Positions 1 through 64,000 of a DNA stretch of 64,000 bases are shown here, piece after piece. Every line of letters begins with the position of its first letter. The stretch's first letter is position 1. Both the position numbers and the translations under genes were made by a program. A model generated the notes under the pieces. It was not told where the DNA came from. It made no database searches and worked only from the letters and a program-made list of their open reading frames with translations. The stretch is from Streptomyces ossamyceticus (GTDB lineage: Bacteria; Actinomycetota; Actinomycetes; Streptomycetales; Streptomycetaceae), in NCBI RefSeq assembly GCF_001418475.1, contig NZ_LIQX01000003.1:1-64000 (forward strand), given 5' to 3'.

Positions 1-1108
1 GCCGACGGCCGGCCTCCACCCCGAACTCCGCGACGACATCGGCGACCTGCTGCGCCACCTCGCCCGCGAGCACGACCTGGCGGTGGCGCTCTCCTGCCAC
101 GACCCCGACCTCGTGGCGCGCATCGCTGACGAGGTGGTGGAACTCCGGGCGGGGGCGGGCTTGCCCGGCACGGCCCGCAGGGGTGGTGCGCCGGTGGGCC
201 CGGTGGACGGCCGGGTGGAGGCGCGAGCCGGAGACGCGAAGGAGGTCCGGGCCGGAGACGCGGTGAAGGTTCGGATCGGGGACACCGGGCAGGGCCAGGT
301 CGAGGGCCGGCTGCGGCACCGGGAGCCCCGGACCGGGCCGACGGACGTCCCCGTGCTCGACGTGCGCGGTCTGTGCGTGGTGTTCGGCCGGCGTTCGGAC
401 GCTCCCGCGCTGGACGGTGTCTCACTGGCCGTCGCTCCCGGGGCGGCGACCGGCATCGTCGGCGCCTCGGGCTCCGGCAAGACCACGCTCGTCCGCGCCG
501 TGGTCGGGCTCCAGCCGATCACCGCCGGCACGATCCGTCTCGACGGGGCGCCGCTGAGCACGGGCCTGCGCGGGCGCAGCCGTGAACAGCGCCGCCGCGT
601 CCAGTTGGTCACACAGAACCCGCTCGGTGCGCTGAACCCCAGCCGTACGGTCGGCGCCGCGCTCGGCAGACCGCTGCGGCTGCACCGGCGGTGCGCGTCC
701 GGCGTGGCGCCGGCCCGGGTGGCGGAACTGCTCGAACACGTCGGTCTGCCCGCCGAGTTCGCCTCCCGCTATCCGCACGAACTCTCCGGCGGACAGCGTC
801 AGCGCGTGGCCATCGCACGGGCCCTGGCGGCCGACCCGGACGTGCTGATCTGCGACGAGGTGACCTCGGCGCTGGACACCGCCACCGCCGAGTCGATCAT
901 GGACCTGCTGGTCCGGCTGCGGGAGGAGCGCGGCACGGCCCTCGTACTCATCAGCCATGATCTCCCGCTGATCGCCGACCGCACCGACACGGTCACCGTC
1001 CTCGACGCGGGCCGCACCGTGGAATCGGGCCCCACGGCGACGGTCTTCACCGCCCCGGCCCACGAGGCGACCCGCGCGCTCCTGCGAGCACCGGTGGTGG
1101 CGGTGTGA
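1..1108 (+). CDS. Tandem ABC transporter ATPase (peptide/nickel type), 5' end outside window
   Basis: The frame is open from base 2, so the gene enters from the left; the GTG at 83 is an internal codon. The first ~50 residues are the end of one nucleotide-binding domain (D-loop PTAGLHPE, H-loop ALSCHD). A charged linker of about 60 residues with loose RAGDA/RIGD repeats leads to a complete second domain with Walker A GASGSGKTT, signature LSGGQRQRV, Walker B VLICDE and H-loop LISHD. Fused ATPases of this layout energise Dpp/Opp/Nik-type importers at the inner face of the membrane. The permeases and binding protein would lie to the left, so the substrate cannot be read here. Confidence 0.9.
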   Translation, partial: PTAGLHPELRDDIGDLLRHLAREHDLAVALSCHDPDLVARIADEVVELRAGAGLPGTARRGGAPVGPVDGRVEARAGDAKEVRAGDAVKVRIGDTGQGQVEGRLRHREPRTGPTDVPVLDVRGLCVVFGRRSDAPALDGVSLAVAPGAATGIVGASGSGKTTLVRAVVGLQPITAGTIRLDGAPLSTGLRGRSREQRRRVQLVTQNPLGALNPSRTVGAALGRPLRLHRRCASGVAPARVAELLEHVGLPAEFASRYPHELSGGQRQRVAIARALAADPDVLICDEVTSALDTATAESIMDLLVRLREERGTALVLISHDLPLIADRTDTVTVLDAGRTVESGPTATVFTAPAHEATRALLRAPVVAV

Positions 1109-1163
1109 GACCGGGGACGACATGACACGGGGGAGGGGAAGGCGGCGCTGACCCTCTCGCGGC

Positions 1164-1721
1164 TCAGTACGGCTGCAACGTCCAGTGCTGGAGAGGGCTG
1201 CCCGTCTCCCGCCAGATGCCGACCGGGTTGCCGTTGAGGCCACCGCTGCTGGAGTAGGCGTCCATCGGCGCGGTCCCGTTGCGCTGCATGTAGATCTTGT
1301 AGTAGTTGCCGAAGGGCACCAGCTTGAGTTTCTGTGACGCCGAACGGTTGCAGTCCCACAGCTTGAACTGCCAGCCGATGTCGCCCCCGGACTCGGCGGG
1401 ATAGTCCAGGCAGCGTCCCTTGCGCTCGTTCACGAGGACGTAGGGATAGAGGGAGTCGTGCGATTTTTCGAGCCGCCACTGCTCGCTGATGCCGCCGTTG
1501 CAGTCCCACAGCCCGACGGCGTTGCCGTTCTCACCGCCGCCGGAGTAAAAGGCGTCGAGACAGCGCCCCGTGCCGCGGTTGACGAGATGGTAGACATCGG
1601 CGAGCAACGCCGCGTCGTTGGTGCCGGACCGAGCCGGTGCCGCCGTCGCCGAGGTGAGCGTTCCGGTGATCAGTGCCGCGGCGGCGGCCGACACCGCCAG
1701 CGCACGCTTGAAGACGCGCAT
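1164..1721 (-). CDS. Secreted ricin-type beta-trefoil lectin domain protein
   Basis: This 185-residue protein starts with a clear Sec signal peptide (basic MRVFKR, an alanine-rich core, cleavage near ATAA-PA). The rest is one ricin-type beta-trefoil: three repeats that carry NRGTGRCLDA, RKGRCLD and similar sequences and end in QW/LxL positions (SEQWRL, SQKLKL, LQHWTL). No catalytic domain is attached, so it is probably a free sugar-binding exoprotein. The ATG at 1721 has GGGGG a few bases upstream. It stands alone, convergent with the ABC gene and downstream of the permease on the same strand. The ligand cannot be inferred. Confidence 0.85.
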   Translation of the reverse strand: MRVFKRALAVSAAAAALITGTLTSATAAPARSGTNDAALLADVYHLVNRGTGRCLDAFYSGGGENGNAVGLWDCNGGISEQWRLEKSHDSLYPYVLVNERKGRCLDYPAESGGDIGWQFKLWDCNRSASQKLKLVPFGNYYKIYMQRNGTAPMDAYSSSGGLNGNPVGIWRETGSPLQHWTLQPY

Positions 1722-1857
1722 ATGTTCCCCCTGGTCTCATGCGGGCTTGATGCGGTTCAGCGTGCGCTCGACTCGACGCCAAGGGCGACACCTTTCGATC
1801 TGGTTCGAAACGAGGGCCTTGACCTGGGAACGGTGTCACGCGCCGGGCACGTCTCAG

Positions 1858-3327
1858 TCAGTCCGCGTCGGCGACGATCGAGCCCACGCGTTCGGCGAGG
1901 GTCGGGTCGCGGCGGACCAGGAGGGCCGCGTAGCCGACGGCGGCGAGCAGCGTGGCGATCGCCGCGTACGGGAACCAGCTGTACGGCGCCGGCTGGCCGG
2001 GCTTGGCGAGGTAGTAGAGCGGGACCAGGATGGCCACTGTGCCCACCGCGGGCAGGAGGAGGTGCCGTACCACCCGGAACTCCTGCGGGCGGTATCTGCG
2101 GTAGTACAGCGGCAGCGCGATGTTGGACGCCAGGTACACCAGCAGGATCAGGATGGCGCCGAGCGTCGAGGACTCGGTGAAGAAGACCACCGGGTTCATG
2201 GGGCCGCCGCCCGGGCCCAGCAGATGGCCGAGGCCCCAGCCGCCGATGATCAGCAGTGCGATGGCGGTGAAGGTGACGATCGCGTTGTTCGGGGTGCGCC
2301 TGGTGGGGTGCACATAGCCGAAGAAGGACGGCAGCAGTCCCTCCCGTCCGGCGTTGAACACCAGGCGTGCCTGGGAGTTGATGCCCGCGATCAGCACACC
2401 GAGGGTGGAGGTCAGACCGCCGAGGTAGGCGAGGAACGCCAGCACGCCGAGGGTGTCGTGGGCCACCTCGATGAAGGGGATCCGGGACTCGCCGAGCGCG
2501 GTCACGTCGTAGCCGAAGCCGGTCACCGTGGCGTAGGCGAACAGGATGTAGCTCACGGTCATGATGGCGACGGAGGAGAACACCGCGCGGCCGACGTTGC
2601 GCCGAGGGTTCTCCGTTTCCTCGGCGAGCGCCGCCGAGTTCTCCCAGCCGATGAACAGGTACACCGCCAGCGGAAATCCCGCCGCCAGACCCTTGAAACC
2701 GTCGCTGATGTGGCTGGGCAGGAACGGGTCGAAGGACAGCGCGCCCCGGTGCTCCACGAGCGCCGCCACCGAGACCACGACCAGCACCAGCATCTCGGCG
2801 CCGAAGAAGTAGCCGGCCCACTTCGTGGACACCACCACGCCGCGCAGCATCAGCAGCACCGCCAGCCCGGTGAGCAGCAGCGTCCAGATGATCCACGGCA
2901 GGTCAACGCCGGTGTAGTGGTGCAGGGTGATCTGTACGAACCCGCCGGAGATCGAGACGACGCCGGCCATCGCGATGATGTAGCCCACCGCCGCCAACAG
3001 CGCCGTGGTCACCGCGCTGACCGGCCCGAACGTCCTGCCGACGAACGTGATGAAGCTGCCCGCCGACGGGTGCGCCCGGGAGAACTCGGCCAGCGTGTTG
3101 CCGAGGAGCGCGACGGCGATGCCCGCGGCCGCGATGGTCAGCGGCGACGCCACGCCCGCGGTGGTGGCGAGGAAGGCGAAGCCGAAGAAGAAGCTCATGG
3201 CCGGGCCGACGTTGGCCATGGTGGCGGCCGCGATGTCCGCCATGCCGAGGACACCGCCGCGCAACCGCTGGGGCGCGCCGCCGGCGGGTCCCGGCGGGGA
3301 CAGCGGACCGGCTCCGGGGTGGGGCAT
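1858..3327 (-). CDS. APC-superfamily amino acid permease
   Basis: This 489-residue polytopic protein has about 12 hydrophobic segments. After a proline-rich N-terminus, the first helix region (GVLGMADIAAATMANVGPA) and the segment around HPSAGSFITFVGRTFG are typical of amino acid-polyamine-organocation permeases, as are FIGWENSAALAEETENPRR and the length. It would carry an amino acid or amine across the membrane by proton coupling; the substrate is not readable. The ATG at 3327 has GAGGAG nine bases upstream. The GntR gene follows about 100 bp upstream on the same strand and is a likely local regulator. Confidence 0.88.
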   Translation of the reverse strand: MPHPGAGPLSPPGPAGGAPQRLRGGVLGMADIAAATMANVGPAMSFFFGFAFLATTAGVASPLTIAAAGIAVALLGNTLAEFSRAHPSAGSFITFVGRTFGPVSAVTTALLAAVGYIIAMAGVVSISGGFVQITLHHYTGVDLPWIIWTLLLTGLAVLLMLRGVVVSTKWAGYFFGAEMLVLVVVSVAALVEHRGALSFDPFLPSHISDGFKGLAAGFPLAVYLFIGWENSAALAEETENPRRNVGRAVFSSVAIMTVSYILFAYATVTGFGYDVTALGESRIPFIEVAHDTLGVLAFLAYLGGLTSTLGVLIAGINSQARLVFNAGREGLLPSFFGYVHPTRRTPNNAIVTFTAIALLIIGGWGLGHLLGPGGGPMNPVVFFTESSTLGAILILLVYLASNIALPLYYRRYRPQEFRVVRHLLLPAVGTVAILVPLYYLAKPGQPAPYSWFPYAAIATLLAAVGYAALLVRRDPTLAERVGSIVADAD

Positions 3328-3426
3328 GGCGGCAACTCCTCGTGCGGTGGTGTGGCGTGATGGGTGCGCGGGCTGTCGACGATCGTGCTGTCGGGCGGGT
3401 ACGGCGGCCGCCGACCGGACCGGGTG

Positions 3427-4161
3427 TCAGCCGTGCCCGGAACGCTGGTGCGCCTTCACCGCCCGCACGGCCCGATCGGTCGCGCCCCGTCCCAGTTCGG
3501 TGAGGAGTTCGGCGTGGCAGCCGTTCCGTTCCCGTACCGCCTCGGGCCGCGGCGCGGGCAGCAGCAGACACAGGCGGCCGAGCAGATCGGCGGCGAACTC
3601 GCGGATCCCGGGACCGCCGAGCACCTCCGCGAGGTCCAGATGGAAGCGGGTCTCCAACTCGGCGAGGTGCGCCGGGTCGTCCGTGCTTTCCATGTCCTCG
3701 ACCAGGGCGCGCAGTCCGTCCAGCCGCTCGGCCGGCACCTCTCCCGCACCGTGCGCCACGAGGCCGCACTCCAGCAGCAGATGGAAGGCGTCCAGCGAGG
3801 CCGCCTCCTCGATGTCGTGCGTCAGGGCGACGACGGTGTCCCAGCCCTGCGCGACGAAGGTTCCGCCCGCACGGCCGCGCCTGCGGTCGAGCAGACCGTC
3901 CTGGCACATGCCCTCCAGCGCCCGGCGCACGGTGATCTCACTGATCCCCAGCTCCTCGGCGAGGACACCGGCGTCCGGCAGCCGGTCACCGGGCCGCACC
4001 ACGCGCAGGCGGATCCGCAGCGCGATCCGGGAGCGGACGAGATCGGATCCGCTCTGACCGCCGAGGGGCAGCACGCGGGCGTGTCCCACACCGATGGCCG
4101 AGGCCGTGGGGGCGGGGCCCGGCTGGTTGTAGGGCCCGAACTTGCCCGCTGCGTTCACCAC
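3427..4161 (-). CDS. GntR-family transcriptional regulator, FCD type
   Basis: This 244-residue protein has an N-terminal winged helix (RLPDAGVLAEELGISEITVRRALEGM, roughly residues 48-75), with the wing at DRRRGRAGGTFVAQG. It is followed by an all-helical ligand domain with LETRFHLDLAEVLGG and a late His (NGCHAELL), as in FCD/FadR proteins. It starts at a doubled GTG (4161 and 4158). It is immediately upstream of the APC permease and divergent from the second permease at 4780, so it may control one or both in response to a small carboxylate or amino acid (inference). Confidence 0.82.
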   Translation of the reverse strand: MVNAAGKFGPYNQPGPAPTASAIGVGHARVLPLGGQSGSDLVRSRIALRIRLRVVRPGDRLPDAGVLAEELGISEITVRRALEGMCQDGLLDRRRGRAGGTFVAQGWDTVVALTHDIEEAASLDAFHLLLECGLVAHGAGEVPAERLDGLRALVEDMESTDDPAHLAELETRFHLDLAEVLGGPGIREFAADLLGRLCLLLPAPRPEAVRERNGCHAELLTELGRGATDRAVRAVKAHQRSGHG

Positions 4162-4320
4162 GGCGCCACCCTAACGGCCCGCTGATCGCGGCCGGGGTCC
4201 GGCGCGGGACCTGGTCCGTGGGGGCGCGGGCGGTTCCCGCGACGGGGTGGTGGTGCGGTGCATCGGGGCTCCCAGGGCGAGGGATGTCGGGAGGGGAGGG
4301 CACGGTGGCGGACCGCGATG

Positions 4321-4585
4321 CAGAAAAAATTAGAGCAAGGTGAACAGTTAAACAAGACCTGCCCGCGGTCGCTCGCGGGGCGGGGAGTGGAGGTCGGGTC
4401 GGCGCTTGCGTCACCGCGCCCCTGATCAGGGCATTCGCGCCCTGGAGGACGCGTCGACCGGCCCTCTTCGTGGAGGTCGCGGGGGGTCGTACGAGGGCGA
4501 GAGGCTCCGGAGGAGGGCGTGCGGATGCCGGTCGTCCGGCGACAGGACCCCTTGTTTTTTTAGATCGTGCTGAACTATTTTCCTG
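4321..4585. repeat. Pair of inverted, related AT-rich ~36-bp sequences in the intergenic region
   Basis: The 618-bp gap 4162-4779 is non-coding. It contains two AT-rich patches that stand out from the GC-rich background. Bases 4321-4356 read CAGAAAAAATT...AAACAAG, and the reverse complement of 4551-4585 reads CAGGAAAATAG...AAACAAG. They share both ends and most A-tracts, so they form an imperfect inverted pair about 195 bp apart. They could be promoter/operator regions for the divergent regulator and permease, or decayed ends of a small mobile element. No target duplication is evident. Confidence 0.4.
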
Positions 4586-4779
4586 ACCGCCGCCACCGGC
4601 ACGACCGGTCCGGCAGCCACCGGGTCAGGGGCCGCGGTCCACCATGCCCTCCCCACGACCGTGATCGCCACCCGCCCCGAATCCGGCACCTCCCACGCCC
4701 GCCCCGCGGAATCCACGCGGCGACCCCGACCGATCCCGCCGGAACCCTCCCTCGTCCCCATCTGCCTCTGGATGTCGAG

Positions 4780-6234
4780 ATGACCACACGTCCCCCTGTC
4801 TCCACCCTCGATCAGGCGACCGCCACGGACAGCGCCCCAGAAGGGTCCGGCCTGCGCGCCGGGCTCAAGGACCGCCATCTGTCGATGATCGCGATCGGCG
4901 GTGTCATCGGCGCCGGCCTGTTCGTCGGCTCCGGCTCGGGCATCGCCGCCGCAGGCCCCGGAATCCTGATCTCCTACGCCCTCGTCGGCGCCCTCGTCGT
5001 CCTCGTGATGCGGATGCTCGGCGAGATGGCCGCGGCCAACCCCACCTCCGGCTCGTTCTCCGCCTACGCCGACCGGGCGCTCGGCCGCTGGGCCGGCTTC
5101 ACCATCGGCTGGCTGTACTGGTTCTTCTGGGTCGTGGTGCTCGCCGTGGAGGCGACCGCCGGCGCCAAGATCCTCACCGGGTGGATCCCCGGCGTCCCCC
5201 AGTGGGGCTGGGCGTTGATCGTCATGGTCGTGCTCACCGCGACCAACCTCGGTTCGGTCGGCTCCTACGGCGAGTTCGAGTTCTGGTTCGCCGGGATCAA
5301 GGTCGTCGCCATCGCCGCGTTCATCGTGGTCGGCGGGCTGGCCGTCTTCGGTCTGCTGCCCGGCTCGGACCACCCGGCGACGGGCCTGTCCAACCTCACC
5401 GGGCACGGCGGGTTCCTGCCCCATGGACCAGGGGCGATCCTCACGGGCATCCTGATGGTCGTCTTCTCCTTCATGGGCAGCGAGATCGTCACCCTGGCCG
5501 CCGGTGAGACCGAGAACCCGCGGGCCGCGGTCACCAAGGCCACCAACAGCGTGATCTGGCGGATCGCGGTGTTCTACCTGGGCTCCATCCTGGTCGTGGT
5601 GTCGCTGCTGCGCTGGGACGACCCGGCGATCCTCAAGGACGGCTCGTACGTGGCCGCGCTGAACTCCATCGGCATCCCGCACGCCGGCCAGATCATGAAC
5701 GCCATCGTGCTGACCTCGGTGCTGTCCTGCCTCAACTCCGGTCTGTACACGGCGTCCCGGATGGCGTTCTCGCTCGGCCGCCGCAGCGACGCGCCGGCCC
5801 CGTTCGCCCGCACCACCGGCCGCGGGGTGCCGCGGACCGCCATTCTGGCCTCGGTGGTCTTCGGCTTCGTCGCGGTCGCCTTCAACTACCTCTGGCCGGA
5901 CACGGTCTTCCAGTTCCTGCTCAACTCCTCCGGCGCGATCGCCCTGTTCGTCTGGCTGGTGATCTGCTTCTCCCAGCTGCGGATGCGCAGGATCATCCAG
6001 CGGGAGACGCCGGACAAGCTGGTCGTCAGGATGTGGCTCTACCCGTACCTGACCTGGGCCACCATCGCGATGATCACGTTCGTGCTGTGCTACATGCTCA
6101 CCGACACCGCCGACGGCGGCGGCCGCGACCAGGTGGTCCTGTCCACCCTGGTGGCCCTGGGCGTCGTGGGCGTCGCCCTGCTCCGCGACCGTCTGCGCCG
6201 CAGCCGCGCGCACGACGCCGCCACCCCCTCCTAG
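4780..6234 (+). CDS. Amino acid permease, GABA-permease-like (AAT family)
   Basis: This 484-residue protein has 12 predicted membrane segments. The first helix GGVIGAGLFVGSGSGIAAAG, the loop MRMLGEMAAANPTSGSFS and the segment YWFFWVVVLAVEA are close to GabP/AnsP-type transporters of the AAT family, which import GABA or related amino acids with protons. The frame is open to 4567, but the upstream part is basic and compositionally odd. The ATG at 4780 gives the family's normal N-terminus (short polar tail, then LKDRHLSMIAIGG). A terminator-like hairpin and a cupin gene follow. The substrate is inferred only from family resemblance. Confidence 0.87.
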   Translation: MTTRPPVSTLDQATATDSAPEGSGLRAGLKDRHLSMIAIGGVIGAGLFVGSGSGIAAAGPGILISYALVGALVVLVMRMLGEMAAANPTSGSFSAYADRALGRWAGFTIGWLYWFFWVVVLAVEATAGAKILTGWIPGVPQWGWALIVMVVLTATNLGSVGSYGEFEFWFAGIKVVAIAAFIVVGGLAVFGLLPGSDHPATGLSNLTGHGGFLPHGPGAILTGILMVVFSFMGSEIVTLAAGETENPRAAVTKATNSVIWRIAVFYLGSILVVVSLLRWDDPAILKDGSYVAALNSIGIPHAGQIMNAIVLTSVLSCLNSGLYTASRMAFSLGRRSDAPAPFARTTGRGVPRTAILASVVFGFVAVAFNYLWPDTVFQFLLNSSGAIALFVWLVICFSQLRMRRIIQRETPDKLVVRMWLYPYLTWATIAMITFVLCYMLTDTADGGGRDQVVLSTLVALGVVGVALLRDRLRRSRAHDAATPS

Positions 6235-6260
6235 GGACCGCTGACGGTTGAACCGCCGCT

Positions 6261-6295
6261 CGGCGGCCGGGGCCCTCACCGTCCCCCGGCCGCCG
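6261..6295. terminator. Hairpin after the GABA-permease-like gene
   Basis: A perfect 12-bp stem, 6261-6272 with 6284-6295 (CGGCGGCCGGGG and its complement), has an 11-base loop. It begins 27 bases after the permease stop. There is no T-tract, as is common in Streptomyces terminators. Confidence 0.6.
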
Positions 6296-6370
6296 GGCTC
6301 GCTGTCGTGACCCGGGAGCGGTCGTGATCGACTGGGGCCGACAGACCGTGAACCCGAGGAGGGTGCCGTG

Positions 6371-6703
6371 ATGGAACGCCGCGTCAACGCGCATGAGCTG
6401 GAGCTCGACCCCCTGCCGCTGAAGGAGGAGGACATCCTCGCCGGACGCCCGGCCGCGGCCGCGCGAACGCTGGGGGACCTCGGCGGCACGGAATTCGGTG
6501 TGTGGGCCCTCACGGTCGGAACCGTGCGCGACGTCGAGACAGACGAGATCTTCGTCGTCCTGGAGGGAGACGCGACCGTGCGCTTCGAGACCGGGGAGAG
6601 CGTCGACCTCACCCCCGGTGTCGTCGTACGCCTGCGCGCGGGGGAGCGCACCGAGTGGGAGGTGCGCTCCCCCCTGCGGAAACTCTTCGTGGCGGCCGAC
6701 TGA
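6371..6703 (+). CDS. Small cupin-domain protein
   Basis: This 110-residue protein is a single cupin barrel: EIFVVLEGDATVRFETGE followed by LTPGVVVRLRAGERTEWEV and a short last strand. The spacing matches the EutQ/ureidoglycine-aminohydrolase-like Cupin_3 group. Only part of the usual metal-binding set is visible (a Glu in DEIFVVLEG; few His), so catalysis is uncertain. GGAGGG precedes tandem GTG-ATG codons at 6368/6371, and the ATG has the better spacing. It follows the permease on the same strand, and a role in handling the imported amino compound is possible but not shown. Confidence 0.72.
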   Translation: MERRVNAHELELDPLPLKEEDILAGRPAAAARTLGDLGGTEFGVWALTVGTVRDVETDEIFVVLEGDATVRFETGESVDLTPGVVVRLRAGERTEWEVRSPLRKLFVAAD

Positions 6704-6786
6704 GGTACGGGAAGAGAGCCGCGGCACCGGGGAACGAGTGGAAAAGTCGCGGGTGGCGGGCGGCGCTTCCGCCTAGGGTCGTGGTC

Positions 6787-7335
6787 ATGTTCAAGTCAGG
6801 GGTGGGGTTTCTCGCGTTGTTCGGGCTCGGCTGGTGGCTGCTGGGCACGAGCCCGTGGGGCGGGTCGACGCGGCTGGTCCTGATCGGCGTCGGGGGTGTC
6901 GTCACGGTGGGGCTGATGCTGGCCGCGCGCCGCTTCCTCCCCGCCTCGGCAGGGGGGCCGTTCCCGGCCGACCGGCGCCGGCGGTTCAACCAGATCAACG
7001 GCGTCCAGTGGCTGCTGATCATCGCCATCGCCGCGCTGTGCCGCGCCCTCGACGTGCCGGTGCTCATTCCGCCGCTGGTCGCGGTGGTGGTCGGGCTGCA
7101 CTTCCTGCCGTTGGCGGTGGTGTTCGAGCAGCCCCGCCTGCGCGTCCCGGCCGCCCTGCTGATCGCCTCCGGGGCCGCGGGCACGACCCTCTGGCTCACC
7201 GACGGCCCCGACGAGACCGTCCGCCTCGCGGTGGGCCTCATGTCCGCGCTCTCCCTGTGGGGCGTGGCGACCTGGACGGTCACGGCGACGGCGTCCACCA
7301 GGAGCCCCGGACCGGCCGACGCACCGCACGCCTGA
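6787..7335 (+). CDS. Small polytopic membrane protein, function unknown
   Basis: This 182-residue protein is mostly hydrophobic. It has about six membrane segments, starting with VGFLALFGLGWWLLG and including LVLIGVGGVVTVGLMLAA, LLIIAIAALCRALDVPV and LMSALSLWGVATWTV. A polar DRRRRFNQINGVQW loop lies between the second and third. No family motif was recognised. The frame is open further upstream, but the ATG at 6787 places the first helix at the N-terminus. It ends just before a strong bidirectional terminator. Confidence 0.7.
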   Translation: MFKSGVGFLALFGLGWWLLGTSPWGGSTRLVLIGVGGVVTVGLMLAARRFLPASAGGPFPADRRRRFNQINGVQWLLIIAIAALCRALDVPVLIPPLVAVVVGLHFLPLAVVFEQPRLRVPAALLIASGAAGTTLWLTDGPDETVRLAVGLMSALSLWGVATWTVTATASTRSPGPADAPHA

Positions 7336-7391
7336 CGGCAGTACCCGGAGCGCGCCCACCGCGTCCACGGCCCAGCCCGCGCCACGGGAAC

Positions 7392-7428
7392 GGCGACGGT
7401 GCCGGCACGTGTGGCCGGCACCGTCGCC
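7392..7428. terminator. Bidirectional terminator between convergent genes
   Basis: A perfect 15-bp stem, 7392-7406 with 7414-7428, has a 7-base loop ACGTGTG. It lies between the stops of the membrane protein (7335, plus) and the beta-helix enzyme (7451, minus). Confidence 0.8.
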
Positions 7429-7450
7429 GCGGGTCACGGTGGCTGAAGGG

Positions 7451-10400
7451 TCAGTCCACGCTCACCGCCCGCCACAGCTGGCTGTCGGCGTTCGCGTCCG
7501 TCGTCTGGACGAGCTGCGTGCCCGCCGTCGAGTTGGACACCGAGAGCAGCTTGCCGCTCTTCACGTTCTTGATCTTGTAGTAGCCGTTCCCGTCGGCGAT
7601 CGGTGTCCAGCGCTGGCTCGCGGCGTTGTTGTCGGGCTGCTGGATGATCGTCGCGCCGTCCGACGTGGACCCGCCGGTGACGTCCAGCAGCTGACCGCTG
7701 TTCTCGTTGACGATCTCGTAGCTGCCGTCACCGACCGAGACCCACTGCCAGCGCTGGTTCTGCGCCGCGGTGTCGTTCCACTGGATGACGTTCGCCCCGG
7801 CGGTGGTCGATCCGCCGGAGACGTCGATCACCTTGCCGCTGCTCTTGTTGAGGACCTTGTAGAACGTGCTCTGGCCGGGGAAGGCGATGAAGGCGAACGC
7901 GTCCAGCGCGCAGACCGTGTTGGACGAGGCCGTGTTCTTCGTGCCGGTGCACACGACCTTGATCGTGTGGGGACCCGCGGCGAGATCCGTCTTCTCGAAC
8001 AGCACCACCTGCTTCGTCACCGTCGAGGCGTACGCGTCGATGCCCGACTGCACCAGGGCGCCGTCGAGGTAGACGTCGACCTTGCCCATGTTCGGCTGCT
8101 TCATGCTGAGGTACCGCACGCCCGAGCCGGTGAACGCGTACTGGACGGAGTCGCCCGCCCTGCTGGTGAACTTCTCGGACCCGTTCATGTCCTTCGTGTC
8201 GTTCCAGTTCGACCACGTGCCGGAGTAGGTCACGCCGGCCGCCTTGTCGTCGACGTAGGCCCATGACTGCCGTACGAGGGACTTCGACGCGGGGGACGCG
8301 TTCCCCTGGGCGTCCACGACGTAGAGGCGGTACTGACCGGCCGTCTGCGGGACGGCGATGCTCGTCGCGGTTCCGGCTGCCTTCGTCATCGTGGGCCCGA
8401 CGGCGAACGTCGTCGTACCGGAGGGCGCCAGCCAGAGCGTGCTGGTCGCGTCACCGACGCCGCGGACGGGGATGGACGACACGCCCTTGCCGGTGAACGT
8501 GCTCGCGGGCAGGGCGTAGTCCTGCAGACCCACGGTGCTCCGGGGGACGAGGTCCTTGTAGGCGTCCTGCAGGCCGGCGTTCACCGCGATGCTGTACGCC
8601 TGCGACGGCCACACGTTGTCCGGGTACGCGCGCGCATCCTGGATGGTGCTGTTCGGCACGTTCTTGTTGGACATCTTGTTGACGGTGGCGTAGGTGTTGA
8701 TGATGGTCAGGTCGTGCTGCCGGCCCCAGGTGCCGGAGTTGATGGTGTAGGCCAGGCCCGGGTCGACGTCGAGCACGTTGTCGTGCTCGTTGAGGTAGGC
8801 GGAGCCCTCGTCGGGGTGCCCTCCGTACTTGTGGCCGGCCGGAACGCCCTGGATGTAGTTGTTGCTGATCTCGGTTCCCGGCTGGGCTCCCAGGGTGTAG
8901 ATCGGAGCGGAGTCGCCGAGCACCTGCATGTTGTCTATGAGCTGGTTGTGGCTGATGGTGTTGTTCTTCGCCGTGGTGGTCGGGTTCCCGGGCTGGATCG
9001 AGTTCGTCGAACCGTCGAAGTTCCACCAACCCCAGCCGAGGGTGATGCCCGCCCACGGGGACTTCTCGATCCGGTTGTGCTCCACGGACAGGGAGTCCAC
9101 GAAGTACGCCGACACGGGGCTGGACCCCTGGAACAACACCGCGCTGTCGTACAGGTAGTTGTTCGTGACCGAGATGTTCTTGCAGACCCCCTCGACGTTC
9201 ACCGGGTACTTCTCGTTGTTGGTCGAGGTGTAGTCCCCGATGTACACGTGCTGGGGGTGCCCCACGGTGATGGCGGAGCCGGCTATGTCATTGGTGACGT
9301 TGCCGGTCAGCTCCGAGTCGGTCACGTCGTTGACCATGTTGATCCCGTCGGCGCCGGTGTGCTGCACCGTGTTGCGCCGCAGGGCGATGCCGTCCGCGTT
9401 CTCGATCTGGATGATGCCCGGCGGCAGGTCGACGTTGCGGTACGTGTACGCGTGGAAGTTCTTCCTCGCGTACACGGTGGAACCGGAGTTGCCCTGCTGG
9501 CCCTGCCGGAAGACCGAGCCCGCCACATTGGTCAGGCCCCAGTCGGAGTGTTCGACGGTGAGCCCGGAGAACGTGATGTTCCGCGCGTGGTCGGTCCTCG
9601 ACGTGCCCGCGATCCTGAGGAGGGTGGACACGTTGTTCGGCGCGAAGACCTTCGCCGACGTCATGTCCTCGGAGCCCGACTTGTAGTAGTAGACGGTGTG
9701 CTTCGTCTTGTCGAAGTAGAACTCGCCCGGCTGGTCGAGGAATTCGTACGCGTTCATGAAGGTGTGGGTGCCGGCGGCGTCGAATCTGCCGTTCGGCGGT
9801 CCCTGGGCGATGGCCGCGCCCGGCTGCTGGAACAGCGCCACGCGGTTGGCGCCGTCCGAGCTCGTGGTGATCTGGCGGACGCCCACGATGGCCGACGTCC
9901 ACGTCGTCTGCGTTCTGATCTCCACGTCGTCCTGGTTGGCGGCGACGGCGGGCAGATCGGCGAGGCTGTACTTGGCGCCGTCGCACTGCGAACCCGACTC
10001 CCAGGCCCAGGGAGCCTGGCCGGCCGTGATGGTGTAGGTGCCGTGGCAGCCGGCCGAGGGAATCGTCTTCGAGGCCATCTGGGCGCGCTTGCCGTCGACG
10101 TAGAGCGCGCGGAGCTTGTCGTCGCGGTCCAGCGGGGCCTTCCAGATGTTCCCGCTGTGCTGCGTCCAGCCGGTCACCGGGACACCACCGTTCAGCACCG
10201 GCTTCTCGTCCTGGTAGGCGGCGTACACGACACGGTGGCCGTTCGTCCCGGAGTCGGCCGACGTGAAGTCGACGGTGCTGCTGACGGGGTAGTTGCCGCC
10301 GCGCAGATAGACGTTGATGTCGCCGGTCATGTCGTCGTTGACGGTGCGTACGACGTCCCGTGCGTGCCGCAGGGTCTTGAACGGCGCGGAGATCGTCCCG

Positions 10401-10555
10401 GCGTTGGTGTCGTTGCCGTCGGGGGCGACGTAGTACGTGGCCTGGGTCGCGGCCGAGGCCGGGGGCGACAGCGTGAGGGAGGTCAGCGGCGTCGCGACGA
10501 GGGCCGTCGCCAGCACGGCCGACAGCCTGCGGACGGTGGAGGGGAAGGGCTTCAT
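7451..10555 (-). CDS. Secreted right-handed beta-helix glycosidase (GH141-like) with C-terminal ricin-type lectin
   Basis: This 1034-residue exoenzyme has a Sec signal with cleavage near residue 35 (PPASA-AT). The mature start YYVAPDGNDTNAGTISAPF, then VYLRGGNYPVSSTVDF and LRALYVDGKRAQMASK, resemble GH141-type beta-helix enzymes. Parallel beta-helix repeats follow to about residue 640 (NxI/NxY turns). A beta-sandwich carbohydrate-binding-like module (about 760-890, KVDVYLDGALVQSG) and a ricin trefoil with three QxW repeats (893-1034) complete it. The ATG at 10555 has GGGAGGGG upstream. It lies at the 3' end of the deoxy-sugar cluster, so it may release L-fucose-like sugars outside the cell; the exact bond is not established. 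Confidence 0.75.
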   Translation of the reverse strand: MKPFPSTVRRLSAVLATALVATPLTSLTLSPPASAATQATYYVAPDGNDTNAGTISAPFKTLRHARDVVRTVNDDMTGDINVYLRGGNYPVSSTVDFTSADSGTNGHRVVYAAYQDEKPVLNGGVPVTGWTQHSGNIWKAPLDRDDKLRALYVDGKRAQMASKTIPSAGCHGTYTITAGQAPWAWESGSQCDGAKYSLADLPAVAANQDDVEIRTQTTWTSAIVGVRQITTSSDGANRVALFQQPGAAIAQGPPNGRFDAAGTHTFMNAYEFLDQPGEFYFDKTKHTVYYYKSGSEDMTSAKVFAPNNVSTLLRIAGTSRTDHARNITFSGLTVEHSDWGLTNVAGSVFRQGQQGNSGSTVYARKNFHAYTYRNVDLPPGIIQIENADGIALRRNTVQHTGADGINMVNDVTDSELTGNVTNDIAGSAITVGHPQHVYIGDYTSTNNEKYPVNVEGVCKNISVTNNYLYDSAVLFQGSSPVSAYFVDSLSVEHNRIEKSPWAGITLGWGWWNFDGSTNSIQPGNPTTTAKNNTISHNQLIDNMQVLGDSAPIYTLGAQPGTEISNNYIQGVPAGHKYGGHPDEGSAYLNEHDNVLDVDPGLAYTINSGTWGRQHDLTIINTYATVNKMSNKNVPNSTIQDARAYPDNVWPSQAYSIAVNAGLQDAYKDLVPRSTVGLQDYALPASTFTGKGVSSIPVRGVGDATSTLWLAPSGTTTFAVGPTMTKAAGTATSIAVPQTAGQYRLYVVDAQGNASPASKSLVRQSWAYVDDKAAGVTYSGTWSNWNDTKDMNGSEKFTSRAGDSVQYAFTGSGVRYLSMKQPNMGKVDVYLDGALVQSGIDAYASTVTKQVVLFEKTDLAAGPHTIKVVCTGTKNTASSNTVCALDAFAFIAFPGQSTFYKVLNKSSGKVIDVSGGSTTAGANVIQWNDTAAQNQRWQWVSVGDGSYEIVNENSGQLLDVTGGSTSDGATIIQQPDNNAASQRWTPIADGNGYYKIKNVKSGKLLSVSNSTAGTQLVQTTDANADSQLWRAVSVD

Positions 10556-10766
10556 GGTCTGCCCCTCCCGCTGGAACGGTCGGTCGGGAAAGCGGTCATG
10601 CGGCGGCTCCGGGGGTGCTGTTCGGTGCGGGTTCGCGGACGGGTGACTTCTCAGGGGCGGAAGCGGGGGTTCGGGCTTTCCTGGCGACGGACGCGGTGCG
10701 CCCCGGGTAATCGGTCGGGTCGGCCGGGGGCGACGGGACGTGGGGCGCGCTTGCCCCTCAGCGGTG

Positions 10767-11765
10767 TCAGGGGACACCGCCGGCGGTGGTGGGGACGTCC
10801 TGCCTGATCAACCCGCGTTCGCGGAGGTCGTGCCAGAGCGCCCGGGGTACGGCGCTCCGCTGGAGTGCCACGTTCTGCGTCACCTGCGCGCGGTCGCGCA
10901 TGCCCAGCGTGACGTTGACGGTGCTGGGATGGGTGGTCGGGAAGGCGATGGCGGCGGCGGGAAGACTGGTGCCGTGCTCCTCGCAGACCTCCGCGATCGC
11001 CCGTGCGCGGGCGACCAGCTCCGGGGGAGCGTCCTGGTAGTCGTACTTCATGCCGTCGGCGGGCCACGGACGCGAGAGCAGCCCGGAGTTGAAGACACCG
11101 GCCGCGACGACGCTCTTGCCCGCTTCCCGCGCGGCGGGCAGCACGTCGTCGAGCGCCGACTGGTCGAGGAGGGTGTAGCGCCCGGCGAGCATGACCACGT
11201 CGGCGGCGGTCTCCCGCAGGAAACGGGCGAGCATCGCCGACTGGTTCATACCGGCGCCGATGGCCCCGACGACCCCTTGGTCACGCAGCTCCGCCAGAGC
11301 GGGCAGGGCCTCGTCGGCGGCCTGCCGCCAGTGGTCGTCGGGGTCGTGCACGTACACGATGTCGAGCCGGTCGAGGCCGGTGCGGTTCAGGGAGTCCTCC
11401 AGGGAGCGGAGCACCCCGTCGCGGCTGAAGTCCCACTGGCGGCGCAGGTCGTCCCGTACGACGAAACCGTCACTGTCGACGCCCCGGGGACGCTCGTTGG
11501 GGACGAGGAGGCGGCCCACCTTGGAGGAGACGACGTACTCGTCCCGAGGGCGCTGCCGCAGGGCCGCCCCGAGACGCTGTTCGGAGAGCCCGAGGCCGTA
11601 GTGCGGCGCGGTGTCGAAGTACCGGATGCCCGCGTCCCAGGCCGCGTCGACGGCGGCCGACGCGTCGGCCGCCGAGGTGGTGCGGTACAGGTTGCCGATC
11701 ACGGACGCGCCGAACCCGAGGGCGGTGAGTTCGACGGACGTGCGGGCGACGCTCCGACGTCGCAT
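10767..11765 (-). CDS. Aldo/keto reductase, L-fucose (D-threo-aldose) 1-dehydrogenase-like
   Basis: This 332-residue cytosolic NAD(P)-dependent oxidoreductase carries the AKR tetrad: Asp in YFDTAPHYG, Tyr in the same motif, Lys in VSSKVGR and His in YVHDPDD. The N-terminus (LTALGFGASVIGNLYR) and GLSEQRLGAAL match the L-fucose/D-threo-aldose dehydrogenase branch, which oxidises the sugar to its lactone. An in-frame ATG at 11873 would add 36 unalike residues. The ATG at 11765 has GAGGAGGG at ideal spacing and is preferred. With the lactonase-like amidohydrolase and mutarotase upstream it suggests a non-phosphorylative pathway. Confidence 0.85.
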   Translation of the reverse strand: MRRRSVARTSVELTALGFGASVIGNLYRTTSAADASAAVDAAWDAGIRYFDTAPHYGLGLSEQRLGAALRQRPRDEYVVSSKVGRLLVPNERPRGVDSDGFVVRDDLRRQWDFSRDGVLRSLEDSLNRTGLDRLDIVYVHDPDDHWRQAADEALPALAELRDQGVVGAIGAGMNQSAMLARFLRETAADVVMLAGRYTLLDQSALDDVLPAAREAGKSVVAAGVFNSGLLSRPWPADGMKYDYQDAPPELVARARAIAEVCEEHGTSLPAAAIAFPTTHPSTVNVTLGMRDRAQVTQNVALQRSAVPRALWHDLRERGLIRQDVPTTAGGVP

Positions 11766-11911
11766 GACGCCCTCCTCGCGCGTGTCGAGCGGCGCGGTGG
11801 GGCCCGGCTCCACGCTCGGTGCGGGAGCCGTGTCCAAGGTACGGGCAGCCGTGTAACGGACGGCGAGGGTCATCGTGTTCTCCGGAGTCCTCTCGGCACG
11901 AGCGCCGTGCG

Positions 11912-12808
11912 TCAGCCGCGGGCGGGGAGGCGGTAGAAGGCGGTCGCGGTGCCGGCGAGGAGCGCGTGGATCTCGCTCTCCGCGCAGTCGGTGAGCAGTT
12001 CGTCCACCGTGGCGGCCCAGCGGTTCCAGCCGCCCGCGAGGTTGGCGACCGGCCAGTCGGAGCCGAACATCAGCCGGTCCGGGCCGAAGGACGTGAGCAG
12101 CACGTCCCAGACCGGGCGGATGTCGGCGGTGGTCCAGCTGTCGTGGTCGGCCTCGGTGATCAGTCCCGACAGCTTGCAGACCACGTGCTCGTGCGCGGCC
12201 AGCCGTCGCACCTGCTCCCGCCACTTGGCGAGGTCGCGCCCGGCGATGTCCGGCTTGCCCGCGTGGTTCAGCACCTGGGGCAGGTCGGGGAAGCGTTCGG
12301 CCAGCCGGATCGCCTGGTCGAACTGGTGGCTGCGGACCAGGACGTCGTAGGAGAGCCCGCGGTCCCTCGCCGCGGCCAACCCTCTTTCGACATCGGGGCG
12401 TTGCAGCCAGGCCGGTTCCGTCTCGCCCTGGACGAGGTGGCGCAGGGAACGCAGATACGTGCCGCCGGCTCCGGCGAGCAGCCGGTCGAGCGTCTCGCCG
12501 ATCGCCGGCGACGTGAGGTCCGCCCAGCCGACCACCGCCTCGATCAGCGGTTCCCGCTCCGCGAGGGCGAGCAGGTCCTCCGTCTCGGGCACCTCCGGCA
12601 TGCACTGCACGGCCACCGTGCCGTGCAGGTGACGGCCCGCGACGGGGCGGGTCGCGGTGGAGCGCAGGTCGTCGGGGGTGAAGGTGCGGCGGATCGATGT
12701 CAGGTCGGGGTCGTCGAGCCAGGGCTGCGGACGCCGGTCGAGGTCCCACAGATGGTGGTGCGCGTCGATGAGAACGGGGGCGGGCGTGGAGGCGGGGGCG
12801 GAGGTCAT
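11912..12808 (-). CDS. Amidohydrolase-2 family lactonase (L-fuconolactonase/rhamnonolactonase-like)
   Basis: This 298-residue TIM-barrel hydrolase starts with IDAHHHLWDLDRRPQPWLDD, the metal-binding HxH motif of amidohydrolase-2 sugar lactonases. Further active-site motifs are LNHAGKPDIAG (His), VCKLSGL (Lys) and LMFGSDWPV (metal Asp). These enzymes open 1,4- or 1,5-aldonolactones such as L-fuconolactone made by an aldose dehydrogenase. It is encoded directly between the mutarotase (37 bp upstream) and the aldo/keto reductase, which fits that order of reactions. The exact lactone is inferred from context. Confidence 0.83.
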   Translation of the reverse strand: MTSAPASTPAPVLIDAHHHLWDLDRRPQPWLDDPDLTSIRRTFTPDDLRSTATRPVAGRHLHGTVAVQCMPEVPETEDLLALAEREPLIEAVVGWADLTSPAIGETLDRLLAGAGGTYLRSLRHLVQGETEPAWLQRPDVERGLAAARDRGLSYDVLVRSHQFDQAIRLAERFPDLPQVLNHAGKPDIAGRDLAKWREQVRRLAAHEHVVCKLSGLITEADHDSWTTADIRPVWDVLLTSFGPDRLMFGSDWPVANLAGGWNRWAATVDELLTDCAESEIHALLAGTATAFYRLPARG

Positions 12809-12845
12809 GGCGGTTCCAAGTCGGGTCGGTCCGGCGCGGTCCGTG

Positions 12846-13193
12846 TCAGGCGGTGGCGTCCTCGCCTGGCGGGTCGAGGTGCCAGATCTCGGTCAGTTCC
12901 GTCCACTGGCGGGAGTCGCCCCGGTCGGGCCAGGGCTCCTGGCAGGGATCGGTGAGTCTCCACCACTCCCGGGTCTCGGCGTCGGCTTCCAGGGCGGCCA
13001 TGTCGGCCTCGAAGTCGTCGCCGTGGTACTCGAGGAAGGCGAACAGCACGTCACCGTGGAGGAAGATGCTGTAGTTGCGGATGTTCGCCCGGTGCAGGGC
13101 GGCCTCCACGCCGGGCCAGACGGCCGCGTGGAGCCGCAGGTACTCCTCGCGGTGCTCGGGGCGGAGCCTGATGGTCTGCGCGATGCGCCTCAT
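12846..13193 (-). CDS. L-rhamnose mutarotase family protein (L-fucose mutarotase-like)
   Basis: This 115-residue ferredoxin-like protein begins MRRIAQTIRLRPEHREEYLRLH and has the family motifs HAAVWPGVEAAL, IRNYSIFLHGDVLFAFLEY and W-rich EWWRLTDPCQEPWP. RhaM-type enzymes interconvert the anomers of 6-deoxyhexoses. Its start ATG overlaps the stop of the upstream 671-residue gene by four bases (13190-13193), so the two are probably translationally coupled. A fucose rather than rhamnose substrate is suggested only by the neighbouring dehydrogenase. Confidence 0.88.
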   Translation of the reverse strand: MRRIAQTIRLRPEHREEYLRLHAAVWPGVEAALHRANIRNYSIFLHGDVLFAFLEYHGDDFEADMAALEADAETREWWRLTDPCQEPWPDRGDSRQWTELTEIWHLDPPGEDATA

Positions 13194-15205
13194 GCGCGTT
13201 CTCCTTCCGTGCCCTGGGAGGGCGGGCCCGCCGGGGTGTCGAACGGGGTGCGGTAACTGGGGGTGCGGGAGCGCAGCCGGAGGCGCAGGGTGAGCCGGAT
13301 ACGGGTGGACGCGGGCAGCCGTACGGTCAGGAAGGGGTCGGCGCAGTCCTGCTCCGCCTCGGTGACGACCGGCTCGGTGTGACCGTAGTCGTACATGTCG
13401 CCGATCCAGCCGTCGTCCCGGCAGGTGGTGTACCGGACGGCCGTGATGGTGTGCTCGGCGAAGGCGCCGGCCTGGACGATCACCGTGCGCTCGGCTTCGG
13501 GGGAGAGGTTCACCAGTTCGACGGTGGTCGCCTCGGGGTCGATGGAGGTGACCAGCGCGGCGACCTCCGGTGGCAGACCGGCGCGGCGGGCCTCGGCGTC
13601 GTGGTAGCGCAGCCGGGCCTGCTGCAGGCCGCCGTTGTAGAGCACCTGGGGGCCGCCCCACGTCAGCTGGACGAGGGCTTCGGTGACCACCGGGTTGCAC
13701 AGCTGCCACACATGGATGTCGGCCTCGGCCACGTCCAGGTCGCGGTAGCGGTCCATCCGGCGCAGCCGGTGGTGGATCTGGGCCTGCGCGGCGGCGAGGA
13801 TGCGCTCGGGGTAGCCGGGGTCGTCACCGGCGAGGAACGCGAACCATGCCTTCTCGTGCCCCGACTCCTCCTTGGCCCGGAACGGCCGCACGGTACGCCA
13901 GTCGATACCGTCGGCCTCGCGCAGCCGCTCCAGCCGGACGCGGTCGGCGTCGGAGGCCGTGTGGTGCCACAGGGCCACCGGCACGGGCGGGGTGAGCGGG
14001 TTGTAGTCGAACCAGCCCGAGTCGTTGTGCCGGAACGGAAGGTGCGGTGTCGGGGTGTGGATGTCGGGGCCCAGTTCGACCACCCACTTGGAGGGGAGGC
14101 TGGAGTCCGCCTCGGTGTGGGGCATCACCCTGGCGTGACCGATGAGGGTGTCGAGCGAGGTCGCGACCATGGAGAGATAGTCGTCGTCCCCGGTGACGGT
14201 GGCCGCCGCGAGCGCCGCCACACAGGCCGCGTGGCCCACGCTGTGCCAGCCGTGCGGCCAGGACCAGCCGTAGTGCCCGCCGTACCAGCGACCGTCCAGC
14301 AGACTGCCGACGGCACCGTCCGGGCCCGCGTTGTCGGGGATGAGACCTTCGTTGGCCCGTGTGCGCTCGCGCCACGCGTCCACGTACTCGACGATCCAGT
14401 CGCGGTAGCGGTCCTCGCCCGACAGGATCCACGCGTTGAGGACCAGCCCGGCCGCGGCCAGGTTGACCGCGGTGTCGCCGACACCCATCCGGTCCCGCAT
14501 CTGCGCGCCGAGCCGCGGATCCGCGGAGAGCGGGAACGGGCCGCCCTCCGCCTCCGGGATCCACTCCAGCGGAAAGCCGTACGTCTCCGCTTCCTTCAGC
14601 AGCCACGGGTACACGTCGCCGTCGAACAGGCCCGTGCGGTCGGGGTCGCTGCCGTTGTGCGGGCGGGTGATGACACGGTGCTCGGGGTCGTAGTTGCCCC
14701 TGGCGGGGTCGACGTACAACTCGGCGAAGCGCAGCGCCCGTTCCGACCAGCGGTCAGGGGCGGCCATGCACAGGAAGTAGAGCAGCAGCAGGCTCTCGCC
14801 CTGGTGGAACCAGTCGTAGCCGCGCTCGAACTCGTCGTGCAGCATGCCGAGTTCGGTGAGCTGCCGGGTCACGCCCTCCCAGTGCTTCTCGCCGGCGGCC
14901 AGCAGATCGTCCGCACCGCCGAGGAGATACAGCTGGGGCCAGTTGAAGAACACCTCGTAGAAGTCGTCCACACCGTCGCGGGTGGTCAGTGCCCCGGTGT
15001 AGTTCAGCCGTCCGTCCGGGCCGGTGAAGTCGCGGGCGAAGCGGCGCCAGGCGTGGTCGAGCAGGTCGAACAGCGCACGTTGTGACACGGCCCAGCCGGG
15101 CGGTTCGAGCACCGGCACGCCCGCCTCGATCTCGGGTGGCGGGGCGGGCTGCCCGGCGACCGGGGTGTCCCCACCCGAGGCGGGGCCGGAAGAGGTGAAG
15201 GGCAT
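13190..15205 (-). CDS. Uncharacterised 671-residue protein of the deoxy-sugar cluster, probable alpha/alpha-barrel
   Basis: I do not recognise a named family. There is no signal peptide, so it is probably cytosolic. It is rich in Trp, His and acidic residues, with helix-pair segments spaced through residues 40-480 (for example YEVFFNWPQLYLLGGADDLL and HYGWSWPHGWHSVGHAACVA), suggesting an alpha/alpha toroid like many carbohydrate-active enzymes. A beta-rich tail of ~120 residues (TTVELVNLSPEAERTVIV) could be a C-terminal sandwich. It lies between the permease genes and the mutarotase and overlaps the latter by four bases. An intracellular glycoside hydrolase or lyase acting on imported oligosaccharide is a reasonable guess. 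Confidence 0.75.
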   Translation of the reverse strand: MPFTSSGPASGGDTPVAGQPAPPPEIEAGVPVLEPPGWAVSQRALFDLLDHAWRRFARDFTGPDGRLNYTGALTTRDGVDDFYEVFFNWPQLYLLGGADDLLAAGEKHWEGVTRQLTELGMLHDEFERGYDWFHQGESLLLLYFLCMAAPDRWSERALRFAELYVDPARGNYDPEHRVITRPHNGSDPDRTGLFDGDVYPWLLKEAETYGFPLEWIPEAEGGPFPLSADPRLGAQMRDRMGVGDTAVNLAAAGLVLNAWILSGEDRYRDWIVEYVDAWRERTRANEGLIPDNAGPDGAVGSLLDGRWYGGHYGWSWPHGWHSVGHAACVAALAAATVTGDDDYLSMVATSLDTLIGHARVMPHTEADSSLPSKWVVELGPDIHTPTPHLPFRHNDSGWFDYNPLTPPVPVALWHHTASDADRVRLERLREADGIDWRTVRPFRAKEESGHEKAWFAFLAGDDPGYPERILAAAQAQIHHRLRRMDRYRDLDVAEADIHVWQLCNPVVTEALVQLTWGGPQVLYNGGLQQARLRYHDAEARRAGLPPEVAALVTSIDPEATTVELVNLSPEAERTVIVQAGAFAEHTITAVRYTTCRDDGWIGDMYDYGHTEPVVTEAEQDCADPFLTVRLPASTRIRLTLRLRLRSRTPSYRTPFDTPAGPPSQGTEGERA

Positions 15206-15305
15206 GGGACGGAGCTCCGTTCGGGGGTGGCGGGGTGCGCGCCGGGGACGACGGTCGGGCGGACGACGCCGGATCGGGCATCAGGGTCGGGGCGGAGGAC
15301 CGGGG

Positions 15306-16184
15306 CTACTCCTTGGTGGCGCCGGCGAGCATCCCGCTGACCAGGAAACGCTGGGCGAAGAGGAAGACGATCAGTACGGGTGTGATGGCCACGAGCGTCG
15401 CCAGGGCCAGCTGCGGCCGTTCGATCGCGAGGGTGCCGACGGCCGGATTGAAGGACGGCACATTGCTGAGCAGGGTCCCGACCCCCACCTGGATGGGCAT
15501 CTGGCCGCTCTCGGGCAGCATCACGTAGGGCAGGAAGTAGTTGGTCCAGTTGGCGACGAAGCTGAAGAACCCGACGAGCGCGATCACCGGTGTCGCCAGC
15601 GGCAGCGCGATGTGCCGGAAGACACCGAACTCCGAGCAGCCGTCCATCCGTGCCGCCGCCAGCAGGTCCTTCGGTACCGCGGTGGTGAAGTAGATGTACG
15701 TCAGATACACGCCGAACGGGTAGAACGAGTACGGCAGGATGATCGACCACATCGTGCCGATCAGCCGCACCGCGTTGATCTCCAGGAACAGCGGCACCAC
15801 CAGCGTGGCGGTCGGCATCAGCATCACGACCAGGGTCGAGACGAGCAGGGTGTGCCGGCCGCGGAACTCGGTCATGGCCATCGCGTAGCCCGCCGGGACG
15901 GCCACGCAGAGCGTGATGACCAGCGAGATCAGCGCGTACAGGGTCGAGTTGCCCAGCCACTGCAGGACGGCGTTGTCCTGGAACGCGGTGAGGGCGTCCC
16001 AGTTGGCCCTGAGGGTGTGCAAGGAGCCGAAGGAGAGCGGGCTGCCGTGGACGAGTTGCTGATCGGTCTTGGTCGCCGCGAGGACGAGCCACAGCACCGG
16101 CAGCACGAAGAACACCAGGAAGACGAGCAGGACGGAGCCGGTCAGCAGCCGGGGCACGAGGCGGCGCGAAGAACTAGTCGGCAT
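15306..16184 (-). CDS. Sugar ABC transporter permease (MalG type)
   Basis: This 292-residue inner-membrane protein has six predicted helices. The CUT1-permease cytoplasmic loop is clear: EFGVFRHIALPLATPVIA with AARMDGCSE before it (EAA motif). The ATG at 16184 starts MPTSSSRRLVPR and overlaps the end of the upstream permease by 11 bases; a GTG/ATG further upstream would only add unstructured residues. It partners the MalF-like gene and lipoprotein upstream to import a sugar. No ATPase is encoded in this operon, so a shared multi-sugar ATPase is expected to energise it. Confidence 0.9.
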   Translation of the reverse strand: MPTSSSRRLVPRLLTGSVLLVFLVFFVLPVLWLVLAATKTDQQLVHGSPLSFGSLHTLRANWDALTAFQDNAVLQWLGNSTLYALISLVITLCVAVPAGYAMAMTEFRGRHTLLVSTLVVMLMPTATLVVPLFLEINAVRLIGTMWSIILPYSFYPFGVYLTYIYFTTAVPKDLLAAARMDGCSEFGVFRHIALPLATPVIALVGFFSFVANWTNYFLPYVMLPESGQMPIQVGVGTLLSNVPSFNPAVGTLAIERPQLALATLVAITPVLIVFLFAQRFLVSGMLAGATKE

Positions 16185-17088
16185 CGAAGAACCCCGACCG
16201 TGCGACGAAGACGGCGGCGGCCGACACACTGACGACCAGGAGCTCCACCGAGACCGCGGCGGCGCCGTTGACGTTGTTCATCTGGAAGGCGAAGTCGTAC
16301 GTCAGCTGGTTCAGCGAGTAGTCGCGTCCGGCCACGCCCACACTGGCGAGGGACAGCAGCTGCGGCTCCACGAAGAGCTGCGCACCGCCCGCGAAGGCCA
16401 GGATCACCATGTACACGATCCACTTGCGGAGCATGGGGATCTGGATGTGCCAGGCGGTCTGCCAGGCGCCCGCGCCGTCGATGCGCGCGGCTTCCATGAC
16501 GTCGGTGGGGATGTTGTTGAGCGCGCCGTAGATGACGACGATCCAGCCGCCCGCGCCGGTCCAGAACGCGATGACCGTGAACAGCAGGGGCAGGTTGCCG
16601 GGCGCGATCACCTCGCCGAAGGTGTCGAACCCCAGCATGCCCAGCAGCGAGCTGACGGGGCTCACCGTCGGGTCGAGCATGAACAGCCACACCAGCACAC
16701 TCGCGGCGCCGGCGAGCGCTCCGGGGATGTAGAAGAGGAAGCGCAGGGACTTGCTGAGGGTGCCGGAGGCGAGGCGGTGCAGCAGCAGCGCCAGGCTCAC
16801 CACGAACACCACGAGCGAGACCAGCCAGAACAGCAGGTACAGCGCGACATGGCCGACGGCGTCCAGGAAACGGAAGTCCTGTGCGGTGGTGACGAAGTTG
16901 CTGAAGCCGGTGAAGGTGCCCCCGGCGTCGGTGAACGCGAAGTAGACGGCGTACCCGGTCGGCAGGATGCCGAACGCGATCAGGAGCAGCACGTAGGCCG
17001 CGACGAAGGCGATGCCGGCCCGGCTCTGCCGGTCGGTGCCGCTGGGGCGCCGACCGGCGGAGCCGGACGGGGAGTGGCTGAGGGTCAC
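16174..17088 (-). CDS. Sugar ABC transporter permease (MalF type)
   Basis: This 304-residue protein has six or more membrane helices and the conserved EAA loop (VMEAARIDGAGAWQTAWHIQ), followed by IPMLRKWIVYMVI. The GTG start at 17088 overlaps the TGA of the binding-protein gene (GTGA), which fixes it; longer frames upstream lie inside that gene. It is the MalF-like half of a CUT1 importer with the MalG-like gene downstream. The N-terminal tail is short and polar. Confidence 0.9.
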   Translation of the reverse strand: MTLSHSPSGSAGRRPSGTDRQSRAGIAFVAAYVLLLIAFGILPTGYAVYFAFTDAGGTFTGFSNFVTTAQDFRFLDAVGHVALYLLFWLVSLVVFVVSLALLLHRLASGTLSKSLRFLFYIPGALAGAASVLVWLFMLDPTVSPVSSLLGMLGFDTFGEVIAPGNLPLLFTVIAFWTGAGGWIVVIYGALNNIPTDVMEAARIDGAGAWQTAWHIQIPMLRKWIVYMVILAFAGGAQLFVEPQLLSLASVGVAGRDYSLNQLTYDFAFQMNNVNGAAAVSVELLVVSVSAAAVFVARSGFFDAD

Positions 17089-18446
17089 TGCTCGACCTTG
17101 TACCCGTTGGACTTGGCGTGCTGGACGATGGAGTCCTGCCAGGCCGGCAGCATCGAGACGATGGACTTGCCCTGGGTCAGGCCCGGCTTGACCGTGGACG
17201 CCCAGATCGCCTCCTGGCTGAACTGGCCCGAGCCCCACTCCGGCCACACCTGGGAGGAGGCGGCCGAGAGGGCGCTGAGGTCGCTGGCGAAGTAGCCGGA
17301 GGCGTCCTGACCCTTCAGCCATGCCTCGGCCGCCGGCGCGTAGGCCGGGAAGCCGGGCGCCTTCTCCCCCTGGTAGGCGTTGTCGGTGGTGACCCACGTC
17401 AGGAAGTCGGTGGCCGCCTTGAGGTGGGTGGAGTGCTGCGACAGCAGCCAGGTGCCGCCGCCGACGTTGCCCGTGGACGGCGCGCCGTCTCCCTGCCACT
17501 GCGGTATGGGCGCCACCGCGATCTGCTGGGCGGGGACCTTGAGGGTGTCCTTGAAGACCGCGCCGCCGAACCAGGCCGGGCCCGGCATGAGCAGGACCTT
17601 GTCGGCCTGGTTCTTGCCGAAGTCGGTGCTGAACACGCCGCTGATGGACATGGACTTGTTCTTGATCAGCACGTCCAGGAGCTTGGCCATCCTGGTGCAG
17701 GCCTCGCTGGTGGTGTTCACGGACACGGACTTGGGGCCGGTGATGTGGTTGGCGCCGCACTTGCTCGCCCACAGGTAGATCTCGGGGGTGAAGGAGTCCC
17801 CCGCGTCACCGACGAGATAGCCCGGATGCTCCTTGGCCACCTTCGTGCCGAGCTTCTGGTACTCCTCCCATGTCGTCGGCACCGTGTAGCCGAACTTCTT
17901 CATCAGCGGGGCGTTGTACCAGAGCACGGCCTGGGAGAGGTCGTTGCGCAGACAGTAGACGGTGCCGTCGACCGTGCAGACGTCGTTGGCGCCCTTGGCG
18001 AACTTCCCCAGCGTCGACTCGGGGACCAGGCCCTTGTTGAGCGGAGCGGCGAAGCCCGCGTCGACCGCCCAGGAGGTCTCGTTGTTCTGGGAGCTGAACA
18101 CGACGTCGGGCCAGCCCTTGCCGGTGCGGTTGAACAACTGGACCTTCGTCTGGAGGTAGTTGGACCCGTTGGCGTCGCCGTCGTAGCTGACGATGTCCAG
18201 CTTCACCTCCGGGTGCAGCTTCTGGTACAGCTTCGCGGCGTCCATCCGGGTCGCGTCCACCCAGACGGTCAACGCCCCGTCCTTCTGCGGCACCTGGGCG
18301 AAGCCGTCCTTGGTGGTCGTACCGGCCGTGCCGCCGCCACAGGCCGTCACGGTCAGCAGCACCGTGACCGCACACCCGGCCAGCGATGCCGCCCGCTTCC
18401 TGCCGAGAGCTCTCTTGGGGCCGGGCGAGGACTGGTTGACGGTCAT
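17085..18446 (-). CDS. Sugar ABC transporter solute-binding lipoprotein
   Basis: This 453-residue protein has a basic N-terminus, a hydrophobic core and a lipobox ending LLTVTACGG, so it should be lipid-anchored outside the membrane. The body (GALTVWVDATRMDAAKLYQ, GKGWPDVVFSSQN, WLLSQHSTHLKAATDFLTWV) is that of CUT1 family-1 sugar binding proteins. It is the first gene of the leftward transporter/catabolic operon. The ATG at 18446 has GGAG at good spacing. The divergent FadR-type gene at 18789 is the likely regulator. Confidence 0.92.
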   Translation of the reverse strand: MTVNQSSPGPKRALGRKRAASLAGCAVTVLLTVTACGGGTAGTTTKDGFAQVPQKDGALTVWVDATRMDAAKLYQKLHPEVKLDIVSYDGDANGSNYLQTKVQLFNRTGKGWPDVVFSSQNNETSWAVDAGFAAPLNKGLVPESTLGKFAKGANDVCTVDGTVYCLRNDLSQAVLWYNAPLMKKFGYTVPTTWEEYQKLGTKVAKEHPGYLVGDAGDSFTPEIYLWASKCGANHITGPKSVSVNTTSEACTRMAKLLDVLIKNKSMSISGVFSTDFGKNQADKVLLMPGPAWFGGAVFKDTLKVPAQQIAVAPIPQWQGDGAPSTGNVGGGTWLLSQHSTHLKAATDFLTWVTTDNAYQGEKAPGFPAYAPAAEAWLKGQDASGYFASDLSALSAASSQVWPEWGSGQFSQEAIWASTVKPGLTQGKSIVSMLPAWQDSIVQHAKSNGYKVEQ

Positions 18447-18542
18447 GAAGGACTCCAGGGGGTGTGCGGGTGCCCCGAGCGGATGGGCGGCCCGAAGGTC
18501 GACGGAGACGGGAGAGGCGGCTGCGCTGCGATCGGCTGGAAG

Positions 18543-18573
18543 AAATTAGCCGCCTTATCGCGTGACACGTCAA
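18543..18573 (-). promoter_or_regulatory. Candidate promoter and operator of the deoxy-sugar operon
   Basis: On the minus strand a TTGACG box (18573-18568) and a TAATTT box (18548-18543) lie about 100 bases before the binding-protein start. The spacing of 19 is slightly long; GCTAAT as -10 would give 17. A small palindrome TGACACGTCA (18563-18572) overlaps the -35 and could be an operator for the divergent GntR-type regulator. The rest of the 342-bp gap 18447-18788 shows nothing else clear. Confidence 0.4.
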
Positions 18574-18788
18574 GGGTGCGTGCAGCGCTTCGTTGCTGGA
18601 TTTCCGATGACGGACGAGCAGTTGTGCTGCTTATGCGCGATACGAGGCATTTGCTCACCCGGATGACCGTGGCTTTCGGTATGGATCATGGCCAGAATGA
18701 GTACGACTTATATCTCCTGTGCGCTACGATGAAGTCGGCTCCACCGCGACCAGTCGCGTGAGCAGAAGTCACCCGGGAGGCAGCACAG

Positions 18789-19586
18789 ATGGACGACATG
18801 CCGGCGATCGAAGCGGCCCTGCCGGTCCAGGCCCCTCCCGCCGCGCCTGCGGGCGTGGCCGGCCCGGACGAGCGGCGGGACTACCGTCCCGGGTACGAGA
18901 TCGTGGCGGAGCGGATCCTCGCGTACATCGCCGAGGAGCGACTGGCGCCGGGTGACCGGCTGCCCACGGAGATCGACCTCGCCCGGACGCTGGACACCAG
19001 CAGGGCGGTGGTGCGGGAGGCCGTCAAGATCCTTTCGGCGCTGGGCCGGGTGAGGGCGCACAAGGGGCGGGGCCTGTTCGTCGCGGACGACGAGGGCATG
19101 CTCGTCACCAGCCGGTGGGGAGGCTTCTTCCGCCCCGTCGACATCGACCACGTACTGATGCTGTTCGAGTTCCGCAGGGTCCAGGAGATGGCCGCCAGCA
19201 GTCTGGCGGCCACCCGTGCCACCCCTTCGGAGCTGCGTACCATCGAAGTCGCCATGGAGCAGTGCCGGCACGGGTTCGTCCACGGCCAGGTCGAGGTGTT
19301 CAACCAGGCGGACGAGGACTTCCACACGGCCGTGTCGGCGGCCTCGCACAACACGTTCCTCGTCAGCGCCGTGCGGGACGCGCGACGCCTGCAGCGCCAG
19401 TCCAGTGCCATCGGTATCCATGACTCGCTCGGGGAGAACACCGAGGCGGCCGTCGAGGAGCACGAGGCGATCTACCGGGCCATCCGTGACGGTCGCCCCG
19501 AGGAAGCGGCGCAGGCCACCGCGGCGCACCTCGACCGAACCCTGGAGGACTACCGGCGCGAGATCCAGCGCCGCCTGTTCGGCTGA
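18789..19586 (+). CDS. FadR-subfamily GntR transcriptional regulator
   Basis: This 265-residue regulator has an N-terminal winged helix (residues ~40-100; GDRLPTEIDLARTLDTSRAVVREAVKIL), a wing KGRGLFVAD, and a C-terminal helical FCD domain. The domain has metal/ligand residues expected for the family (EDFHTAVSAASHN, EEHEAIYRAIRDG). The ATG at 18789 follows GGGAGG at proper spacing. It is divergent from the sugar operon and upstream of the GH43 gene, so it probably senses a sugar or sugar acid and controls the operon across the shared gap. Confidence 0.87.
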   Translation: MDDMPAIEAALPVQAPPAAPAGVAGPDERRDYRPGYEIVAERILAYIAEERLAPGDRLPTEIDLARTLDTSRAVVREAVKILSALGRVRAHKGRGLFVADDEGMLVTSRWGGFFRPVDIDHVLMLFEFRRVQEMAASSLAATRATPSELRTIEVAMEQCRHGFVHGQVEVFNQADEDFHTAVSAASHNTFLVSAVRDARRLQRQSSAIGIHDSLGENTEAAVEEHEAIYRAIRDGRPEEAAQATAAHLDRTLEDYRREIQRRLFG

Positions 19587-19700
19587 CGGCGCCCGTCGGC
19601 GCCCCTCCGCGCCCTGTCCCGGCCGCCGCACTTCTCGGAAAAACGCGGACGATCCGTTGACTTCCGTGCGGCCGGGACTCTAACTTCAGCGTCGATCGGT

Positions 19701-19738
19701 TCGACAAGCCGATAGCCGTTCGATATATCGACAAACCG
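19701..19738. promoter_or_regulatory. Repeat/palindrome cluster upstream of the GH43 gene
   Basis: The 410-bp gap 19587-19996 is non-coding. It contains a directly repeated TCGACAAGCCG / TCGACAAACCG (19701-19711 and 19728-19738) and a perfect 12-bp palindrome TCGATATATCGA (19720-19731) between and overlapping them. The local AT content is high. This looks like an operator for a DNA-binding dimer near a promoter for the secreted enzyme; the regulator is unknown. Confidence 0.4.
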
Positions 19739-19996
19739 TCGTTCCGTCCTCGGTCGTCACGTGTCCCAAAGGACCCGTTGCCCGGGCGCCCGGCGGTGTG
19801 CCTTCGTCATGCCGTCACCCCGCACCGCACGGGTGAGGGGCGTCAGCCGTCGGGACGCGGCACGCACGACGAGCTGCCGGGACGCGGCCCGCCCGACGCG
19901 AAGGCCGGATCTCTACCACGTTCTCCCTCCCGCGCTCTCCCCGCGGTGTCCACCCACCGCTCCCGCACGTGATGACCTCCAGCCAAGGACTGCATC

Positions 19997-22048
19997 GTGG
20001 ACCTCACCAGAAGACAACTCGGCCGGCTCGCCGCGGTCGGTACCGGCGCCCTCCTCCTTCCGGGCCTGCTCCCGTCGAGCGTGGCGTCGGCGGCCACTCC
20101 TCCGGCCGGCACCTGGGGTGACCAGGGCGACGGCACGTACGTCAACCCGATCGTCCCGGCCGATCTCAGCGACTGGGACTGCATCCGGGTCGGCGACGAC
20201 TACTACGGCATCACCAGTACGTTCGGATACTCGCCCGGCATGGCCGTCCTGCACTCGAAGGACCTGGTCAACTGGCGCCCGATCGGCGGCTCGGTCGACG
20301 ACGTCACCCGCATCGGACCGGAGCTGAACTGGGACCGGATGAACCGCTACGGCCGCGGCGTGTGGGCCGGGGCCATCCGCTTCCACGCGGGGCGGTACTG
20401 GGTGTACTTCAACACGCCCGACGAGGGCTTCTTCATGACGTCGGCCCCGTCGCCGACCGGCCCCTGGGAGCCGTTGCACTCGATGTGGCGGACCTCCGGC
20501 TGGAACGACGTGTGCCCGTTCTGGGACGACGACGGCCAGGGCTACCTGGTCACCACGCACTACTCGGACAACTACAAGATCCACCTGTACAAGCTGTCCG
20601 AGGACGGCAAGTCGCTGGTCGGTCCGGCCCCGGTGATCCACCAGTCGTCGCGCAGCGAGGCCAGCAAGCTGTACAAGATCGACGGTGTCTACTACCACCT
20701 GTTCAGCGAGGTGAAGCCCGAGGGCCGGGTCCTCATGATGAACCGCGGCTCCAGCATCCTCGGCCCCTTCGAGACCCGCCAGCTGCTGCACGTCAACACC
20801 TCGGTCGACCGCGAGCCCAACCAGGGCGGGCTGGTGCAGACCCCGGGCGGCGACTGGTACTTCGTGACCCACCACGGCCACGGCGGATGGGAGGGGCGCG
20901 TGCTGTCCCTGCTGCCGGTGACCTGGGTCGACGGCTGGCCGATCATCGGCACGGTGGGCTCGGACGGCATCGGCACCATGGCGTGGACGGGCCAGTTGCC
21001 CGACACCGGCACCCCCGGCCTCCCCGTCGACGCGCTGCCCGCCGTCGTCACCAGCGACTCGTTCACCGACACCCGCCTCAAGCCGCAGTGGGAGTGGTAC
21101 TACCAACCCCGGGCGGACTACTGGTCGTTGACCGAACGTCCTGGTTATCTGCGGCTGAAGGCGTTCGCACCGCTGGCCGGGGACAACCTGATGAAGGTGG
21201 GCAACACCCTCACCCAGCGAGTGCTGCGCACCGCGGGCGGCGCCACGGTGACCGTCCGCCTCGAACTGGCCGGCCTCGCCGACGGCCAGCACGCCGGGCT
21301 GTGCCACTACGCCGCCACCTACGCCGGACTGGGCGTGCGACGCTCCGGGACCACCACCACGATCGAGCACAACGTCGGCGGGACCCTGACCAGCGGCGCG
21401 ACCCTCACACAGAACGCCGTGTGGCTGCGCACCACATGGGACGTGAACGGGGTCAGCCGCTTCTCCTACAGCCTCGACGGAAGCACGTTCACCCAGGTCG
21501 GTGGCACCTACCAGCTCACCTGGGGCGGCTACCGCGGCGACCGGATCGGCCTCTACACCTACAACCCGGGCGGCACCGGCCACGTCGACTTCGACTCGGT
21601 GCAGTACACCATCGCCCCCGCGCGGACGTACACATGCGTCAGCGTGCGCAGCGGCAAGGTGGCCGACGTCGCCGGCGGGTCCGGCGCGGACGGCGCCGCC
21701 GTGATCCAGTGGACCGACAACGGCGCGACGAACCAGCAGTGGGCCTTCCAGTCCACGGCCGACGGCTACCACACGATCACCTGCGTCCGCAGCGGCAAGG
21801 TGCTCGACGTGGCCGGATCCTCCACGGCGGACGGCGCACGGGTCGTACAGGCGACCCCCGACGGCAGGGCCAGCCAGCAGTGGCGGTTGCGCCCCCTGTC
21901 CGGCGGTGTCTTCCAGGTGGTCAACCGCAACAGCGGCAAGGTGCTCGACGTCACCTCCGGCAGTACGGCCGACGGCGCCGCGCTGATCCAGTACGCCGAC
22001 CGGGGCGGCACCAACCAGCAGTGGACGTTCCGCCGGGTCACCGGCTAG
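19997..22048 (+). CDS. Secreted GH43 glycosidase (beta-xylosidase/arabinofuranosidase-like) with ricin-type lectin
   Basis: This 683-residue exoenzyme has a twin-arginine-like signal (TRRQLGRLAAVGTG, cleavage near SVASA-AT). The five-blade GH43 domain (~45-340) has the catalytic Asp in NPIVPADLSDWD and a likely acid Glu in SEASKLYK. A concanavalin-like GH43 C-terminal sandwich follows (~350-545; DSFTDTRLKPQWEWYYQPR), then a ricin trefoil with three QQW repeats. The GTG start at 19997 follows AAGGA. It probably trims xylose/arabinose side chains or oligomers outside the cell. A strong terminator follows. Confidence 0.88.
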   Translation: MDLTRRQLGRLAAVGTGALLLPGLLPSSVASAATPPAGTWGDQGDGTYVNPIVPADLSDWDCIRVGDDYYGITSTFGYSPGMAVLHSKDLVNWRPIGGSVDDVTRIGPELNWDRMNRYGRGVWAGAIRFHAGRYWVYFNTPDEGFFMTSAPSPTGPWEPLHSMWRTSGWNDVCPFWDDDGQGYLVTTHYSDNYKIHLYKLSEDGKSLVGPAPVIHQSSRSEASKLYKIDGVYYHLFSEVKPEGRVLMMNRGSSILGPFETRQLLHVNTSVDREPNQGGLVQTPGGDWYFVTHHGHGGWEGRVLSLLPVTWVDGWPIIGTVGSDGIGTMAWTGQLPDTGTPGLPVDALPAVVTSDSFTDTRLKPQWEWYYQPRADYWSLTERPGYLRLKAFAPLAGDNLMKVGNTLTQRVLRTAGGATVTVRLELAGLADGQHAGLCHYAATYAGLGVRRSGTTTTIEHNVGGTLTSGATLTQNAVWLRTTWDVNGVSRFSYSLDGSTFTQVGGTYQLTWGGYRGDRIGLYTYNPGGTGHVDFDSVQYTIAPARTYTCVSVRSGKVADVAGGSGADGAAVIQWTDNGATNQQWAFQSTADGYHTITCVRSGKVLDVAGSSTADGARVVQATPDGRASQQWRLRPLSGGVFQVVNRNSGKVLDVTSGSTADGAALIQYADRGGTNQQWTFRRVTG

Positions 22049-22095
22049 AGGCGCAACGATCCCGCCCGCACCGGCTGGTACGAGCAGGCGCGGCC

Positions 22096-22137
22096 ACGGC
22101 CCGGCCCTACGGCTTCTTCGCCGTAGGGCCGGGCCGT
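22096..22137. terminator. Strong terminator after the GH43 gene
   Basis: An 18-bp perfect stem, 22096-22113 with 22120-22137, closes a TTCTTC loop 48 bases after the GH43 stop. It also separates that gene from the SodF promoter. Confidence 0.85.
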
Positions 22138-22250
22138 CGCGCGTCGGGCGCGGTCTCCGGTGGCCCCGAGGACACCGTCCCCGCGACCCGACCACGGTCC
22201 CAGGACCCACGCATGATCGATGACCCGCCCCTATTGCTGCTAGCGTGCAG

Positions 22251-22267
22251 TTGCACATCAGTGGCAA
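22251..22267 (+). promoter_or_regulatory. Nur-type operator upstream of sodF
   Basis: TTGCAC-ATCAG-TGGCAA fits the nickel-regulator Nur box described in S. coelicolor (TTGCA-N5-TGCAA type) with exact N5 spacing, 21 bases before the SodF start. Nur with nickel represses sodF there and favours the Ni enzyme. A possible -10 (TAGCGT, 22241-22246) lies just upstream, so binding would block transcription start. The match was made by eye. Confidence 0.7.
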
Positions 22268-22288
22268 TAGTGTCGGAGGATGTTGGAC

Positions 22289-22930
22289 ATGGCGGTGTAC
22301 ACGCTCCCGGAGCTTCCCTACGACTACGCGGCGCTCGAACCGGTCATCAACCCGCAGATCATCGAGCTGCACCACGACAAGCACCACGCGGCGTACGTCA
22401 AGGGCGCGAACGACACGCTGGAGCAGCTGGCGGAGGCGCGGGACAAGGAGCAGTGGGGTTCGATCAACGGCCTGGAGAAGAACCTGGCCTTCCACCTCTC
22501 CGGCCACATCCTGCACTCCATCTACTGGCACAACATGACCGGTGACGGCGGCGGCGAGCCCCTGGAGAAGGACGGAGTGGGCGAGCTGGCGGACGCCATC
22601 GCCGAGTCCTTCGGCTCGTTCGCGGCCTTCAAGGCGCAGCTGACCAAGGCGTCGGCGACGACGCAGGGCTCCGGCTGGGGCGTGCTCGCGTACGAACCGC
22701 TCAGCGGGCGCCTCATCGTCGAGCAGGTCTACGACCACCAGGGCAACGTCGGCCAGGGTTCCACCCCCGTCCTGGTCTTCGACGCCTGGGAGCACGCCTT
22801 CTACCTCCAGTACAAGAACCAGAAGGTCGACTTCATCGACGCCATGTGGGCCGTCGTCAACTGGCAGGACGTGGCCCGCCGTTACGCCGCCGCCAAGGAG
22901 CGCGGCGACAGCCTGCTGCTCACGCCCTGA
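22289..22930 (+). CDS. sodF: Iron-zinc superoxide dismutase
   Basis: This 213-residue protein is nearly the same length and start ([18 protein letters not shown]) as Streptomyces SodF. Metal ligands are visible: His in [14 protein letters not shown], His in [12 protein letters not shown], and Asp/His in [11 protein letters not shown]. It converts superoxide to peroxide and oxygen in the cytoplasm. An ATG at 22280 touches the GGAGG site, so the ATG at 22289, nine bases after GGAGG, is the start. The Nur-type box upstream predicts expression when nickel is scarce. Confidence 0.95.
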
Positions 22931-23024
22931 ACGTGGTGACGCATGACGCCGCGACCGTGGCGGCGTCCGCACAGACGTCCTGCTCGTGATCGTCTTCTCA
23001 ACCTTCACCGGCAGGCGGTAGGAG

Positions 23025-23063
23025 GAAGGGCTCCCGCGAGGACATGACTCGCGGGAGCCCTTC
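23025..23063. terminator. Terminator after sodF
   Basis: A 16-bp perfect stem, 23025-23040 with 23048-23063, has a 7-base loop GACATGA and a short TTCTGT tail about 95 bases after the SodF stop. Confidence 0.85.
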
Positions 23064-23424
23064 TGTCACCCGGCCACCGGCAGGACATGGTCGCCGACCC
23101 TGTCGGTGCTCAGGCACAGCGAGCACGGAGGGGAAGGCGCGGCCCGGGTCCGAGGGATCGGCCGCGCTCGGCGTGGAGGACGGTCCGGGTGCGGAGAGAG
23201 CCTCGCGTCCATGCCCAGTGACGCCAGGCAGCGGTCGTAACCCCTGGGCGCCCCGGATGAGCCTGATGTTTCGGAAGGCTCTCGGGCCCGCCCTTGCGCA
23301 CCGGCGCGCCGTGCCCGCTTCACCGGGCCGCCCTCGCACAACCATCCACCGTTTCCGGGTGTCTTGGAGGTGAGTCACACCCGTGCGAGGCGTCTCGATG
23401 TCGCTCGCGCTTTGAGGAGGAGCA
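23064..23424. other. Non-coding stretch before the FG-GAP gene
   Basis: There are 361 bases with no convincing gene on either strand; open frames here have random composition. The last 20 bases carry the GAGGAGG ribosome site of the next gene. No promoter boxes stood out. Confidence 0.5.
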
Positions 23425-24900
23425 GTGGGAATCCGCCGACCTGCCGTATCGACCGCCGTGGCCGCCGCCCTGATCGGGTCGTTCGGCGTGCCGCTCGTCG
23501 CGGGCACCGCGTCCGCGAAGGACGGCGTCGCGACCGTGCGCGAGGACTTCGACGGCGACGGCTACCAGGACGTCGCCGTCGCCGCCCCGGGCGCGAGCGT
23601 CGGAGGCCACGCCCGCGCCGGTTACGTCGCGGTCAGCTACGGCTCCCCGCAGGGCCTCGACCCCAAGCGCACCAAGGTCTTCACCCAGGACACCACCCAC
23701 GTGCCCGGCGCCTCCGGCGACAACCACGTCTTCGGCTACGCGATGGTCTCCCGCGACCTGGACGGCGACGGCCTGACCGACCTGGCCGTGGTCGCCCGCG
23801 ACTACCGGCCGGAGGACAACGTCAACGGGTCGGTGACCGTCCTGTGGGGCCGGAAGACCGGCCTGTCCGGCGACGGCGCCGTCCGCGTCGGCGCACCGGC
23901 GAACGCCCAGGTCGGCGACGACCTCACCGCCGGCGACTTCGACGGCGACGGGTACACGGACCTGTTCATGGGCAACGGGGACGAGTACGACTTCCACGAC
24001 GTCCTCCACGGCCCCTTCGGCCGCAACGGCGCCCCCAGCCGCACCCAGCAGGTGCAGGTGTACAGCACCGACAACTCCATCAACTCCACCGCCACGGGCG
24101 ACTTCAACGGCGACGGCATCGAGGACCTCGCGACGTTCTACGTCTACGAGAACCACGCCGAGGGCGGCAAGCTGTGGCTCGGCTCCAAGGCCGGCCTGTC
24201 CACCGTCCCGCAGCGGTTGAACTCCGCGGCCGGCACCGCCGTCGCCGACTTCGACCGCGACGGCTACGCCGACCTCGCCACCCGCGTCTTCCTCAACGGC
24301 GACACCGAGGGCACCGAGGAGGACCCGGGCACCGTCAAGATCTACTACGGTTCCGCGTCCGGCCCCAGCCAGACCCGTACGCAGACGATCACCCAGAACA
24401 CGGCGGGCGTGCCCGGCGTGAGCGAGAAGGGCGACCAGTTCGGCGGACGGCTGCACGCGGGCGACGTCAACGGCGACGGATACCCCGACCTGGCCGTCGG
24501 TGTCCCCGGCGAGGCGATCGGCTCCAAGGCCAGGGCCGGCGCCGTGGTGCTGCTCAAGGGCGCCAAGGGCGGGCTCACCGGCAAGGGCGCGCAGGCGTTC
24601 CACCAGGACACGACGGGAGTTCCGGGTGCCGCGGAGTCCGGCGACGTGTTCGGCGCGGCACTGCGACTGCTCGACATGACGGGTGACGGCAAGGCGGACC
24701 TGGTCGCGGGCGCGCCGGGCGAGAACCTGGGCAGCGTCGTGAACGGCGGCGCGGTGTGGCTGCTGCGCGGCGCCGCCTCCGGCGTGACCGCCGCCAAGTC
24801 GGTCGCCCAGAACCCGACGGACATCGGGGCCCCGGCGCCGAGGGCGTTGTTCGGCGCGAACCTGAGCGGCGACAACGGGGCGGGAGTGGTCATCCCGTAG
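23425..24900 (+). CDS. Secreted FG-GAP (integrin-alpha-like) repeat protein
   Basis: This 491-residue protein has a Sec signal (cleavage near GTASA-KD) followed by seven FG-GAP/VCBS-like blades. Each has a calcium-loop motif: DFDGDGYQD, DLDGDGLTD, DFDGDGYTD, DFNGDGIED, DFDRDGYAD, DVNGDGYPD and DMTGDGKAD. This predicts a calcium-stabilised beta-propeller outside the cell. No enzyme domain is attached; such proteins are common in Streptomyces and mostly of unknown role (adhesion or matrix). The GTG start at 23425 follows GAGGAGG. Confidence 0.88.
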   Translation: MGIRRPAVSTAVAAALIGSFGVPLVAGTASAKDGVATVREDFDGDGYQDVAVAAPGASVGGHARAGYVAVSYGSPQGLDPKRTKVFTQDTTHVPGASGDNHVFGYAMVSRDLDGDGLTDLAVVARDYRPEDNVNGSVTVLWGRKTGLSGDGAVRVGAPANAQVGDDLTAGDFDGDGYTDLFMGNGDEYDFHDVLHGPFGRNGAPSRTQQVQVYSTDNSINSTATGDFNGDGIEDLATFYVYENHAEGGKLWLGSKAGLSTVPQRLNSAAGTAVADFDRDGYADLATRVFLNGDTEGTEEDPGTVKIYYGSASGPSQTRTQTITQNTAGVPGVSEKGDQFGGRLHAGDVNGDGYPDLAVGVPGEAIGSKARAGAVVLLKGAKGGLTGKGAQAFHQDTTGVPGAAESGDVFGAALRLLDMTGDGKADLVAGAPGENLGSVVNGGAVWLLRGAASGVTAAKSVAQNPTDIGAPAPRALFGANLSGDNGAGVVIP

Positions 24901-24944
24901 CCGAGGAGCGGGCATCGGGGGCACCCGCAGTACTGTGCCGTCGC

Positions 24945-25886
24945 ATGACGGACACGGACACGGACACCGACACGTTCCCGGACACCGAGATCGGCACCGA
25001 TACCGAGGTCGAGATCACCGCAGACCTGGTCCGCGACCTGCTGAAGGAACAGCATCCGGACCTCGCGGGGCTGGCCGTCCGTGAGGTCGCGGGCGGCTGG
25101 GGCAACCAGATGTGGCGCCTCGGGGACGAGTTGGCCGTGCGCATGCAACGCATGGACCCCACCCCGGAGCTTCAGCTGAAGGAGCGGCGGTGGCTGCCGG
25201 TGCTGGCCCCGCGCCTGCCGCTCCCGGTGCCGCGCCCGGTCCGGTTCGGCGAAACGTCCGAACGCTTCCCCAAGCACTGGACCGTGATGACGTGGGTCCC
25301 CGGCGAGCCGCTGGACCACGGCGCGATCAGCCGCGGCGACCACGCGGCCGACACACTGGCGGGTTTCCTCCGGGCACTCCACGTGGAGGCACCCGCAGAG
25401 GCGCCGGTCTCCACGGACTTCGGCGCCCATCCCAGGGACTGCGCGGACGGCTTCGCGTACTTCTTCGAGGCCGTCGTCCCCGACGACATCGCCGCCGACG
25501 TCCGGACTGTCTGGGACGACGCCGTCGCGGCCCACGCGTGGGAGGGTCCGCCGGTGTGGGTGCACGGCGACCTCCATCCCGCGAACGTCGTCGTCTCGGA
25601 CGGAACGCTCACGGGCGTCGTCGACTTCGGCGCCCTGTTCGCCGGCGATCCGGCATGGGACCTGGCCGCCGCATGGGTCCTGCTGCCCGCGGGCACGGCC
25701 TCACGCTTCTTCGACACGTACGCCCGTGCGGACGAGGCGGCGATCCGTCGCGCCCGAGGGCTGGCCGCCATGAAAAGCCTGTTCCTGATGCTCATGGGCC
25801 AGAACGGAGACCGGGGCCTCCCCGGCGGCAAGCCCCACTGGGGCCCCAGAGGCCGAGCGGCACTGGACCGTGTCCTGAAGGCCTAG
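24945..25886 (+). CDS. Aminoglycoside-phosphotransferase-family kinase
   Basis: This 313-residue protein carries the APH/choline-kinase core: GWGNQMWRLGDELAVRMQR (ATP-binding strand and Lys/Arg region), VHGDLHPANVVV (catalytic loop) and GVVDFGALFAGDPAWDLA (metal-binding DFG). The family phosphorylates aminoglycosides, macrolides or cell metabolites; the substrate is not readable, and resistance should not be assumed. The N-terminus has a low-complexity Thr-Asp repeat from a GACACG tract. The ATG at 24945 starts just before it. Confidence 0.85.
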   Translation: MTDTDTDTDTFPDTEIGTDTEVEITADLVRDLLKEQHPDLAGLAVREVAGGWGNQMWRLGDELAVRMQRMDPTPELQLKERRWLPVLAPRLPLPVPRPVRFGETSERFPKHWTVMTWVPGEPLDHGAISRGDHAADTLAGFLRALHVEAPAEAPVSTDFGAHPRDCADGFAYFFEAVVPDDIAADVRTVWDDAVAAHAWEGPPVWVHGDLHPANVVVSDGTLTGVVDFGALFAGDPAWDLAAAWVLLPAGTASRFFDTYARADEAAIRRARGLAAMKSLFLMLMGQNGDRGLPGGKPHWGPRGRAALDRVLKA

Positions 25887-26192
25887 GTCGCATCAACGTA
25901 CCTTCGAACGACGGCAGTTCACCGTCATCCGGTCGAGGGGCCACGCCGGCCCGGCTGTCTCCTGCGGGTGACGGCGCTGTAGGTCCCTGTCCTCGTTCAC
26001 CGGCACCTCACCCCGGCCCTTCGGGCCCCGCCGCGCGGGCACCAGGACGGAAAGCCGGCCACACCGCACACCCTGGAACACCCCGGGCCCCACTCCGCCG
26101 CCGCTCACCGATGTCCGGGGTGTCGCCAGTCTCTGAACAATGATCCTCAGCCAGTTCTTGAATGGTGACCCCTCTGGTCATCCTGCGCGGCT
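25887..26192. other. Non-coding gap between convergent genes
   Basis: There are 306 bases between the kinase (plus) and the TetR gene (minus). No coding signal is visible. A small hairpin GGCCC-TTC-GGGCC at 26015-26027 may help end one transcript. Confidence 0.45.
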
Positions 26193-26786
26193 CTACTGTG
26201 TCGCGCAGCCGCGCAGGGCGGACGCGATCAGGTCGTCCAAGCCGTGCTCAGCCGCCTCCGGCGGCAGGACGCCGCTCACCGTCAGGCCGGCATAGCCGTG
26301 CAGCGCCGCGAAGACCGGCAAGGCGATCCGTTCGAGTGGCCCCTCGCGCACTTCGCCCCGGAGCTGTCCGTCGCCGATCAGTTCCAGGAGTTGATCGGAC
26401 CATCGATGGGCGGTCGCCCCGAGCGCCTCCGACGCCTGCGGACTGTGCTTGACCGAGAACATCAGGTCGAGCAGTGCGGCGTTGGCCACGGCGAAGCCCA
26501 CATAGGCGCGGGCCGCGGCATCCAGCCGGTCGGCGAACGCCTCACCAACGCCTTCCTGCGAGGCTGCGATGGCCTCGGCGAGCCGCTCGAACCCGGTCAG
26601 CGCCAGGGCGTCCAGCAGCGCCTGCTTGGACTTGAAGTGGCGACTCGGCGCGGCGGGGCTCACCCCGATCACGCGGGCCAGTTCGCGCAGGGACAGCGCG
26701 GACACCCCCCGCTCGCGCAGCGTCTTCTCGGCTCGCGCGAGCAGCGCGGCGGGGAGGTCTCCGTGGTGGTAGGGGCGGTCCGTCAT
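26193..26786 (-). CDS. TetR-family transcriptional regulator
   Basis: This 197-residue repressor has an N-terminal helix-turn-helix (ALSLRELARVIGVSPAAPSRHFKSKQALLDALA, residues ~30-60) and a helical ligand domain of the WHG type (ending LHGYAGLTVSGVLPPEAAEHGLDDLI). It is divergent from the SDR gene, with 79 bases between starts that are rich in inverted and direct repeats. It probably represses itself and the SDR until a small hydrophobic ligand binds. Confidence 0.88.
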   Translation of the reverse strand: MTDRPYHHGDLPAALLARAEKTLRERGVSALSLRELARVIGVSPAAPSRHFKSKQALLDALALTGFERLAEAIAASQEGVGEAFADRLDAAARAYVGFAVANAALLDLMFSVKHSPQASEALGATAHRWSDQLLELIGDGQLRGEVREGPLERIALPVFAALHGYAGLTVSGVLPPEAAEHGLDDLIASALRGCATQ

Positions 26787-26804
26787 GCCCTCAGCCTAGC
26801 CGGG

Positions 26805-26859
26805 TGTAGGCGACGCACACATTGTTAACGTTGCCTACATTGTGATCGGTGCATACATT
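26805..26859. promoter_or_regulatory. Operator region between divergent TetR and SDR genes
   Basis: TGTAGGC (26805-26811) is inverted as GCCTACA (26833-26839). A GTTAAC palindrome (26824-26829) with flanking CA/TG lies between them, and TACATTG occurs twice (26835-26841 and 26853-26859). The AT-rich centre lies about 35 bases before the SDR start and would cover its promoter. Confidence 0.6.
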
Positions 26860-26865
26860 GGGGCC

Positions 26866-27825
26866 ATGGCAAAGAACACGCACACCCAGCCCTGGAACAC
26901 CACCGACATCCCCGACCAGACCGGCCGCACCGCCGTCGTCACCGGCGCGAACAGCGGCCTCGGACTCGCCACGGTCCACGCCCTGGCCGCCGCGGGCGCC
27001 CACGTCGTCCTCGCCGTACGGGACACCGAGCGCGGCGAAGCCGCGGCCGCGACGGTGAACGGCAGCGTTGAGGTCCGCCGCCTCGACCTGGCCGACCTCG
27101 CCTCCGTGCGCGAGTTCGCCGGCGCCTGGCACGGCGACCTGGACCTGCTCATCAACAACGCCGGCATCATGAACGTCCCCGAGGGCCGCACCAAGGACGG
27201 TTTCGAGACCCAGTTCGGCACCAACCACCTGGGGCACTTCGCACTGACCAACCTGCTCCTGCCGCACCTCACCGACCGCGTGGTGACTCTGACGTCCCTC
27301 GCGCACAAGTCCCCGGGCAGCCCGCGCATCCGCTTCGACAACCTCGACCTGACCGGCGAGTACAGCCCGATCCCCGCCTACAGCCAGTCCAAGCTCGCCA
27401 ACCTGCTCTTCACCCTGGAACTCCAGCGGCGGCTCACCGAGGCGGGCTCACCCGTACGCGCCCTCGCCGCGCACCCCGGCTTGGCCGCCACCAACCTCCA
27501 GGGGCACGACGCCAGCGCGCTGCGGCGCGCTCTCATGCGCCTGGGCAACCGGCTGATCGCCCAGGACAGCCGGGCCGGCGCACTCCCCACCCTGTACGCC
27601 GCCGTCCAGGATCTCCCCGGCGCGAGCCTCGTCGGCCCGGGCGGCATGTTCGAGACCCGCGGCGCCCCGACCCTGGTCGGCCGCTCCCCGGCCGCCGCGG
27701 ATCCGGAAGCCGCCCGACGCCTGTGGACGGCGTCGGAGGAGCTGACCGGCGTCACCTTCCCGGAGCCGACCGCGGCGGGGAACCCCCGGGCCACAGGGTC
27801 AGGAACCCGAACGGCGCTCAGGTGA
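26866..27825 (+). CDS. Short-chain dehydrogenase/reductase
   Basis: This 319-residue protein has a Rossmann SDR fold: cofactor motif VVTGANSGLGLA, NNAGIM, and the catalytic Tyr-Lys in AYSQSKLANLL. The layout matches the retinol-dehydrogenase/WW-oxidoreductase-like group (LDLADLASVREF, TNHLGHFALTNLLLPHL). The ATG at 26866 gives MAKNTHTQPWNTTDI; the in-frame ATG at 26842 lies within the operator. It is likely regulated by the divergent TetR protein. The substrate is unknown. Confidence 0.87.
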   Translation: MAKNTHTQPWNTTDIPDQTGRTAVVTGANSGLGLATVHALAAAGAHVVLAVRDTERGEAAAATVNGSVEVRRLDLADLASVREFAGAWHGDLDLLINNAGIMNVPEGRTKDGFETQFGTNHLGHFALTNLLLPHLTDRVVTLTSLAHKSPGSPRIRFDNLDLTGEYSPIPAYSQSKLANLLFTLELQRRLTEAGSPVRALAAHPGLAATNLQGHDASALRRALMRLGNRLIAQDSRAGALPTLYAAVQDLPGASLVGPGGMFETRGAPTLVGRSPAAADPEAARRLWTASEELTGVTFPEPTAAGNPRATGSGTRTALR

Positions 27826-27844
27826 ACTCACGGGATGTCGCAGA

Positions 27845-27967
27845 TCAGGTTGCGGTGTAGCCGCCGTCCGCGGCCAGGATGGATCCGGTGACGCAGGCGG
27901 CGGCAGGCGAGACGAGGAAGGCGTAGGGGGCGGCGATCTCCTCGACGGTGGCCCGGCGGCCGAGCGG
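27845..27967 (-). pseudogene. Remnant of an SDR gene (last ~40 codons)
   Basis: On the minus strand the sequence PLGRRATVEEIAAPYAFLVS and its ending ILAADGGYTAT plus stop are the standard C-terminus of classical SDR oxidoreductases (GR.a.peEia...fl.sd...tG..l.vDGG). Upstream of about 27970 the similarity ends abruptly and no Rossmann or YxxxK part exists, so the 5' five-sixths are lost. It is not a piece of the neighbouring SDR, which is of another type. Confidence 0.75.
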
Positions 27968-28017
27968 GGTACAACGTGCAGGCCGGTCCCGTCGCGGGCG
28001 CGGCCACGCGGCGTCCC

Positions 28018-29022
28018 TCAGTCGCCCCGCAGGCCGGTCGGCCCGGTATCGAGCGGCGCGACGCGGCGTGGGGTGGCCGGGCCGTCCGGGCCGTATCCCA
28101 GGCGGATCAGCATCTGGGGGTGCCCCATGAGGCCGGGTGTGGAGCTCAGGGAACGGCGCAGGTCCGGCCACTCCATCGGCTGGTGCAGCAGGGAGGTCCG
28201 TACACCGTGGACCGTCGCGACCAGCAGCAGGTGCTGCAGGGCCTGCCCGGCCCGCAGCCAGTCGGCCCGGCGGTCGTGTTCGGTGGTCAGCAGCGCTATG
28301 ACCGGCTTCGTCTCGAACGGCCGGGCGGTAAGCCGCTCGGTGTGGCGCTGCGCGGTGAAGTCGCGCATGGGCAGTCGCTCATGGGCGTCCTGCGGGCCGA
28401 GGGCGGTCTGCGGGAGTCCGACGTCGGTGAGCGCGTCCGGGTCGCGGTGGATCCAGCGGCGACTCTCGGCTGCTCGGTCGTGATCCGTACGGTTGCGGTG
28501 CTCGGCCTCGGCGGTCACCCGGAGCAGACGATCGGTCTCGGCGACTGCGGGAAAGGTGAGCAGGGCCCCCTCGGTGTGGGCGGCCTCGGTGAGTTCCGCG
28601 CACAGCTGGGGCGGCAGGGGCCTGCCGGAGAACGGGAACCGGCTGCTGTGCCTGCGGCCGATCGCCTCGTACAGGTCCCCGCGACGCCCCGTGGCCGGCC
28701 GAGAAGCGGGGCCCGTCAGGCGGACGGTGGCGAGGAGCTCGGGATCGTCCGGTGAGGGCAGCAGGCGGGTGACCGCGTGCCAGCCGAAGTGAGCCACCGA
28801 GACACGGAGGTTGAACACCGACGCGCCCACCGACAGGTGCAGGGCACGGCCCGTGGGATCCATGTGCCGCAGCCCTCGCTCCGGAGCCGCGAGGACCTGG
28901 AGTGTGACGGTCTCGGGAGCCAGGCGGAAGCGCCATGGCTGGGTGTTGAAGATCGATGGCGCGGCGATCGCGGCCGTGAGGCAGGCTTCCAGCAGCGAGG
29001 CGTCAACAGTGGTGGATCGCAA
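28018..29022 (-). CDS. Acg-type FMN-binding nitroreductase
   Basis: This 334-residue protein resembles the actinobacterial Acg family (M. tuberculosis Rv2032, a DosR-regulon member): LEACLTAAIAAPSIFNTQPWRF near the N-terminus, RRHSSRFPFSGRPLP in the middle and GVRTSLLHQPMEWPDLR near the end. Such proteins bind or sequester FMN, and their true reaction is debated. A TTG at 29022 with AAAGGAGGG five bases before it is the best start; a GTG at 29079 has no ribosome site. Two OsdR-type boxes lie about 90 and 112 bp upstream. Confidence 0.83.
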   Translation of the reverse strand: MRSTTVDASLLEACLTAAIAAPSIFNTQPWRFRLAPETVTLQVLAAPERGLRHMDPTGRALHLSVGASVFNLRVSVAHFGWHAVTRLLPSPDDPELLATVRLTGPASRPATGRRGDLYEAIGRRHSSRFPFSGRPLPPQLCAELTEAAHTEGALLTFPAVAETDRLLRVTAEAEHRNRTDHDRAAESRRWIHRDPDALTDVGLPQTALGPQDAHERLPMRDFTAQRHTERLTARPFETKPVIALLTTEHDRRADWLRAGQALQHLLLVATVHGVRTSLLHQPMEWPDLRRSLSSTPGLMGHPQMLIRLGYGPDGPATPRRVAPLDTGPTGLRGD

Positions 29023-29112
29023 GGGGCCCTCCTTTCCTGTCCCGGGTCGCGCAGAGGCAGCGCGGATCGTGCGTTTCACCGATGGTGGGAGTTGCCCGGC
29101 GGTGGAGGGGAG

Positions 29113-29148
29113 GGGCCGGTGGTCCCTCGGCGTGGACCGTACGGGCCA
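29113..29148. promoter_or_regulatory. Tandem OsdR/DevR-type boxes upstream of the Acg-type gene
   Basis: GGGCCGGTGGTCCC (29113-29126) and TGGACCGTACGGGCCA (29133-29148; 7 of 8 pairs symmetric) lie 21 bp apart, the nearer one 90 bp before the TTG start at 29022. They resemble the DevR box of M. tuberculosis (GGGACTNNNGNCCC-like). Confidence 0.6.
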
Positions 29149-29350
29149 GACGCGCTCGGCGCGCTCCCCTCTGCCGTGTCGTGGCTGTCCTGCCCCGCGA
29201 GTTCCATGACCACGACCACCGTCACGGGTCTTGGATGATCAGTTCCACCAGGGTTGTGCCGTCGACGACACGTTCCGTGGGGCAGGGCGCGGGCATGGTG
29301 TGGGCTTGGGCCATGCCCAGAGACAACCCGCGAGGGCGGACCGTGGGGAA

Positions 29351-29364
29351 GGGCCGTTCGGCCC
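29351..29364. promoter_or_regulatory. OsdR/DevR-type box in the Acg/PPOX divergent gap
   Basis: GGGCCGTTCGGCCC, symmetric except for the central TT, is about 300 bp before the PPOX gene at 29660. The 637-bp gap 29023-29659 otherwise holds no gene; a GGGTGCCG...CGGCACCC inverted repeat (29523-29530 with 29542-29549) is also present. Confidence 0.5.
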
Positions 29365-29659
29365 GTTCACGCGGTCTCGCAAGCGCCTGCGGGGCCCCGC
29401 ACCAGGTTCCCCGGCTGTCCTTCTGGGCCGGGGGCGGATCTGGTGTGCCTGTCGTACATGGGCAGAGCAGACCTGAGGGACTGCGCTCGTCCGGCTCCTC
29501 GACGGGCCGAGCTCTCCCTGACGGGTGCCGGCGGGGCATATCGGCACCCTCGCGGGGGCCGCTCTCCGACGCAGGGAGGACGCATGGCCTCTCATCTCCG
29601 ATGCCGAGGCTGCGGACGATGAAGTGTGAGCGTCGCCCTGCGTGAGAGACGGACTGGCT

Positions 29660-30100
29660 ATGTATCCCAACGACGGTTTCCGTGAACTCGGTCGGCAGGA
29701 ATGTCTGGGTCTGCTGGCGAAGGTGTCGGTCGGCCGCATCGTGTACACCCGGCAGGCACTGCCCGCGGTCCTGCCGGTCAACTTCTGTCTGGACGACGAC
29801 GGTGCGGTGCTGCTGCGCACCTGTGCGGCTTCGGAACTGGCCCGTGCGGTCGACGGTTCGGTGGTCGCCTTCGAGGTGGACGAGGTCGACGCGGTCGCCA
29901 GGGCCGGCTGGAGCGTCGTCGTGACCGGGCGGGCGGCAGTGGTGAACGACCCGGCCGAGCACGAGCGCCTGGACAGGGTTGTTCCCGGCTCCTGGGCCCC
30001 TTCGCCCGTGGAGGTCTTCGTGCGTGTCGAGCCCGAGCTGGTGACCGGGCGGGAGCTGGTCGGCGGTCGCACGCTGTACGGGGTGCGGCTCTCCGCCTGA
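29660..30100 (+). CDS. PPOX-fold (pyridoxamine 5'-phosphate oxidase-like) protein
   Basis: This 146-residue split-barrel flavin/F420-type protein starts MYPNDGFRELGRQECLGLL and has the family signatures VGRIVYTRQALPAVLPVNF, AFEVDEVDAVARAGWSVVV and TGRAAVVNDPAEHERL. Small proteins of this kind (Rv3129-like) are typical of actinobacterial hypoxia regulons and may bind heme, FMN or F420. The ATG at 29660 is chosen over the GTG at 29642 because the same MYPNDG start recurs in the broken copy at 44856. A terminator follows directly. Confidence 0.83.
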   Translation: MYPNDGFRELGRQECLGLLAKVSVGRIVYTRQALPAVLPVNFCLDDDGAVLLRTCAASELARAVDGSVVAFEVDEVDAVARAGWSVVVTGRAAVVNDPAEHERLDRVVPGSWAPSPVEVFVRVEPELVTGRELVGGRTLYGVRLSA

Positions 30101-30117
30101 CCGGGGCCCTGCGCAGA

Positions 30118-30152
30118 GGGCCGTCCGGCCCCATGACAAAGGGGCCGGACGG
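30118..30152. terminator. Terminator hairpin containing an OsdR-like palindrome
   Basis: A 12-bp perfect stem, 30121-30132 with 30141-30152, has loop ATGACAAA 20 bases after the PPOX stop. Its left arm belongs to the palindrome GGGCCGTCCGGCCC (30118-30131), so the site may also bind the island regulator. Confidence 0.7.
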
Positions 30153-30396
30153 TCGCGGTGACGGGTTCCCAGCCCTCCGGTTACGCGGTCAACGTCGTTC
30201 GTCCGACCCGCGAGCAGCAGCTCGACGTGATCAGCCGCACCTTCCCTGGGGCACTGTGAACACCGCGAAGCAGCTCGCCGCCGGACAGGTCTCGGTCCGG
30301 ATCCACTCCTGGGACCTGTCCACCGGCGTCGACGGCCGAGGCACAAGTTCTGCGGGAGCCCGCGGAGCCCTGCACCGGATCGCTGATTCGTCGAGG
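30153..30396. other. Non-coding or unrecognised remnant DNA
   Basis: This is the gap between the two PPOX genes. Short open stretches on the plus strand (for example SVRIHSWDLSTGVDG near 30300) look protein-like but could not be assigned, and frames change. It may be a decayed gene; nothing firmer can be said. Confidence 0.3.
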
Positions 30397-30861
30397 TCAG
30401 GCGCTGATGGTCTCGTCCGCGGCGGTGAGCCGGATTCCCGTGACCAGGTCGGGGTGGATGCGGACCGCGTAGTCCATGGTCTGTCTCACCCAGGGATGGA
30501 GCAGTGCCTGGTAGCGGGCCAGTTCGTGGGGGTCGGTGATCAGGCGGGCGTAGCCGGTGACGACCACGCTCCAGCCGAGGTGGGTGTCCGGGTCGATGGA
30601 GTCGGCCTCGTAGGCGACGACGACGCCTGAGCCGTTGGCATGGCGGGTGTGCGAGGTGATCGCCGAGCCCTCGTGGCTGCGGATGATGATGTCGCCATCG
30701 TCGAGGACGTGGTTGACCGGCCTGATCGTGGGGAGCGCGTGCTGGGTGAAGACGATCCTGCCCAGGGAGACGCTGCCCAGGAGGCGCAGGGCTTCGGCGC
30801 TGTCGAGTTCCGCGCTGTGCCGTGGTCCGGCGGTGGGGAGCGGGGCGTTGTTGGTGGTCAT
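30397..30861 (-). CDS. PPOX-fold (pyridoxamine 5'-phosphate oxidase-like) protein
   Basis: This 154-residue relative of the gene at 29660 has LDSAEALRLLGSVSLGRIVF, TIRPVNHVLDDGDIIIRSHE, VAYEADSIDPDTHLGWSVVV and TGYARLITDPHELARY, then VRIHPDLVTGIRL. The ATG at 30861 has a modest ACGGAA site; a GTG at 30891 has none. It probably binds a flavin or deazaflavin. A perfect palindrome with an OsdR-like core lies ~224 bp upstream. Confidence 0.83.
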   Translation of the reverse strand: MTTNNAPLPTAGPRHSAELDSAEALRLLGSVSLGRIVFTQHALPTIRPVNHVLDDGDIIIRSHEGSAITSHTRHANGSGVVVAYEADSIDPDTHLGWSVVVTGYARLITDPHELARYQALLHPWVRQTMDYAVRIHPDLVTGIRLTAADETISA

Positions 30862-31073
30862 GGCGGGTTTCCGTAGGGGTTCGTCGCTCACTGCGCGGGT
30901 GCTTCGGTGGGAGTGCCGTTGTCGTGACGGCGCTGGTCGCCGCGGTGCCGGTACCGCATCTGGGTGTCCCTTCGAAGATCGGTGGCATGGGACCTGCCGA
31001 GGTCTCAGGGAGGAGCCCGGTGGACGCGGGGCACGGGTGGAGGTGGATCAGACCATTTGAATGCGGGCGGTGA

Positions 31074-31109
31074 GGGGCGCGGTAGGGCCGAACGGCCCTA
31101 CCGCGCCCC
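31074..31109. terminator. 36-base perfect palindrome: terminator with OsdR-like core
   Basis: Seventeen bases each side of a central AA are exactly complementary (31074-31090 with 31093-31109). The core 31085-31098 is GGGCCGAACGGCCC. It begins ten bases after the stop of the broken adhE (minus strand), so it was probably that gene's terminator. It also lies upstream of the PPOX gene at 30861 and may serve as its box. Confidence 0.65.
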
Positions 31110-31118
31110 GAGGTCGGC

Positions 31119-31334
31119 CTATGCGCTGCGGTGCTCGGGAGCACCGGCGGCGACGGCGGCGTCGCGCACGACGCGGGCCGCCTCGGCGCTGCACCGCTGG
31201 GCGGAGGGGTGGAAGGCGAAGACGACCGGGTTGCGGGTCTTCAGCGCCATCAGCGCCTTGAAGATCGTGGTGGAGGTCGGATTGGTGACCGGGGTGACCG
31301 CGGCTGTCACGCCGACTGGTTCCGCGATCTCCAC
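31119..31334 (-). pseudogene. Internal fragment of adhE (bifunctional aldehyde-alcohol dehydrogenase)
   Basis: Seventy-one codons on the minus strand encode VEIAEPVGVTAAVTPVTNPT, FKALMALKTRNPVVFAFHPS and CSAEAARVVRDAAVAAGAPE, the NAD-binding/aldehyde dehydrogenase segment of AdhE. A full protein is ~870 residues, and both ends are missing; it stops right after GAPEH. AdhE makes ethanol from acetyl-CoA in oxygen-poor cells, so a functional gene once probably stood in this island. Confidence 0.82.
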
Positions 31335-31530
31335 CAGGTCCTCGACGTCGTCACCTGTTCCACTCCTTGTGATCGCGTTCCGCGGCTCCAGCCTGATGCG
31401 AGCTCCCGCCCCTGCCCCAGGGCCACCCGGCCCCGGAACCGGGACCGTGGGCCCCCAACACCCGCCGCCGGCCGACGCCCCTGTTCCTCGACGGCTTCGA
31501 CCGGCGGGCAGCGCGTACTCGGGGAAGCAG

Positions 31531-31559
31531 GGGCCGACCGGCCCTGGGCATATCGGCCC
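31531..31559. promoter_or_regulatory. Two adjacent OsdR/DevR-type boxes upstream of the response regulator
   Basis: GGGCCGACCGGCCC (31531-31544) and GGGCATATCGGCCC (31546-31559) are almost contiguous (15 bp apart) and end 89 bp before the regulator's ATG. This would allow autoregulation. Confidence 0.6.
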
Positions 31560-31648
31560 CGAACCGGGAAGGATCCCCAACGAGACGGCCCACCGCGTCC
31601 ACGCGGACACCGGCGTGGAAGGCGGCATACGCAGAACAGGAGCATTCG

Positions 31649-33536
<1,888 letters not shown>

Positions 33537-33537
33537 C

Positions 33538-33720
33538 CGCAGCGCCGACACGCCGCTGCTGCTGGTCTCGGCGGGCATCGGCCGCACCCCGACGGTCGGC
33601 ATCCTGAAGCACCTCGCGGGCACCGGCAGCGACCATCCGGTCCATGCGCTGCACGCCGATCGCTCCCCGGCCGACCACGCCCTGCGCGCCGGAACGCATC
33701 GACTGCTGGGCCGGCGGTAC
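33538..33720 (+). pseudogene. Remnant of a flavohemoglobin (hmp) reductase domain
   Basis: About 60 codons directly after the GAPDH stop read DTPLLLVSAGIGRTPTVGIL, then HLAGTGSDHPVHALHADRSP and ADHALRAG. This is the start of the NAD-binding domain in flavohemoglobins (VLISAGIGxTPM..L..L...R.V.xLHA.R). The globin and FAD domains and the end of the NAD domain are absent, and no start codon is usable. Hmp detoxifies nitric oxide, which fits the island's theme. Confidence 0.75.
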
Positions 33721-33748
33721 GCGGTACGCGGTACGCGTGAGCGCACCT

Positions 33749-33840
33749 GGGCCGAAGTGCCCTCTCATGCGCGGCCGTTCGGCCCTGTTCGCTGCCGACC
33801 ACCGAGGACCGGCAGACCTGCCCCCGGGACCGTCCGGCCC
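33749..33840. promoter_or_regulatory. Three OsdR/DevR-type boxes in the gap before the hemerythrin gene
   Basis: GGGCCGAAGTGCCC (33749-33762), CGGCCGTTCGGCCC (33772-33785) and GGACCGTCCGGCCC (33827-33840). The first two are 23 bp apart. They are 315-405 bp before the next ATG (34155), farther than usual; the remaining gap to 34154 shows no recognisable gene. Confidence 0.5.
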
Positions 33841-34154
33841 AGGTGGCGGCGTATGCGGCGCGGTGATGCTGGGGCATGACCGGCCGGGAGACGACACCGA
33901 CCGTGATGTCCGTCCCCACGGCCACGTCTTCTCGGGCAAACGGGTCCAGGCGGGCACGGCTCCCGGTCCGGTCGCCGTCCGGCCGGTTCCTCCGTCTGTC
34001 ACCGGCCGGATGCATGGTCCGCCATGTCCCGGAGCCGAACGCCCGGTTTCTCCATGCCGATTGCGCAGCGCGCCCGGCGACGTGGCGGACCGACCGCCCA
34101 CCACCCGCACCGGTCGGCCACGCGCCGGCCGTGAACCCGCTGGAGACTCCGCCC

Positions 34155-34991
34155 ATGAGCGCGCTCACCCTCGCATCGGTCCCTGAGGACGCCACAGCTC
34201 TCGAAGCCGCCGAGGCCCGTCATGCCCGCACGGCCGGGGAGCTGGCCGGCCGTGTGGCCCTGCTGACCACCGCCGCGGCCGGCGATCCGAGCGCCGCCGA
34301 GAATTCGCGCGTCGGCCTGGTCGCCTTCTGCGACCGCGAACTGCTGCCGCACGCCGCCGCCGAGGAGGTCACCCTCTACCCGGTTGCGCGAGCCCTGCCC
34401 GACGCCCGCCTGCTCATCGTGAGCCTGGTCGCAGAACACCGCTGCCTCACCGCGTTGGTCGAGGCCCTGCGCGGCGCCGCCACACCGGCGGACGCGGTGG
34501 CCGACGCCAGGGCCCTGCAAGTCCTCTTCGAGGAGCACACGGCCAAGGACGACAGCCTCGTCCTGCCCCTGCTCGCCATGGCTCCCGGAGTCTCCTTGGC
34601 CACGCTGCTCGCGGACCTCCATGCCCGGATCGGGCAGGACCCGTCGGCCGACAGCATCCGCCCCTCGACGAACACCACGAACACGAGCAAGAAGGACGAG
34701 AGCGCGAACGACGAGAAGACCGGCGGATGCGGCGGAGTCTGCGGCTGCGACGGCGCGGACGAGGCACCCGTTCCCGAACTGGACGTCCGTGGCGTCCCGC
34801 ACTCCCTGCGCCACGCCACGGTCTTCGGCGCGCTCGACGCCGTCCCCGCGGGCAGCGCCATGGTGCTGGTCGCGCCACACGACCCGCTGCCACTGCTGGC
34901 GCAGATCGAAGACAGGAACCCCGGAGCCTTCTCCGTGGAGTACCTGGAACGCGGCCCCGAGTCCTGGCGGCTCCGCCTCAGCCACCGCTGA
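34155..34991 (+). CDS. Hemerythrin-HHE / DUF2249 two-domain protein
   Basis: This 278-residue protein has an N-terminal four-helix HHE domain with iron-ligand motifs (EARHARTAGELA, LLPHAAAEEVTLYP, AEHRCLTALVEAL, FEEHTAKDDSLVLP). A charged linker with a Cys cluster GGCGGVCGCDG follows (near residue 195), then a C-terminal DUF2249 domain (VPELDVRGVPHSLRHATVF...ESWRLRL). A diiron centre could bind O2 or NO; DUF2249 proteins occur with denitrification genes. The frame is open further upstream with unlike composition; the ATG at 34155 is preferred. Confidence 0.82.
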   Translation: MSALTLASVPEDATALEAAEARHARTAGELAGRVALLTTAAAGDPSAAENSRVGLVAFCDRELLPHAAAEEVTLYPVARALPDARLLIVSLVAEHRCLTALVEALRGAATPADAVADARALQVLFEEHTAKDDSLVLPLLAMAPGVSLATLLADLHARIGQDPSADSIRPSTNTTNTSKKDESANDEKTGGCGGVCGCDGADEAPVPELDVRGVPHSLRHATVFGALDAVPAGSAMVLVAPHDPLPLLAQIEDRNPGAFSVEYLERGPESWRLRLSHR

Positions 34992-35064
34992 CGGTTCCGT
35001 CCCGGTCAGGTGCTGACACGGCCTGGCCGTTCCGCACGCACACGAGCACGAAAGAAGACACGTC

Positions 35065-35568
35065 ATGAACATCGCGCACCGCCGGACAGGCGCCCTCGTC
35101 CGCGTGGTCGGCCTCGCCCTGGGGGCCGCCGGGCCGGTCATGCTGCTGCGCGGCCTCAGCGGCCGCAAGGAGATACGGGCCGAACTGGCCGCCCAGAAGA
35201 TCAGGTTTCCCGGCCACGGACTGCCCGCCCATCTGGCCCGCTTCGTCGACGAGCCCGTGGAAACGGGCCCGCAGGCCCACGCGTACGCCGAACTCATCAA
35301 GGACCACGTCGCCCAGGCCACCGCAGGCCGCACCTACGCCGAGATCACCGAGGAACTGCACGCCACCGGTGGCGACGACGAGAAACTCGCTCAGCTCCGC
35401 CAGACCGCCTTCATGGGGGAAACCCTGCGCGCCTCCCTGCTGTCCGCCTACCAGGCATGGCACATCACCACCCTCGTCACCGGCCTGGGCGCACTGCTGA
35501 CCGGTGCGGGAGCGGCCCTGGTGGCCACCGCGAGCACCCTGGCAGCGGATCCCGCGAACCGCACCTGA
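35065..35568 (+). CDS. Conserved-looking small membrane protein, unknown function
   Basis: This 167-residue protein has a hydrophobic helix at each end (VRVVGLALGAAGPVMLLRGL and ITTLVTGLGALLTGAGAALV) and a soluble helical middle containing AQKIRFPGHGLPAHLARFVD, GPQAHAYAELIKDHVAQAT and TYAEITEELH. The topology suggests a hairpin with the middle on one face of the membrane. No family name is recalled. The ATG at 35065 follows GAAAGAAG. It lies in the hypoxia island next to the hemerythrin gene. Confidence 0.75.
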   Translation: MNIAHRRTGALVRVVGLALGAAGPVMLLRGLSGRKEIRAELAAQKIRFPGHGLPAHLARFVDEPVETGPQAHAYAELIKDHVAQATAGRTYAEITEELHATGGDDEKLAQLRQTAFMGETLRASLLSAYQAWHITTLVTGLGALLTGAGAALVATASTLAADPANRT

Positions 35569-35625
35569 CCCACCCTGCCGTCCTCACTGACCGGCCCCTA
35601 CGACCTGTACCGCTACCGAGAAGGA

Positions 35626-35639
35626 GGGACTTTCGGCCC
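35626..35639. promoter_or_regulatory. OsdR/DevR-type box upstream of the radical SAM gene
   Basis: GGGACTTTCGGCCC is the closest match here to the mycobacterial DevR box, and the surrounding GGA/TCC extends the symmetry to 20 bp. It lies 252 bp before the GTG at 35892. The 323-bp gap 35569-35891 has no firm gene. Confidence 0.6.
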
Positions 35640-35891
35640 TCCCACCGAGGCTCATCGGCTGCGGTGCGGAGCACGTCCGGTGCCCGATGCTGACGGGGAC
35701 CGATCCGGAGGTAGTCCCGTGTACCACTGCAACGAGCACCCGTGCGGCCGTCTCCACCGCCGTCCCCCGTCACGGGTGCCGTACACGGACCGGACCGGTC
35801 ACCGTCCGGCCGCCCGCCACGTCTGCCCTGACTCAAGGGCGGCCGGACGCACGATCCGTACGACGCGTACGAGCCCGGCGCGGAGGACCCG

Positions 35892-37154
35892 GTGAGCGGC
35901 GACCGGGTGATCCGACGGCAGCACCACGACGTCGGAGACCGGCCGTTCATCGTGATCTGGGAGTCCACCCGGGCCTGCCCGCTGGCCTGCCTGCACTGTC
36001 GCGCCGAGGCCGTGCCCGGCCGGGACCCGCGGGAGCTCGACACCGCCGCGGCCAAGGACCTGCTGCACCAGGTCGCCGCGTTCGGACAGCCCGCCCCGAT
36101 CTTCGTGATCACCGGCGGTGACCCGTTCCAGCGCCCCGACCTGACCGAGCTGATCGCCTATGGGAAGGAGGCGGGGGTCCGGGTCGCCGTATCGCCCTCC
36201 GGCACCCCCACGCTCACTCCGGAGCGGCTGCGGGAGGTGCACGACGCCGGTGCGGTGGGTCTCTCGCTCAGCCTGGACGGGTCCACCGCCGAGCTGCACG
36301 ACGGCTTCCGCGGAGTGCCTGGCGTGTACCGATGGACGCTGGACGCGTGGGACGCCGCCCGCGCCATGGGCGCGAAGGTGCAGATCAACACCACGGTCGC
36401 CCGGCACAATCTGCACGACCTGCCCGACATCGTCCGTCTCGTCCGCGACCACGGGGCCATGCTGTGGAGCGCCTTCTTCCTGGTGCCCACCGGGCGCGGC
36501 CGCCAACTCGGCGTACTCACCCCCGCCGAGACCGAGGACGTACTGAACTTCGTGTACGACGTGGGCCTGACCGTGCCCGCCAAGACCACCGAGGCCCACC
36601 ACTTCCGACGGGTCGCGCTCCAGCGGAAGGTGCTGGCGACCACCGGGGACGACCACGTGACGGTGCTCGGACTGGGGCCGCTCTACGAGGAGTTGCGCGG
36701 GCGGGCCGCCGAACTGGGTCTGGACGCCGGGGGCCGACGGGTCCGCCGACCCCCGCTGGACGTCAACGCGGGCCGCGGCTTCGTCTTCGTGTCCCACACA
36801 GGCACGGTGCACCCCAGCGGGTTCCTGCCCCTGGGCGCCGGCAACGTACGCCAGACGCCCCTGACCGAGATCTACCGCGCCTCCGATCTCTTCACCGGCC
36901 TGCGGGACGCCGACCGGCTGGGTGGCCGGTGCGGGGCGTGTGAGTTCCGCCGGGTCTGCGGCGGCTCGCGGTCCCGCGCGTACGGCGTCACCGGCGATCC
37001 GTACGCCGAGGAACCCTGGTGCGGCTACCGCCCCGGGTCCTTCCCCCACCAGCGGGAGCTGGCGGCGCTGATGGCCGGAGGTGCCGGCGCGGACCGGTCA
37101 CGCGCCGGCCGACGTCCCTTCGATCGCAGTGCGTCATCTCAAGGAGCAACGTGA
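35892..37154 (+). CDS. Radical SAM/SPASM protein (TIGR04053-like)
   Basis: This 420-residue protein binds a radical-SAM 4Fe-4S cluster through Cys29, Cys33 and Cys36 (STRACPLACLHC), with the GGDPF motif for S-adenosylmethionine after it. A C-terminal SPASM-type Cys set (RCGACEFRRVCGGSRSRAY...EEPWCGY) should bind a second cluster. The family is related to heme-modifying enzymes (NirJ/AhbD-like) and peptide-modifying enzymes. The GTG start at 35892 follows GGAGG. It overlaps the nitrite reductase gene (GTG at 37151) by four bases, implying one operon and a shared task. Confidence 0.85.
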   Translation: MSGDRVIRRQHHDVGDRPFIVIWESTRACPLACLHCRAEAVPGRDPRELDTAAAKDLLHQVAAFGQPAPIFVITGGDPFQRPDLTELIAYGKEAGVRVAVSPSGTPTLTPERLREVHDAGAVGLSLSLDGSTAELHDGFRGVPGVYRWTLDAWDAARAMGAKVQINTTVARHNLHDLPDIVRLVRDHGAMLWSAFFLVPTGRGRQLGVLTPAETEDVLNFVYDVGLTVPAKTTEAHHFRRVALQRKVLATTGDDHVTVLGLGPLYEELRGRAAELGLDAGGRRVRRPPLDVNAGRGFVFVSHTGTVHPSGFLPLGAGNVRQTPLTEIYRASDLFTGLRDADRLGGRCGACEFRRVCGGSRSRAYGVTGDPYAEEPWCGYRPGSFPHQRELAALMAGGAGADRSRAGRRPFDRSASSQGAT

Positions 37155-39766
37155 CCGGCAAGCACGACCCACCCCAAGCCACCGGGAGCCGGTATCCCAG
37201 CAGGTTCAAGCAGTCCGGCCTGAAGGCCCGTCATCTGCTCGCCCACGTCGTGGTCGTGGGATGGCTGGCCCTGGCCCTGTTGGCGGCCACCGCCCAGGAC
37301 ACGCTGCCTGTTGCACGCTGGCTGGCGATCCACCTGTTCCTGCTCGGCGCCGCCACCACCGCCGTCGTGGTCTGGAGCGAGCACTTCGCCATCGCCCTGC
37401 TGCACGCCAAGCCCCCCGACGAACGGTGGAGCGATGCCCGGCTCGCGGCGGTGAACCTTGCTGTGGCCGGCGTTCTGGTCGGCGTGTGGGCGGATGTTCC
37501 GGTCCTGACCGGGACGGCCTGCGCCCTGCTGGTCGCCGCGGTCACCGCCCACCTGGTGGTGCTGGTGCGCATGAGCCGGGGCGCGCTGGGCGGACGGCTG
37601 GCCCCGATCGTCGGCTTCTACCGGGCGGCGGCCACCGCGCTGATCCTCGGTTCGGTCCTGGGCTGGCTGCTGGCCACCGGCCGCGCAGGCCCGCAGGTGT
37701 ATGTCGGACTGCGCCTGGCACACGTCCACGTCACCCTGCTCGGCTGGATCGGACTGCCCGTGCTGGGCACCCTGTTCATGCTGTGGCCCACCGTGCTGGG
37801 CGTACGCATGGCCGAGCGCACCACGAAGGTCGCGCGGTGGGTGCTGGCCCTGACCGGGGGCGGACTACTGATCGCGGTGGCCGCACTGGCCGCCGGATGG
37901 CGCTGGGTCGCCGTGACCGGTGTCGTGGGGTACGTCGCCGGGGTGGGCGACGCGGTGAACCTGTTCGCCCGTACGCTGCGCCGGCGCGACCCGATCTCGG
38001 CCGCGGCCGCCTGGATGCTGGGTGCCGCGACGGGATGGCTGCTCGTGGGCGTCGTCGCGGATGCGGCGATGCTGGTCAGCTGGCCGCTCGCCGAGGCCCA
38101 GGACGGTGTCGGCTCGCTGGTCCCGGTGCTGCTCGTCGGGTTCGTCGCCCAGGTGCTGATCGGCGCCCTGACCTATCTGCTGCCGATCGTGCTCGGCACC
38201 GGCCCGAAGGACCGGGCGGCGCTGCGGGCGATACTGGAACGGGGCTGGTCGACGCGGCTGGTGACCCTCAACACCGGCGTCGCGCTGCTGGCGGTTCCCC
38301 TGCCCGACCCCGCCGGCACGGCGGGCATGGTGCTCGCCGCGGTGGCCGGCGCGGCGTTCCTCGCGTTGGCCGTCTCCGTCCTGGCCCGAGTCGTCCGCGG
38401 ATCGGCAGAGGGAGGCTCCTCTCGACGACCGGTCCTGCTGGGCACCGCCGCCGGAGCCGTACTGACCGTGCTGGCCGTGCTCGTGGCGAACAGCGGTGGG
38501 GACACCAGCGGCCCGGCGGTCGCCTCAGGCGCGGGCACCGGTGGCGCGGCCGCCACGCGCACCGTCGACATCACCCTCGCGAACATGCGGGTACGTCCTG
38601 CCCGTATCGAGGTCGCCGAGGGCACCGCCCTGCGGCTGAAGGTCACCAACAAGGACGCCCAGCGCCACGACCTCAAGGTGGAGGACGGCCCGGCCACCCC
38701 GCTGCTCGCCCGGGGCGACAGCCGCATCCTCGACCTCGGTTCCGTCACCGAGGACCGCGAGGCGTGGTGCACCCTGCCCGGGCACCGCGCCGCCGGGATG
38801 ACCCTGGACATCGTCGTGAAGGACAGCGCGGGCGAGAGCACCGACGGGCACCACGGACACACCTCCCGGGCGGGCAGCGGTAGCGGTAGCGGCGGCCTGG
38901 ACCTGTCCGCCGACTTCTCCCGTGGTTGGGAACCCCGCAGTGCCGAACTGGCCCCGGCGGCCGGCGGAAAGGTGCGCGAGATCGAGCTGCACGCCGCCCA
39001 CACCACCGTCGAGGTCGCACCCGGCGTGAAGCAGCAGATGTGGACCTTCGGCGGCACCGCCCCCGGACCCACCCTGCGGGGACAGGTGGGCGACGTCTTC
39101 GAGATCACCCTCGTCAACGACGACGTCGGAATGGGCCACGGCATCGACTTCCACGCCGGCGCCCTGGCACCCGACCGGCCCATGCGCACACTCGACCCCG
39201 GTGAACGCCTGGTCTACCGCTTCCGCGCGGAGAAGGCCGGTGCCTGGCTGTACCACTGCAGCACCGCACCGATGCTCCAGCACATGGGCAACGGCATGTA
39301 CGGAGCCGTCATCATCGACCCGCCCGGCCTGAAGAAAGTGGACCACGAGTACGTGCTGGTCTCCTCCGAGCTCTACCTGGGCACCCCCGGCAGCACCGCA
39401 CAGGTGACCAAGATGCGAGCGAACACCCCCGACGCCTGGGCCTTCAACGGCATCGCCTCCCAGTACGCCAAAAAGCCGCTGACCGTGAAGGCAGGCGACC
39501 GGGCCCGCTTCTGGGCGGTCGCCGCCGGACCGAGCGACGGCATCGCCTTCCACATCGTCGGCACCGTCTTCGACACCGTGTACAAGGAGGGCGCGTACCT
39601 GCTGAAACCCGATCAGCCCGGAGGGGCGCAGGTCCTCGATCTGGCGCCCGCGCAGGGAGGTTTCGTCGAGACCACCTTCCCCGAGGCCGGCCACTACTCC
39701 TTCGTCGACCACGACATGCGGCACGCCGAATCCGGTGCGCACGGCGTCGTCGAGGTGAGCGAGTAG
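37151..39766 (+). CDS. nirK: Copper nitrite reductase fused to a polytopic membrane domain
   Basis: This is an 871-residue fusion. Residues ~1-440 hold 12-13 membrane helices, including an NnrS/oxidase-like segment (RLAHVHVTLLGWIGLP). A cupredoxin-like domain follows (~455-560), then a two-cupredoxin NirK part (581-871). NirK copper ligands are complete: type 1 His663, Cys703, His711, Met716; type 2 His668, His702, His854; catalytic Asp666 and His801 (HGIDFH, YHCSTAPMLQHMGNGM, FVDHDM). It should reduce nitrite to nitric oxide at the membrane exterior. The GTG at 37151 with AAGGAG overlaps the radical SAM gene. Confidence 0.85.
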   Translation: MTGKHDPPQATGSRYPSRFKQSGLKARHLLAHVVVVGWLALALLAATAQDTLPVARWLAIHLFLLGAATTAVVVWSEHFAIALLHAKPPDERWSDARLAAVNLAVAGVLVGVWADVPVLTGTACALLVAAVTAHLVVLVRMSRGALGGRLAPIVGFYRAAATALILGSVLGWLLATGRAGPQVYVGLRLAHVHVTLLGWIGLPVLGTLFMLWPTVLGVRMAERTTKVARWVLALTGGGLLIAVAALAAGWRWVAVTGVVGYVAGVGDAVNLFARTLRRRDPISAAAAWMLGAATGWLLVGVVADAAMLVSWPLAEAQDGVGSLVPVLLVGFVAQVLIGALTYLLPIVLGTGPKDRAALRAILERGWSTRLVTLNTGVALLAVPLPDPAGTAGMVLAAVAGAAFLALAVSVLARVVRGSAEGGSSRRPVLLGTAAGAVLTVLAVLVANSGGDTSGPAVASGAGTGGAAATRTVDITLANMRVRPARIEVAEGTALRLKVTNKDAQRHDLKVEDGPATPLLARGDSRILDLGSVTEDREAWCTLPGHRAAGMTLDIVVKDSAGESTDGHHGHTSRAGSGSGSGGLDLSADFSRGWEPRSAELAPAAGGKVREIELHAAHTTVEVAPGVKQQMWTFGGTAPGPTLRGQVGDVFEITLVNDDVGMGHGIDFHAGALAPDRPMRTLDPGERLVYRFRAEKAGAWLYHCSTAPMLQHMGNGMYGAVIIDPPGLKKVDHEYVLVSSELYLGTPGSTAQVTKMRANTPDAWAFNGIASQYAKKPLTVKAGDRARFWAVAAGPSDGIAFHIVGTVFDTVYKEGAYLLKPDQPGGAQVLDLAPAQGGFVETTFPEAGHYSFVDHDMRHAESGAHGVVEVSE

Positions 39767-40212
39767 TGGACACCGTCGGCCCGTGGTCCCTGGTGCGGTT
39801 CGCGCACGTGGCCGGCGCCGCCCTGTGGGTCGGCGGGCAACTGGCCCTGTCGCTGGTGATCCTTCCGCTGGCCCGCCGTATGCTCGCGCCCGAGGCCAAG
39901 GACCGATTCACCGCCGAGGCAGGGCGTCGCTTCGGCATGCTGACCGGGGCGGTGTTCCTGCCGGTGCAACTGGGCACCGGCTGGGCGATGGCCTGGCACA
40001 AGGGCGTCACCTGGGCGTCACTGGCCGAACCCGGCTACGGCCGCACCCTCGCGACCAAACTCGCCCTGTTCGTCCTCGTGATGCTGGCCGCGGCCGGACA
40101 CGGCATCGCACACTCCAAGGGGCGCACCGACTTGGCACGCTCCCTGGCGGTGGTCTCCCTCGTCGGCTCACTCGGCGTCGTCCTGCTGGCCACCGCCCTG
40201 CCCGCCTCCTAG
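39766..40212 (+). CDS. Four-helix membrane protein, CopD/DUF4149-like
   Basis: This 148-residue protein has four predicted membrane helices. The start VRFAHVAGAALWVGGQLAL, with a His in the first helix and Trp-Val-Gly-Gly after it, resembles CopD-type or cytochrome-like small membrane proteins. A second conserved-looking His lies in AAAGHGIAHSKG. The GTG start uses the last base of the upstream TAG (39764-39766), so it is tightly coupled to the nitrite reductase. It could deliver copper or electrons to that enzyme (inference). Confidence 0.78.
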   Translation: MDTVGPWSLVRFAHVAGAALWVGGQLALSLVILPLARRMLAPEAKDRFTAEAGRRFGMLTGAVFLPVQLGTGWAMAWHKGVTWASLAEPGYGRTLATKLALFVLVMLAAAGHGIAHSKGRTDLARSLAVVSLVGSLGVVLLATALPAS

Positions 40213-40217
40213 ACCCG

Positions 40218-40421
40218 GTGAAGCCCTTTGGCGACCCTGTCGTCGAGAGCGTGGCCGAAGGCCGGGTCACCGCCGAGCTGGTGCGCGCGTCGACCAGGGC
40301 CTCCCTCGGCGTCGGGGGCCGCCGGACGCGGGACGGCCGTCCGGGCAGTCACATCGGTCCCGTCACGCGCGCGGTGCTGCACCACGTCGGCTGCCCGGTC
40401 GACGACGTCCCGCACGACTGA
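40218..40421 (+). pseudogene. C-terminal remnant of a universal stress protein
   Basis: The last ~67 codons of a Usp domain: EGRVTAELVRASTRASLGVG, then GRRTRDGRPGSHIGPVTRAV and LHHVGCPVDDVPHD before the stop. This matches the ATP-binding end of actinobacterial Usp proteins (vVGRR...GsHiGpVthavLhha.CPV.vVphd). The N-terminal half and usually the second Usp domain are missing. Some conserved residues are changed (VVG to GVG, VAVV to VDDV), consistent with decay. Confidence 0.72.
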
Positions 40422-40468
40422 AGCCACGCATCGATGCGACTCCGGAGGCGAGTGAGCCTCCGGCACTC

Positions 40469-40502
40469 GGGACCAACGGGCCGACAGGGGGACTTGTGGC
40501 CA
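40469..40502. promoter_or_regulatory. Tandem OsdR/DevR-type boxes upstream of the arginine cluster
   Basis: GGGACCAACGGGCC (40469-40482) and GGGACTTGTGGCCA (40489-40502) are 20 bp apart. The nearer one ends 76 bp before the antiporter ATG. Confidence 0.55.
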
Positions 40503-40578
40503 CTCACCCTGGTCGCCACGGAGCAGAAGGATCAATCGTGGATCGACTCCCTCTCCGATCAACCCAAGGAGCACAGTC

Positions 40579-42084
40579 ATGTCCGCGCCCCCCAGAGGAG
40601 CCGAAGCCGCCGTCGACGACGGCGCACCAGTCGCCCCGAAGGCGGCACTTGGCCTTCCCGCGGCCTCCGCGCTCGTGATCGGCAGCATCATCGGAACCGG
40701 GGTCTTCGCCCTGCCGTCGGCCCTCGCCCCGTACGGGCCCATCTCGCTCGTGGCGTTCGTCGTCGTCACGCTCGGCGCGCTCGCGCTGGCCGTGACGTTC
40801 GGGGCACTGTCGAAGCGGCTCCCGGCGAGCGGCGGGCCGTACGTCTACGCCCGTGAGGCCTTCGGGGAGTTCGCCGGGTTCCTCAACGCCTGGTCGTACT
40901 GGATCACCGCGTGGGCGGGGAACGCCGCGATCGTGGTGGCCTGGGTCGGCTATGTCGAGGTGTTCGTCAACACCGCGCACAGGACCGGGTTCTCGGTGCT
41001 CATTGCCCTGATCGGCCTGTGGATCCCCGCTGCGATCAACCTCACCGGTGTGCGCAACACCGGCGCGTTCCAAGTGATCACCACCGTGCTGAAGTTCGTG
41101 CCGCTGGTGTTCATGGCCACGATCGGGCTGTTGTTCATCGACCCGGACAACTTCGGCGCCTTCAACGCCAGTGGCCGGTCGGCGTTGGGCGCGATCTCCG
41201 CCGCCGCGGCTATCGCCCTGTTCAGCTATCTCGGGCTGGAGGCCGCTTCCGTGATCGCGGGCCGCGTGCGCGAGCCGGGGCGGAACGTGCCACGGGCCAC
41301 CGTGTACGGCACACTCGTCTGCGCCGTCATCTACATCCTGGGCATCCTCGCCGTCTTCGGTACCGTCTCGCACGGCGACCTCGGCGCCTCCACCGCGCCG
41401 TTCACCGACGCCGCGAACAACATCTTCGGCGGCAGCTGGGCGGGCGACGCGGTCGCCGTGGCCGCCATCGTCTCCGGTATCGGCGCCCTCAACGGCTGGA
41501 CCATGCTGTGCGCGGAGATGCCGTACGCCGCCGCCCGGGACGGACTCTTCCCCCAGACCTTCGCCAAGCTGCGCGGAGAGAGCGGCGTCCCGGTCTTCGG
41601 CATCGTCGCCTCGACCCTGCTCGCCTCGCTGATCACCGTGTTCAGCTACACGCGCTTCGAGGACGTCTTCACCAAGATCGTCCTGTTGAGCGTGCTCACC
41701 GCAGTGATCCCGTACCTGTTCTCCGCCGCCGCCCAGCTGTACTGGCTGCTGGTACGTGGACGGGAAAGCCTGAAGCCGAGGCAGCTGGCCCGGGACGTCA
41801 CCGTCGCCGCGCTCGCGATGGCCTTCTCGTACTGGTCGATCCAGGGCAGCGGCTACCAGACCGTCTACTACGGGCTGTTCGTGCTGCTGCTCGGCCTGCC
41901 GGTCTACGTCTGGCTGAAGCGCGACCGTGGTGAGTACGGCGAGACGGTGCCTGCCCAGCCCGGGGCCACGGTCCCTCAGGCACGGGCGCCCGAGACACCC
42001 ACAACGGCCAAGGGGAGCTCTCGGGGGAGGCGGAGGTACCGCACTGGCGGCTCCCCGAAGTACACACCACAGCACCACGACTGA
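40579..42084 (+). CDS. arcD: APC permease, arginine/ornithine antiporter-like
   Basis: This 501-residue protein has 12 membrane helices of the basic amino acid antiporter type: ASALVIGSIIGTGVFALPSA, RLPASGGPYVYAREAFGEFA and the segment SYLGLEAASVIAGRVREPGR. The tail after residue ~455 is polar and low in complexity. It is directly followed by arginine deiminase and carbamate kinase genes, so exchange of arginine for ornithine is the likely job. The ATG at 40579 follows AAGGAG, with tandem OsdR-type boxes upstream. Confidence 0.83.
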   Translation: MSAPPRGAEAAVDDGAPVAPKAALGLPAASALVIGSIIGTGVFALPSALAPYGPISLVAFVVVTLGALALAVTFGALSKRLPASGGPYVYAREAFGEFAGFLNAWSYWITAWAGNAAIVVAWVGYVEVFVNTAHRTGFSVLIALIGLWIPAAINLTGVRNTGAFQVITTVLKFVPLVFMATIGLLFIDPDNFGAFNASGRSALGAISAAAAIALFSYLGLEAASVIAGRVREPGRNVPRATVYGTLVCAVIYILGILAVFGTVSHGDLGASTAPFTDAANNIFGGSWAGDAVAVAAIVSGIGALNGWTMLCAEMPYAAARDGLFPQTFAKLRGESGVPVFGIVASTLLASLITVFSYTRFEDVFTKIVLLSVLTAVIPYLFSAAAQLYWLLVRGRESLKPRQLARDVTVAALAMAFSYWSIQGSGYQTVYYGLFVLLLGLPVYVWLKRDRGEYGETVPAQPGATVPQARAPETPTTAKGSSRGRRRYRTGGSPKYTPQHHD

Positions 42085-42114
42085 CCACGTCCGTACGGCC
42101 CGAGGAAGCTCGCC

Positions 42115-43326
42115 ATGAACACCTTCCACGTCGACTCCGAGGTCGGCCGGCTCCGCCAAGTGATTCTCCACCGCCCCGGTCTCGAACTGTCCCGGCTGAC
42201 CCCGCGCAACGTCGACGCCCTGCTCTTCGACGACATCCTGTGGGCCAAGCGTGCCCGCGAGGAGCACGACGCCTTCGCGCAGGTCCTGCGCGACCACGGC
42301 GTCCGCGTGCACTACTTCGCCGACCTGCTGGCCGGGACACTCGACGTGCCGGAGGCCCGCGACTGGCTCCTGGACCGCGTCGTCACACCCGCGAGCGTTG
42401 GCCCCTCCCTGGTGGACCCGGTGCGTGAGCTGTGCGCCGAACTGGACGGGGAGACCCTCGCCGGCTCCCTGATCGGTGGCCTGCTCAAGAGTGACCTGCC
42501 CCTCACCACCCCGCACAGCCTGGTCTGGAGCGCCCTGGACACCGAGGACTTCGCTCTCACGCCGCTGCCCAACCACCTCTTCGCCCGCGACAATTCCTGC
42601 TGGGTGTACGACCAGGTGTCGGTCAACCCGATGGCCAAGGCGGCCCGGCGGCGCGAGAGCCTGCATGCCGAGGTCGTCTACCGCTTCCACCCGAGGTTCG
42701 CCGGCGCGCCCGCGCCGATCCTCGACGGCGCGGTGGGCACCCTCGAGGGTGGTGACGTCCACGTCCTCGGAAACGGTGCCGTCATGGTCGGCATGGGGGA
42801 GCGGACCACTGCGCAGGCCGTGGAGAACCTGGCCGCCCGGCTCTTCGGGACCGGCACGGCGAACCGGCTGCTCGCGGTCCAACTCCCCGCCACACGCGCC
42901 TACATGCACCTGGACACCGTGCTCACCATGGTCGACCGCGACGCCTTCACCATCTATCCGGGCCTCGCGGACTCCCTGCGCTCCTGGACCCTCACCCCCA
43001 GCACCGTCCGTGAGGCCGGCTTCGACGTGATCCCCGAATCGGATCTGGCCTCCGCTCTGGCCGGGGCCCTCGACCTGGACAAGGTCCGGATGCTTTCCGC
43101 GCCGCAGGACATCCGGGGCGCCGAACGTGAGCAGTGGGACGACGGCAGCAACTTCCTCGCTGTCGCCCCGGGCGTGGTCGTCGGCTACGAGCGCAACGTG
43201 ACCACCAACACCTACTTACGCAAGCAGGGCATCGAGATCATCACCATCGCCGGCGCCGAACTGGGCCGTGGCCGCGGCGGACCGCGCTGCATGAGCTGCC
43301 CGGTCGAACGCGACGCTGTTGCCTGA
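42115..43326 (+). CDS. arcA: Arginine deiminase
   Basis: This 403-residue cytosolic enzyme hydrolyses arginine to citrulline and ammonia. Catalytic motifs are intact: FARDNSCWV (Asp), TLEGGDVHV (Glu/Asp), [11 protein letters not shown] (His) and the nucleophile Cys392 in GGPRCMSCP. The N-terminus [17 protein letters not shown] is classic. The ATG at 42115 follows GGAAG, 30 bp after the antiporter stop. It is the first step of the ATP-yielding arginine deiminase pathway. Confidence 0.95.
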
Positions 43327-43343
43327 CCGAACGTAGAACCACC

Positions 43344-43786
43344 ATGGCCATGGACCTGCGAGGCCGTTCCCACCTGAGCGAACCCGACTTCACTGCCGCT
43401 GAGACCCACCACCTTTTCGACCTCGCCGCCGACCTCAAGGCCGCCCGGCGCGGCGGCACGCAGCGACCACGCCTGACCGGCAGACACCTCGCGCCGATCT
43501 TCGAGAAGACCTCCACCCGCACCCGCTGCGCCTTCGGGGTCGCTGCCGCCGACCAGGGCGCCGCGACCACCCGCCCAGGGCCGGGCGGCACTCACATGAG
43601 AGCCCCAAGGAGGCCGTCGCCGACACGGCCCGCATACGCGGCCGCACCACCTCGGGGACGCCCGTCCCTGAGGCCCTGGAAGTCACCGACGAGGTCTGCT
43701 CCTCATCCGCCTCCATCGTCTTCGACCGGGCGGAGAACCAGTTGCACACCATCAACGCCGTGCTCGTCGTCACTCTGGAGGACTGA
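43344..43786 (+). pseudogene. arcB: Catabolic ornithine carbamoyltransferase with frameshift and large internal deletion
   Basis: The start is a normal OTC N-terminus ([20 protein letters not shown], then [20 protein letters not shown] with the carbamoyl-phosphate STRTR motif). Near 43591-43598 the reading frame shifts, and [17 protein letters not shown] continues in another frame. It then jumps straight to the C-terminus ([24 protein letters not shown], stop 43784-43786). About 190 codons are missing, including the HCLP and ornithine-binding DMG regions. The gene cannot make active enzyme, although flanking arcA and arcC are intact. Confidence 0.9.
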
Positions 43787-43789
43787 ACC

Positions 43790-44713
43790 ATGCGCATCGT
43801 CATCGCCCTCGGCGGCAACGCCCTGCTGCACCGGGGCGAACGCCCTGACGCGGCCGTGCAACAGGCGAACATCGACCGGGTCGCCACGGCTGTCGCCGCA
43901 CTCGCGCACGAGCACGAGGTCGTCCTCACCCACGGCAACGGTCCGCAGATCGGCCTCCTCGCCATGGAGAGCGCATCTGATCCCGCGCTGAGTGCCCCCT
44001 ATCCGCTGGACCTGCTCGGCGCCCAGACCGAGGGCATGATCGGCTCGCTGCTGGCCCGCAGCATGTACAACGCCCTGCCCGGCCGCAAGATCGCCGCACT
44101 GGTGACCCACACTCTCGTGCGGGCCGACGACCCGGCCTTCGCCCGACCCACCAAGTTCGTCGGGCAGGTGTACTCCCGGGACACCGCCCGGTCACTCGCC
44201 CGGCAGCGCGGCTGGCACATCGCCCAGGACACCACCGGCTGGCGCCGGGTCGTTCCCTCCCCGGCACCGCAGGAGATCGTGGAGACCGACACCATCCATG
44301 ACCTGCTCGCTTGCGGAGCGCTGGTCGTCTGCGCCGGCGGTGGAGGCATCCCCGTCACCGCCGACCGCGTCACTGGCGCGCTGTACGGAGTTGACGCGGT
44401 GATCGACAAGGACCTCACCGCGGCCCTGCTCGCCGAGGACCTCAAGGCGGACTTCCTGCTCATCCTCACGGACGTGCCGAACGTCTACTCCGACTACGGC
44501 ACCCCGGACCAGCAGCCCCTCCTCGACGCCACACCCGACGCCCTGCGCCGTGGCAGGTTTCCCGACGGTTCCATGGGTCCCAAGACGGAGGCCGCGGCCC
44601 GGTTCGTCGAACACACGGGTGGCCTGGCGGCGATCGGTGAACTCGATGCGGCGTACGAGATCGTCCATGGCAGGTCGGGCACGCTCGTCCGCCCCGATCT
44701 GACCGTCGGCTGA
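43790..44713 (+). CDS. arcC: Carbamate kinase
   Basis: This 307-residue amino-acid-kinase-fold enzyme makes ATP from carbamoyl phosphate and ADP. It has RIVIALGGNALLHRGERP, VLTHGNGPQIGLL, CAGGGGIPV, AVIDKDLTAALLA and FPDGSMGPKTEAA in the expected order. The ATG at 43790 lies three bases after the stop of the broken arcB. With arcB lost, its substrate would have to come from another carbamoyltransferase in the cell. Confidence 0.94.
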   Translation: MRIVIALGGNALLHRGERPDAAVQQANIDRVATAVAALAHEHEVVLTHGNGPQIGLLAMESASDPALSAPYPLDLLGAQTEGMIGSLLARSMYNALPGRKIAALVTHTLVRADDPAFARPTKFVGQVYSRDTARSLARQRGWHIAQDTTGWRRVVPSPAPQEIVETDTIHDLLACGALVVCAGGGGIPVTADRVTGALYGVDAVIDKDLTAALLAEDLKADFLLILTDVPNVYSDYGTPDQQPLLDATPDALRRGRFPDGSMGPKTEAAARFVEHTGGLAAIGELDAAYEIVHGRSGTLVRPDLTVG

Positions 44714-44852
44714 CGTCCGGCGGAGCGGGGATGCCCGACGAAGGCGGTTCTCCGGCACGGTCGGGGCCGATGGGTCCTCACGGTTCGTCCTCGTCCCGCC
44801 AAGGACGGAGCTCCCACTGAAGGGCTTGCTGCCGGGGCGAAAGACGGACCGG

Positions 44853-45130
44853 ATGATGTATCCGAACGACGGTTACCGTGAACCGGAGCGGCAGGAGTGC
44901 TTCCGCCTGCGGGGGAAGGCGCCCGTCGGTCGTTTCGTCCACACGAGCCGGGCCTTGCCCGTGGTTCTGCCGGTCAACTTCTCACTGCACACCGATGGTG
45001 CCCGTGTTGCTGTGCGCCTCGGCGGGGTTGGAGTGTCGTGGTGACCGGCACCGTCACGCTCGTGACCGACCCGGCCGAGCACGAACGGCTGGCCGGACCG
45101 GCCCGCGTCCGCCCTCTTGGACGCGCCTGA
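44853..45130 (+). pseudogene. Broken PPOX-fold protein gene (paralogue of 29660)
   Basis: Tandem ATGs (44853, 44856) start MYPNDGYREPERQECFRL, then VGRFVHTSRALPVVLPVNFS, which matches the gene at 29660 residue for residue in most places. After the first ~45 codons about 45 codons are missing and the frame changes. The piece GWSVVVTGTVTLVTDPAEHE follows and ends early at 45130 without the last strand. It is a duplicate that has decayed by deletion. Confidence 0.83.
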
Positions 45131-45218
45131 GGGCGAGCAGACCAGGGAACCGGAACAGGACGCTCTGCCGGAAGGGCCGAGCCGAGCGGGACGGGCACGG
45201 AAACCTGCGTCGCGGCTG

Positions 45219-45908
45219 CTACCCGGCGCCCTGGATGTGGAAGTTGAAGTCGGTGTGGCCGAGGGTGCTGTAGAGGCGCAGCCAGATCGGCAGCAGCATC
45301 TCGGCGCCTCGGGCGGTCTCGATGCCGCCGAGGTCGATGACGCTGCTCTCCGGCCACCCGAACGAGACCAGCATCTCGGTGACCTGCTTCTTGGCGCCGG
45401 TGTCCTCGCCGGAGACGAAGACGTTGTGGGCTCCGGAGACACGGTCGGGCTCGACCATGAGGCGGCAGTTCATGGTGTTGAGGGTCTTCACGACGCGGGC
45501 GTCGGGGAAGGCGCGCTGGACCTGTTCGCCGAGGCTGTCGGCGTTGACCGGATTCAGCAGGGGCGGCATCCCCCGGGAGGAGTCGAGCGGGTTGGCGACG
45601 TCGATGAGGATCTTTCCCGCCAGGTTCACGCTGCCTGCGGCGTTCAGGGCTTCGAGCGTGACGGTGCCCGCGGTGGCGTTGACGACCCTCTCGCCGAAGG
45701 TGGCGGATTCGGCGAAGGACCGCAGCCCCACGGTCGGGTGAGCCGCGCTCCAGGTGGTGAAGGGCGGAGTGCCCATGGCGTTCGGTTCGGTACGGGCGAG
45801 GGTCGCCGCGGGATCGCGGGTGCCGATGACGACCTCGTGGCCCAGGGAGGCGAGCTTGGCTGCGATGGTCCGGCCGACGATGCCGGTACCGAGAACGGCG
45901 TAGCGCAT
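45219..45908 (-). CDS. NADPH-dependent F420 reductase-like oxidoreductase
   Basis: This 229-residue protein has a Rossmann start MRYAVLGTGIVGRTIAAKLA with a short-loop GTRDP that suits NADP(H). VVNATAGTVTLEAL and ILIDVANPLD follow, then VVKTLNTMNC, as in the F420_oxidored family (Fno/NpdG-like). It may move hydride between NADPH and coenzyme F420, useful because deazaflavin-type proteins are encoded nearby (56623 and the PPOX proteins). The ATG at 45908 has GGAAAG upstream. Confidence 0.82.
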   Translation of the reverse strand: MRYAVLGTGIVGRTIAAKLASLGHEVVIGTRDPAATLARTEPNAMGTPPFTTWSAAHPTVGLRSFAESATFGERVVNATAGTVTLEALNAAGSVNLAGKILIDVANPLDSSRGMPPLLNPVNADSLGEQVQRAFPDARVVKTLNTMNCRLMVEPDRVSGAHNVFVSGEDTGAKKQVTEMLVSFGWPESSVIDLGGIETARGAEMLLPIWLRLYSTLGHTDFNFHIQGAG

Positions 45909-46115
45909 AAGGGTGGGTCTTTCCGGCCGGGCGGTCCATCGGATCGGTCAGGTGGCCCAGACAAGCAGGTCACGATGGAGCTTCCGCTCCACTGGCCGAC
46001 GGACGATCGCGGTTTCACCCGGACGGCTTGGACGGGGCACCCGGGCGGAAGGGCCGATGCGTTCCTGGCTGCCCACGGCCATCCACGGCGAGGAGCTCGC
46101 AGCAGAGACGGGCCG
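45909..46115. other. Gap between the F420 reductase-like and Rv1733c-like genes
   Basis: There are 207 bases with no recognisable gene, box or hairpin; a short plus-strand start MELPL resembles Usp openings, but the similarity does not continue. Confidence 0.35.
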
Positions 46116-46709
46116 TCATGCGTGCCGGTGACCCCGGTGGCCCCGGTGCGCGTCGAACGCGGCCCAGTCCCGTTCCCACCGCGCCCACCGGAGCCGGTCC
46201 AGCCGTACCCGGGCGGCCCACCGGAGCCCCCATATCAGGAGAGCCGCACCCATGGCGGCGGACGTACCGGTCACCACTCCTTGTGCCCTGGCTTGGGCGG
46301 GGGTGGGTGGCGCGGGGCGAACACGGTCGGACGCGTCGAGCCACACCGTCGTCCGCGAGCCGGCCTTGCGGTCCGCTGCCACCAGGGCCGTCCCGGTCCT
46401 GGAAGAGCCATCCGTCGTCCACCGCACGGTCGCACGGACGTGTTCGTCGTCCGCCGCGCCCGGGAACCGCGCCACGGTCGCCGCGGGGGCGGCCTCGACG
46501 AGTTTCGCGGTGACGCGACGCAGTCCTTGGGACTGCGTGAGCGCGGAACGCTCGGCGACGGCAGCCGCGGTCACACCCGCCGTCGGCGCGGCGAACAGCA
46601 CCGCCGCCACCGCAGCCAGGCCGACCCAGGCTTCGGCGACGTCCGAGCGGCGCTTGAGCGGGTTGCGCCGCCAGCGCCACAGCAACACCTCGCGGCACCG
46701 TTTCAGCAT
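46116..46709 (-). CDS. Rv1733c-family membrane protein
   Basis: This 197-residue protein begins LWRWRRNPLKRRSDVAEAWV and has two membrane helices (VGLAAVAAVLFAAPTAGVTA and the segment GTSAAMGAALLIWGLRWAAR) flanking an exported ~90-residue domain containing ATVRWTTDGSSRTGTALV. The layout and the RNPLKRRSD motif match Rv1733c, a DosR-regulon antigen of M. tuberculosis. The ATG at 46709 follows GGAGGG. An OsdR-type box lies 99 bp upstream. Its biochemical role is unknown in any species as far as I know. Confidence 0.85.
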   Translation of the reverse strand: MLKRCREVLLWRWRRNPLKRRSDVAEAWVGLAAVAAVLFAAPTAGVTAAAVAERSALTQSQGLRRVTAKLVEAAPAATVARFPGAADDEHVRATVRWTTDGSSRTGTALVAADRKAGSRTTVWLDASDRVRPAPPTPAQARAQGVVTGTSAAMGAALLIWGLRWAARVRLDRLRWARWERDWAAFDAHRGHRGHRHA

Positions 46710-46808
46710 GCGTGCATCCCTCCGTGCGCAACGGGCAAGAAGTCCATGAGCGGTACGGTGACGGATCCGCGAACCGTGGGCACAGAGGCCAATGGGCCGT
46801 CGCACCGG

Positions 46809-46822
46809 AGGCCGTTCGGCCC
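46809..46822. promoter_or_regulatory. OsdR/DevR-type box upstream of the Rv1733c-like gene
   Basis: AGGCCGTTCGGCCC lies 99 bp before the ATG at 46709 (minus strand). Confidence 0.5.
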
Positions 46823-47017
46823 CAAGAGAGGCAACGGCACACAGAGGAGCACGAGGCGCAGGACCCCAACGCGCCCTCACCCTCGACCGGTTGGCCCTCC
46901 TGGATACGTTCCCGCCGACTGAGCATGGAATCAGGTGCGGGCGTCGGCTTCGGGCGACTGCGAGGGGGCCTCCCGTCCCCCGACCGGGACGGCACTCCCA
47001 CCGTCGGTTCTTCCCTC

Positions 47018-47104
47018 GAAGACGGCGACCCGTTCGGCCGGGACCACGTTCGCGACCTTGATGGCCTTGTACGTGGTGACCCCGGCGCAGGTCAGGGGTG
47101 CCGC
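47018..47104 (-). pseudogene. Zn-alcohol dehydrogenase fragment, inverted half
   Basis: The minus-strand translation reads AAPLTCAGVTTYKAIKVANV then VPAERVAVF, the well-conserved entry to the cofactor domain of AdhP-type zinc alcohol dehydrogenases. It abuts, head to head, the plus-strand piece at 47096 that encodes the residues normally just before it. The nine bases 47096-47104 are shared by both pieces, so an inversion inside one gene is the simplest explanation. Confidence 0.75.
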
Positions 47105-47330
47105 TACTGTGTCTCCGGCTGGGAGACCCTCTGCCAGAGCCAGGTCAACTCCGGCTACTCGGCGGACGGTTGCTACGCCGAGTACGCCGTCGCCGACGCG
47201 GGCGCGGTCGTCCAGGCCGCGATGGCCGGCTTCGTGCTCGACGAGACCGCGCTGATCGTCGCCGGCATGCTCGTCAGCGCCTCGGGCGGCATCCTCACCA
47301 AGCCGATGGCCGACGTCGTTCACCCTGACG
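47096..47330 (+). pseudogene. Zn-alcohol dehydrogenase fragment, forward half, joined to a transhydrogenase-like piece
   Basis: GCRYCVSGWETLCQSQVNSG and YSADGCYAEYAVADAGAVV are the structural-zinc loop region of AdhP-type dehydrogenases (GxCxxCxxGxExxC). From about 47220 the frame continues into FVLDETALIVAGMLVSASGG and ILTKPMADVVH, which recalls a membrane helix of NAD(P) transhydrogenase beta (PntB), though this second match is weak. No start codon or full domain exists. The rest of 46710-47533 contains only regulatory-looking sequence. Confidence 0.68.
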
Positions 47331-47435
47331 CGGCTCTCCAGTGCGACAAGACCGCTTCGCCGCCGGTCACCACCGTGGCCAGGCTGATGACTGCCGGCCA
47401 CGCACCCCGAACCCACGCGCGGGGCCGCGCCTTTG

Positions 47436-47449
47436 GGGCCTATCGGCCC
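47436..47449. promoter_or_regulatory. OsdR/DevR-type box upstream of the acetyltransferase/acyl-CoA synthetase gene
   Basis: GGGCCTATCGGCCC ends 84 bp before the ATG at 47534. Confidence 0.55.
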
Positions 47450-47533
47450 TCCGGGCCGCCCCGGACAGCCCATGGGGTGGCCGTACGAACCGCTGGATGC
47501 TCGAAGGGCCACAACGCCTGGAGGAGATCCGCG

Positions 47534-50227
47534 ATGACGGACGACGCACACAGTGAGCCCCTGGTCCATGCCCTGCTCGCAGACGGCACCACGGTGTGCA
47601 TCCGCCCGGTGGCAGCGGGCGATCACGAGCAGGTGCAGGGGCTCTACGAGGAGATGTCGCCGGAGAATCTGAGGCTGAGGTTCTTCGCGGCGAGCCGGCG
47701 CTCGGCCGCGCTGGCCGCCGACAGGGCCTGCGCGTCGGTCCGCCCCGGGTATCGGGCGCTGTTGGCCGAGAAGCAGGGCCAGGTGATCGGCCTGGCCGAG
47801 TACGACACCGGAGGCGGCAAGGAGGAGGCCGAGATCTCCATCGCCGTCGCCGACGGACTGCACCACCGCGGCGTCGGCACCCTCCTCGTCGAGCACCTGG
47901 TCTCGGCCGCCCGGGCGGAGGGCATCACCACCTTCACAGCGGACGCCCTCAGTGAGAACCGCGAGGTGCTCCAGCTCTTCGCGGACCTCGGACTGCGCAC
48001 CTCCCGCCGCTTCGACGGCCCGGAGGTGCGCTGCACGATCGAGCTCGGTGAGGACGACACCTACCTGTCCGCCGTCGAGGCCCGTGGCCGGGCCGCCAAT
48101 GTGACCAGCCTGGAATCCCTGCTGCGGCCGGAGGCGATTGCTGTCGTGGGCGCGGGGCGAAAGGCGGGTTCGGTGGGCAGGGCCGTCCTGCACCACCTGC
48201 ACGCGGGCGGCTACACCGGGCGGCTCCTCGCGGTGAACCCCGCCGCGTCCTCGATCCTCGGCGTGCCCTCCTACCCGTCGGTCGCCGCCCTGCCCAGGAC
48301 CCCCGACCTCGTGGTCGTCGCCGTGCCCGCCGCCGCGGTCCCGGCCACCGCCGACGAGTGCGGCAAGGCCGGCGCGAAGGCCCTCCTCGTCCTCTCCGCC
48401 GGCCTCGACGGCACCCAGACGCGGGCCCTGATGTCGTCCTGCCGCACCTACGGCATGCGGCTCGTCGGCCCCAACTGCCTCGGCATCTCCAACACCGAGC
48501 CCGCCCTGCGCCTCGACGCCACCTTCGCCGCCGACCACCCCCGTGCCGGGACGGCGGGCGTCGCCGTGCAGTCCGGCGGCGTCGGTATCGCCCTGCTGGA
48601 CGGGCTGTCCCGGCTGGGCATCGGCGTCTCCTCCTTCGCCTCCCTCGGGGACAAGTACGACGTCAGCGGCAACGACATGCTCCAGTGGTGGGAGAGCGAC
48701 GGCCGCACCGACCTCGTGCTGCTGCACCTGGAGTCGTTCGGCAACCCGCGCGCGTTCTCCCGCACCGCCCGGCGCGTGACCCGCCGTATGCCGCTGCTCA
48801 CCGTGGACGCCGGCCGTACCGAGGCGGGTCGCCGCGCCGCCGCCTCGCACACCGCGGCCGCCGCCACCCCCACCATGACCCGCCGGGCACTGTTCACACA
48901 GGCAGGCATCACCGCCACCCAGTCGGTCGGCGAACTCCTCGAAACGGCCGCGCTGATGCACTCCCAGCCGCTGCCGGCGGGCACTCGCGTCGCGATCGTC
49001 ACCAATGCCGGCGGCGCGGGCGTCCTGACCGCCGACGCCTGCTCCGAGGCCGGACTGGCGCTCCCGCCGCTCACGCCCGAGCTGATCGACGCCCTGCTCG
49101 CCGTACTCCCTGACGGCGCGTCCGCCGGCAATCCGGTCGACGCCACCGCAGCCGTCACCGAAGACCAGCTCAGGGACTCCGTGGACCTCATCATCAGGCA
49201 CCCGGGCGTCGATGCCGTGCTGCTGGCCCTGGTGCCCACCGCGGTGGCCCGGGCGACCGGCGACGACCTCGTCCGCGCCCTCACAGACGCCCCGGCGCAC
49301 GGGGCCAAGCCCGTCATCACGGTACGGCTGGAACAGGACCTGCCGGTCAAGCTGCTGCCCGCCGTGGGCGGCGGCACCATCCCGTCGTACGCCGAACCCC
49401 AGGCCGCCGCACGGGCGCTGTCCCACGCCGCCCACCGCGCGGCCTGGTTGAGCCGTCCCGCCGGAACCGTCCCGCAGCTCGACGAGGTCGACACGGACCG
49501 CGCCCGCGAGGTCACCGATACCTATCTGACCGCGCACCCGGACGGCGGCTGGCTCGACCCGCGTACCTGTGCCGCGCTCCTCGCCTGCTATGGCATCCCC
49601 CAACTCCCGTGGGCCTGGGCCGAGACCGAGGACGAGGCCGTCCTCGCCGCCGAGCGGCTGCGTGGCCCCGACGGCCGGGTCGTGATGAAGGCCCACTGGC
49701 CGGGGCTGCTCCACAAGAGCGAGCAGCACGCCGTCCATCTCGACCTCCAGGGCGACGCCCAGGTCCGTGCCGCCTTCCGGGACTTCGAGACCCGCTTCGA
49801 CGGGCTGCTGACCGGAGTGGTCGTCCAGCCGCTCGCATCCCGCGGCACCGAGCTGCTCGCCGGAGTCGTCCAGGACGAGGTCTTCGGCCCGCTCGTCCTG
49901 TTCGGGCTCGGCGGCACCGCGACCGACATCCTGCGCGATCACGCCGCCAGGCTCGCCCCGCTCACCGACCACGACGTGCACGACCTGATCACCTCACCGC
50001 GCTGTGCTCCGCTCCTGTTCGGGGCGCGCGGCAGTGGACCGGTCGATCTCGCGGCGCTCGAACAGCTGCTGCTGCGTCTGTCCCGTATGGCGGCCGACCT
50101 TCCGCAGCTCGCCGAGGCCGACTTCAACCCCGTCCTCGCGAGCCCGGGCGGGGTCAGCGTGCTCGACGTGCGCGTACGTCTGCTGCCGCGCACGTCACAT
50201 GATCCGCATCTGCGCCGACTTCGCTGA
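47534..50227 (+). CDS. GNAT acetyltransferase fused to NDP-forming acyl-CoA synthetase (Pat-like)
   Basis: This is an 897-residue fusion. An N-terminal GNAT domain (~1-170) has the acetyl-CoA loop GLHHRGVGTLLVEHLV. A CoA-binding domain (~190-320, AIAVVGAGRKAGSVGRAV...VNP) follows, then succinyl-CoA-synthetase-like domains with His in VGPNCLGI and GGVGIALLDG. The C-terminal ATP-grasp part (~680-890) contains VVMKAHWPGLLHKSE. Such proteins acetylate lysines of metabolic enzymes; the synthetase part is often a regulatory relic. GGAGG precedes the ATG, and an OsdR-type box lies upstream. Confidence 0.87.
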   Translation: MTDDAHSEPLVHALLADGTTVCIRPVAAGDHEQVQGLYEEMSPENLRLRFFAASRRSAALAADRACASVRPGYRALLAEKQGQVIGLAEYDTGGGKEEAEISIAVADGLHHRGVGTLLVEHLVSAARAEGITTFTADALSENREVLQLFADLGLRTSRRFDGPEVRCTIELGEDDTYLSAVEARGRAANVTSLESLLRPEAIAVVGAGRKAGSVGRAVLHHLHAGGYTGRLLAVNPAASSILGVPSYPSVAALPRTPDLVVVAVPAAAVPATADECGKAGAKALLVLSAGLDGTQTRALMSSCRTYGMRLVGPNCLGISNTEPALRLDATFAADHPRAGTAGVAVQSGGVGIALLDGLSRLGIGVSSFASLGDKYDVSGNDMLQWWESDGRTDLVLLHLESFGNPRAFSRTARRVTRRMPLLTVDAGRTEAGRRAAASHTAAAATPTMTRRALFTQAGITATQSVGELLETAALMHSQPLPAGTRVAIVTNAGGAGVLTADACSEAGLALPPLTPELIDALLAVLPDGASAGNPVDATAAVTEDQLRDSVDLIIRHPGVDAVLLALVPTAVARATGDDLVRALTDAPAHGAKPVITVRLEQDLPVKLLPAVGGGTIPSYAEPQAAARALSHAAHRAAWLSRPAGTVPQLDEVDTDRAREVTDTYLTAHPDGGWLDPRTCAALLACYGIPQLPWAWAETEDEAVLAAERLRGPDGRVVMKAHWPGLLHKSEQHAVHLDLQGDAQVRAAFRDFETRFDGLLTGVVVQPLASRGTELLAGVVQDEVFGPLVLFGLGGTATDILRDHAARLAPLTDHDVHDLITSPRCAPLLFGARGSGPVDLAALEQLLLRLSRMAADLPQLAEADFNPVLASPGGVSVLDVRVRLLPRTSHDPHLRRLR

Positions 50228-50242
50228 GAAGGGAAGACGGAC

Positions 50243-50320
50243 GTCAAGCACAACAAGGTGGCGTCCGTGATGGCCATAGGGGTTGCCCGCGCCGAGTACC
50301 GCGACCCGTTCAAGGAAGCC
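50243..50320 (+). pseudogene. N-terminal remnant of a CBS-domain protein
   Basis: Twenty-six codons read VKHNKVASVMAIGVARAEYR then DPFKEA, matching the opening of two-CBS proteins such as the intact one at 55738 (KIGALMARDVVTAEYGTPFK). The start codon has become GTC, and similarity ends at 50320. The rest of the 329-bp gap 50228-50556 is empty except for the next gene's ribosome site. Confidence 0.65.
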
Positions 50321-50556
50321 TCACAGCCGAGGCCCTGCCGCCCCGGTCCGTGGACGGCGTGACGTCGTGCGACGCCGTGGTGGCAGGTGGCGGACGTACG
50401 GCCGCGCGCTGACAGAAGGACGCCAGGAGGCCTCGACCTGCGGAGCCGTTGGACCCGGCTTGATCCTGTACCGTCCCCTGCGGTGGGCCGTACCGTGGCA
50501 CATGAACGGACACGGTCGGTTGTCGACACGGTTGATGGGGACCTGGAGGATCAGGG

Positions 50557-52281
50557 GTGGGAAGTTCCGAGGAGCCTCGGGAGACCCGCGTACGGTTGCC
50601 CCAGCTGAGGCTGGACGAGCTGCTGGAGGAGCTTCAGGCCCGCCTGGACGCGGCCCGCGGCACCCGTGACCGCGTGCACAGCCTGCTGGAGGCGGTGCTC
50701 TCGGTCGGCCGGGAGCTGGACCTCGAACAGGCGCTGCGTAGCATCGTGGAGGCCGCGGCCGTGCTGGTGGACGCCGAGTACGCCGCCCTGGGTGTGATCG
50801 GTCCGGACGGCAAGCGGCTGTCGGACTTCCTCACGGTCGGCGTCAGCGACGAGCAGGTCGTACAGATCGGCAACTACCCGGAGGGCCACGGCATCCTCGG
50901 TGAACTCATCCGCCACCCGGAGCGGCTGCGGCTGACGAAGCTCTCCGAGCATCCCTCCTCGTACGGCTTCCCGCCCCACCACCCGCCGATGAACACCTTT
51001 CTGGGCGTTCCGATCCGGGTGCGCGACCAGGTCTTCGGCAACCTCTACCTGACCGAGAAGCGGGGCGGGGCGCAGTTCGACGACGACGACGAGTCGGTGC
51101 TCTCCACCCTGGCCGTGGCCGCCGGTGTGGCCATCGACAACGCCCGGCTGTATGAGGAGTCCAGGCTGCGCGAGCGGTGGCTGCAGGCCAGCGCGGAGAT
51201 CACACACAGCCTGATGTCCGGAAGCGAGCGCGGAGAGGTCCTCGCCCTCATCGCCGAACGGGCCCGGGAGATCACCGGCGCCGCCCTGGCCGTGGTCGCG
51301 TTGCCGATGCCGGACACGGACTCGCTGACGGTGGAGTTGGCCATCGGCCAGGAGGCGGAGGCACACCGCGGACTGGTGCTGCCCATGAACAGCAGCCTGA
51401 TCGGCCAGGCCTTCTCGGACGCCACTCCCGTCTCCAGCCCTGACATCTCCCAAGACGAGCGAGTTTCGACAAATCTCCGGCTTTTCACCGGCCTCGGTCC
51501 GGCCGTGGCCGTCCCCATCGGCTCGGGCGACGGGCTGCGAGGCGTCGTGCTGCTGGTCCGTGAGGCGGGCCGGAAGGTGTTCGCGGACCAGGAAACCGAA
51601 CCACTGCAAGGTTTCGGGGCACAGGCCGCGGTGGCGATGGAACTGGCCGAACGTCGCAGGGACGCAGAGCAGATCGCGATGCTCGAGGACCGCGACCGGA
51701 TCGCCCGGGACCTGCACGACCTGGCGATCCAGCGACTGTTCGCCACCGGTATGACGCTGCAGAGCGCCGGCCGCTTCATCGAGCACGCGGAGGCCTCGGA
51801 GCGCGTGGTGCGGGCGGTGGAGGACCTGGACGAGACCATCAAGATCATCAGGTCCACGATCTTCGGTCTGAGGACGCATGACGAAGCAGCCGGACCCGGC
51901 CTGAGGGCACGGGCGGTGCGCGTGGTCGGCGAGACCGCGCCGGTGATGGGATTCGCGCCGAGCCTGCGGATGGAGGGCCTGCTGGACACCCACGTGCCCA
52001 AGGAGATCGCCGACCACGTGGTGGCCGTCCTCTCCGAGGCCCTGACCAACGTCGCCCGGCACGCGCGGGCCAACCGCGCCGAGGTGGCGTTGGAGACCGA
52101 CGGGCGCGAAGTGCGGCTGGAGGTTTCCGACGACGGCGTGGGTATCCCGGCCGAGGGCCGACGCAGCGGCCTGAGCAACATGGCGGAACGTGCGCAGCAG
52201 TTGGGCGGGGACCTGAAGTGGACCAGCCCGGCCACCGGCGGCACCGTGCTGTGCTGGCGGGTGCCGGTGACGAACCGGTAG
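50557..52281 (+). CDS. osdK: GAF-GAF sensor histidine kinase, DevS/OsdK-type probable heme sensor
   Basis: This 574-residue cytosolic kinase has two GAF domains (~50-205 and ~220-370), a HisKA_3 helix with phospho-acceptor His387 (RDRIARDLHDLAIQRLF) and an HATPase domain (EALTNVARHARA, DDGVGIP, GLSNMAERA). In GAF1 the motif FPPHHPPMNTFLGVPIR places His142 at the heme ligand of DevS (His149). Tyr164 lies exactly 22 residues on, like DevS Tyr171, so oxygen/NO/CO sensing by heme is likely. It lacks an adjacent regulator; OsdR is 18 kb away. GTG start with AGGA. Confidence 0.87.
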   Translation: MGSSEEPRETRVRLPQLRLDELLEELQARLDAARGTRDRVHSLLEAVLSVGRELDLEQALRSIVEAAAVLVDAEYAALGVIGPDGKRLSDFLTVGVSDEQVVQIGNYPEGHGILGELIRHPERLRLTKLSEHPSSYGFPPHHPPMNTFLGVPIRVRDQVFGNLYLTEKRGGAQFDDDDESVLSTLAVAAGVAIDNARLYEESRLRERWLQASAEITHSLMSGSERGEVLALIAERAREITGAALAVVALPMPDTDSLTVELAIGQEAEAHRGLVLPMNSSLIGQAFSDATPVSSPDISQDERVSTNLRLFTGLGPAVAVPIGSGDGLRGVVLLVREAGRKVFADQETEPLQGFGAQAAVAMELAERRRDAEQIAMLEDRDRIARDLHDLAIQRLFATGMTLQSAGRFIEHAEASERVVRAVEDLDETIKIIRSTIFGLRTHDEAAGPGLRARAVRVVGETAPVMGFAPSLRMEGLLDTHVPKEIADHVVAVLSEALTNVARHARANRAEVALETDGREVRLEVSDDGVGIPAEGRRSGLSNMAERAQQLGGDLKWTSPATGGTVLCWRVPVTNR

Positions 52282-52514
52282 CTCTCACCGCCTGAGCGCG
52301 AACCCGACGGTCCTGCCCTCGCCGGTGGGGCGGCCTCCTCAGCTGTCGGGGCCGTTACTGCCGGGCACGGCGGTCATGCTCCTGTCGGTCTCGTGCCCGT
52401 CCGAACCCGGCCCTGAGGCTCCTCACGGCAGCCTGTGCCCGGGCGGGCGCGGGTCACCACGGGCCGTCCGGGCCTGACAGGGGGCGTCCGGCCCCATCGG
52501 TGGGCAGCGGGCCC

Positions 52515-53615
52515 TCAGCTCCCGTCGGCCGGCAGCCGCAGCTCTGTCCGGGCCGAGAAGAGGTGGACGTCCTCCGGACACACGGTGACCCGCAGCTGCT
52601 CCCCCTTGGCGTGAACCGGTCGCCCGGGGAGACGGACTACCACCGGGACGGCTTCCTGCCCGGCCTTGGCGGTCGCGTGGACGTAGGCGACGGCACCGGT
52701 GTCCTCGACCGCGTCGACCACGAGATCCAGTGCCGGAGTCTCCAGGTCCTCGGGCGAGAGGATCTCGAACTGCTCGGGCCGTACACCCAGCAGGATCTCC
52801 GTGGCGTCCGCCTCGCGGGCGGTCCGCGGCACCGGCACGGTCAGGCCGCCCAGCTCGGCTCCATCCGTGGTGAGGGGGAGTCGGAAGAGGTTCATCGCGG
52901 GTGAACCGATGAAACCGCCCACGAAGGCGTTGGCGGGGCGCTGGAAGACCTCCTTCGGCGTCCCCACCTGCTGCAGCACGCCGTCCTTCATGACCGCCAC
53001 GCGGTCGCCCATGGTCAGGGCCTCCACCTGGTCGTGGGTGACGTACACCGTCGTCGTGCCGAGTCGCCGTTGCAGCGAGGCGATCTGGGTCCGGGTCTGT
53101 ACGCGCAGCTTGGCGTCCAGGTTGGACAGCGGCTCGTCCATCAGGAACACCTGCGGCTCGCGGACGATGGCCCGCCCCATCGCGACCCTCTGGCGCTGGC
53201 CGCCGGAGAGCGACCTGGGCTTGCGGTCCAGATAGTCGCCGAGGCCGAGCGCGCCGGCAGCCTCCGTGACACGGCGATGGATGTCGTCCTTGTGCTTCTT
53301 GGCGATCTTCAGGGCGAAGCCCATGTTGTCCGCCGTCGTCATGTGCGGGTAGAGAGCGTAGTTCTGGAACACCATCGCGATGTCACGGTCCTTGGGCGGC
53401 AGGTGGGTCACGTCCCGGTCGCCGATGCGGATGGCACCGGAGTCGACGTCCTCCAGCCCGGCGAGCATGCGCAACGCTGTGGACTTCCCGCAGCCGGAGG
53501 GCCCCACCAGCACCATGAACTCGCCGTCGGCGATCTCCAGATCAAACGCGTCGACGGCCGGGTGGTCCATCCCCGGGAATCTCCGTGTGGCCTTGTCGAA
53601 GATGACGGTCGCCAT
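52515..53615 (-). CDS. Sugar-type ABC transporter ATPase (MsiK/UgpC-like)
   Basis: This 366-residue protein has a nucleotide-binding domain with VGPSGCGKSTALRMLAGLED, Q-loop VFQNYALYPHMT, signature LSGGQRQRVAMGRA, Walker B VFLMDEPLSNLDAKLR and H-loop VYVTHDQVEALTMGD. A C-terminal TOBE/regulatory domain carries ILLGVRPEQFEIL. This is the CUT1 type that serves sugar importers lacking their own ATPase, as MsiK does in Streptomyces. No permease is adjacent. The ATG at 53615 has GGGAGGGG. It is convergent with the kinase gene. Confidence 0.88.
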   Translation of the reverse strand: MATVIFDKATRRFPGMDHPAVDAFDLEIADGEFMVLVGPSGCGKSTALRMLAGLEDVDSGAIRIGDRDVTHLPPKDRDIAMVFQNYALYPHMTTADNMGFALKIAKKHKDDIHRRVTEAAGALGLGDYLDRKPRSLSGGQRQRVAMGRAIVREPQVFLMDEPLSNLDAKLRVQTRTQIASLQRRLGTTTVYVTHDQVEALTMGDRVAVMKDGVLQQVGTPKEVFQRPANAFVGGFIGSPAMNLFRLPLTTDGAELGGLTVPVPRTAREADATEILLGVRPEQFEILSPEDLETPALDLVVDAVEDTGAVAYVHATAKAGQEAVPVVVRLPGRPVHAKGEQLRVTVCPEDVHLFSARTELRLPADGS

Positions 53616-53735
53616 GTTCTCTCCCCTCCCCGATGCTCCCTTTGCGTGCCCAGACTGCGCCCGGGCGCAGGGCGGGTGACAGGTCCTCCAGGTCCTTGCC
53701 CCACAGACCGAGCGCCCCCGCGGCAAAGACCGTGC

Positions 53736-53752
53736 GGCCCCGTAGCGGGGCC
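53736..53752. terminator. Small GC hairpin upstream of the ATPase gene
   Basis: GGCCCCG (53736-53742) pairs with CGGGGCC (53746-53752) over a TAG loop and is followed by TCTTGA. It lies in the otherwise empty 380-bp gap 53616-53995. Its role is unclear: terminator or leader hairpin. Confidence 0.35.
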
Positions 53753-53995
53753 TCTTGACCCATGGCATGGCGGGCTGCCGTGTCCCCGCAGGCTGGAGGC
53801 ACGACCAGGGGAGGGACGGAAAGCATCCCTGAGCCGTTCCTCCACACCGTGGACAGGCCGGACCAGACCGTGCCGGCCCACGCAAGGGCCGTTCCAGGCC
53901 TCTGTTTCGGACCGGACGGCTCATGTGCCTTCATCCATAGGGGAGTTGGCTGGGAGTAAGGAGAAGCACGCCGACACGAAGGGGGAGTGAGGGCA

Positions 53996-54196
53996 GTGGG
54001 TACGAGTCTCACGCCGGAGTTCTGGGAGCGGTTTGCGGTTCTGCTGGTCGTCGCGACAGCCATGACGACGGTTCTCACGGCGAGCCTTGATGCGCTCGCC
54101 GTCCGCCTGCTGCGCCGTCGTGCGCACCGGCCGCCGTCGGCCTGCGCACCGCGCCGACCTGAGCCGACCGACCGACGCACGTCAGTCCACAGTTGA
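53996..54196 (+). CDS. Small single-helix membrane protein (hypothetical)
   Basis: This 66-residue frame has one strong membrane helix (FAVLLVVATAMTTVLTASLD, just after LTPEFWER) and a basic, Arg/Pro-rich tail (LLRRRAHRPPS). A GTG at 53996 has GGGGGAG eight bases upstream; another GTG at 53987 is possible but too close to the site. The composition supports a real short gene, but no family was recognised. Confidence 0.45.
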   Translation: MGTSLTPEFWERFAVLLVVATAMTTVLTASLDALAVRLLRRRAHRPPSACAPRRPEPTDRRTSVHS

Positions 54197-54332
54197 GGAC
54201 TCCGGCACCACAGGCGCAGTGGCGTACGACGTGATCGACAAGGCGAGGGCACGGCAGTGCTGCGGTGCGCTCCCTCAACCGCTTTGCCGCGCCCATCGAG
54301 TCCATCCCACCGCTTCTGCCACGAAGCAGCCA

Positions 54333-54346
54333 GGGCCGGTCGGCCG
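54333..54346. promoter_or_regulatory. OsdR/DevR-like palindrome before the broken beta-CASP gene
   Basis: GGGCCGGTCGGCCG lies only 21 bp before the ATG at 54368, closer than elsewhere, so its function is doubtful. Confidence 0.35.
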
Positions 54347-54367
54347 CACCCGGAGGAGACCCGCGTC

Positions 54368-54939
54368 ATGACCACTGAGGCACTGCATCCCTCGTCTTCC
54401 CGGCCCGCGCTGCTGACGTTCGCGGGCGGTGTCGGGACGGTCACCGGCAGCAAGTTCCTCGTGGAGAGCGACCACGCACGTGTCCTGATCGACTGCGGGC
54501 TCTTCCAGGGCCTCGCCGATCTGCGCAGGCGCAACTGGCGAGGCCTGCCCTGCGACGCCGCGGACATCGAGGCGGTGGTGGTCACCCACGCTCACCTGGA
54601 CCACTGCGGATACCTGCCCCGGCTGGTGCGGGCGGCACACGACGACGGCGTTGCGCACAGGGCACCCGCGCCCGTGACCTGGTCGACGGTGTCAGGGCGC
54701 TGAAGATGTTCGGCGAGTACGTCCCGGTGCGCGCCACCGTCGCCGACGTACCGCACTTCTCGGCCCACGCCGACGCCGCTCAGATCATCGACTGGCTGCG
54801 CGGCGCCGAAGCCCCGCAGGCGACGTACCTGGTGCACGGAGAGCCCGACGCGGCCGAGGCGCTGCGCGACCGTATCGACCGGACACTGGGCTGGACCGCC
54901 GTCGTGCCGCGTTCCGGGGAGCGGGTCCTCGTCCGGTGA
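54368..54939 (+). pseudogene. MBL-fold beta-CASP RNase-like gene with its centre deleted
   Basis: The N-terminus ([49 protein letters not shown] with the metal motif HxHxDH) is intact to about 54640. Then ~270 codons are absent and the frame changes. The C-terminus follows ([54 protein letters not shown]) to the stop at 54937-54939. The deletion removes most of the beta-CASP domain. Full-length relatives (~450 residues) are common in such islands. Confidence 0.85.
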
Positions 54940-55012
54940 GGTATGGCTGCCTCCATTCGTTCGCCCGCTCACCACGGGGTGTTGCGGATCTGCCAGGAGC
55001 CGGGCAGGGATG

Positions 55013-55738
55013 TCACAGCCTGCGCAGCCAGTCGTCGGCCACGCCGTGCAGGGCCTGTGCGGCCGGCTGGAGGTGTGTGTCGTCGATCCGGTAGGACAGC
55101 TTGTCGACGACGCCGACGACGCCGTCCATCCGACCCGTCATGGCGAGGGAGATGGACTTCTCGGTGCGTCGTTCGACATGGCCCGCGAGGGTGACCACGC
55201 CGTCCTGCACGGAGATCGTGACGGTGCGCGGAGCCAGCCACAGTGTGTCGACGATGACCTCCTGCTCCACGGCTTGTCGAATCTCGTCGTCGGTGCGCAG
55301 GAACACCGTCAGCAGGTCGCGGCGGGTGACGATGCCGACGAGCCGGTCCTCCTCGTCCACCACGGGCAACCGCTCGATGCGGTGCTCGGCCATCAGCCGG
55401 GCGGCCTCGGGGACGGTGGCGTCGGCTCGTACGGTGACGGCGGGTGCCGACATCAGCCCGCCGGCGGTAAGGGCACGGCTCTTTGCGTCCGTCTCCCGGG
55501 CACTGTGGCGCAGGCGACGCAGCCGGCCGATCCACGTCTCCTCCCCGGGCTCCTCGGCCTGCCGGAGCATCAGGTCGGTCTCCGAGATCACTCCGATGAC
55601 CTTGTCGTCCTCGTCGACGACCGGGAGCCCGCTGATGCGGTGTTCGCCCAGCAGCCGTACCACGTCCTTGAAGGGAGTGCCGTACTCCGCCGTGACGACG
55701 TCACGGGCCATCAGAGCGCCGATCTTCGTGGGTCTCAT
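55013..55738 (-). CDS. CBS-pair and BON domain protein
   Basis: This 241-residue protein has two CBS motifs (residues ~8-65, MARDVVTAEYGTPFKDVVRL...ISGLPVVDEDDKVIGVISE; and ~95-155, MSAPAVTVRADATVPEAARL...VTRRDLLTVFL). A C-terminal BON-like domain (ISVQDGVVTLAGHVERRTEK...VVGVVDKLSYRID) follows. CBS pairs bind adenine nucleotides and are typical of DosR-type regulons (Hrp1-like). The ATG at 55738 follows GGAGG. Tandem OsdR-type boxes are 90 and 112 bp upstream. Confidence 0.88.
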   Translation of the reverse strand: MRPTKIGALMARDVVTAEYGTPFKDVVRLLGEHRISGLPVVDEDDKVIGVISETDLMLRQAEEPGEETWIGRLRRLRHSARETDAKSRALTAGGLMSAPAVTVRADATVPEAARLMAEHRIERLPVVDEEDRLVGIVTRRDLLTVFLRTDDEIRQAVEQEVIVDTLWLAPRTVTISVQDGVVTLAGHVERRTEKSISLAMTGRMDGVVGVVDKLSYRIDDTHLQPAAQALHGVADDWLRRL

Positions 55739-55827
55739 CCCTGTCCTCCTGCGCTTGCGCGACGGTCCCCGGTCGGCTCTCCTCCGGGCTTCGAGTCCAG
55801 CGTGCGGCGCGGCCACCTGCGCGCCCA

Positions 55828-55863
55828 GGGACCGAGCGGGCAGGTGGCAGGGCCGAGCGGCCC
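55828..55863. promoter_or_regulatory. Tandem OsdR/DevR-type boxes upstream of the CBS gene
   Basis: GGGACCGAGCGGGC (55828-55841) and GGGCCGAGCGGCCC (55850-55863) are 22 bp apart; the nearer is 89 bp before the ATG at 55738. Confidence 0.6.
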
Positions 55864-56054
55864 TCCCGTGGCGCCCGTCCGGCCCGGCGACTGAGTGAGA
55901 GGGCCGCTGCCCCGGTTTCCGGCACGGACAGGCGTGGGACGAACCTCCGCCGGCAGATGCCGAACCGCCCCTCCTGCGGCCCAGTCCCGGCTGCGACGGA
56001 GGAGATGGACCTCTCTGCTGGTCTGCGACGGTTCGGCGAAAGGCCGTGAGGGCG

Positions 56055-56220
56055 ATGGAGTTGCCCTTTGCCGTGGAGGGCGACGGGTCGGATGCGAGCC
56101 TCGTGGCGGTCGGCTGGGCAGTGGATCAGGCCATCCGGCACGGTCCGCCGCTGAGGCTGGTGGACGCCTCCCCCTGGGAGCGATACGAAGGCGTCGTCCT
56201 TGTCGGCGCCGAGCGCGGTC
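56055..56220 (+). pseudogene. N-terminal remnant of a universal stress protein
   Basis: MELPFAVEGDGSDASLVAVG, then WAVDQAIRHGPPLRLVDASP and WERYEG match the start of Streptomyces Usp proteins (MelPlvVGvDGSdgSl.AvdWAvdEA.rh..pLrlVhas.WeryE). After about 56195 similarity is lost and no second half exists. This piece and the C-terminal piece at 40218 are 16 kb apart and may come from different genes. Confidence 0.72.
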
Positions 56221-56622
56221 ACCCGTGCCGAGGCTCCGAGGCCACCACCACCGCACCGAGGAGCGCTGTCCGGCGAGGTGTGCGTGATGGGGTCATGACG
56301 CTCAGGCGTGAGGGCCGGCCGGCCCCTGGGCGAGGGTGGATGGGCGGTCATGTCCCGGCGCTGGTGGTCAGCCGGTGGCCCAGGGCGACGGACGCGAGGG
56401 TGACCAGGGCGGTGGCGAAGGCCGCGAGGACTGTCAGCTCGCTCAGGATCGCTGACAGGTCCCCATCGCAGGACAGCAGCGTCGTCCACGTGGCGCCGTG
56501 TCCGGCCCGAACTGGCGCGGGGCCGGCTCTCACCAGGCTCCGCGACGCCGAAGCCGTTCGGCTCTTCCTGCGGAGACGAACGGCCCTGGCCGGAACCGCG
56601 CGACCGCACGGACCCTGGGCAC
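56221..56622. other. Mostly empty gap; possible C-terminal scrap of a membrane protein
   Basis: It contains the palindrome listed separately. On the minus strand, 56348-56460 encodes a hydrophobic ending, SELTVLAAFATALVTLASVA and LGHRLTTSAGT plus stop, as at the end of ABC-2-type permeases. No upstream part is present, so it is probably a scrap. Confidence 0.35.
56312..56325. promoter_or_regulatory. Perfect GGGCCG-GCCGGCCC palindrome
   Basis: GGGCCGGCCGGCCC is fully symmetric and resembles the island's boxes. It is ~298 bp before the gene at 56623, so assignment to that gene is uncertain. Confidence 0.4.
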
Positions 56623-57720
56623 ATGGACACAGAGAGCGTGTCGGCGACGAATCCGGTCACCTCGGCACGTCGGCCGCGACCGGTCAACCGCGTCGTGCTG
56701 TCGGCGCTGCGGTCACGATGGCACACGGCACTGCCCGGCCTGTGCGCACTGACCTTCCTGGGACGTCGTACCGGGTGCCCCGTGAGCCTGCCTGTGCGGT
56801 ACGCGCGCGACGACGACCAGCTCGTGGTGATGGTGGGCCGAGCCGCCGACAAGCAGTGGTGGCGCAACTTCACTCAGCCCCGTCAGGTCGGCGTGCTGGC
56901 CGAGGGCGTGCCCCATGAGGGTCTTGGGCGCCTGGTGCCGGCGGGACATCCCGGTCGTGCCGCTGCGGAGCGTGTCTACCGCCGACGCCACCCACACGCC
57001 CGCGTCAGCCCCGACAACCCCATGGTCGTGATCACCTTGGCGTCTGGCCGCCTTTCAGGCGAGCAGACCGGGCGCGAAGACCCCACAGCCGAGCCGGCAC
57101 TTCCGACGGGGCGGCAACTGTGGGGCCGGTGGTGGCGCTGGACAACACTGGGAGAGGCCACGGGCTTCTGCGTCCCGGCCGCGGCGGCAGCCGCCGTCGG
57201 CGGAACTTCCACAGCGATCGAGTGGCCCGTGCTGGTCGCGGCGGGAATGGCAGAGGGAGCCTTGCTGGGCGCGGCTCAGGCCCATGTGCTGCACCAAGTC
57301 CTGCCCGATCTGCGGCCGCGCCGATGGGTGGCGGCCACCGCGGTGGCCGCCGGCGCCGCCTGGCTGCTGGGGCTGATGCCCTCGGTGATGCTTCCACGTA
57401 TCGGATACTGGCCGGCCGCAGCCGGCCTGGTCGCCGTCGATGGGCTGCTTCTGCTGCTCAGCCTGGGCACCGCCCAGTGGTGGGTGCTGCGACGCCACAT
57501 CACCGGCGCGGGCGCATGGATCCCCGCCACCGCTGCCGCCTGGCTGGCCGGACTCGCCGTCTTCTGCGCGACAGCCATGCCGCTGTGGCGTCCCGGTCAG
57601 TCTCCCGTGCTGATCGCCGGCATCGGCGCCCTTGCCGGTCTCCTCATGGCGGCCACCGTCGCAGCCGTCACCGGAGGCGCGCTGGTACGCCTCGTAAAAA
57701 TCCACCGACCGTCCGGATGA
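56623..57720 (+). CDS. Deazaflavin-dependent nitroreductase (DUF385) fused to a membrane domain
   Basis: In this 365-residue protein, residues ~30-145 form a Ddn/DUF385-like split barrel (LTFLGRRTGCPVSLPVRYAR, LVVMVGRAADKQWWRNFTQP, AAERVYRRRHP), the fold that binds F420 or flavins. Residues ~180-355 hold five or six membrane helices (including LGLMPSVMLPRIGYWPAAAG and LLLLLSLGTAQWWVLRRHIT). The fusion would anchor an F420-type reductase at the inner membrane face, perhaps reducing quinones. The ATG at 56623 has a weak ribosome site. An F420 reductase-like gene is at 45219. Confidence 0.75.
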   Translation: MDTESVSATNPVTSARRPRPVNRVVLSALRSRWHTALPGLCALTFLGRRTGCPVSLPVRYARDDDQLVVMVGRAADKQWWRNFTQPRQVGVLAEGVPHEGLGRLVPAGHPGRAAAERVYRRRHPHARVSPDNPMVVITLASGRLSGEQTGREDPTAEPALPTGRQLWGRWWRWTTLGEATGFCVPAAAAAAVGGTSTAIEWPVLVAAGMAEGALLGAAQAHVLHQVLPDLRPRRWVAATAVAAGAAWLLGLMPSVMLPRIGYWPAAAGLVAVDGLLLLLSLGTAQWWVLRRHITGAGAWIPATAAAWLAGLAVFCATAMPLWRPGQSPVLIAGIGALAGLLMAATVAAVTGGALVRLVKIHRPSG

Positions 57721-57819
57721 CTGCGCAGGCGTTGGCTGGGCCAGGGCCCTTCTGATGGATCTCCGCGGCGTCGCGACGCCCGGCACGCCCGAGTCAGAAG
57801 CACCCGCATCGGTTGCGGC

Positions 57820-58242
57820 TCATTGCACGGTGCGTGCCCCGGTGAGTTCGCGCCCGGTGACCAGCGTCGACTCGATCCGTACGAAGACTCCGTCGCGCAC
57901 GGGCATCCAGGATTGCCGGCCGGTCCGTGACAGGCGCCGGTGCTCGGCGGGGTCGGTCACCGCGGTGGCCCGCCCGGTGACGACCACGCTCCAGCCGGAC
58001 CGGGTCTCCGCGTCGAACTCGTCCGCCTCGAAGGCGACCACGACACCGTCAATGGCGCGCATGAGGTCCGATCCTGCCGAGGTGAACAGCAGGACGCAGG
58101 CGTCCGCGTCAAGCGAGAAGTTGATGGGCAGGACCGCGGGCAGGGCCTGCCGGGTGTAGACCACGCGGCCGACCGGCACCTCGGCCAGCAGGCGCAAGCA
58201 CTCCCGCCGGTCGAGAGCGCGAAAGGCATTGTTCTCGAGCAT
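57820..58242 (-). CDS. PPOX-fold (pyridoxamine 5'-phosphate oxidase-like) protein
   Basis: This 140-residue third intact PPOX paralogue of the island reads ALDRRECLRLLAEVPVGRVV, TRQALPAVLPINFSLDAD, AFEADEFDAETRSGWSVVV and TGRATAVTDPAEHRRL. It is very close to the 29660 protein. The ATG at 58242 (MLENNAFRAL) is the likely start; upstream codons have unlike composition. An OsdR-type box lies 35 bp before the start, and the gene is divergent from narK. Confidence 0.83.
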   Translation of the reverse strand: MLENNAFRALDRRECLRLLAEVPVGRVVYTRQALPAVLPINFSLDADACVLLFTSAGSDLMRAIDGVVVAFEADEFDAETRSGWSVVVTGRATAVTDPAEHRRLSRTGRQSWMPVRDGVFVRIESTLVTGRELTGARTVQ

Positions 58243-58277
58243 CAGCCCATCGTCGGCGGGCACCCCTGCGCACGGTA

Positions 58278-58291
58278 GGGCCGGGCGGCCC
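58278..58291. promoter_or_regulatory. OsdR/DevR-type box near the PPOX start
   Basis: GGGCCGGGCGGCCC is symmetric except at the centre and lies 35 bp before the PPOX ATG at 58242 (minus strand), in the 301-bp divergent gap with narK. Confidence 0.5.
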
Positions 58292-58394
58292 TCTTCTGCG
58301 CCCCTCCGTGAGCCGGCAGCGCCGGGACCGGACGAGTCGTATGAGCTGTTCGGGGCGTAGGTCACAAAGAGGGAAAGGCGGCCTGATCCGCTCA

Positions 58395-58429
58395 GGGACC
58401 CTCTGCCCGGAGGCAGGGACCCATGGCCC
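58395..58429. promoter_or_regulatory. Tandem OsdR/DevR-type boxes upstream of narK
   Basis: GGGACCCTCTGCCC (58395-58408) and GGGACCCATGGCCC (58416-58429) are 21 bp apart; the nearer ends 114 bp before the narK ATG. Confidence 0.6.
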
Positions 58430-58543
58430 ATGCCGCGGAGCTGTCCGGAAAAGGACAGTGGCTGAGGGTGCCGAACTCAGGGCGAGAGGCCCGTGTGCGC
58501 TCCCGTGCCACAGGACAAGCGTAAGAGGGAAGGGACGGACACC

Positions 58544-59830
58544 ATGGTTCAGCCGTCGACGAGGGAGAGCGACAGGACAGGGTCGGGTACGCCGGTGCCC
58601 GGCCGGGCCTGGCTGATGCTGGCCCTGGCCACCATCGGGTTCGCCGTCAACTTCTGGGCATGGGCGCTGCTCAGTCCGCTCGGCCCCCGGTTCAAGGACA
58701 CTCTGGAGCTGTCCTCCTTCCAGCAGTCGCTGCTGGTGGCGGTTCCGGTCGTGGTGGGCTCGCTGGGCCGTATCCCGGTCGGCGCGTTGACCGACCGGTT
58801 CGGCGGCCGGGTGATGTTCCCGATCGTGTCGGCGGCCACCATCGTGCCGGTCCTCTACCTCGGCCTGGCCGGCCACTCCTCGCTCACCGCACTCCTGGTC
58901 GGGGGGTTCTTCCTCGGCGTCGCCGGTACCGCCTTCGCGGTCGGCGTGCCGCTGGTCAGCGCCTGGTTCCCGCCCGAGCGGCGCGGGCTGGCGATCGGTG
59001 TCTTCGGCGCCGGCATGGGCGGCACCGCCATCAGCGCCCTGACCACGGTGAAGCTGGTCGACGCCAACAGCATGTCCACCCCCTTCCTGATCACCGCGGC
59101 CGTCCTCGCCGTCTACGCCGTGACCGCCTGGCTGCTGCTGCGCGACGCGCCTGGCCGCACCGTGCCGACCGAGCCGCTGGTCCGGCGCCTTGCGGCGACC
59201 GCCCGGTTGCCCATCACCTGGCAGGCATCCGCGCTGTACGCGGTCGCGTTCGGCGGCTATGTCGCCTTCTCCGTCTACCTGCCGACCTACCTCAAGACCG
59301 GCTACGGCCTCACCCAGGCCGACGCCGCCAACCGGATGGCCGGTTTCGTCCTGCTGGCCGTCGCGATGCGGCCGGTCGGCGGCTGGCTGTCGGACCGGAT
59401 CGGCCCGGTGCGGGTGCTGGCCGGCTCGCTGGCCGTGGTCGTGGCCGGGGCGGTCGCGCAGGCGTTCACCCCGGCTCTGGCACTGATCGGCACCATCGCC
59501 TTCCTGGCCATGGCCGCCGCGCTCGGTGCCGGCAGCGGAGCGACCTTCGCGCTGGTGGCCCTGCGCACCCCGGCCAACCAGGTCGGCTCGGTCACCGGAG
59601 TGGTCGGCGCCGCGGGTGGCCTGGGCGGCTTCCTCCCGCCGCTGGTCATGGGCTCCCTGTACGGCGAGTACGGCACGTACGCGGCCGGACTGGCCCTGCT
59701 TGCCGTCGTCGCCGCCGCCGCGCTGGCCTACACCCTCACCGGCGTCCGCACGGCGGCCGGTGGCGGCAAGCGCAAGCCACGCGCCGGCCGTCGGCACCGG
59801 CACCACACCACCGCCGGCACCACCGCATGA
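58544..59830 (+). CDS. narK: Nitrate/nitrite transporter, MFS (NarK family)
   Basis: This 428-residue protein has 12 membrane helices. NarK-type features include the start WLMLALATIGFAVNFWAWAL, GRIPVGALTDRFGGR after helix 2, and the glycine-rich nitrate signature helices (VFGAGMGGTAISAL and GVVGAAGGLGGFLPP). It moves nitrate in and nitrite out for respiration. The ATG at 58544 follows GAGGGAAGG. Hemerythrin and narG genes follow, so this is the uptake step of the nitrate respiration group. Confidence 0.92.
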   Translation: MVQPSTRESDRTGSGTPVPGRAWLMLALATIGFAVNFWAWALLSPLGPRFKDTLELSSFQQSLLVAVPVVVGSLGRIPVGALTDRFGGRVMFPIVSAATIVPVLYLGLAGHSSLTALLVGGFFLGVAGTAFAVGVPLVSAWFPPERRGLAIGVFGAGMGGTAISALTTVKLVDANSMSTPFLITAAVLAVYAVTAWLLLRDAPGRTVPTEPLVRRLAATARLPITWQASALYAVAFGGYVAFSVYLPTYLKTGYGLTQADAANRMAGFVLLAVAMRPVGGWLSDRIGPVRVLAGSLAVVVAGAVAQAFTPALALIGTIAFLAMAAALGAGSGATFALVALRTPANQVGSVTGVVGAAGGLGGFLPPLVMGSLYGEYGTYAAGLALLAVVAAAALAYTLTGVRTAAGGGKRKPRAGRRHRHHTTAGTTA

Positions 59831-59902
59831 CGGCGGACGAGGCGAACAGAGGCCAAGGACGGCACACGATCCGAGGACCACGAGCCACAAGGAGAAGAAC
59901 CG

Positions 59903-60379
59903 GTGTGTGAGTACTGCGGATGTCAGTCGCTGACGTCGATCGGTGAGCTGACCCGCGAGCATGACGAGGTCGTCCGTCTGATCAGTCATCTCCGCCCCGC
60001 CCAGCAGGCCGGGGACGTGGCCGGGATGGCGAAGGTCGCCCGCGACATCGCGACCGTGCTCGGTCCCCACACACAAGTGGAGGAGCACGGCCTGTTCCCC
60101 GCGATGGCCGGAGACTTCCCCGACCAGATCGCCGCCCTGGAGGCCGAGCACCGTCGCATCGACGCGGTGCTGGCCGAGGCCGCCGACGGAGTGACACCCG
60201 CGGACCCGACGTGGCCGGACCGGCTCGTCGAGGCGACGGCCATGCTGCGCGACCACATCCTCAAGGAGCAGGACGGCGTCTTCCCTGCCGCACTCGCCCA
60301 TCTCAGCACCGAGGAGTGGGAAGCGGTCGAGGCCGTACGCGAACAGGCGGGCAGCGCTCTGCCCCAGCCCGCCGCCTGA
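59903..60379 (+). CDS. Hemerythrin HHE-domain protein
   Basis: This 158-residue protein has an N-terminal CEYCGC motif, then a four-helix HHE fold with ligand residues in LTREHDEVVRLI, LGPHTQVEEHGLFPAM, EAEHRRIDAVL and RDHILKEQDGVFPAAL. A diiron site could bind O2 or NO and act as a sensor, scavenger or iron-centre repair protein near the nitrate reductase. The GTG start at 59903 follows AAGGAG. It is 72 bp after narK and followed by a strong terminator. Confidence 0.88.
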   Translation: MCEYCGCQSLTSIGELTREHDEVVRLISHLRPAQQAGDVAGMAKVARDIATVLGPHTQVEEHGLFPAMAGDFPDQIAALEAEHRRIDAVLAEAADGVTPADPTWPDRLVEATAMLRDHILKEQDGVFPAALAHLSTEEWEAVEAVREQAGSALPQPAA

Positions 60380-60414
60380 CCGGCCGCATTCCGGCGTCGC
60401 CAGGGGAGCAGCCC

Positions 60415-60462
60415 AGGTCGGCCCCGTGCCCCGCTCGGCCGAGCGGGGCACGGGGCCGACCT
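60415..60462. terminator. 48-base perfect palindrome between the hemerythrin gene and narG
   Basis: Bases 60415-60438 are exactly complementary to 60439-60462 (hairpin stem of 22 bp with a GGCC tip). It begins 36 bases after the hemerythrin stop and ends 182 bases before narG, so narG needs its own promoter in 60463-60644. No clear OsdR box was found there. Confidence 0.8.
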
Positions 60463-60644
60463 GCACAGGTTGGTCACTCAGCGTCCGAGTAACCGACCCT
60501 GAACGCCGACGATCTTTACCAAGCCGCACGCTTCTCCTGGAGTGGCTGTTGACCCTGCTGGGGGCGGTGGTCGTAGAGTCGTCATCGGCCGGGACCGATC
60601 ACAATTCGAACGGGCGCCCGAGGTGTCCGGGGTGGAGTGGCACG

Positions 60645-63600
60645 GTGAGCACCGAGACCAGCCCGGAACGGGCACGGGTGGGCATGGACAGCGACCTGGT
60701 GGAGGCGCTGGTGCGCAGCCGCCGGTTCTTCACCAAGGCGGAGGTCTCGGACGACCTGCGCACCCTGCACCGCAAGGGCGGCCGGCGGGCGGACGAGTTC
60801 TACCGGGACCGCTGGTCCCACGACAAGGTGGTCCGCTCCACCCATGGCGTCAACTGCACCGGCTCGTGCTCCTGGAAGGTGTACGTCAAGGACGGCATCA
60901 TCACGTGGGAGGCGCAGCAGACCGACTATCCGTCGGTGGGCCCGGACCGCCCCGAGTACGAGCCGCGCGGCTGTCCGCGCGGCGCCGCCTTCTCCTGGTA
61001 CACCTACTCGCCGACCCGGGTGCGCTACCCGTACGTGCGGGGGGTGCTCCTCCAGATGTACCGGGAGGCCAAACAGAGGCTGGGCGACCCGGTGGCGGCC
61101 TGGGCGGACATCGTCTCCGACCCGGAACGCGCCCGCCGCTACAAGCAGGTGCGCGGCAAGGGCGGCCTGGTGCGGGCGAGCTGGGACGAGGCGGTGGAGA
61201 TGGTCGCCGCCGCGCATGTGCACACCATCAAGGAGTACGGGCCGGACCGGCTGGCGGGGTTCTCACCGATCCCCGCGATGTCCATGGTCTCCCATGCCGC
61301 CGGCGCCCGCTTCTACTCCCTCCTCGGCGGGGCGATGCTGTCGTTCTACGACTGGTACGCCGACCTGCCGGTGGCCTCGCCGCAGGTGTTCGGCGACCAG
61401 ACGGACGTACCGGAGTCGGGGGACTGGTGGGACGCCGGCTATCTGATCATGTGGGGTTCGAACCTGCCGGTGACCCGCACGCCGGACGCGCACTGGATGA
61501 CGGAGGCCCGCTACCGCGGCCAGAAGGTCGTGGCCGTGTCGCCCGACTACGCGGACAACGTGAAGTTCGCCGACGAGTGGCTCGCGGCCCAGCCCGGCAC
61601 CGACGGGGCACTGGCGATGGCCATGGGGCATGTGATCCTCAAGGAGTTCTTCGTCGACCGGGCCACGCCGTCCTTCACCGACTACGTCAAGAAGTACACC
61701 GATCTGCCCTTCCTCATCGCCCTCGACGAGATCGACGGCACGCCGGGCACCTACCGGCCGGGCAAGTTCCTGACCGCCGCCGACCTGGGCGGCGCGTACG
61801 CCGAGGCCGAGCACGCGGAGTTCCGCACCGTGCTGCTGGACGCGGCCACCGGGCAGCCGGTGGTGCCGAACGGCACGCTCGGTGACCGCTACGGCGAGAG
61901 CGGGGCCGGGAAATGGAACCTGGATCTCGGCGCCATCGACCCTCTCCTGTCCGCCGAAGGCACTGACGAGGCACCGGTTGCCGTCGAACTGGCCCGTTTC
62001 GACGTTCCCGACGGCAGCGCCGGACGGCTGCGACGTGGGGTTCCCGTGCACCGCGTCGGCGGGCGGCTGGTGACCACGGTGTACGACCTGCTGCTGGCCC
62101 AGTACGGGGTGGGCCGGGAGGGGCTGCCGGGCGAGTGGCCGACGTCGTACGAGGACGCGGACGAGCCGTACACCCCTGCCTGGCAGGCGGCGATCACCGG
62201 CGTCGCTGCGGAGAAGGCGGCCAGGATCGCCCGGGAGTTCGCGGCCAACGCCGAGGAATCGGGTGGCCGCTCGATGATCATCATGGGGGCGGGCACCAAC
62301 CACTGGTTCCACTCCGACACCATCTACCGGTCCTTCCTCACCCTCACCACACTCACGGGCTGCCAGGGTGTCAACGGCGGCGGCTGGGCCCACTACGTCG
62401 GCCAGGAGAAGGTCCGCCCGATCACCGGCTACTCGGCGATCGCAACCGCCTCCGACTGGAACCGGCCGGCCCGGCAGATGATCCAGACCGCGTACTGGTA
62501 TCTGCACAGCGACCAGTTCCGCTACGACCCCTTCTCCGCCGGCACCCTCGCGGCGGCCGGCACGGGCGGTCCGTTCGCCGGGAAGACCACGGCGGACGTC
62601 ATCGCGCAGTCGGCGCGGATGGGATGGATGCCGTCGTATCCCACCTTCGACCGCAACCCGCTGGATCTCGCCGACGAGGCAGCGGCAGCCGACCGTCCGG
62701 TCGCCGAGCACATCGTGGACGAGCTCAAGGCGGGGCGGCTGCGGTTCGCGGGCGAGGACCCGGACGCGCCGGAGAACTTCCCACGCGTGCTGACCGTGTG
62801 GCGCGCCAATCTGCTGGGCTCCTCGGCCAAGGGCAACGAGTACTTCCTCAAGCATCTCCTCGGCACCGACGCGTCGGTACGGGCCGGCGAGGCGCCGCCG
62901 GACGCGCGCCCGCGGGAGGTGGTGTGGCGGGAGGAGGCCCCCGAGGGCAAGCTCGACCTGCTGCTGACGCTGGACTTCCGCATGACCAGCACCACGGTCT
63001 TCTCCGATGTGGTCCTGCCGGCCGCGACCTGGTACGAGAAGCACGACCTGTCCAGCACGGACATGCACCCCTTCGTCCACGCCTTCAACCCGGCGATCGC
63101 CCCGCCCTGGCAGACCCGTACCGACTGGGACGCCTTCCACACCCTCGCCCGGGAGTTCAGCCGTCAGGCCGCCGAACATCTCGGCGTCCGCAAGGATGTC
63201 GTGGCCGCGCCCCTGCTGCACGACACCCCCGACGAACTGGCCAATCCGCATGGGGTGGTGCGGGACTGGAAGGCGGGGGAGTGCGAGCCGGTCCCGGGCC
63301 GCACCATGCCGAAGCTGGTGACGGTCGAACGGGACTACGGCTCCGTTGCCGACAAGATGGGAGCCCTCGGGCCCCTGCTGGACAGCCTCGGCGCCACGAC
63401 CAAGGGCATCACGTTCCATGTGGACAAGGAGCTTCAGTACCTGCGGCACAAGAACGGTGTCGTGCGCGGCGGCGCGGCCGACGGGCGGCCCTCGATCGCC
63501 CGCGACGCGCACGCCTGCGAGGCGATCCTCGCCCTGTCCGGCACCACCAACGGACACCTGGCCACCCAGGGATTCCACACCCTCGAGACCCGCACCGGCA

Positions 63601-64000
63601 CACAGCTCGCGGACCTGGCGGCCGAGCACGAGGGCAAGCAGATCACCTTCGCCGACACCCAGGCAGCCCCCGTCCCGGTCATCACGTCACCGGAGTGGTC
63701 GGGCTCGGAGACGGGCGGGCGCCGCTACTCGCCCTTCACCGTCAACGTGGAACGCCTCAAGCCCTGGCACACCCTCACCGGCCGCCAGCACTTCTATCTC
63801 GACCACGACTGGATGACCGCACTCGGTGAGCAACTGCCCGTCTACCGGCCACCGTTGAATATGCACGCGCTGTTCGACGAACCACAGGTCGGCGAAACCG
63901 GTGAACTCGGCGTGACCGTGCGCTACCTGACACCGCACAACAAGTGGTCGATCCACTCCGAGTACCAGGACAACCTGTTCATGCTGTCGCTGTCCCGGGG
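60645..64000 (+). CDS. narG: Respiratory nitrate reductase alpha subunit, 3' end outside window
   Basis: The frame is open from a GTG at 60645 to the right edge (1118 codons; NarG is usually ~1230). It reduces nitrate to nitrite at the cytoplasmic side using a molybdopterin cofactor. The FS0 cluster ligands His67, Cys71, Cys75, Cys110 are present (THGVNCTGSCSWK, YEPRGCPRGAAF). Asp240 in FYDWYADLP occupies the molybdenum-ligand position. Other hallmarks are MWGSNLPVTRTPDAHW, GCQGVNGGGWAHYVGQEKVR and LTPHNKWSIHSEYQDN near the edge. narHJI should follow outside the window. Confidence 0.95.
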   Translation, partial: MSTETSPERARVGMDSDLVEALVRSRRFFTKAEVSDDLRTLHRKGGRRADEFYRDRWSHDKVVRSTHGVNCTGSCSWKVYVKDGIITWEAQQTDYPSVGPDRPEYEPRGCPRGAAFSWYTYSPTRVRYPYVRGVLLQMYREAKQRLGDPVAAWADIVSDPERARRYKQVRGKGGLVRASWDEAVEMVAAAHVHTIKEYGPDRLAGFSPIPAMSMVSHAAGARFYSLLGGAMLSFYDWYADLPVASPQVFGDQTDVPESGDWWDAGYLIMWGSNLPVTRTPDAHWMTEARYRGQKVVAVSPDYADNVKFADEWLAAQPGTDGALAMAMGHVILKEFFVDRATPSFTDYVKKYTDLPFLIALDEIDGTPGTYRPGKFLTAADLGGAYAEAEHAEFRTVLLDAATGQPVVPNGTLGDRYGESGAGKWNLDLGAIDPLLSAEGTDEAPVAVELARFDVPDGSAGRLRRGVPVHRVGGRLVTTVYDLLLAQYGVGREGLPGEWPTSYEDADEPYTPAWQAAITGVAAEKAARIAREFAANAEESGGRSMIIMGAGTNHWFHSDTIYRSFLTLTTLTGCQGVNGGGWAHYVGQEKVRPITGYSAIATASDWNRPARQMIQTAYWYLHSDQFRYDPFSAGTLAAAGTGGPFAGKTTADVIAQSARMGWMPSYPTFDRNPLDLADEAAAADRPVAEHIVDELKAGRLRFAGEDPDAPENFPRVLTVWRANLLGSSAKGNEYFLKHLLGTDASVRAGEAPPDARPREVVWREEAPEGKLDLLLTLDFRMTSTTVFSDVVLPAATWYEKHDLSSTDMHPFVHAFNPAIAPPWQTRTDWDAFHTLAREFSRQAAEHLGVRKDVVAAPLLHDTPDELANPHGVVRDWKAGECEPVPGRTMPKLVTVERDYGSVADKMGALGPLLDSLGATTKGITFHVDKELQYLRHKNGVVRGGAADGRPSIARDAHACEAILALSGTTNGHLATQGFHTLETRTGTQLADLAAEHEGKQITFADTQAAPVPVITSPEWSGSETGGRRYSPFTVNVERLKPWHTLTGRQHFYLDHDWMTALGEQLPVYRPPLNMHALFDEPQVGETGELGVTVRYLTPHNKWSIHSEYQDNLFMLSLSR

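Follow-up and report, generated by a model that had tools for sequence, protein, structure and literature searches.

In a 64,000-nucleotide stretch of the Streptomyces ossamyceticus genome (hereafter the window), a cluster of sugar-utilisation genes includes one encoding a 671-residue protein, here called X671, and the question raised by this locus is what that protein contributes to the use of the sugar. A first-pass annotation had outlined an importer, a mutarotase, a lactonase-like amidohydrolase, an aldo-keto reductase (AKR) and a beta-helix gene, all of which were located at the expected place on the minus strand (Table 1).

Table 1. Coordinates in the window of the cluster genes and of the sites discussed in the text.
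Feature	Position	Strand	Details
Secreted-looking GH141 beta-helix enzyme	7451-10555	minus	GH141 insertion domain and ricin-type lectin domains
Asp582 codon	8810-8812	minus	aligned with BT1002 catalytic Asp564
Asp548 codon	8912-8914	minus	aligned with BT1002 catalytic Asp523
AKR, L-galactose/L-fucose dehydrogenase type	10767-11765	minus	PF00248
Remnant of zinc alcohol dehydrogenase gene start	11799-11907	minus	short upstream stretch and about 25 codons
L-fuconolactonase-like amidohydrolase	11912-12808	minus	PF04909; nearest PDB 4dlf, E 3.6e-40
RhaM-type sugar mutarotase	12846-13193	minus	PF05336, E 3.3e-30; nearest PDB 7byu
X671, 671 aa, unclassified in Pfam/NCBIfam	13190-15205	minus	helical toroid domain and C-terminal beta domain
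X671 helical toroid domain, residues about 22-532	13610-15142	minus	folded alone: pLDDT 80.5, pTM 0.86
ABC sugar importer permease	15306-16229	minus	PF00528, E 5.6e-15
ABC sugar importer permease	16174-17088	minus	PF00528, E 1.9e-10
Solute-binding protein (SBP) of importer	17085-18446	minus	PF01547, E 6.3e-20
Divergent GntR/FCD regulator	18789-19586	plus	PF07729, PF00392
Secreted-looking GH43 with ricin-type lectin domains	19997-22048	plus	PF04616, E 7.8e-49; PF17851

Cluster enzymes and the sugar they point to

The mutarotase scored well above the Pfam cut-off of the rhaM family PF05336 (104.8 bits vs 23.4) and below that of the L-rhamnose mutarotase equivalog TIGR02625 (47.8 bits vs 99.6), which is in line with another sugar, such as L-fucose; its nearest PDB match is named L-fucose mutarotase (E 3.5e-32). 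The nearest solved relative of the amidohydrolase, 4dlf, is what we take to be an L-fuconolactonase, and with 200.9 bits against NF052480 (L-fucono-1,5-lactonase, cut-off 400) the protein ranks as a homologue and is not called an equivalog member. All five PDB matches of the AKR at E ≤ 1e-30 are named L-galactose dehydrogenase; its best NCBIfam model, methylglyoxal reductase, reached 80.4 bits, far under the cut-off of 550. The regulator and the GH43 gene, neither of which the first-pass annotation had named, are kept together in five relatives of the locus (L031, L032, L033, L040 and L049).

The beta-helix enzyme aligned through residues 41-598 (about 560 residues, E 1.4e-39) with BT_1002 (5mqp), the RG-II alpha-L-fucosidase of Bacteroides thetaiotaomicron, from which it differs by its extra ricin-type lectin domains, and it scored 34 bits with PF21231 (GH141_M), over the cut-off of 27. 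The catalytic pair of BT1002 is given as D523 and D564 (PMC10154630), residues that were placed on the alignment by their spacing of 41. With this domain similarity and both catalytic Asp kept, the enzyme is by sequence a GH141 member, which suits the first-pass suggestion that it could supply the sugar. As GH141 is described as multifunctional, comprising fucosidase, xylanase and endo-fucanase activities (PMC12786026), it may be a fucosidase, as a candidate only. The nearest solved relatives of these proteins, namely L-fucose mutarotase, 4dlf, L-galactose dehydrogenase and BT1002, agree with the L-fucose-like (L-galacto-configured) sugar proposed earlier.

A complete form of the non-phosphorylative pathway that had also been proposed was not found, as the window holds no dehydratase. 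Fuller clusters carry KDG-kinase-like and KDPG-aldolase-like genes, so that L-galactose suits better than a 6-deoxy sugar. A tblastn search with four queries detected an MR_MLE-type dehydratase at one of 80 actinobacterial X671 loci (L085, at two places), plus L027 and L030; matches in L028, which had supplied three of the queries, are omitted here. Because the dehydratase is nearly absent from X671 clusters, the whole genome was searched. On another contig of the same genome, C443, homologues of the lactonase and the AKR lie with an L-fuconate dehydratase (matching 1yey, E 1.7e-203), an RbsD/FucU-family gene and a GH29 gene, an association that counts in favour of an L-galacto-configured sugar. 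This dehydratase, used as a query, again matched one of the 80 loci, and no X671 homologue was found at the sister locus.

The mutarotase, dehydrogenase and lactonase homologues of the window and the dehydratase on C443 recall the oxidative L-fucose pathway (1yey type). Unlike that pathway, C443 also carries a Zn-dehydrogenase gene and genes resembling KduD, KDG kinase and Eda, a set that could serve an L-galactose route via 2-keto-3-deoxy-L-galactonate. A trace of part of this set persists in the window, since the dehydrogenase remnant aligns in 110 columns, at 93.6% identity, with the region around the dehydrogenase start on C443, and the stretch next to it corresponds to the region around the AKR start in L037. 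On these alignments, four pathway genes were lost from the S. ossamyceticus X671 cluster by internal deletion.

A widespread protein family without a name

The stop codon of X671 (TGA, 13190-13192) overlaps the mutarotase start (ATG, 13191-13193), giving a 4-bp overlap between the two genes, whose overlap the first reading had noted, and no signal peptide was visible by eye. The absence of a familiar signature also held: no Pfam or NCBIfam family matched at E ≤ 1, the best PDB sequence match (E 0.28) was not meaningful, and a 13-sequence profile gained nothing meaningful (best E 0.32). The single PHROGs match (E 0.52) was regarded as chance, and 47 pattern matches in viral contigs included no X671 relative. 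X671 is not a chance open reading frame, because a full-length relative that is 97% identical occurs in Streptomyces torulosus and others, 28-38% identical, in haloarchaea and alphaproteobacteria.

A GTDB scan yielded at least 80 distinct loci, the family also being present on haloarchaeal and alphaproteobacterial plasmids, and the total probably amounts to several hundred. Judged by these searches, X671 is a conserved, widespread family without a name, common to soil actinobacteria, haloarchaea and alphaproteobacteria yet not represented in the versions of Pfam and NCBIfam used here. Among the best-ranked literature matches, judged by title or start of abstract, none described the family, which is not proof of its absence from print; the database identifiers of six relatives were found in no paper.

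Predicted fold

The AF2 model of the whole protein (pLDDT 83.0, pTM 0.87) is confidently predicted to be a helical (alpha/alpha) toroid, a fold typical of glycosidases and sugar epimerases, followed by a C-terminal beta domain. Prediction thus assigns X671 to a superfamily with many carbohydrate-active enzymes and not to a known non-carbohydrate family, an outcome that would have spoken against the first-pass idea, and together with the sequence searches it keeps the protein a candidate for the unclassified carbohydrate-active family suggested in the first-pass annotation. The toroid also occurs in certain lanthipeptide cyclases.

In the VIA comparison, Z ranged from 14.3 to 12.5 over the best 50 matches of the whole model: GH76 (6shd; Z 14.3, rmsd 4.9, 288 aligned) and GH47 (1x9d; Z 14.2, rmsd 4.3, 354 aligned), neither with a Pfam match, were level with the AGE family (3gt5; Z 13.5, rmsd 5.0, 322 aligned). 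The barrel alone gave Z of 13.3 to 11.2 among the matches listed, with ties among GH76, GH47, AGE-type epimerases and GH88. The best Foldseek match was GH127 (3wrg, E 1.2e-4) for the whole model and the GH88 unsaturated glucuronyl hydrolase 2fv0 (E 2.0e-4) for the barrel. No solved family stands out, and the fold alone therefore gives X671 no function; that the toroid is common to the model, GH76, GH47, GH127, GH88 and epimerases does count for a glycosidase, as do nine Asp/Glu inside the barrel that are invariant in 13 diverse sequences. GH95 and GH139 chains were absent from the fold-search matches listed, which is not evidence against a relation.

Profile comparison with GH95, GH127 and GH88 suggested no convincing relation. 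For GH127, PF07944 was unmatched and the hhalign probability was 0.9%; for GH95, PF22124 was unmatched and the probability was 0.4%, a weak test given that GH127 against GH95 itself reached 0.2%. Since these two known toroid families miss each other, such tests have limited power. With GH88/GH105 a 4-row profile gave 32.5% over 42 columns, compared to 68.7% in the GH127-GH88 control, and PF07470 was unmatched.

Gene order across X671 loci

The order SBP-permease-permease lies upstream of X671 on the same strand at 72 of the 74 loci whose upstream sequence spans 4.5 kb or more, and a divergent regulator homologue was present at 67 of 74 testable loci. At the 76 loci with enough downstream sequence, the next gene was a homologue of the mutarotase (31), the lactonase family (12), GH141 (10) or the AKR family (6). 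Both the importer and this total of 59/76 argue for a glycosidase, as does GH29, located within 10 kb of four of the 18 X671 copies that the sampled genomes contain (0.17 expected); the 14 loci where the next gene was none of those tested argue against it. GH54 showed a weak excess (2/18 copies vs 0.27 expected), and an FAH-type hydrolase was matched at only three of 80 loci. In haloarchaea and alphaproteobacteria the relatives stand beside other genes (pectate lyase, GH4, GH3 and DHDPS-type genes), so the X671 family may not be uniform.

Proposed role of X671 and alternatives

Gene content with its order and conservation, the fold prediction, the sister locus and the conserved GH141 catalytic pair form the basis on which we infer an activity, a substrate and a bond for X671 and a flow through the pathway. 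The cluster is probably an operon for scavenging plant-cell-wall oligosaccharides for L-fucose and/or L-galactose, in which X671 would be a cytoplasmic toroid glycosidase that frees the sugar. The secreted GH141 enzyme would cut the polymer outside the cell and the SBP with its two permeases would bring the oligosaccharide in, where X671, as a member of an unclassified glycosidase family with the (alpha/alpha) toroid, would hydrolyse it to free sugar. The coupled mutarotase would equilibrate the anomers, the AKR would oxidise the sugar to a lactone, the amidohydrolase would open it, and the sister-locus enzymes elsewhere in the genome would complete dehydration and cleavage. If X671 is such a glycosidase, it would account for the intracellular use of plant-wall L-fucose or L-galactose decorations by these bacteria. 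Against it stands the case in which GH141 already releases a free monosaccharide, as an inner glycosidase would then be unneeded.

A rather unlikely alternative is that X671, as an enzyme of the N-acetylglucosamine-2-epimerase type, epimerises or isomerises the free imported sugar before oxidation. Cellobiose 2-epimerase, D-mannose isomerase and YihS do appear among the glycosidases in the fold-search matches, in Pfam one of the 13 sequences weakly matches the C-terminal toroid of C5-epimerase (E 0.072), and the mutarotase that often comes directly after X671 would suit a free-sugar pathway. However, the AGE-type mechanism uses two His, and H134 is the only invariant His in the barrel across 13 sequences (actinobacterial rows alone keep more); moreover, apparently the same pathway exists on C443, where no X671 was found. 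AGE family sequences had matches in only three of 13 genomes, all partial.

We consider it unlikely that X671 acts on unsaturated uronides, as a hydrolase or in a lyase-like manner, and that the KduD, KDG kinase and KDPG aldolase homologues of some loci process its uronate product. The Foldseek match of the barrel to GH88 speaks for it, together with KduD homologues at 27 of 71 loci, KDG kinase and Eda at 13 of 71 each, and the pectate lyase near one haloarchaeal relative, but the GH88 profile match is weak and short. The KduD-Eda-kinase set, moreover, lies on C443 with the L-fuconate dehydratase, the FucU-family gene and GH29, and no X671 was found there, so the set is no sign of uronate production by X671, which lowers this reading.

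It is very improbable that X671 serves the importer without catalysis, as a sugar-binding or regulatory protein, a role to which the near-obligate importer link among close relatives would lend itself. Bacterial and archaeal members alike keep many polar residues unchanged, and the leaders of two alphaproteobacterial relatives look Tat-like by eye, features that suit an enzyme better.

Comparison with RG-II degradation

GH141 is common to the RG-II degradation system of Bacteroides and the S. ossamyceticus cluster. An L-fucose-containing disaccharide is described as a product of the Bacteroides system (PMC10154630, PMC7939467), and 2-O-methyl-D-xylosyl-alpha-1,3-L-fucose is reported as the one RG-II linkage that B. 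thetaiotaomicron cannot cleave (PMC7939467). A speculative and doubtful extension of the glycosidase role is that X671 founds a glycosidase family whose members split the disaccharide remaining after GH141 action, such as this one; it would then break an RG-II linkage left intact by the best-studied degrader. GH141-like genes, present at 43 of 80 loci and following X671 directly at the ten counted above, speak for it. No RG-II-specific gene set was found among the 20 neighbour proteins scanned, which include xylan-type GH10, GH43, GH54 and GH27-type enzymes and an esterase.

Gene cluster and predicted sugar

The first-pass annotation had proposed a deoxy-sugar utilisation cluster around X671, a 671-residue protein, and the genes that it named, from the importer to the beta-helix enzyme, are present in order on the minus strand (see table), with the end of X671 overlapping the start of the mutarotase gene by 4 bp. 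No ATPase gene was seen within this cluster; importers of Streptomyces often have an ATPase in common. The genome comprises 9.3 Mb in 1008 contigs, of which C443 and C376 carry related loci.

Location and content of the sugar loci and of further features of the window
Feature	Location	Strand	Content
Cluster genes, in order of transcription	window	minus	Solute-binding protein, two permeases, X671, RhaM-type mutarotase, lactonase-like amidohydrolase, aldo-keto reductase (AKR), beta-helix enzyme
X671	window 13190-15205	minus	Unclassified protein
Other cluster genes	window	plus	Divergent GntR regulator, GH43 enzyme
Scar	window 11651-11907		Zinc dehydrogenase start fused in frame to AKR leader
Scar, dehydrogenase part	window 11907-11799		Between lactonase and AKR; start region of C443 zinc dehydrogenase (93.6% over 110 columns)
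Scar, AKR part	window 11794-11651		Matches AKR start region of related locus L037
Sister locus	C443 7000-19000		Rbs-like transporter (by eye), L-fuconate dehydratase, lactonase homologue, RbsD/FucU-family gene, zinc dehydrogenase, KduD, Eda, kinase, AKR; GH29 adjoining
Second copy	C376 end		Lactonase, zinc dehydrogenase, KduD, GH141, GH43; cut by contig end
Amino-acid genes	window 40579-44713		Amino-acid permease, arginine deiminase and amino-acid kinase family genes, adjacent to one another; resemble a set for the arginine deiminase pathway
Two long ORFs	window 24345-25577 and 29701-30630		ATG-started, no Pfam match; may not be genes

The L-fucose-like sugar class suggested earlier was supported by the neighbours of X671. 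The nearest PDB entry is 7byu (named L-fucose mutarotase) for the mutarotase and 4dlf (named Amidohydrolase 2, which we take to be an L-fuconolactonase) for the amidohydrolase, and all five PDB matches of the AKR at E<=1e-30 are L-galactose dehydrogenases. The beta-helix enzyme is nearest to BT1002, a GH141 alpha-L-fucosidase of Bacteroides thetaiotaomicron that acts on rhamnogalacturonan-II (RG-II), and keeps both catalytic Asp residues. Against this assignment, the lactonase scores below its curated NCBIfam cut-off, and the best NCBIfam model for the AKR, methylglyoxal reductase, is far under its own. Together with the C443 locus, whose L-fuconate dehydratase matches 1yey (E 1.7e-203), these nearest solved relatives point to L-fucose and/or L-galactose.

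Sister loci and internal deletion

The C443 locus is a sister L-fucose/L-galactose locus, its lactonase and AKR being 67% and 81% identical to those of the window. The GH141 and GH43 of C376 are 85% and 77% identical to their window counterparts, the latter over 213 residues matched; the zinc dehydrogenase of C376 matches in three pieces and may be broken or mis-sequenced.

What remains of the zinc dehydrogenase in the window is some 25 codons from its start, preceded by a little upstream sequence. In L037 the two junction points lie ~3.3 kb apart, with dehydrogenase, KduD, Eda and KDG kinase genes in between, an order also kept in three other loci (L041, L047 and L054). The remnant junction and the retention of these four genes in related clusters therefore indicate that an internal deletion took them from the window cluster, which is a shortened version. 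Their loss was probably tolerated because the C443 locus and the second copy on C376 remain. The non-phosphorylative pathway outlined earlier is to be corrected: the window has mutarotase, AKR and lactonase homologues but lacks a dehydratase, so that the route is incomplete there, and an L-fuconate dehydratase is found on C443. The leg formed by KDG kinase and aldolase would suit L-galactose, because a 6-deoxy sugar has no O-6. In the agar-sugar route, 2-keto-3-deoxy-L-galactonate is converted via a 5-keto intermediate into KDG. Excerpts of a review confirm L-KDGal in bacteria, but not this conversion (PMC11219438).

The X671 family and its predicted fold

As had been noted for X671, no familiar signature was found: Pfam and NCBIfam searches returned no match at E<=1, and neither the single sequence nor a 13-row profile gave a meaningful match to PDB sequences. 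The 13 family rows, scanned singly against Pfam, gave only weak matches to five families, one member each (best E 0.03); the C5-epimerase toroid was weakly matched by one row (E 0.072). X671 nevertheless represents a real, sizeable and unclassified family. Two peptide patterns yielded at least 559 confirmed stretches in GTDB contigs; since both patterns can hit a single gene, the number of genes may be lower. Of the distinct loci, the 80 best were retained, all actinobacterial by title. The family is present in 16 of 100 near genomes (own genome counted), and the nearest relatives are from Streptomyces, with an S. torulosus protein 97% identical among the matches listed. Seventeen plasmid-collection records also matched (28-88% identity), three of them actinobacterial, 12 haloarchaeal and two alphaproteobacterial.

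AlphaFold2 (64 rows) modelled the whole protein with a pLDDT of 83.0 and a pTM of 0.87, and residues 22-532 alone with 80.5 and 0.86; the conserved loop 311-317 has low model confidence. Nine barrel acids (D77, D80, D81, E84, D131, E137, D173, D244 and D421) are invariant among 13 diverse family sequences. The earlier suggestion of a new carbohydrate-active family is supported, as a candidate, by this prediction, in that Foldseek and VIA-align group the helical part with (alpha/alpha) toroids (GH76, GH47, GH127, GH88 and N-acylglucosamine-epimerase-type enzymes), but some lanthipeptide cyclases are also among the matches. The scores are close-packed, with Z falling from 14.3 to 12.5 among 50 matches listed for the whole protein and from 13.3 to 11.2 among those listed for the barrel alone, so that the fold does not reveal to which family X671 belongs. 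Profile comparison gave 0.9% for GH127, 0.4% for GH95 and 32.5% over 42 columns for GH88; two controls between known toroid families gave 0.2 and 68.7%, which makes this a weak test.

Neighbourhood of X671

Among the 74 of the 80 loci with at least 4.5 kb upstream, all three importer genes precede X671 in 72 and a divergent regulator in 67. On the downstream side, the 71 loci in which 5 kb or more is available contained lactonase family genes (43), mutarotase homologues (37), AKR family genes (28), zinc dehydrogenase (27), KduD homologues (27), KDG kinase (13) and Eda (13). Of the 76 loci in which the gene directly after X671 could be tested, 31 have a mutarotase there, 12 a lactonase family gene (identity 31-35% for 11 of these), ten a GH141-like gene, six an AKR family gene (30-33% identity), and one locus each GH54, zinc dehydrogenase and FAH; none of the genes tested was found there in 14, including L098, where a GH141-like gene is present but the end of X671 could not be set.

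GH141-like beta-helix genes were detected by tblastn in 43 of the 80 loci with two queries that both match BT_1002, the remaining members being assigned by similarity to these queries. GH29 was found in 15 loci (three at only 23-25% identity), GH54 in 18, GH27 in ten, GH10 in seven and GH95 in two. Because the 80 loci are closest relatives and not independent, other genomes, likewise related and with many short contigs, were used as an outside check. GH29 occurred within 10 kb of four of 18 X671 copies (G062, G065, G073, G074), against 0.17 expected from its density, and GH54 near two (G064, G074), a weak excess over 0.27 expected; these counts omit an X671 fragment of 110 residues (G069) and two genomes absent from the scans (G049, G059).

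Proposed role and polymer

In the most likely scheme, GH141 would cut a polymer outside the cell and the importer would take up the oligosaccharide, from which X671, with no leader sequence visible by eye, would release the sugar on which mutarotase and dehydrogenase would act next. That X671 is so closely coupled to a mutarotase, lactonase or dehydrogenase is as expected for an enzyme yielding a free aldose. As for the polymer, some relatives have xylan-type enzymes nearby, which would fit glucuronoarabinoxylan, a polymer that can bear L-galactose.

The likeness to BT1002 suits RG-II instead. According to excerpts of two studies, BT1002 acting on RG-II releases 2-O-methyl-xylosyl-alpha-1,3-fucose (PMC10154630), whose linkage is the exception among the 22 of RG-II, 21 of which B. 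thetaiotaomicron cleaves (PMC7939467). X671 would be a natural candidate for splitting it, a role that we consider improbable because the 20 neighbour proteins scanned showed no gene set specific to RG-II.

Outlying relatives and accompanying genes

By eye, a Tat-like leader opens both alphaproteobacterial relatives; Pfam TAT_signal was matched by one of the 13 family rows, at E 0.054 only. These relatives lie near DHDPS-type genes in L027 and L029 (mutually 72% identical), surroundings that belong to another pathway than those of the actinobacterial loci. In L076 and L092, a very large secreted-looking protein (protein cluster 34), ThuA-like and with a lectin domain by eye, is encoded directly 3' of the GH141-like gene, and a gene annotated as ThuA also lies upstream of the haloarchaeal relative in L028.
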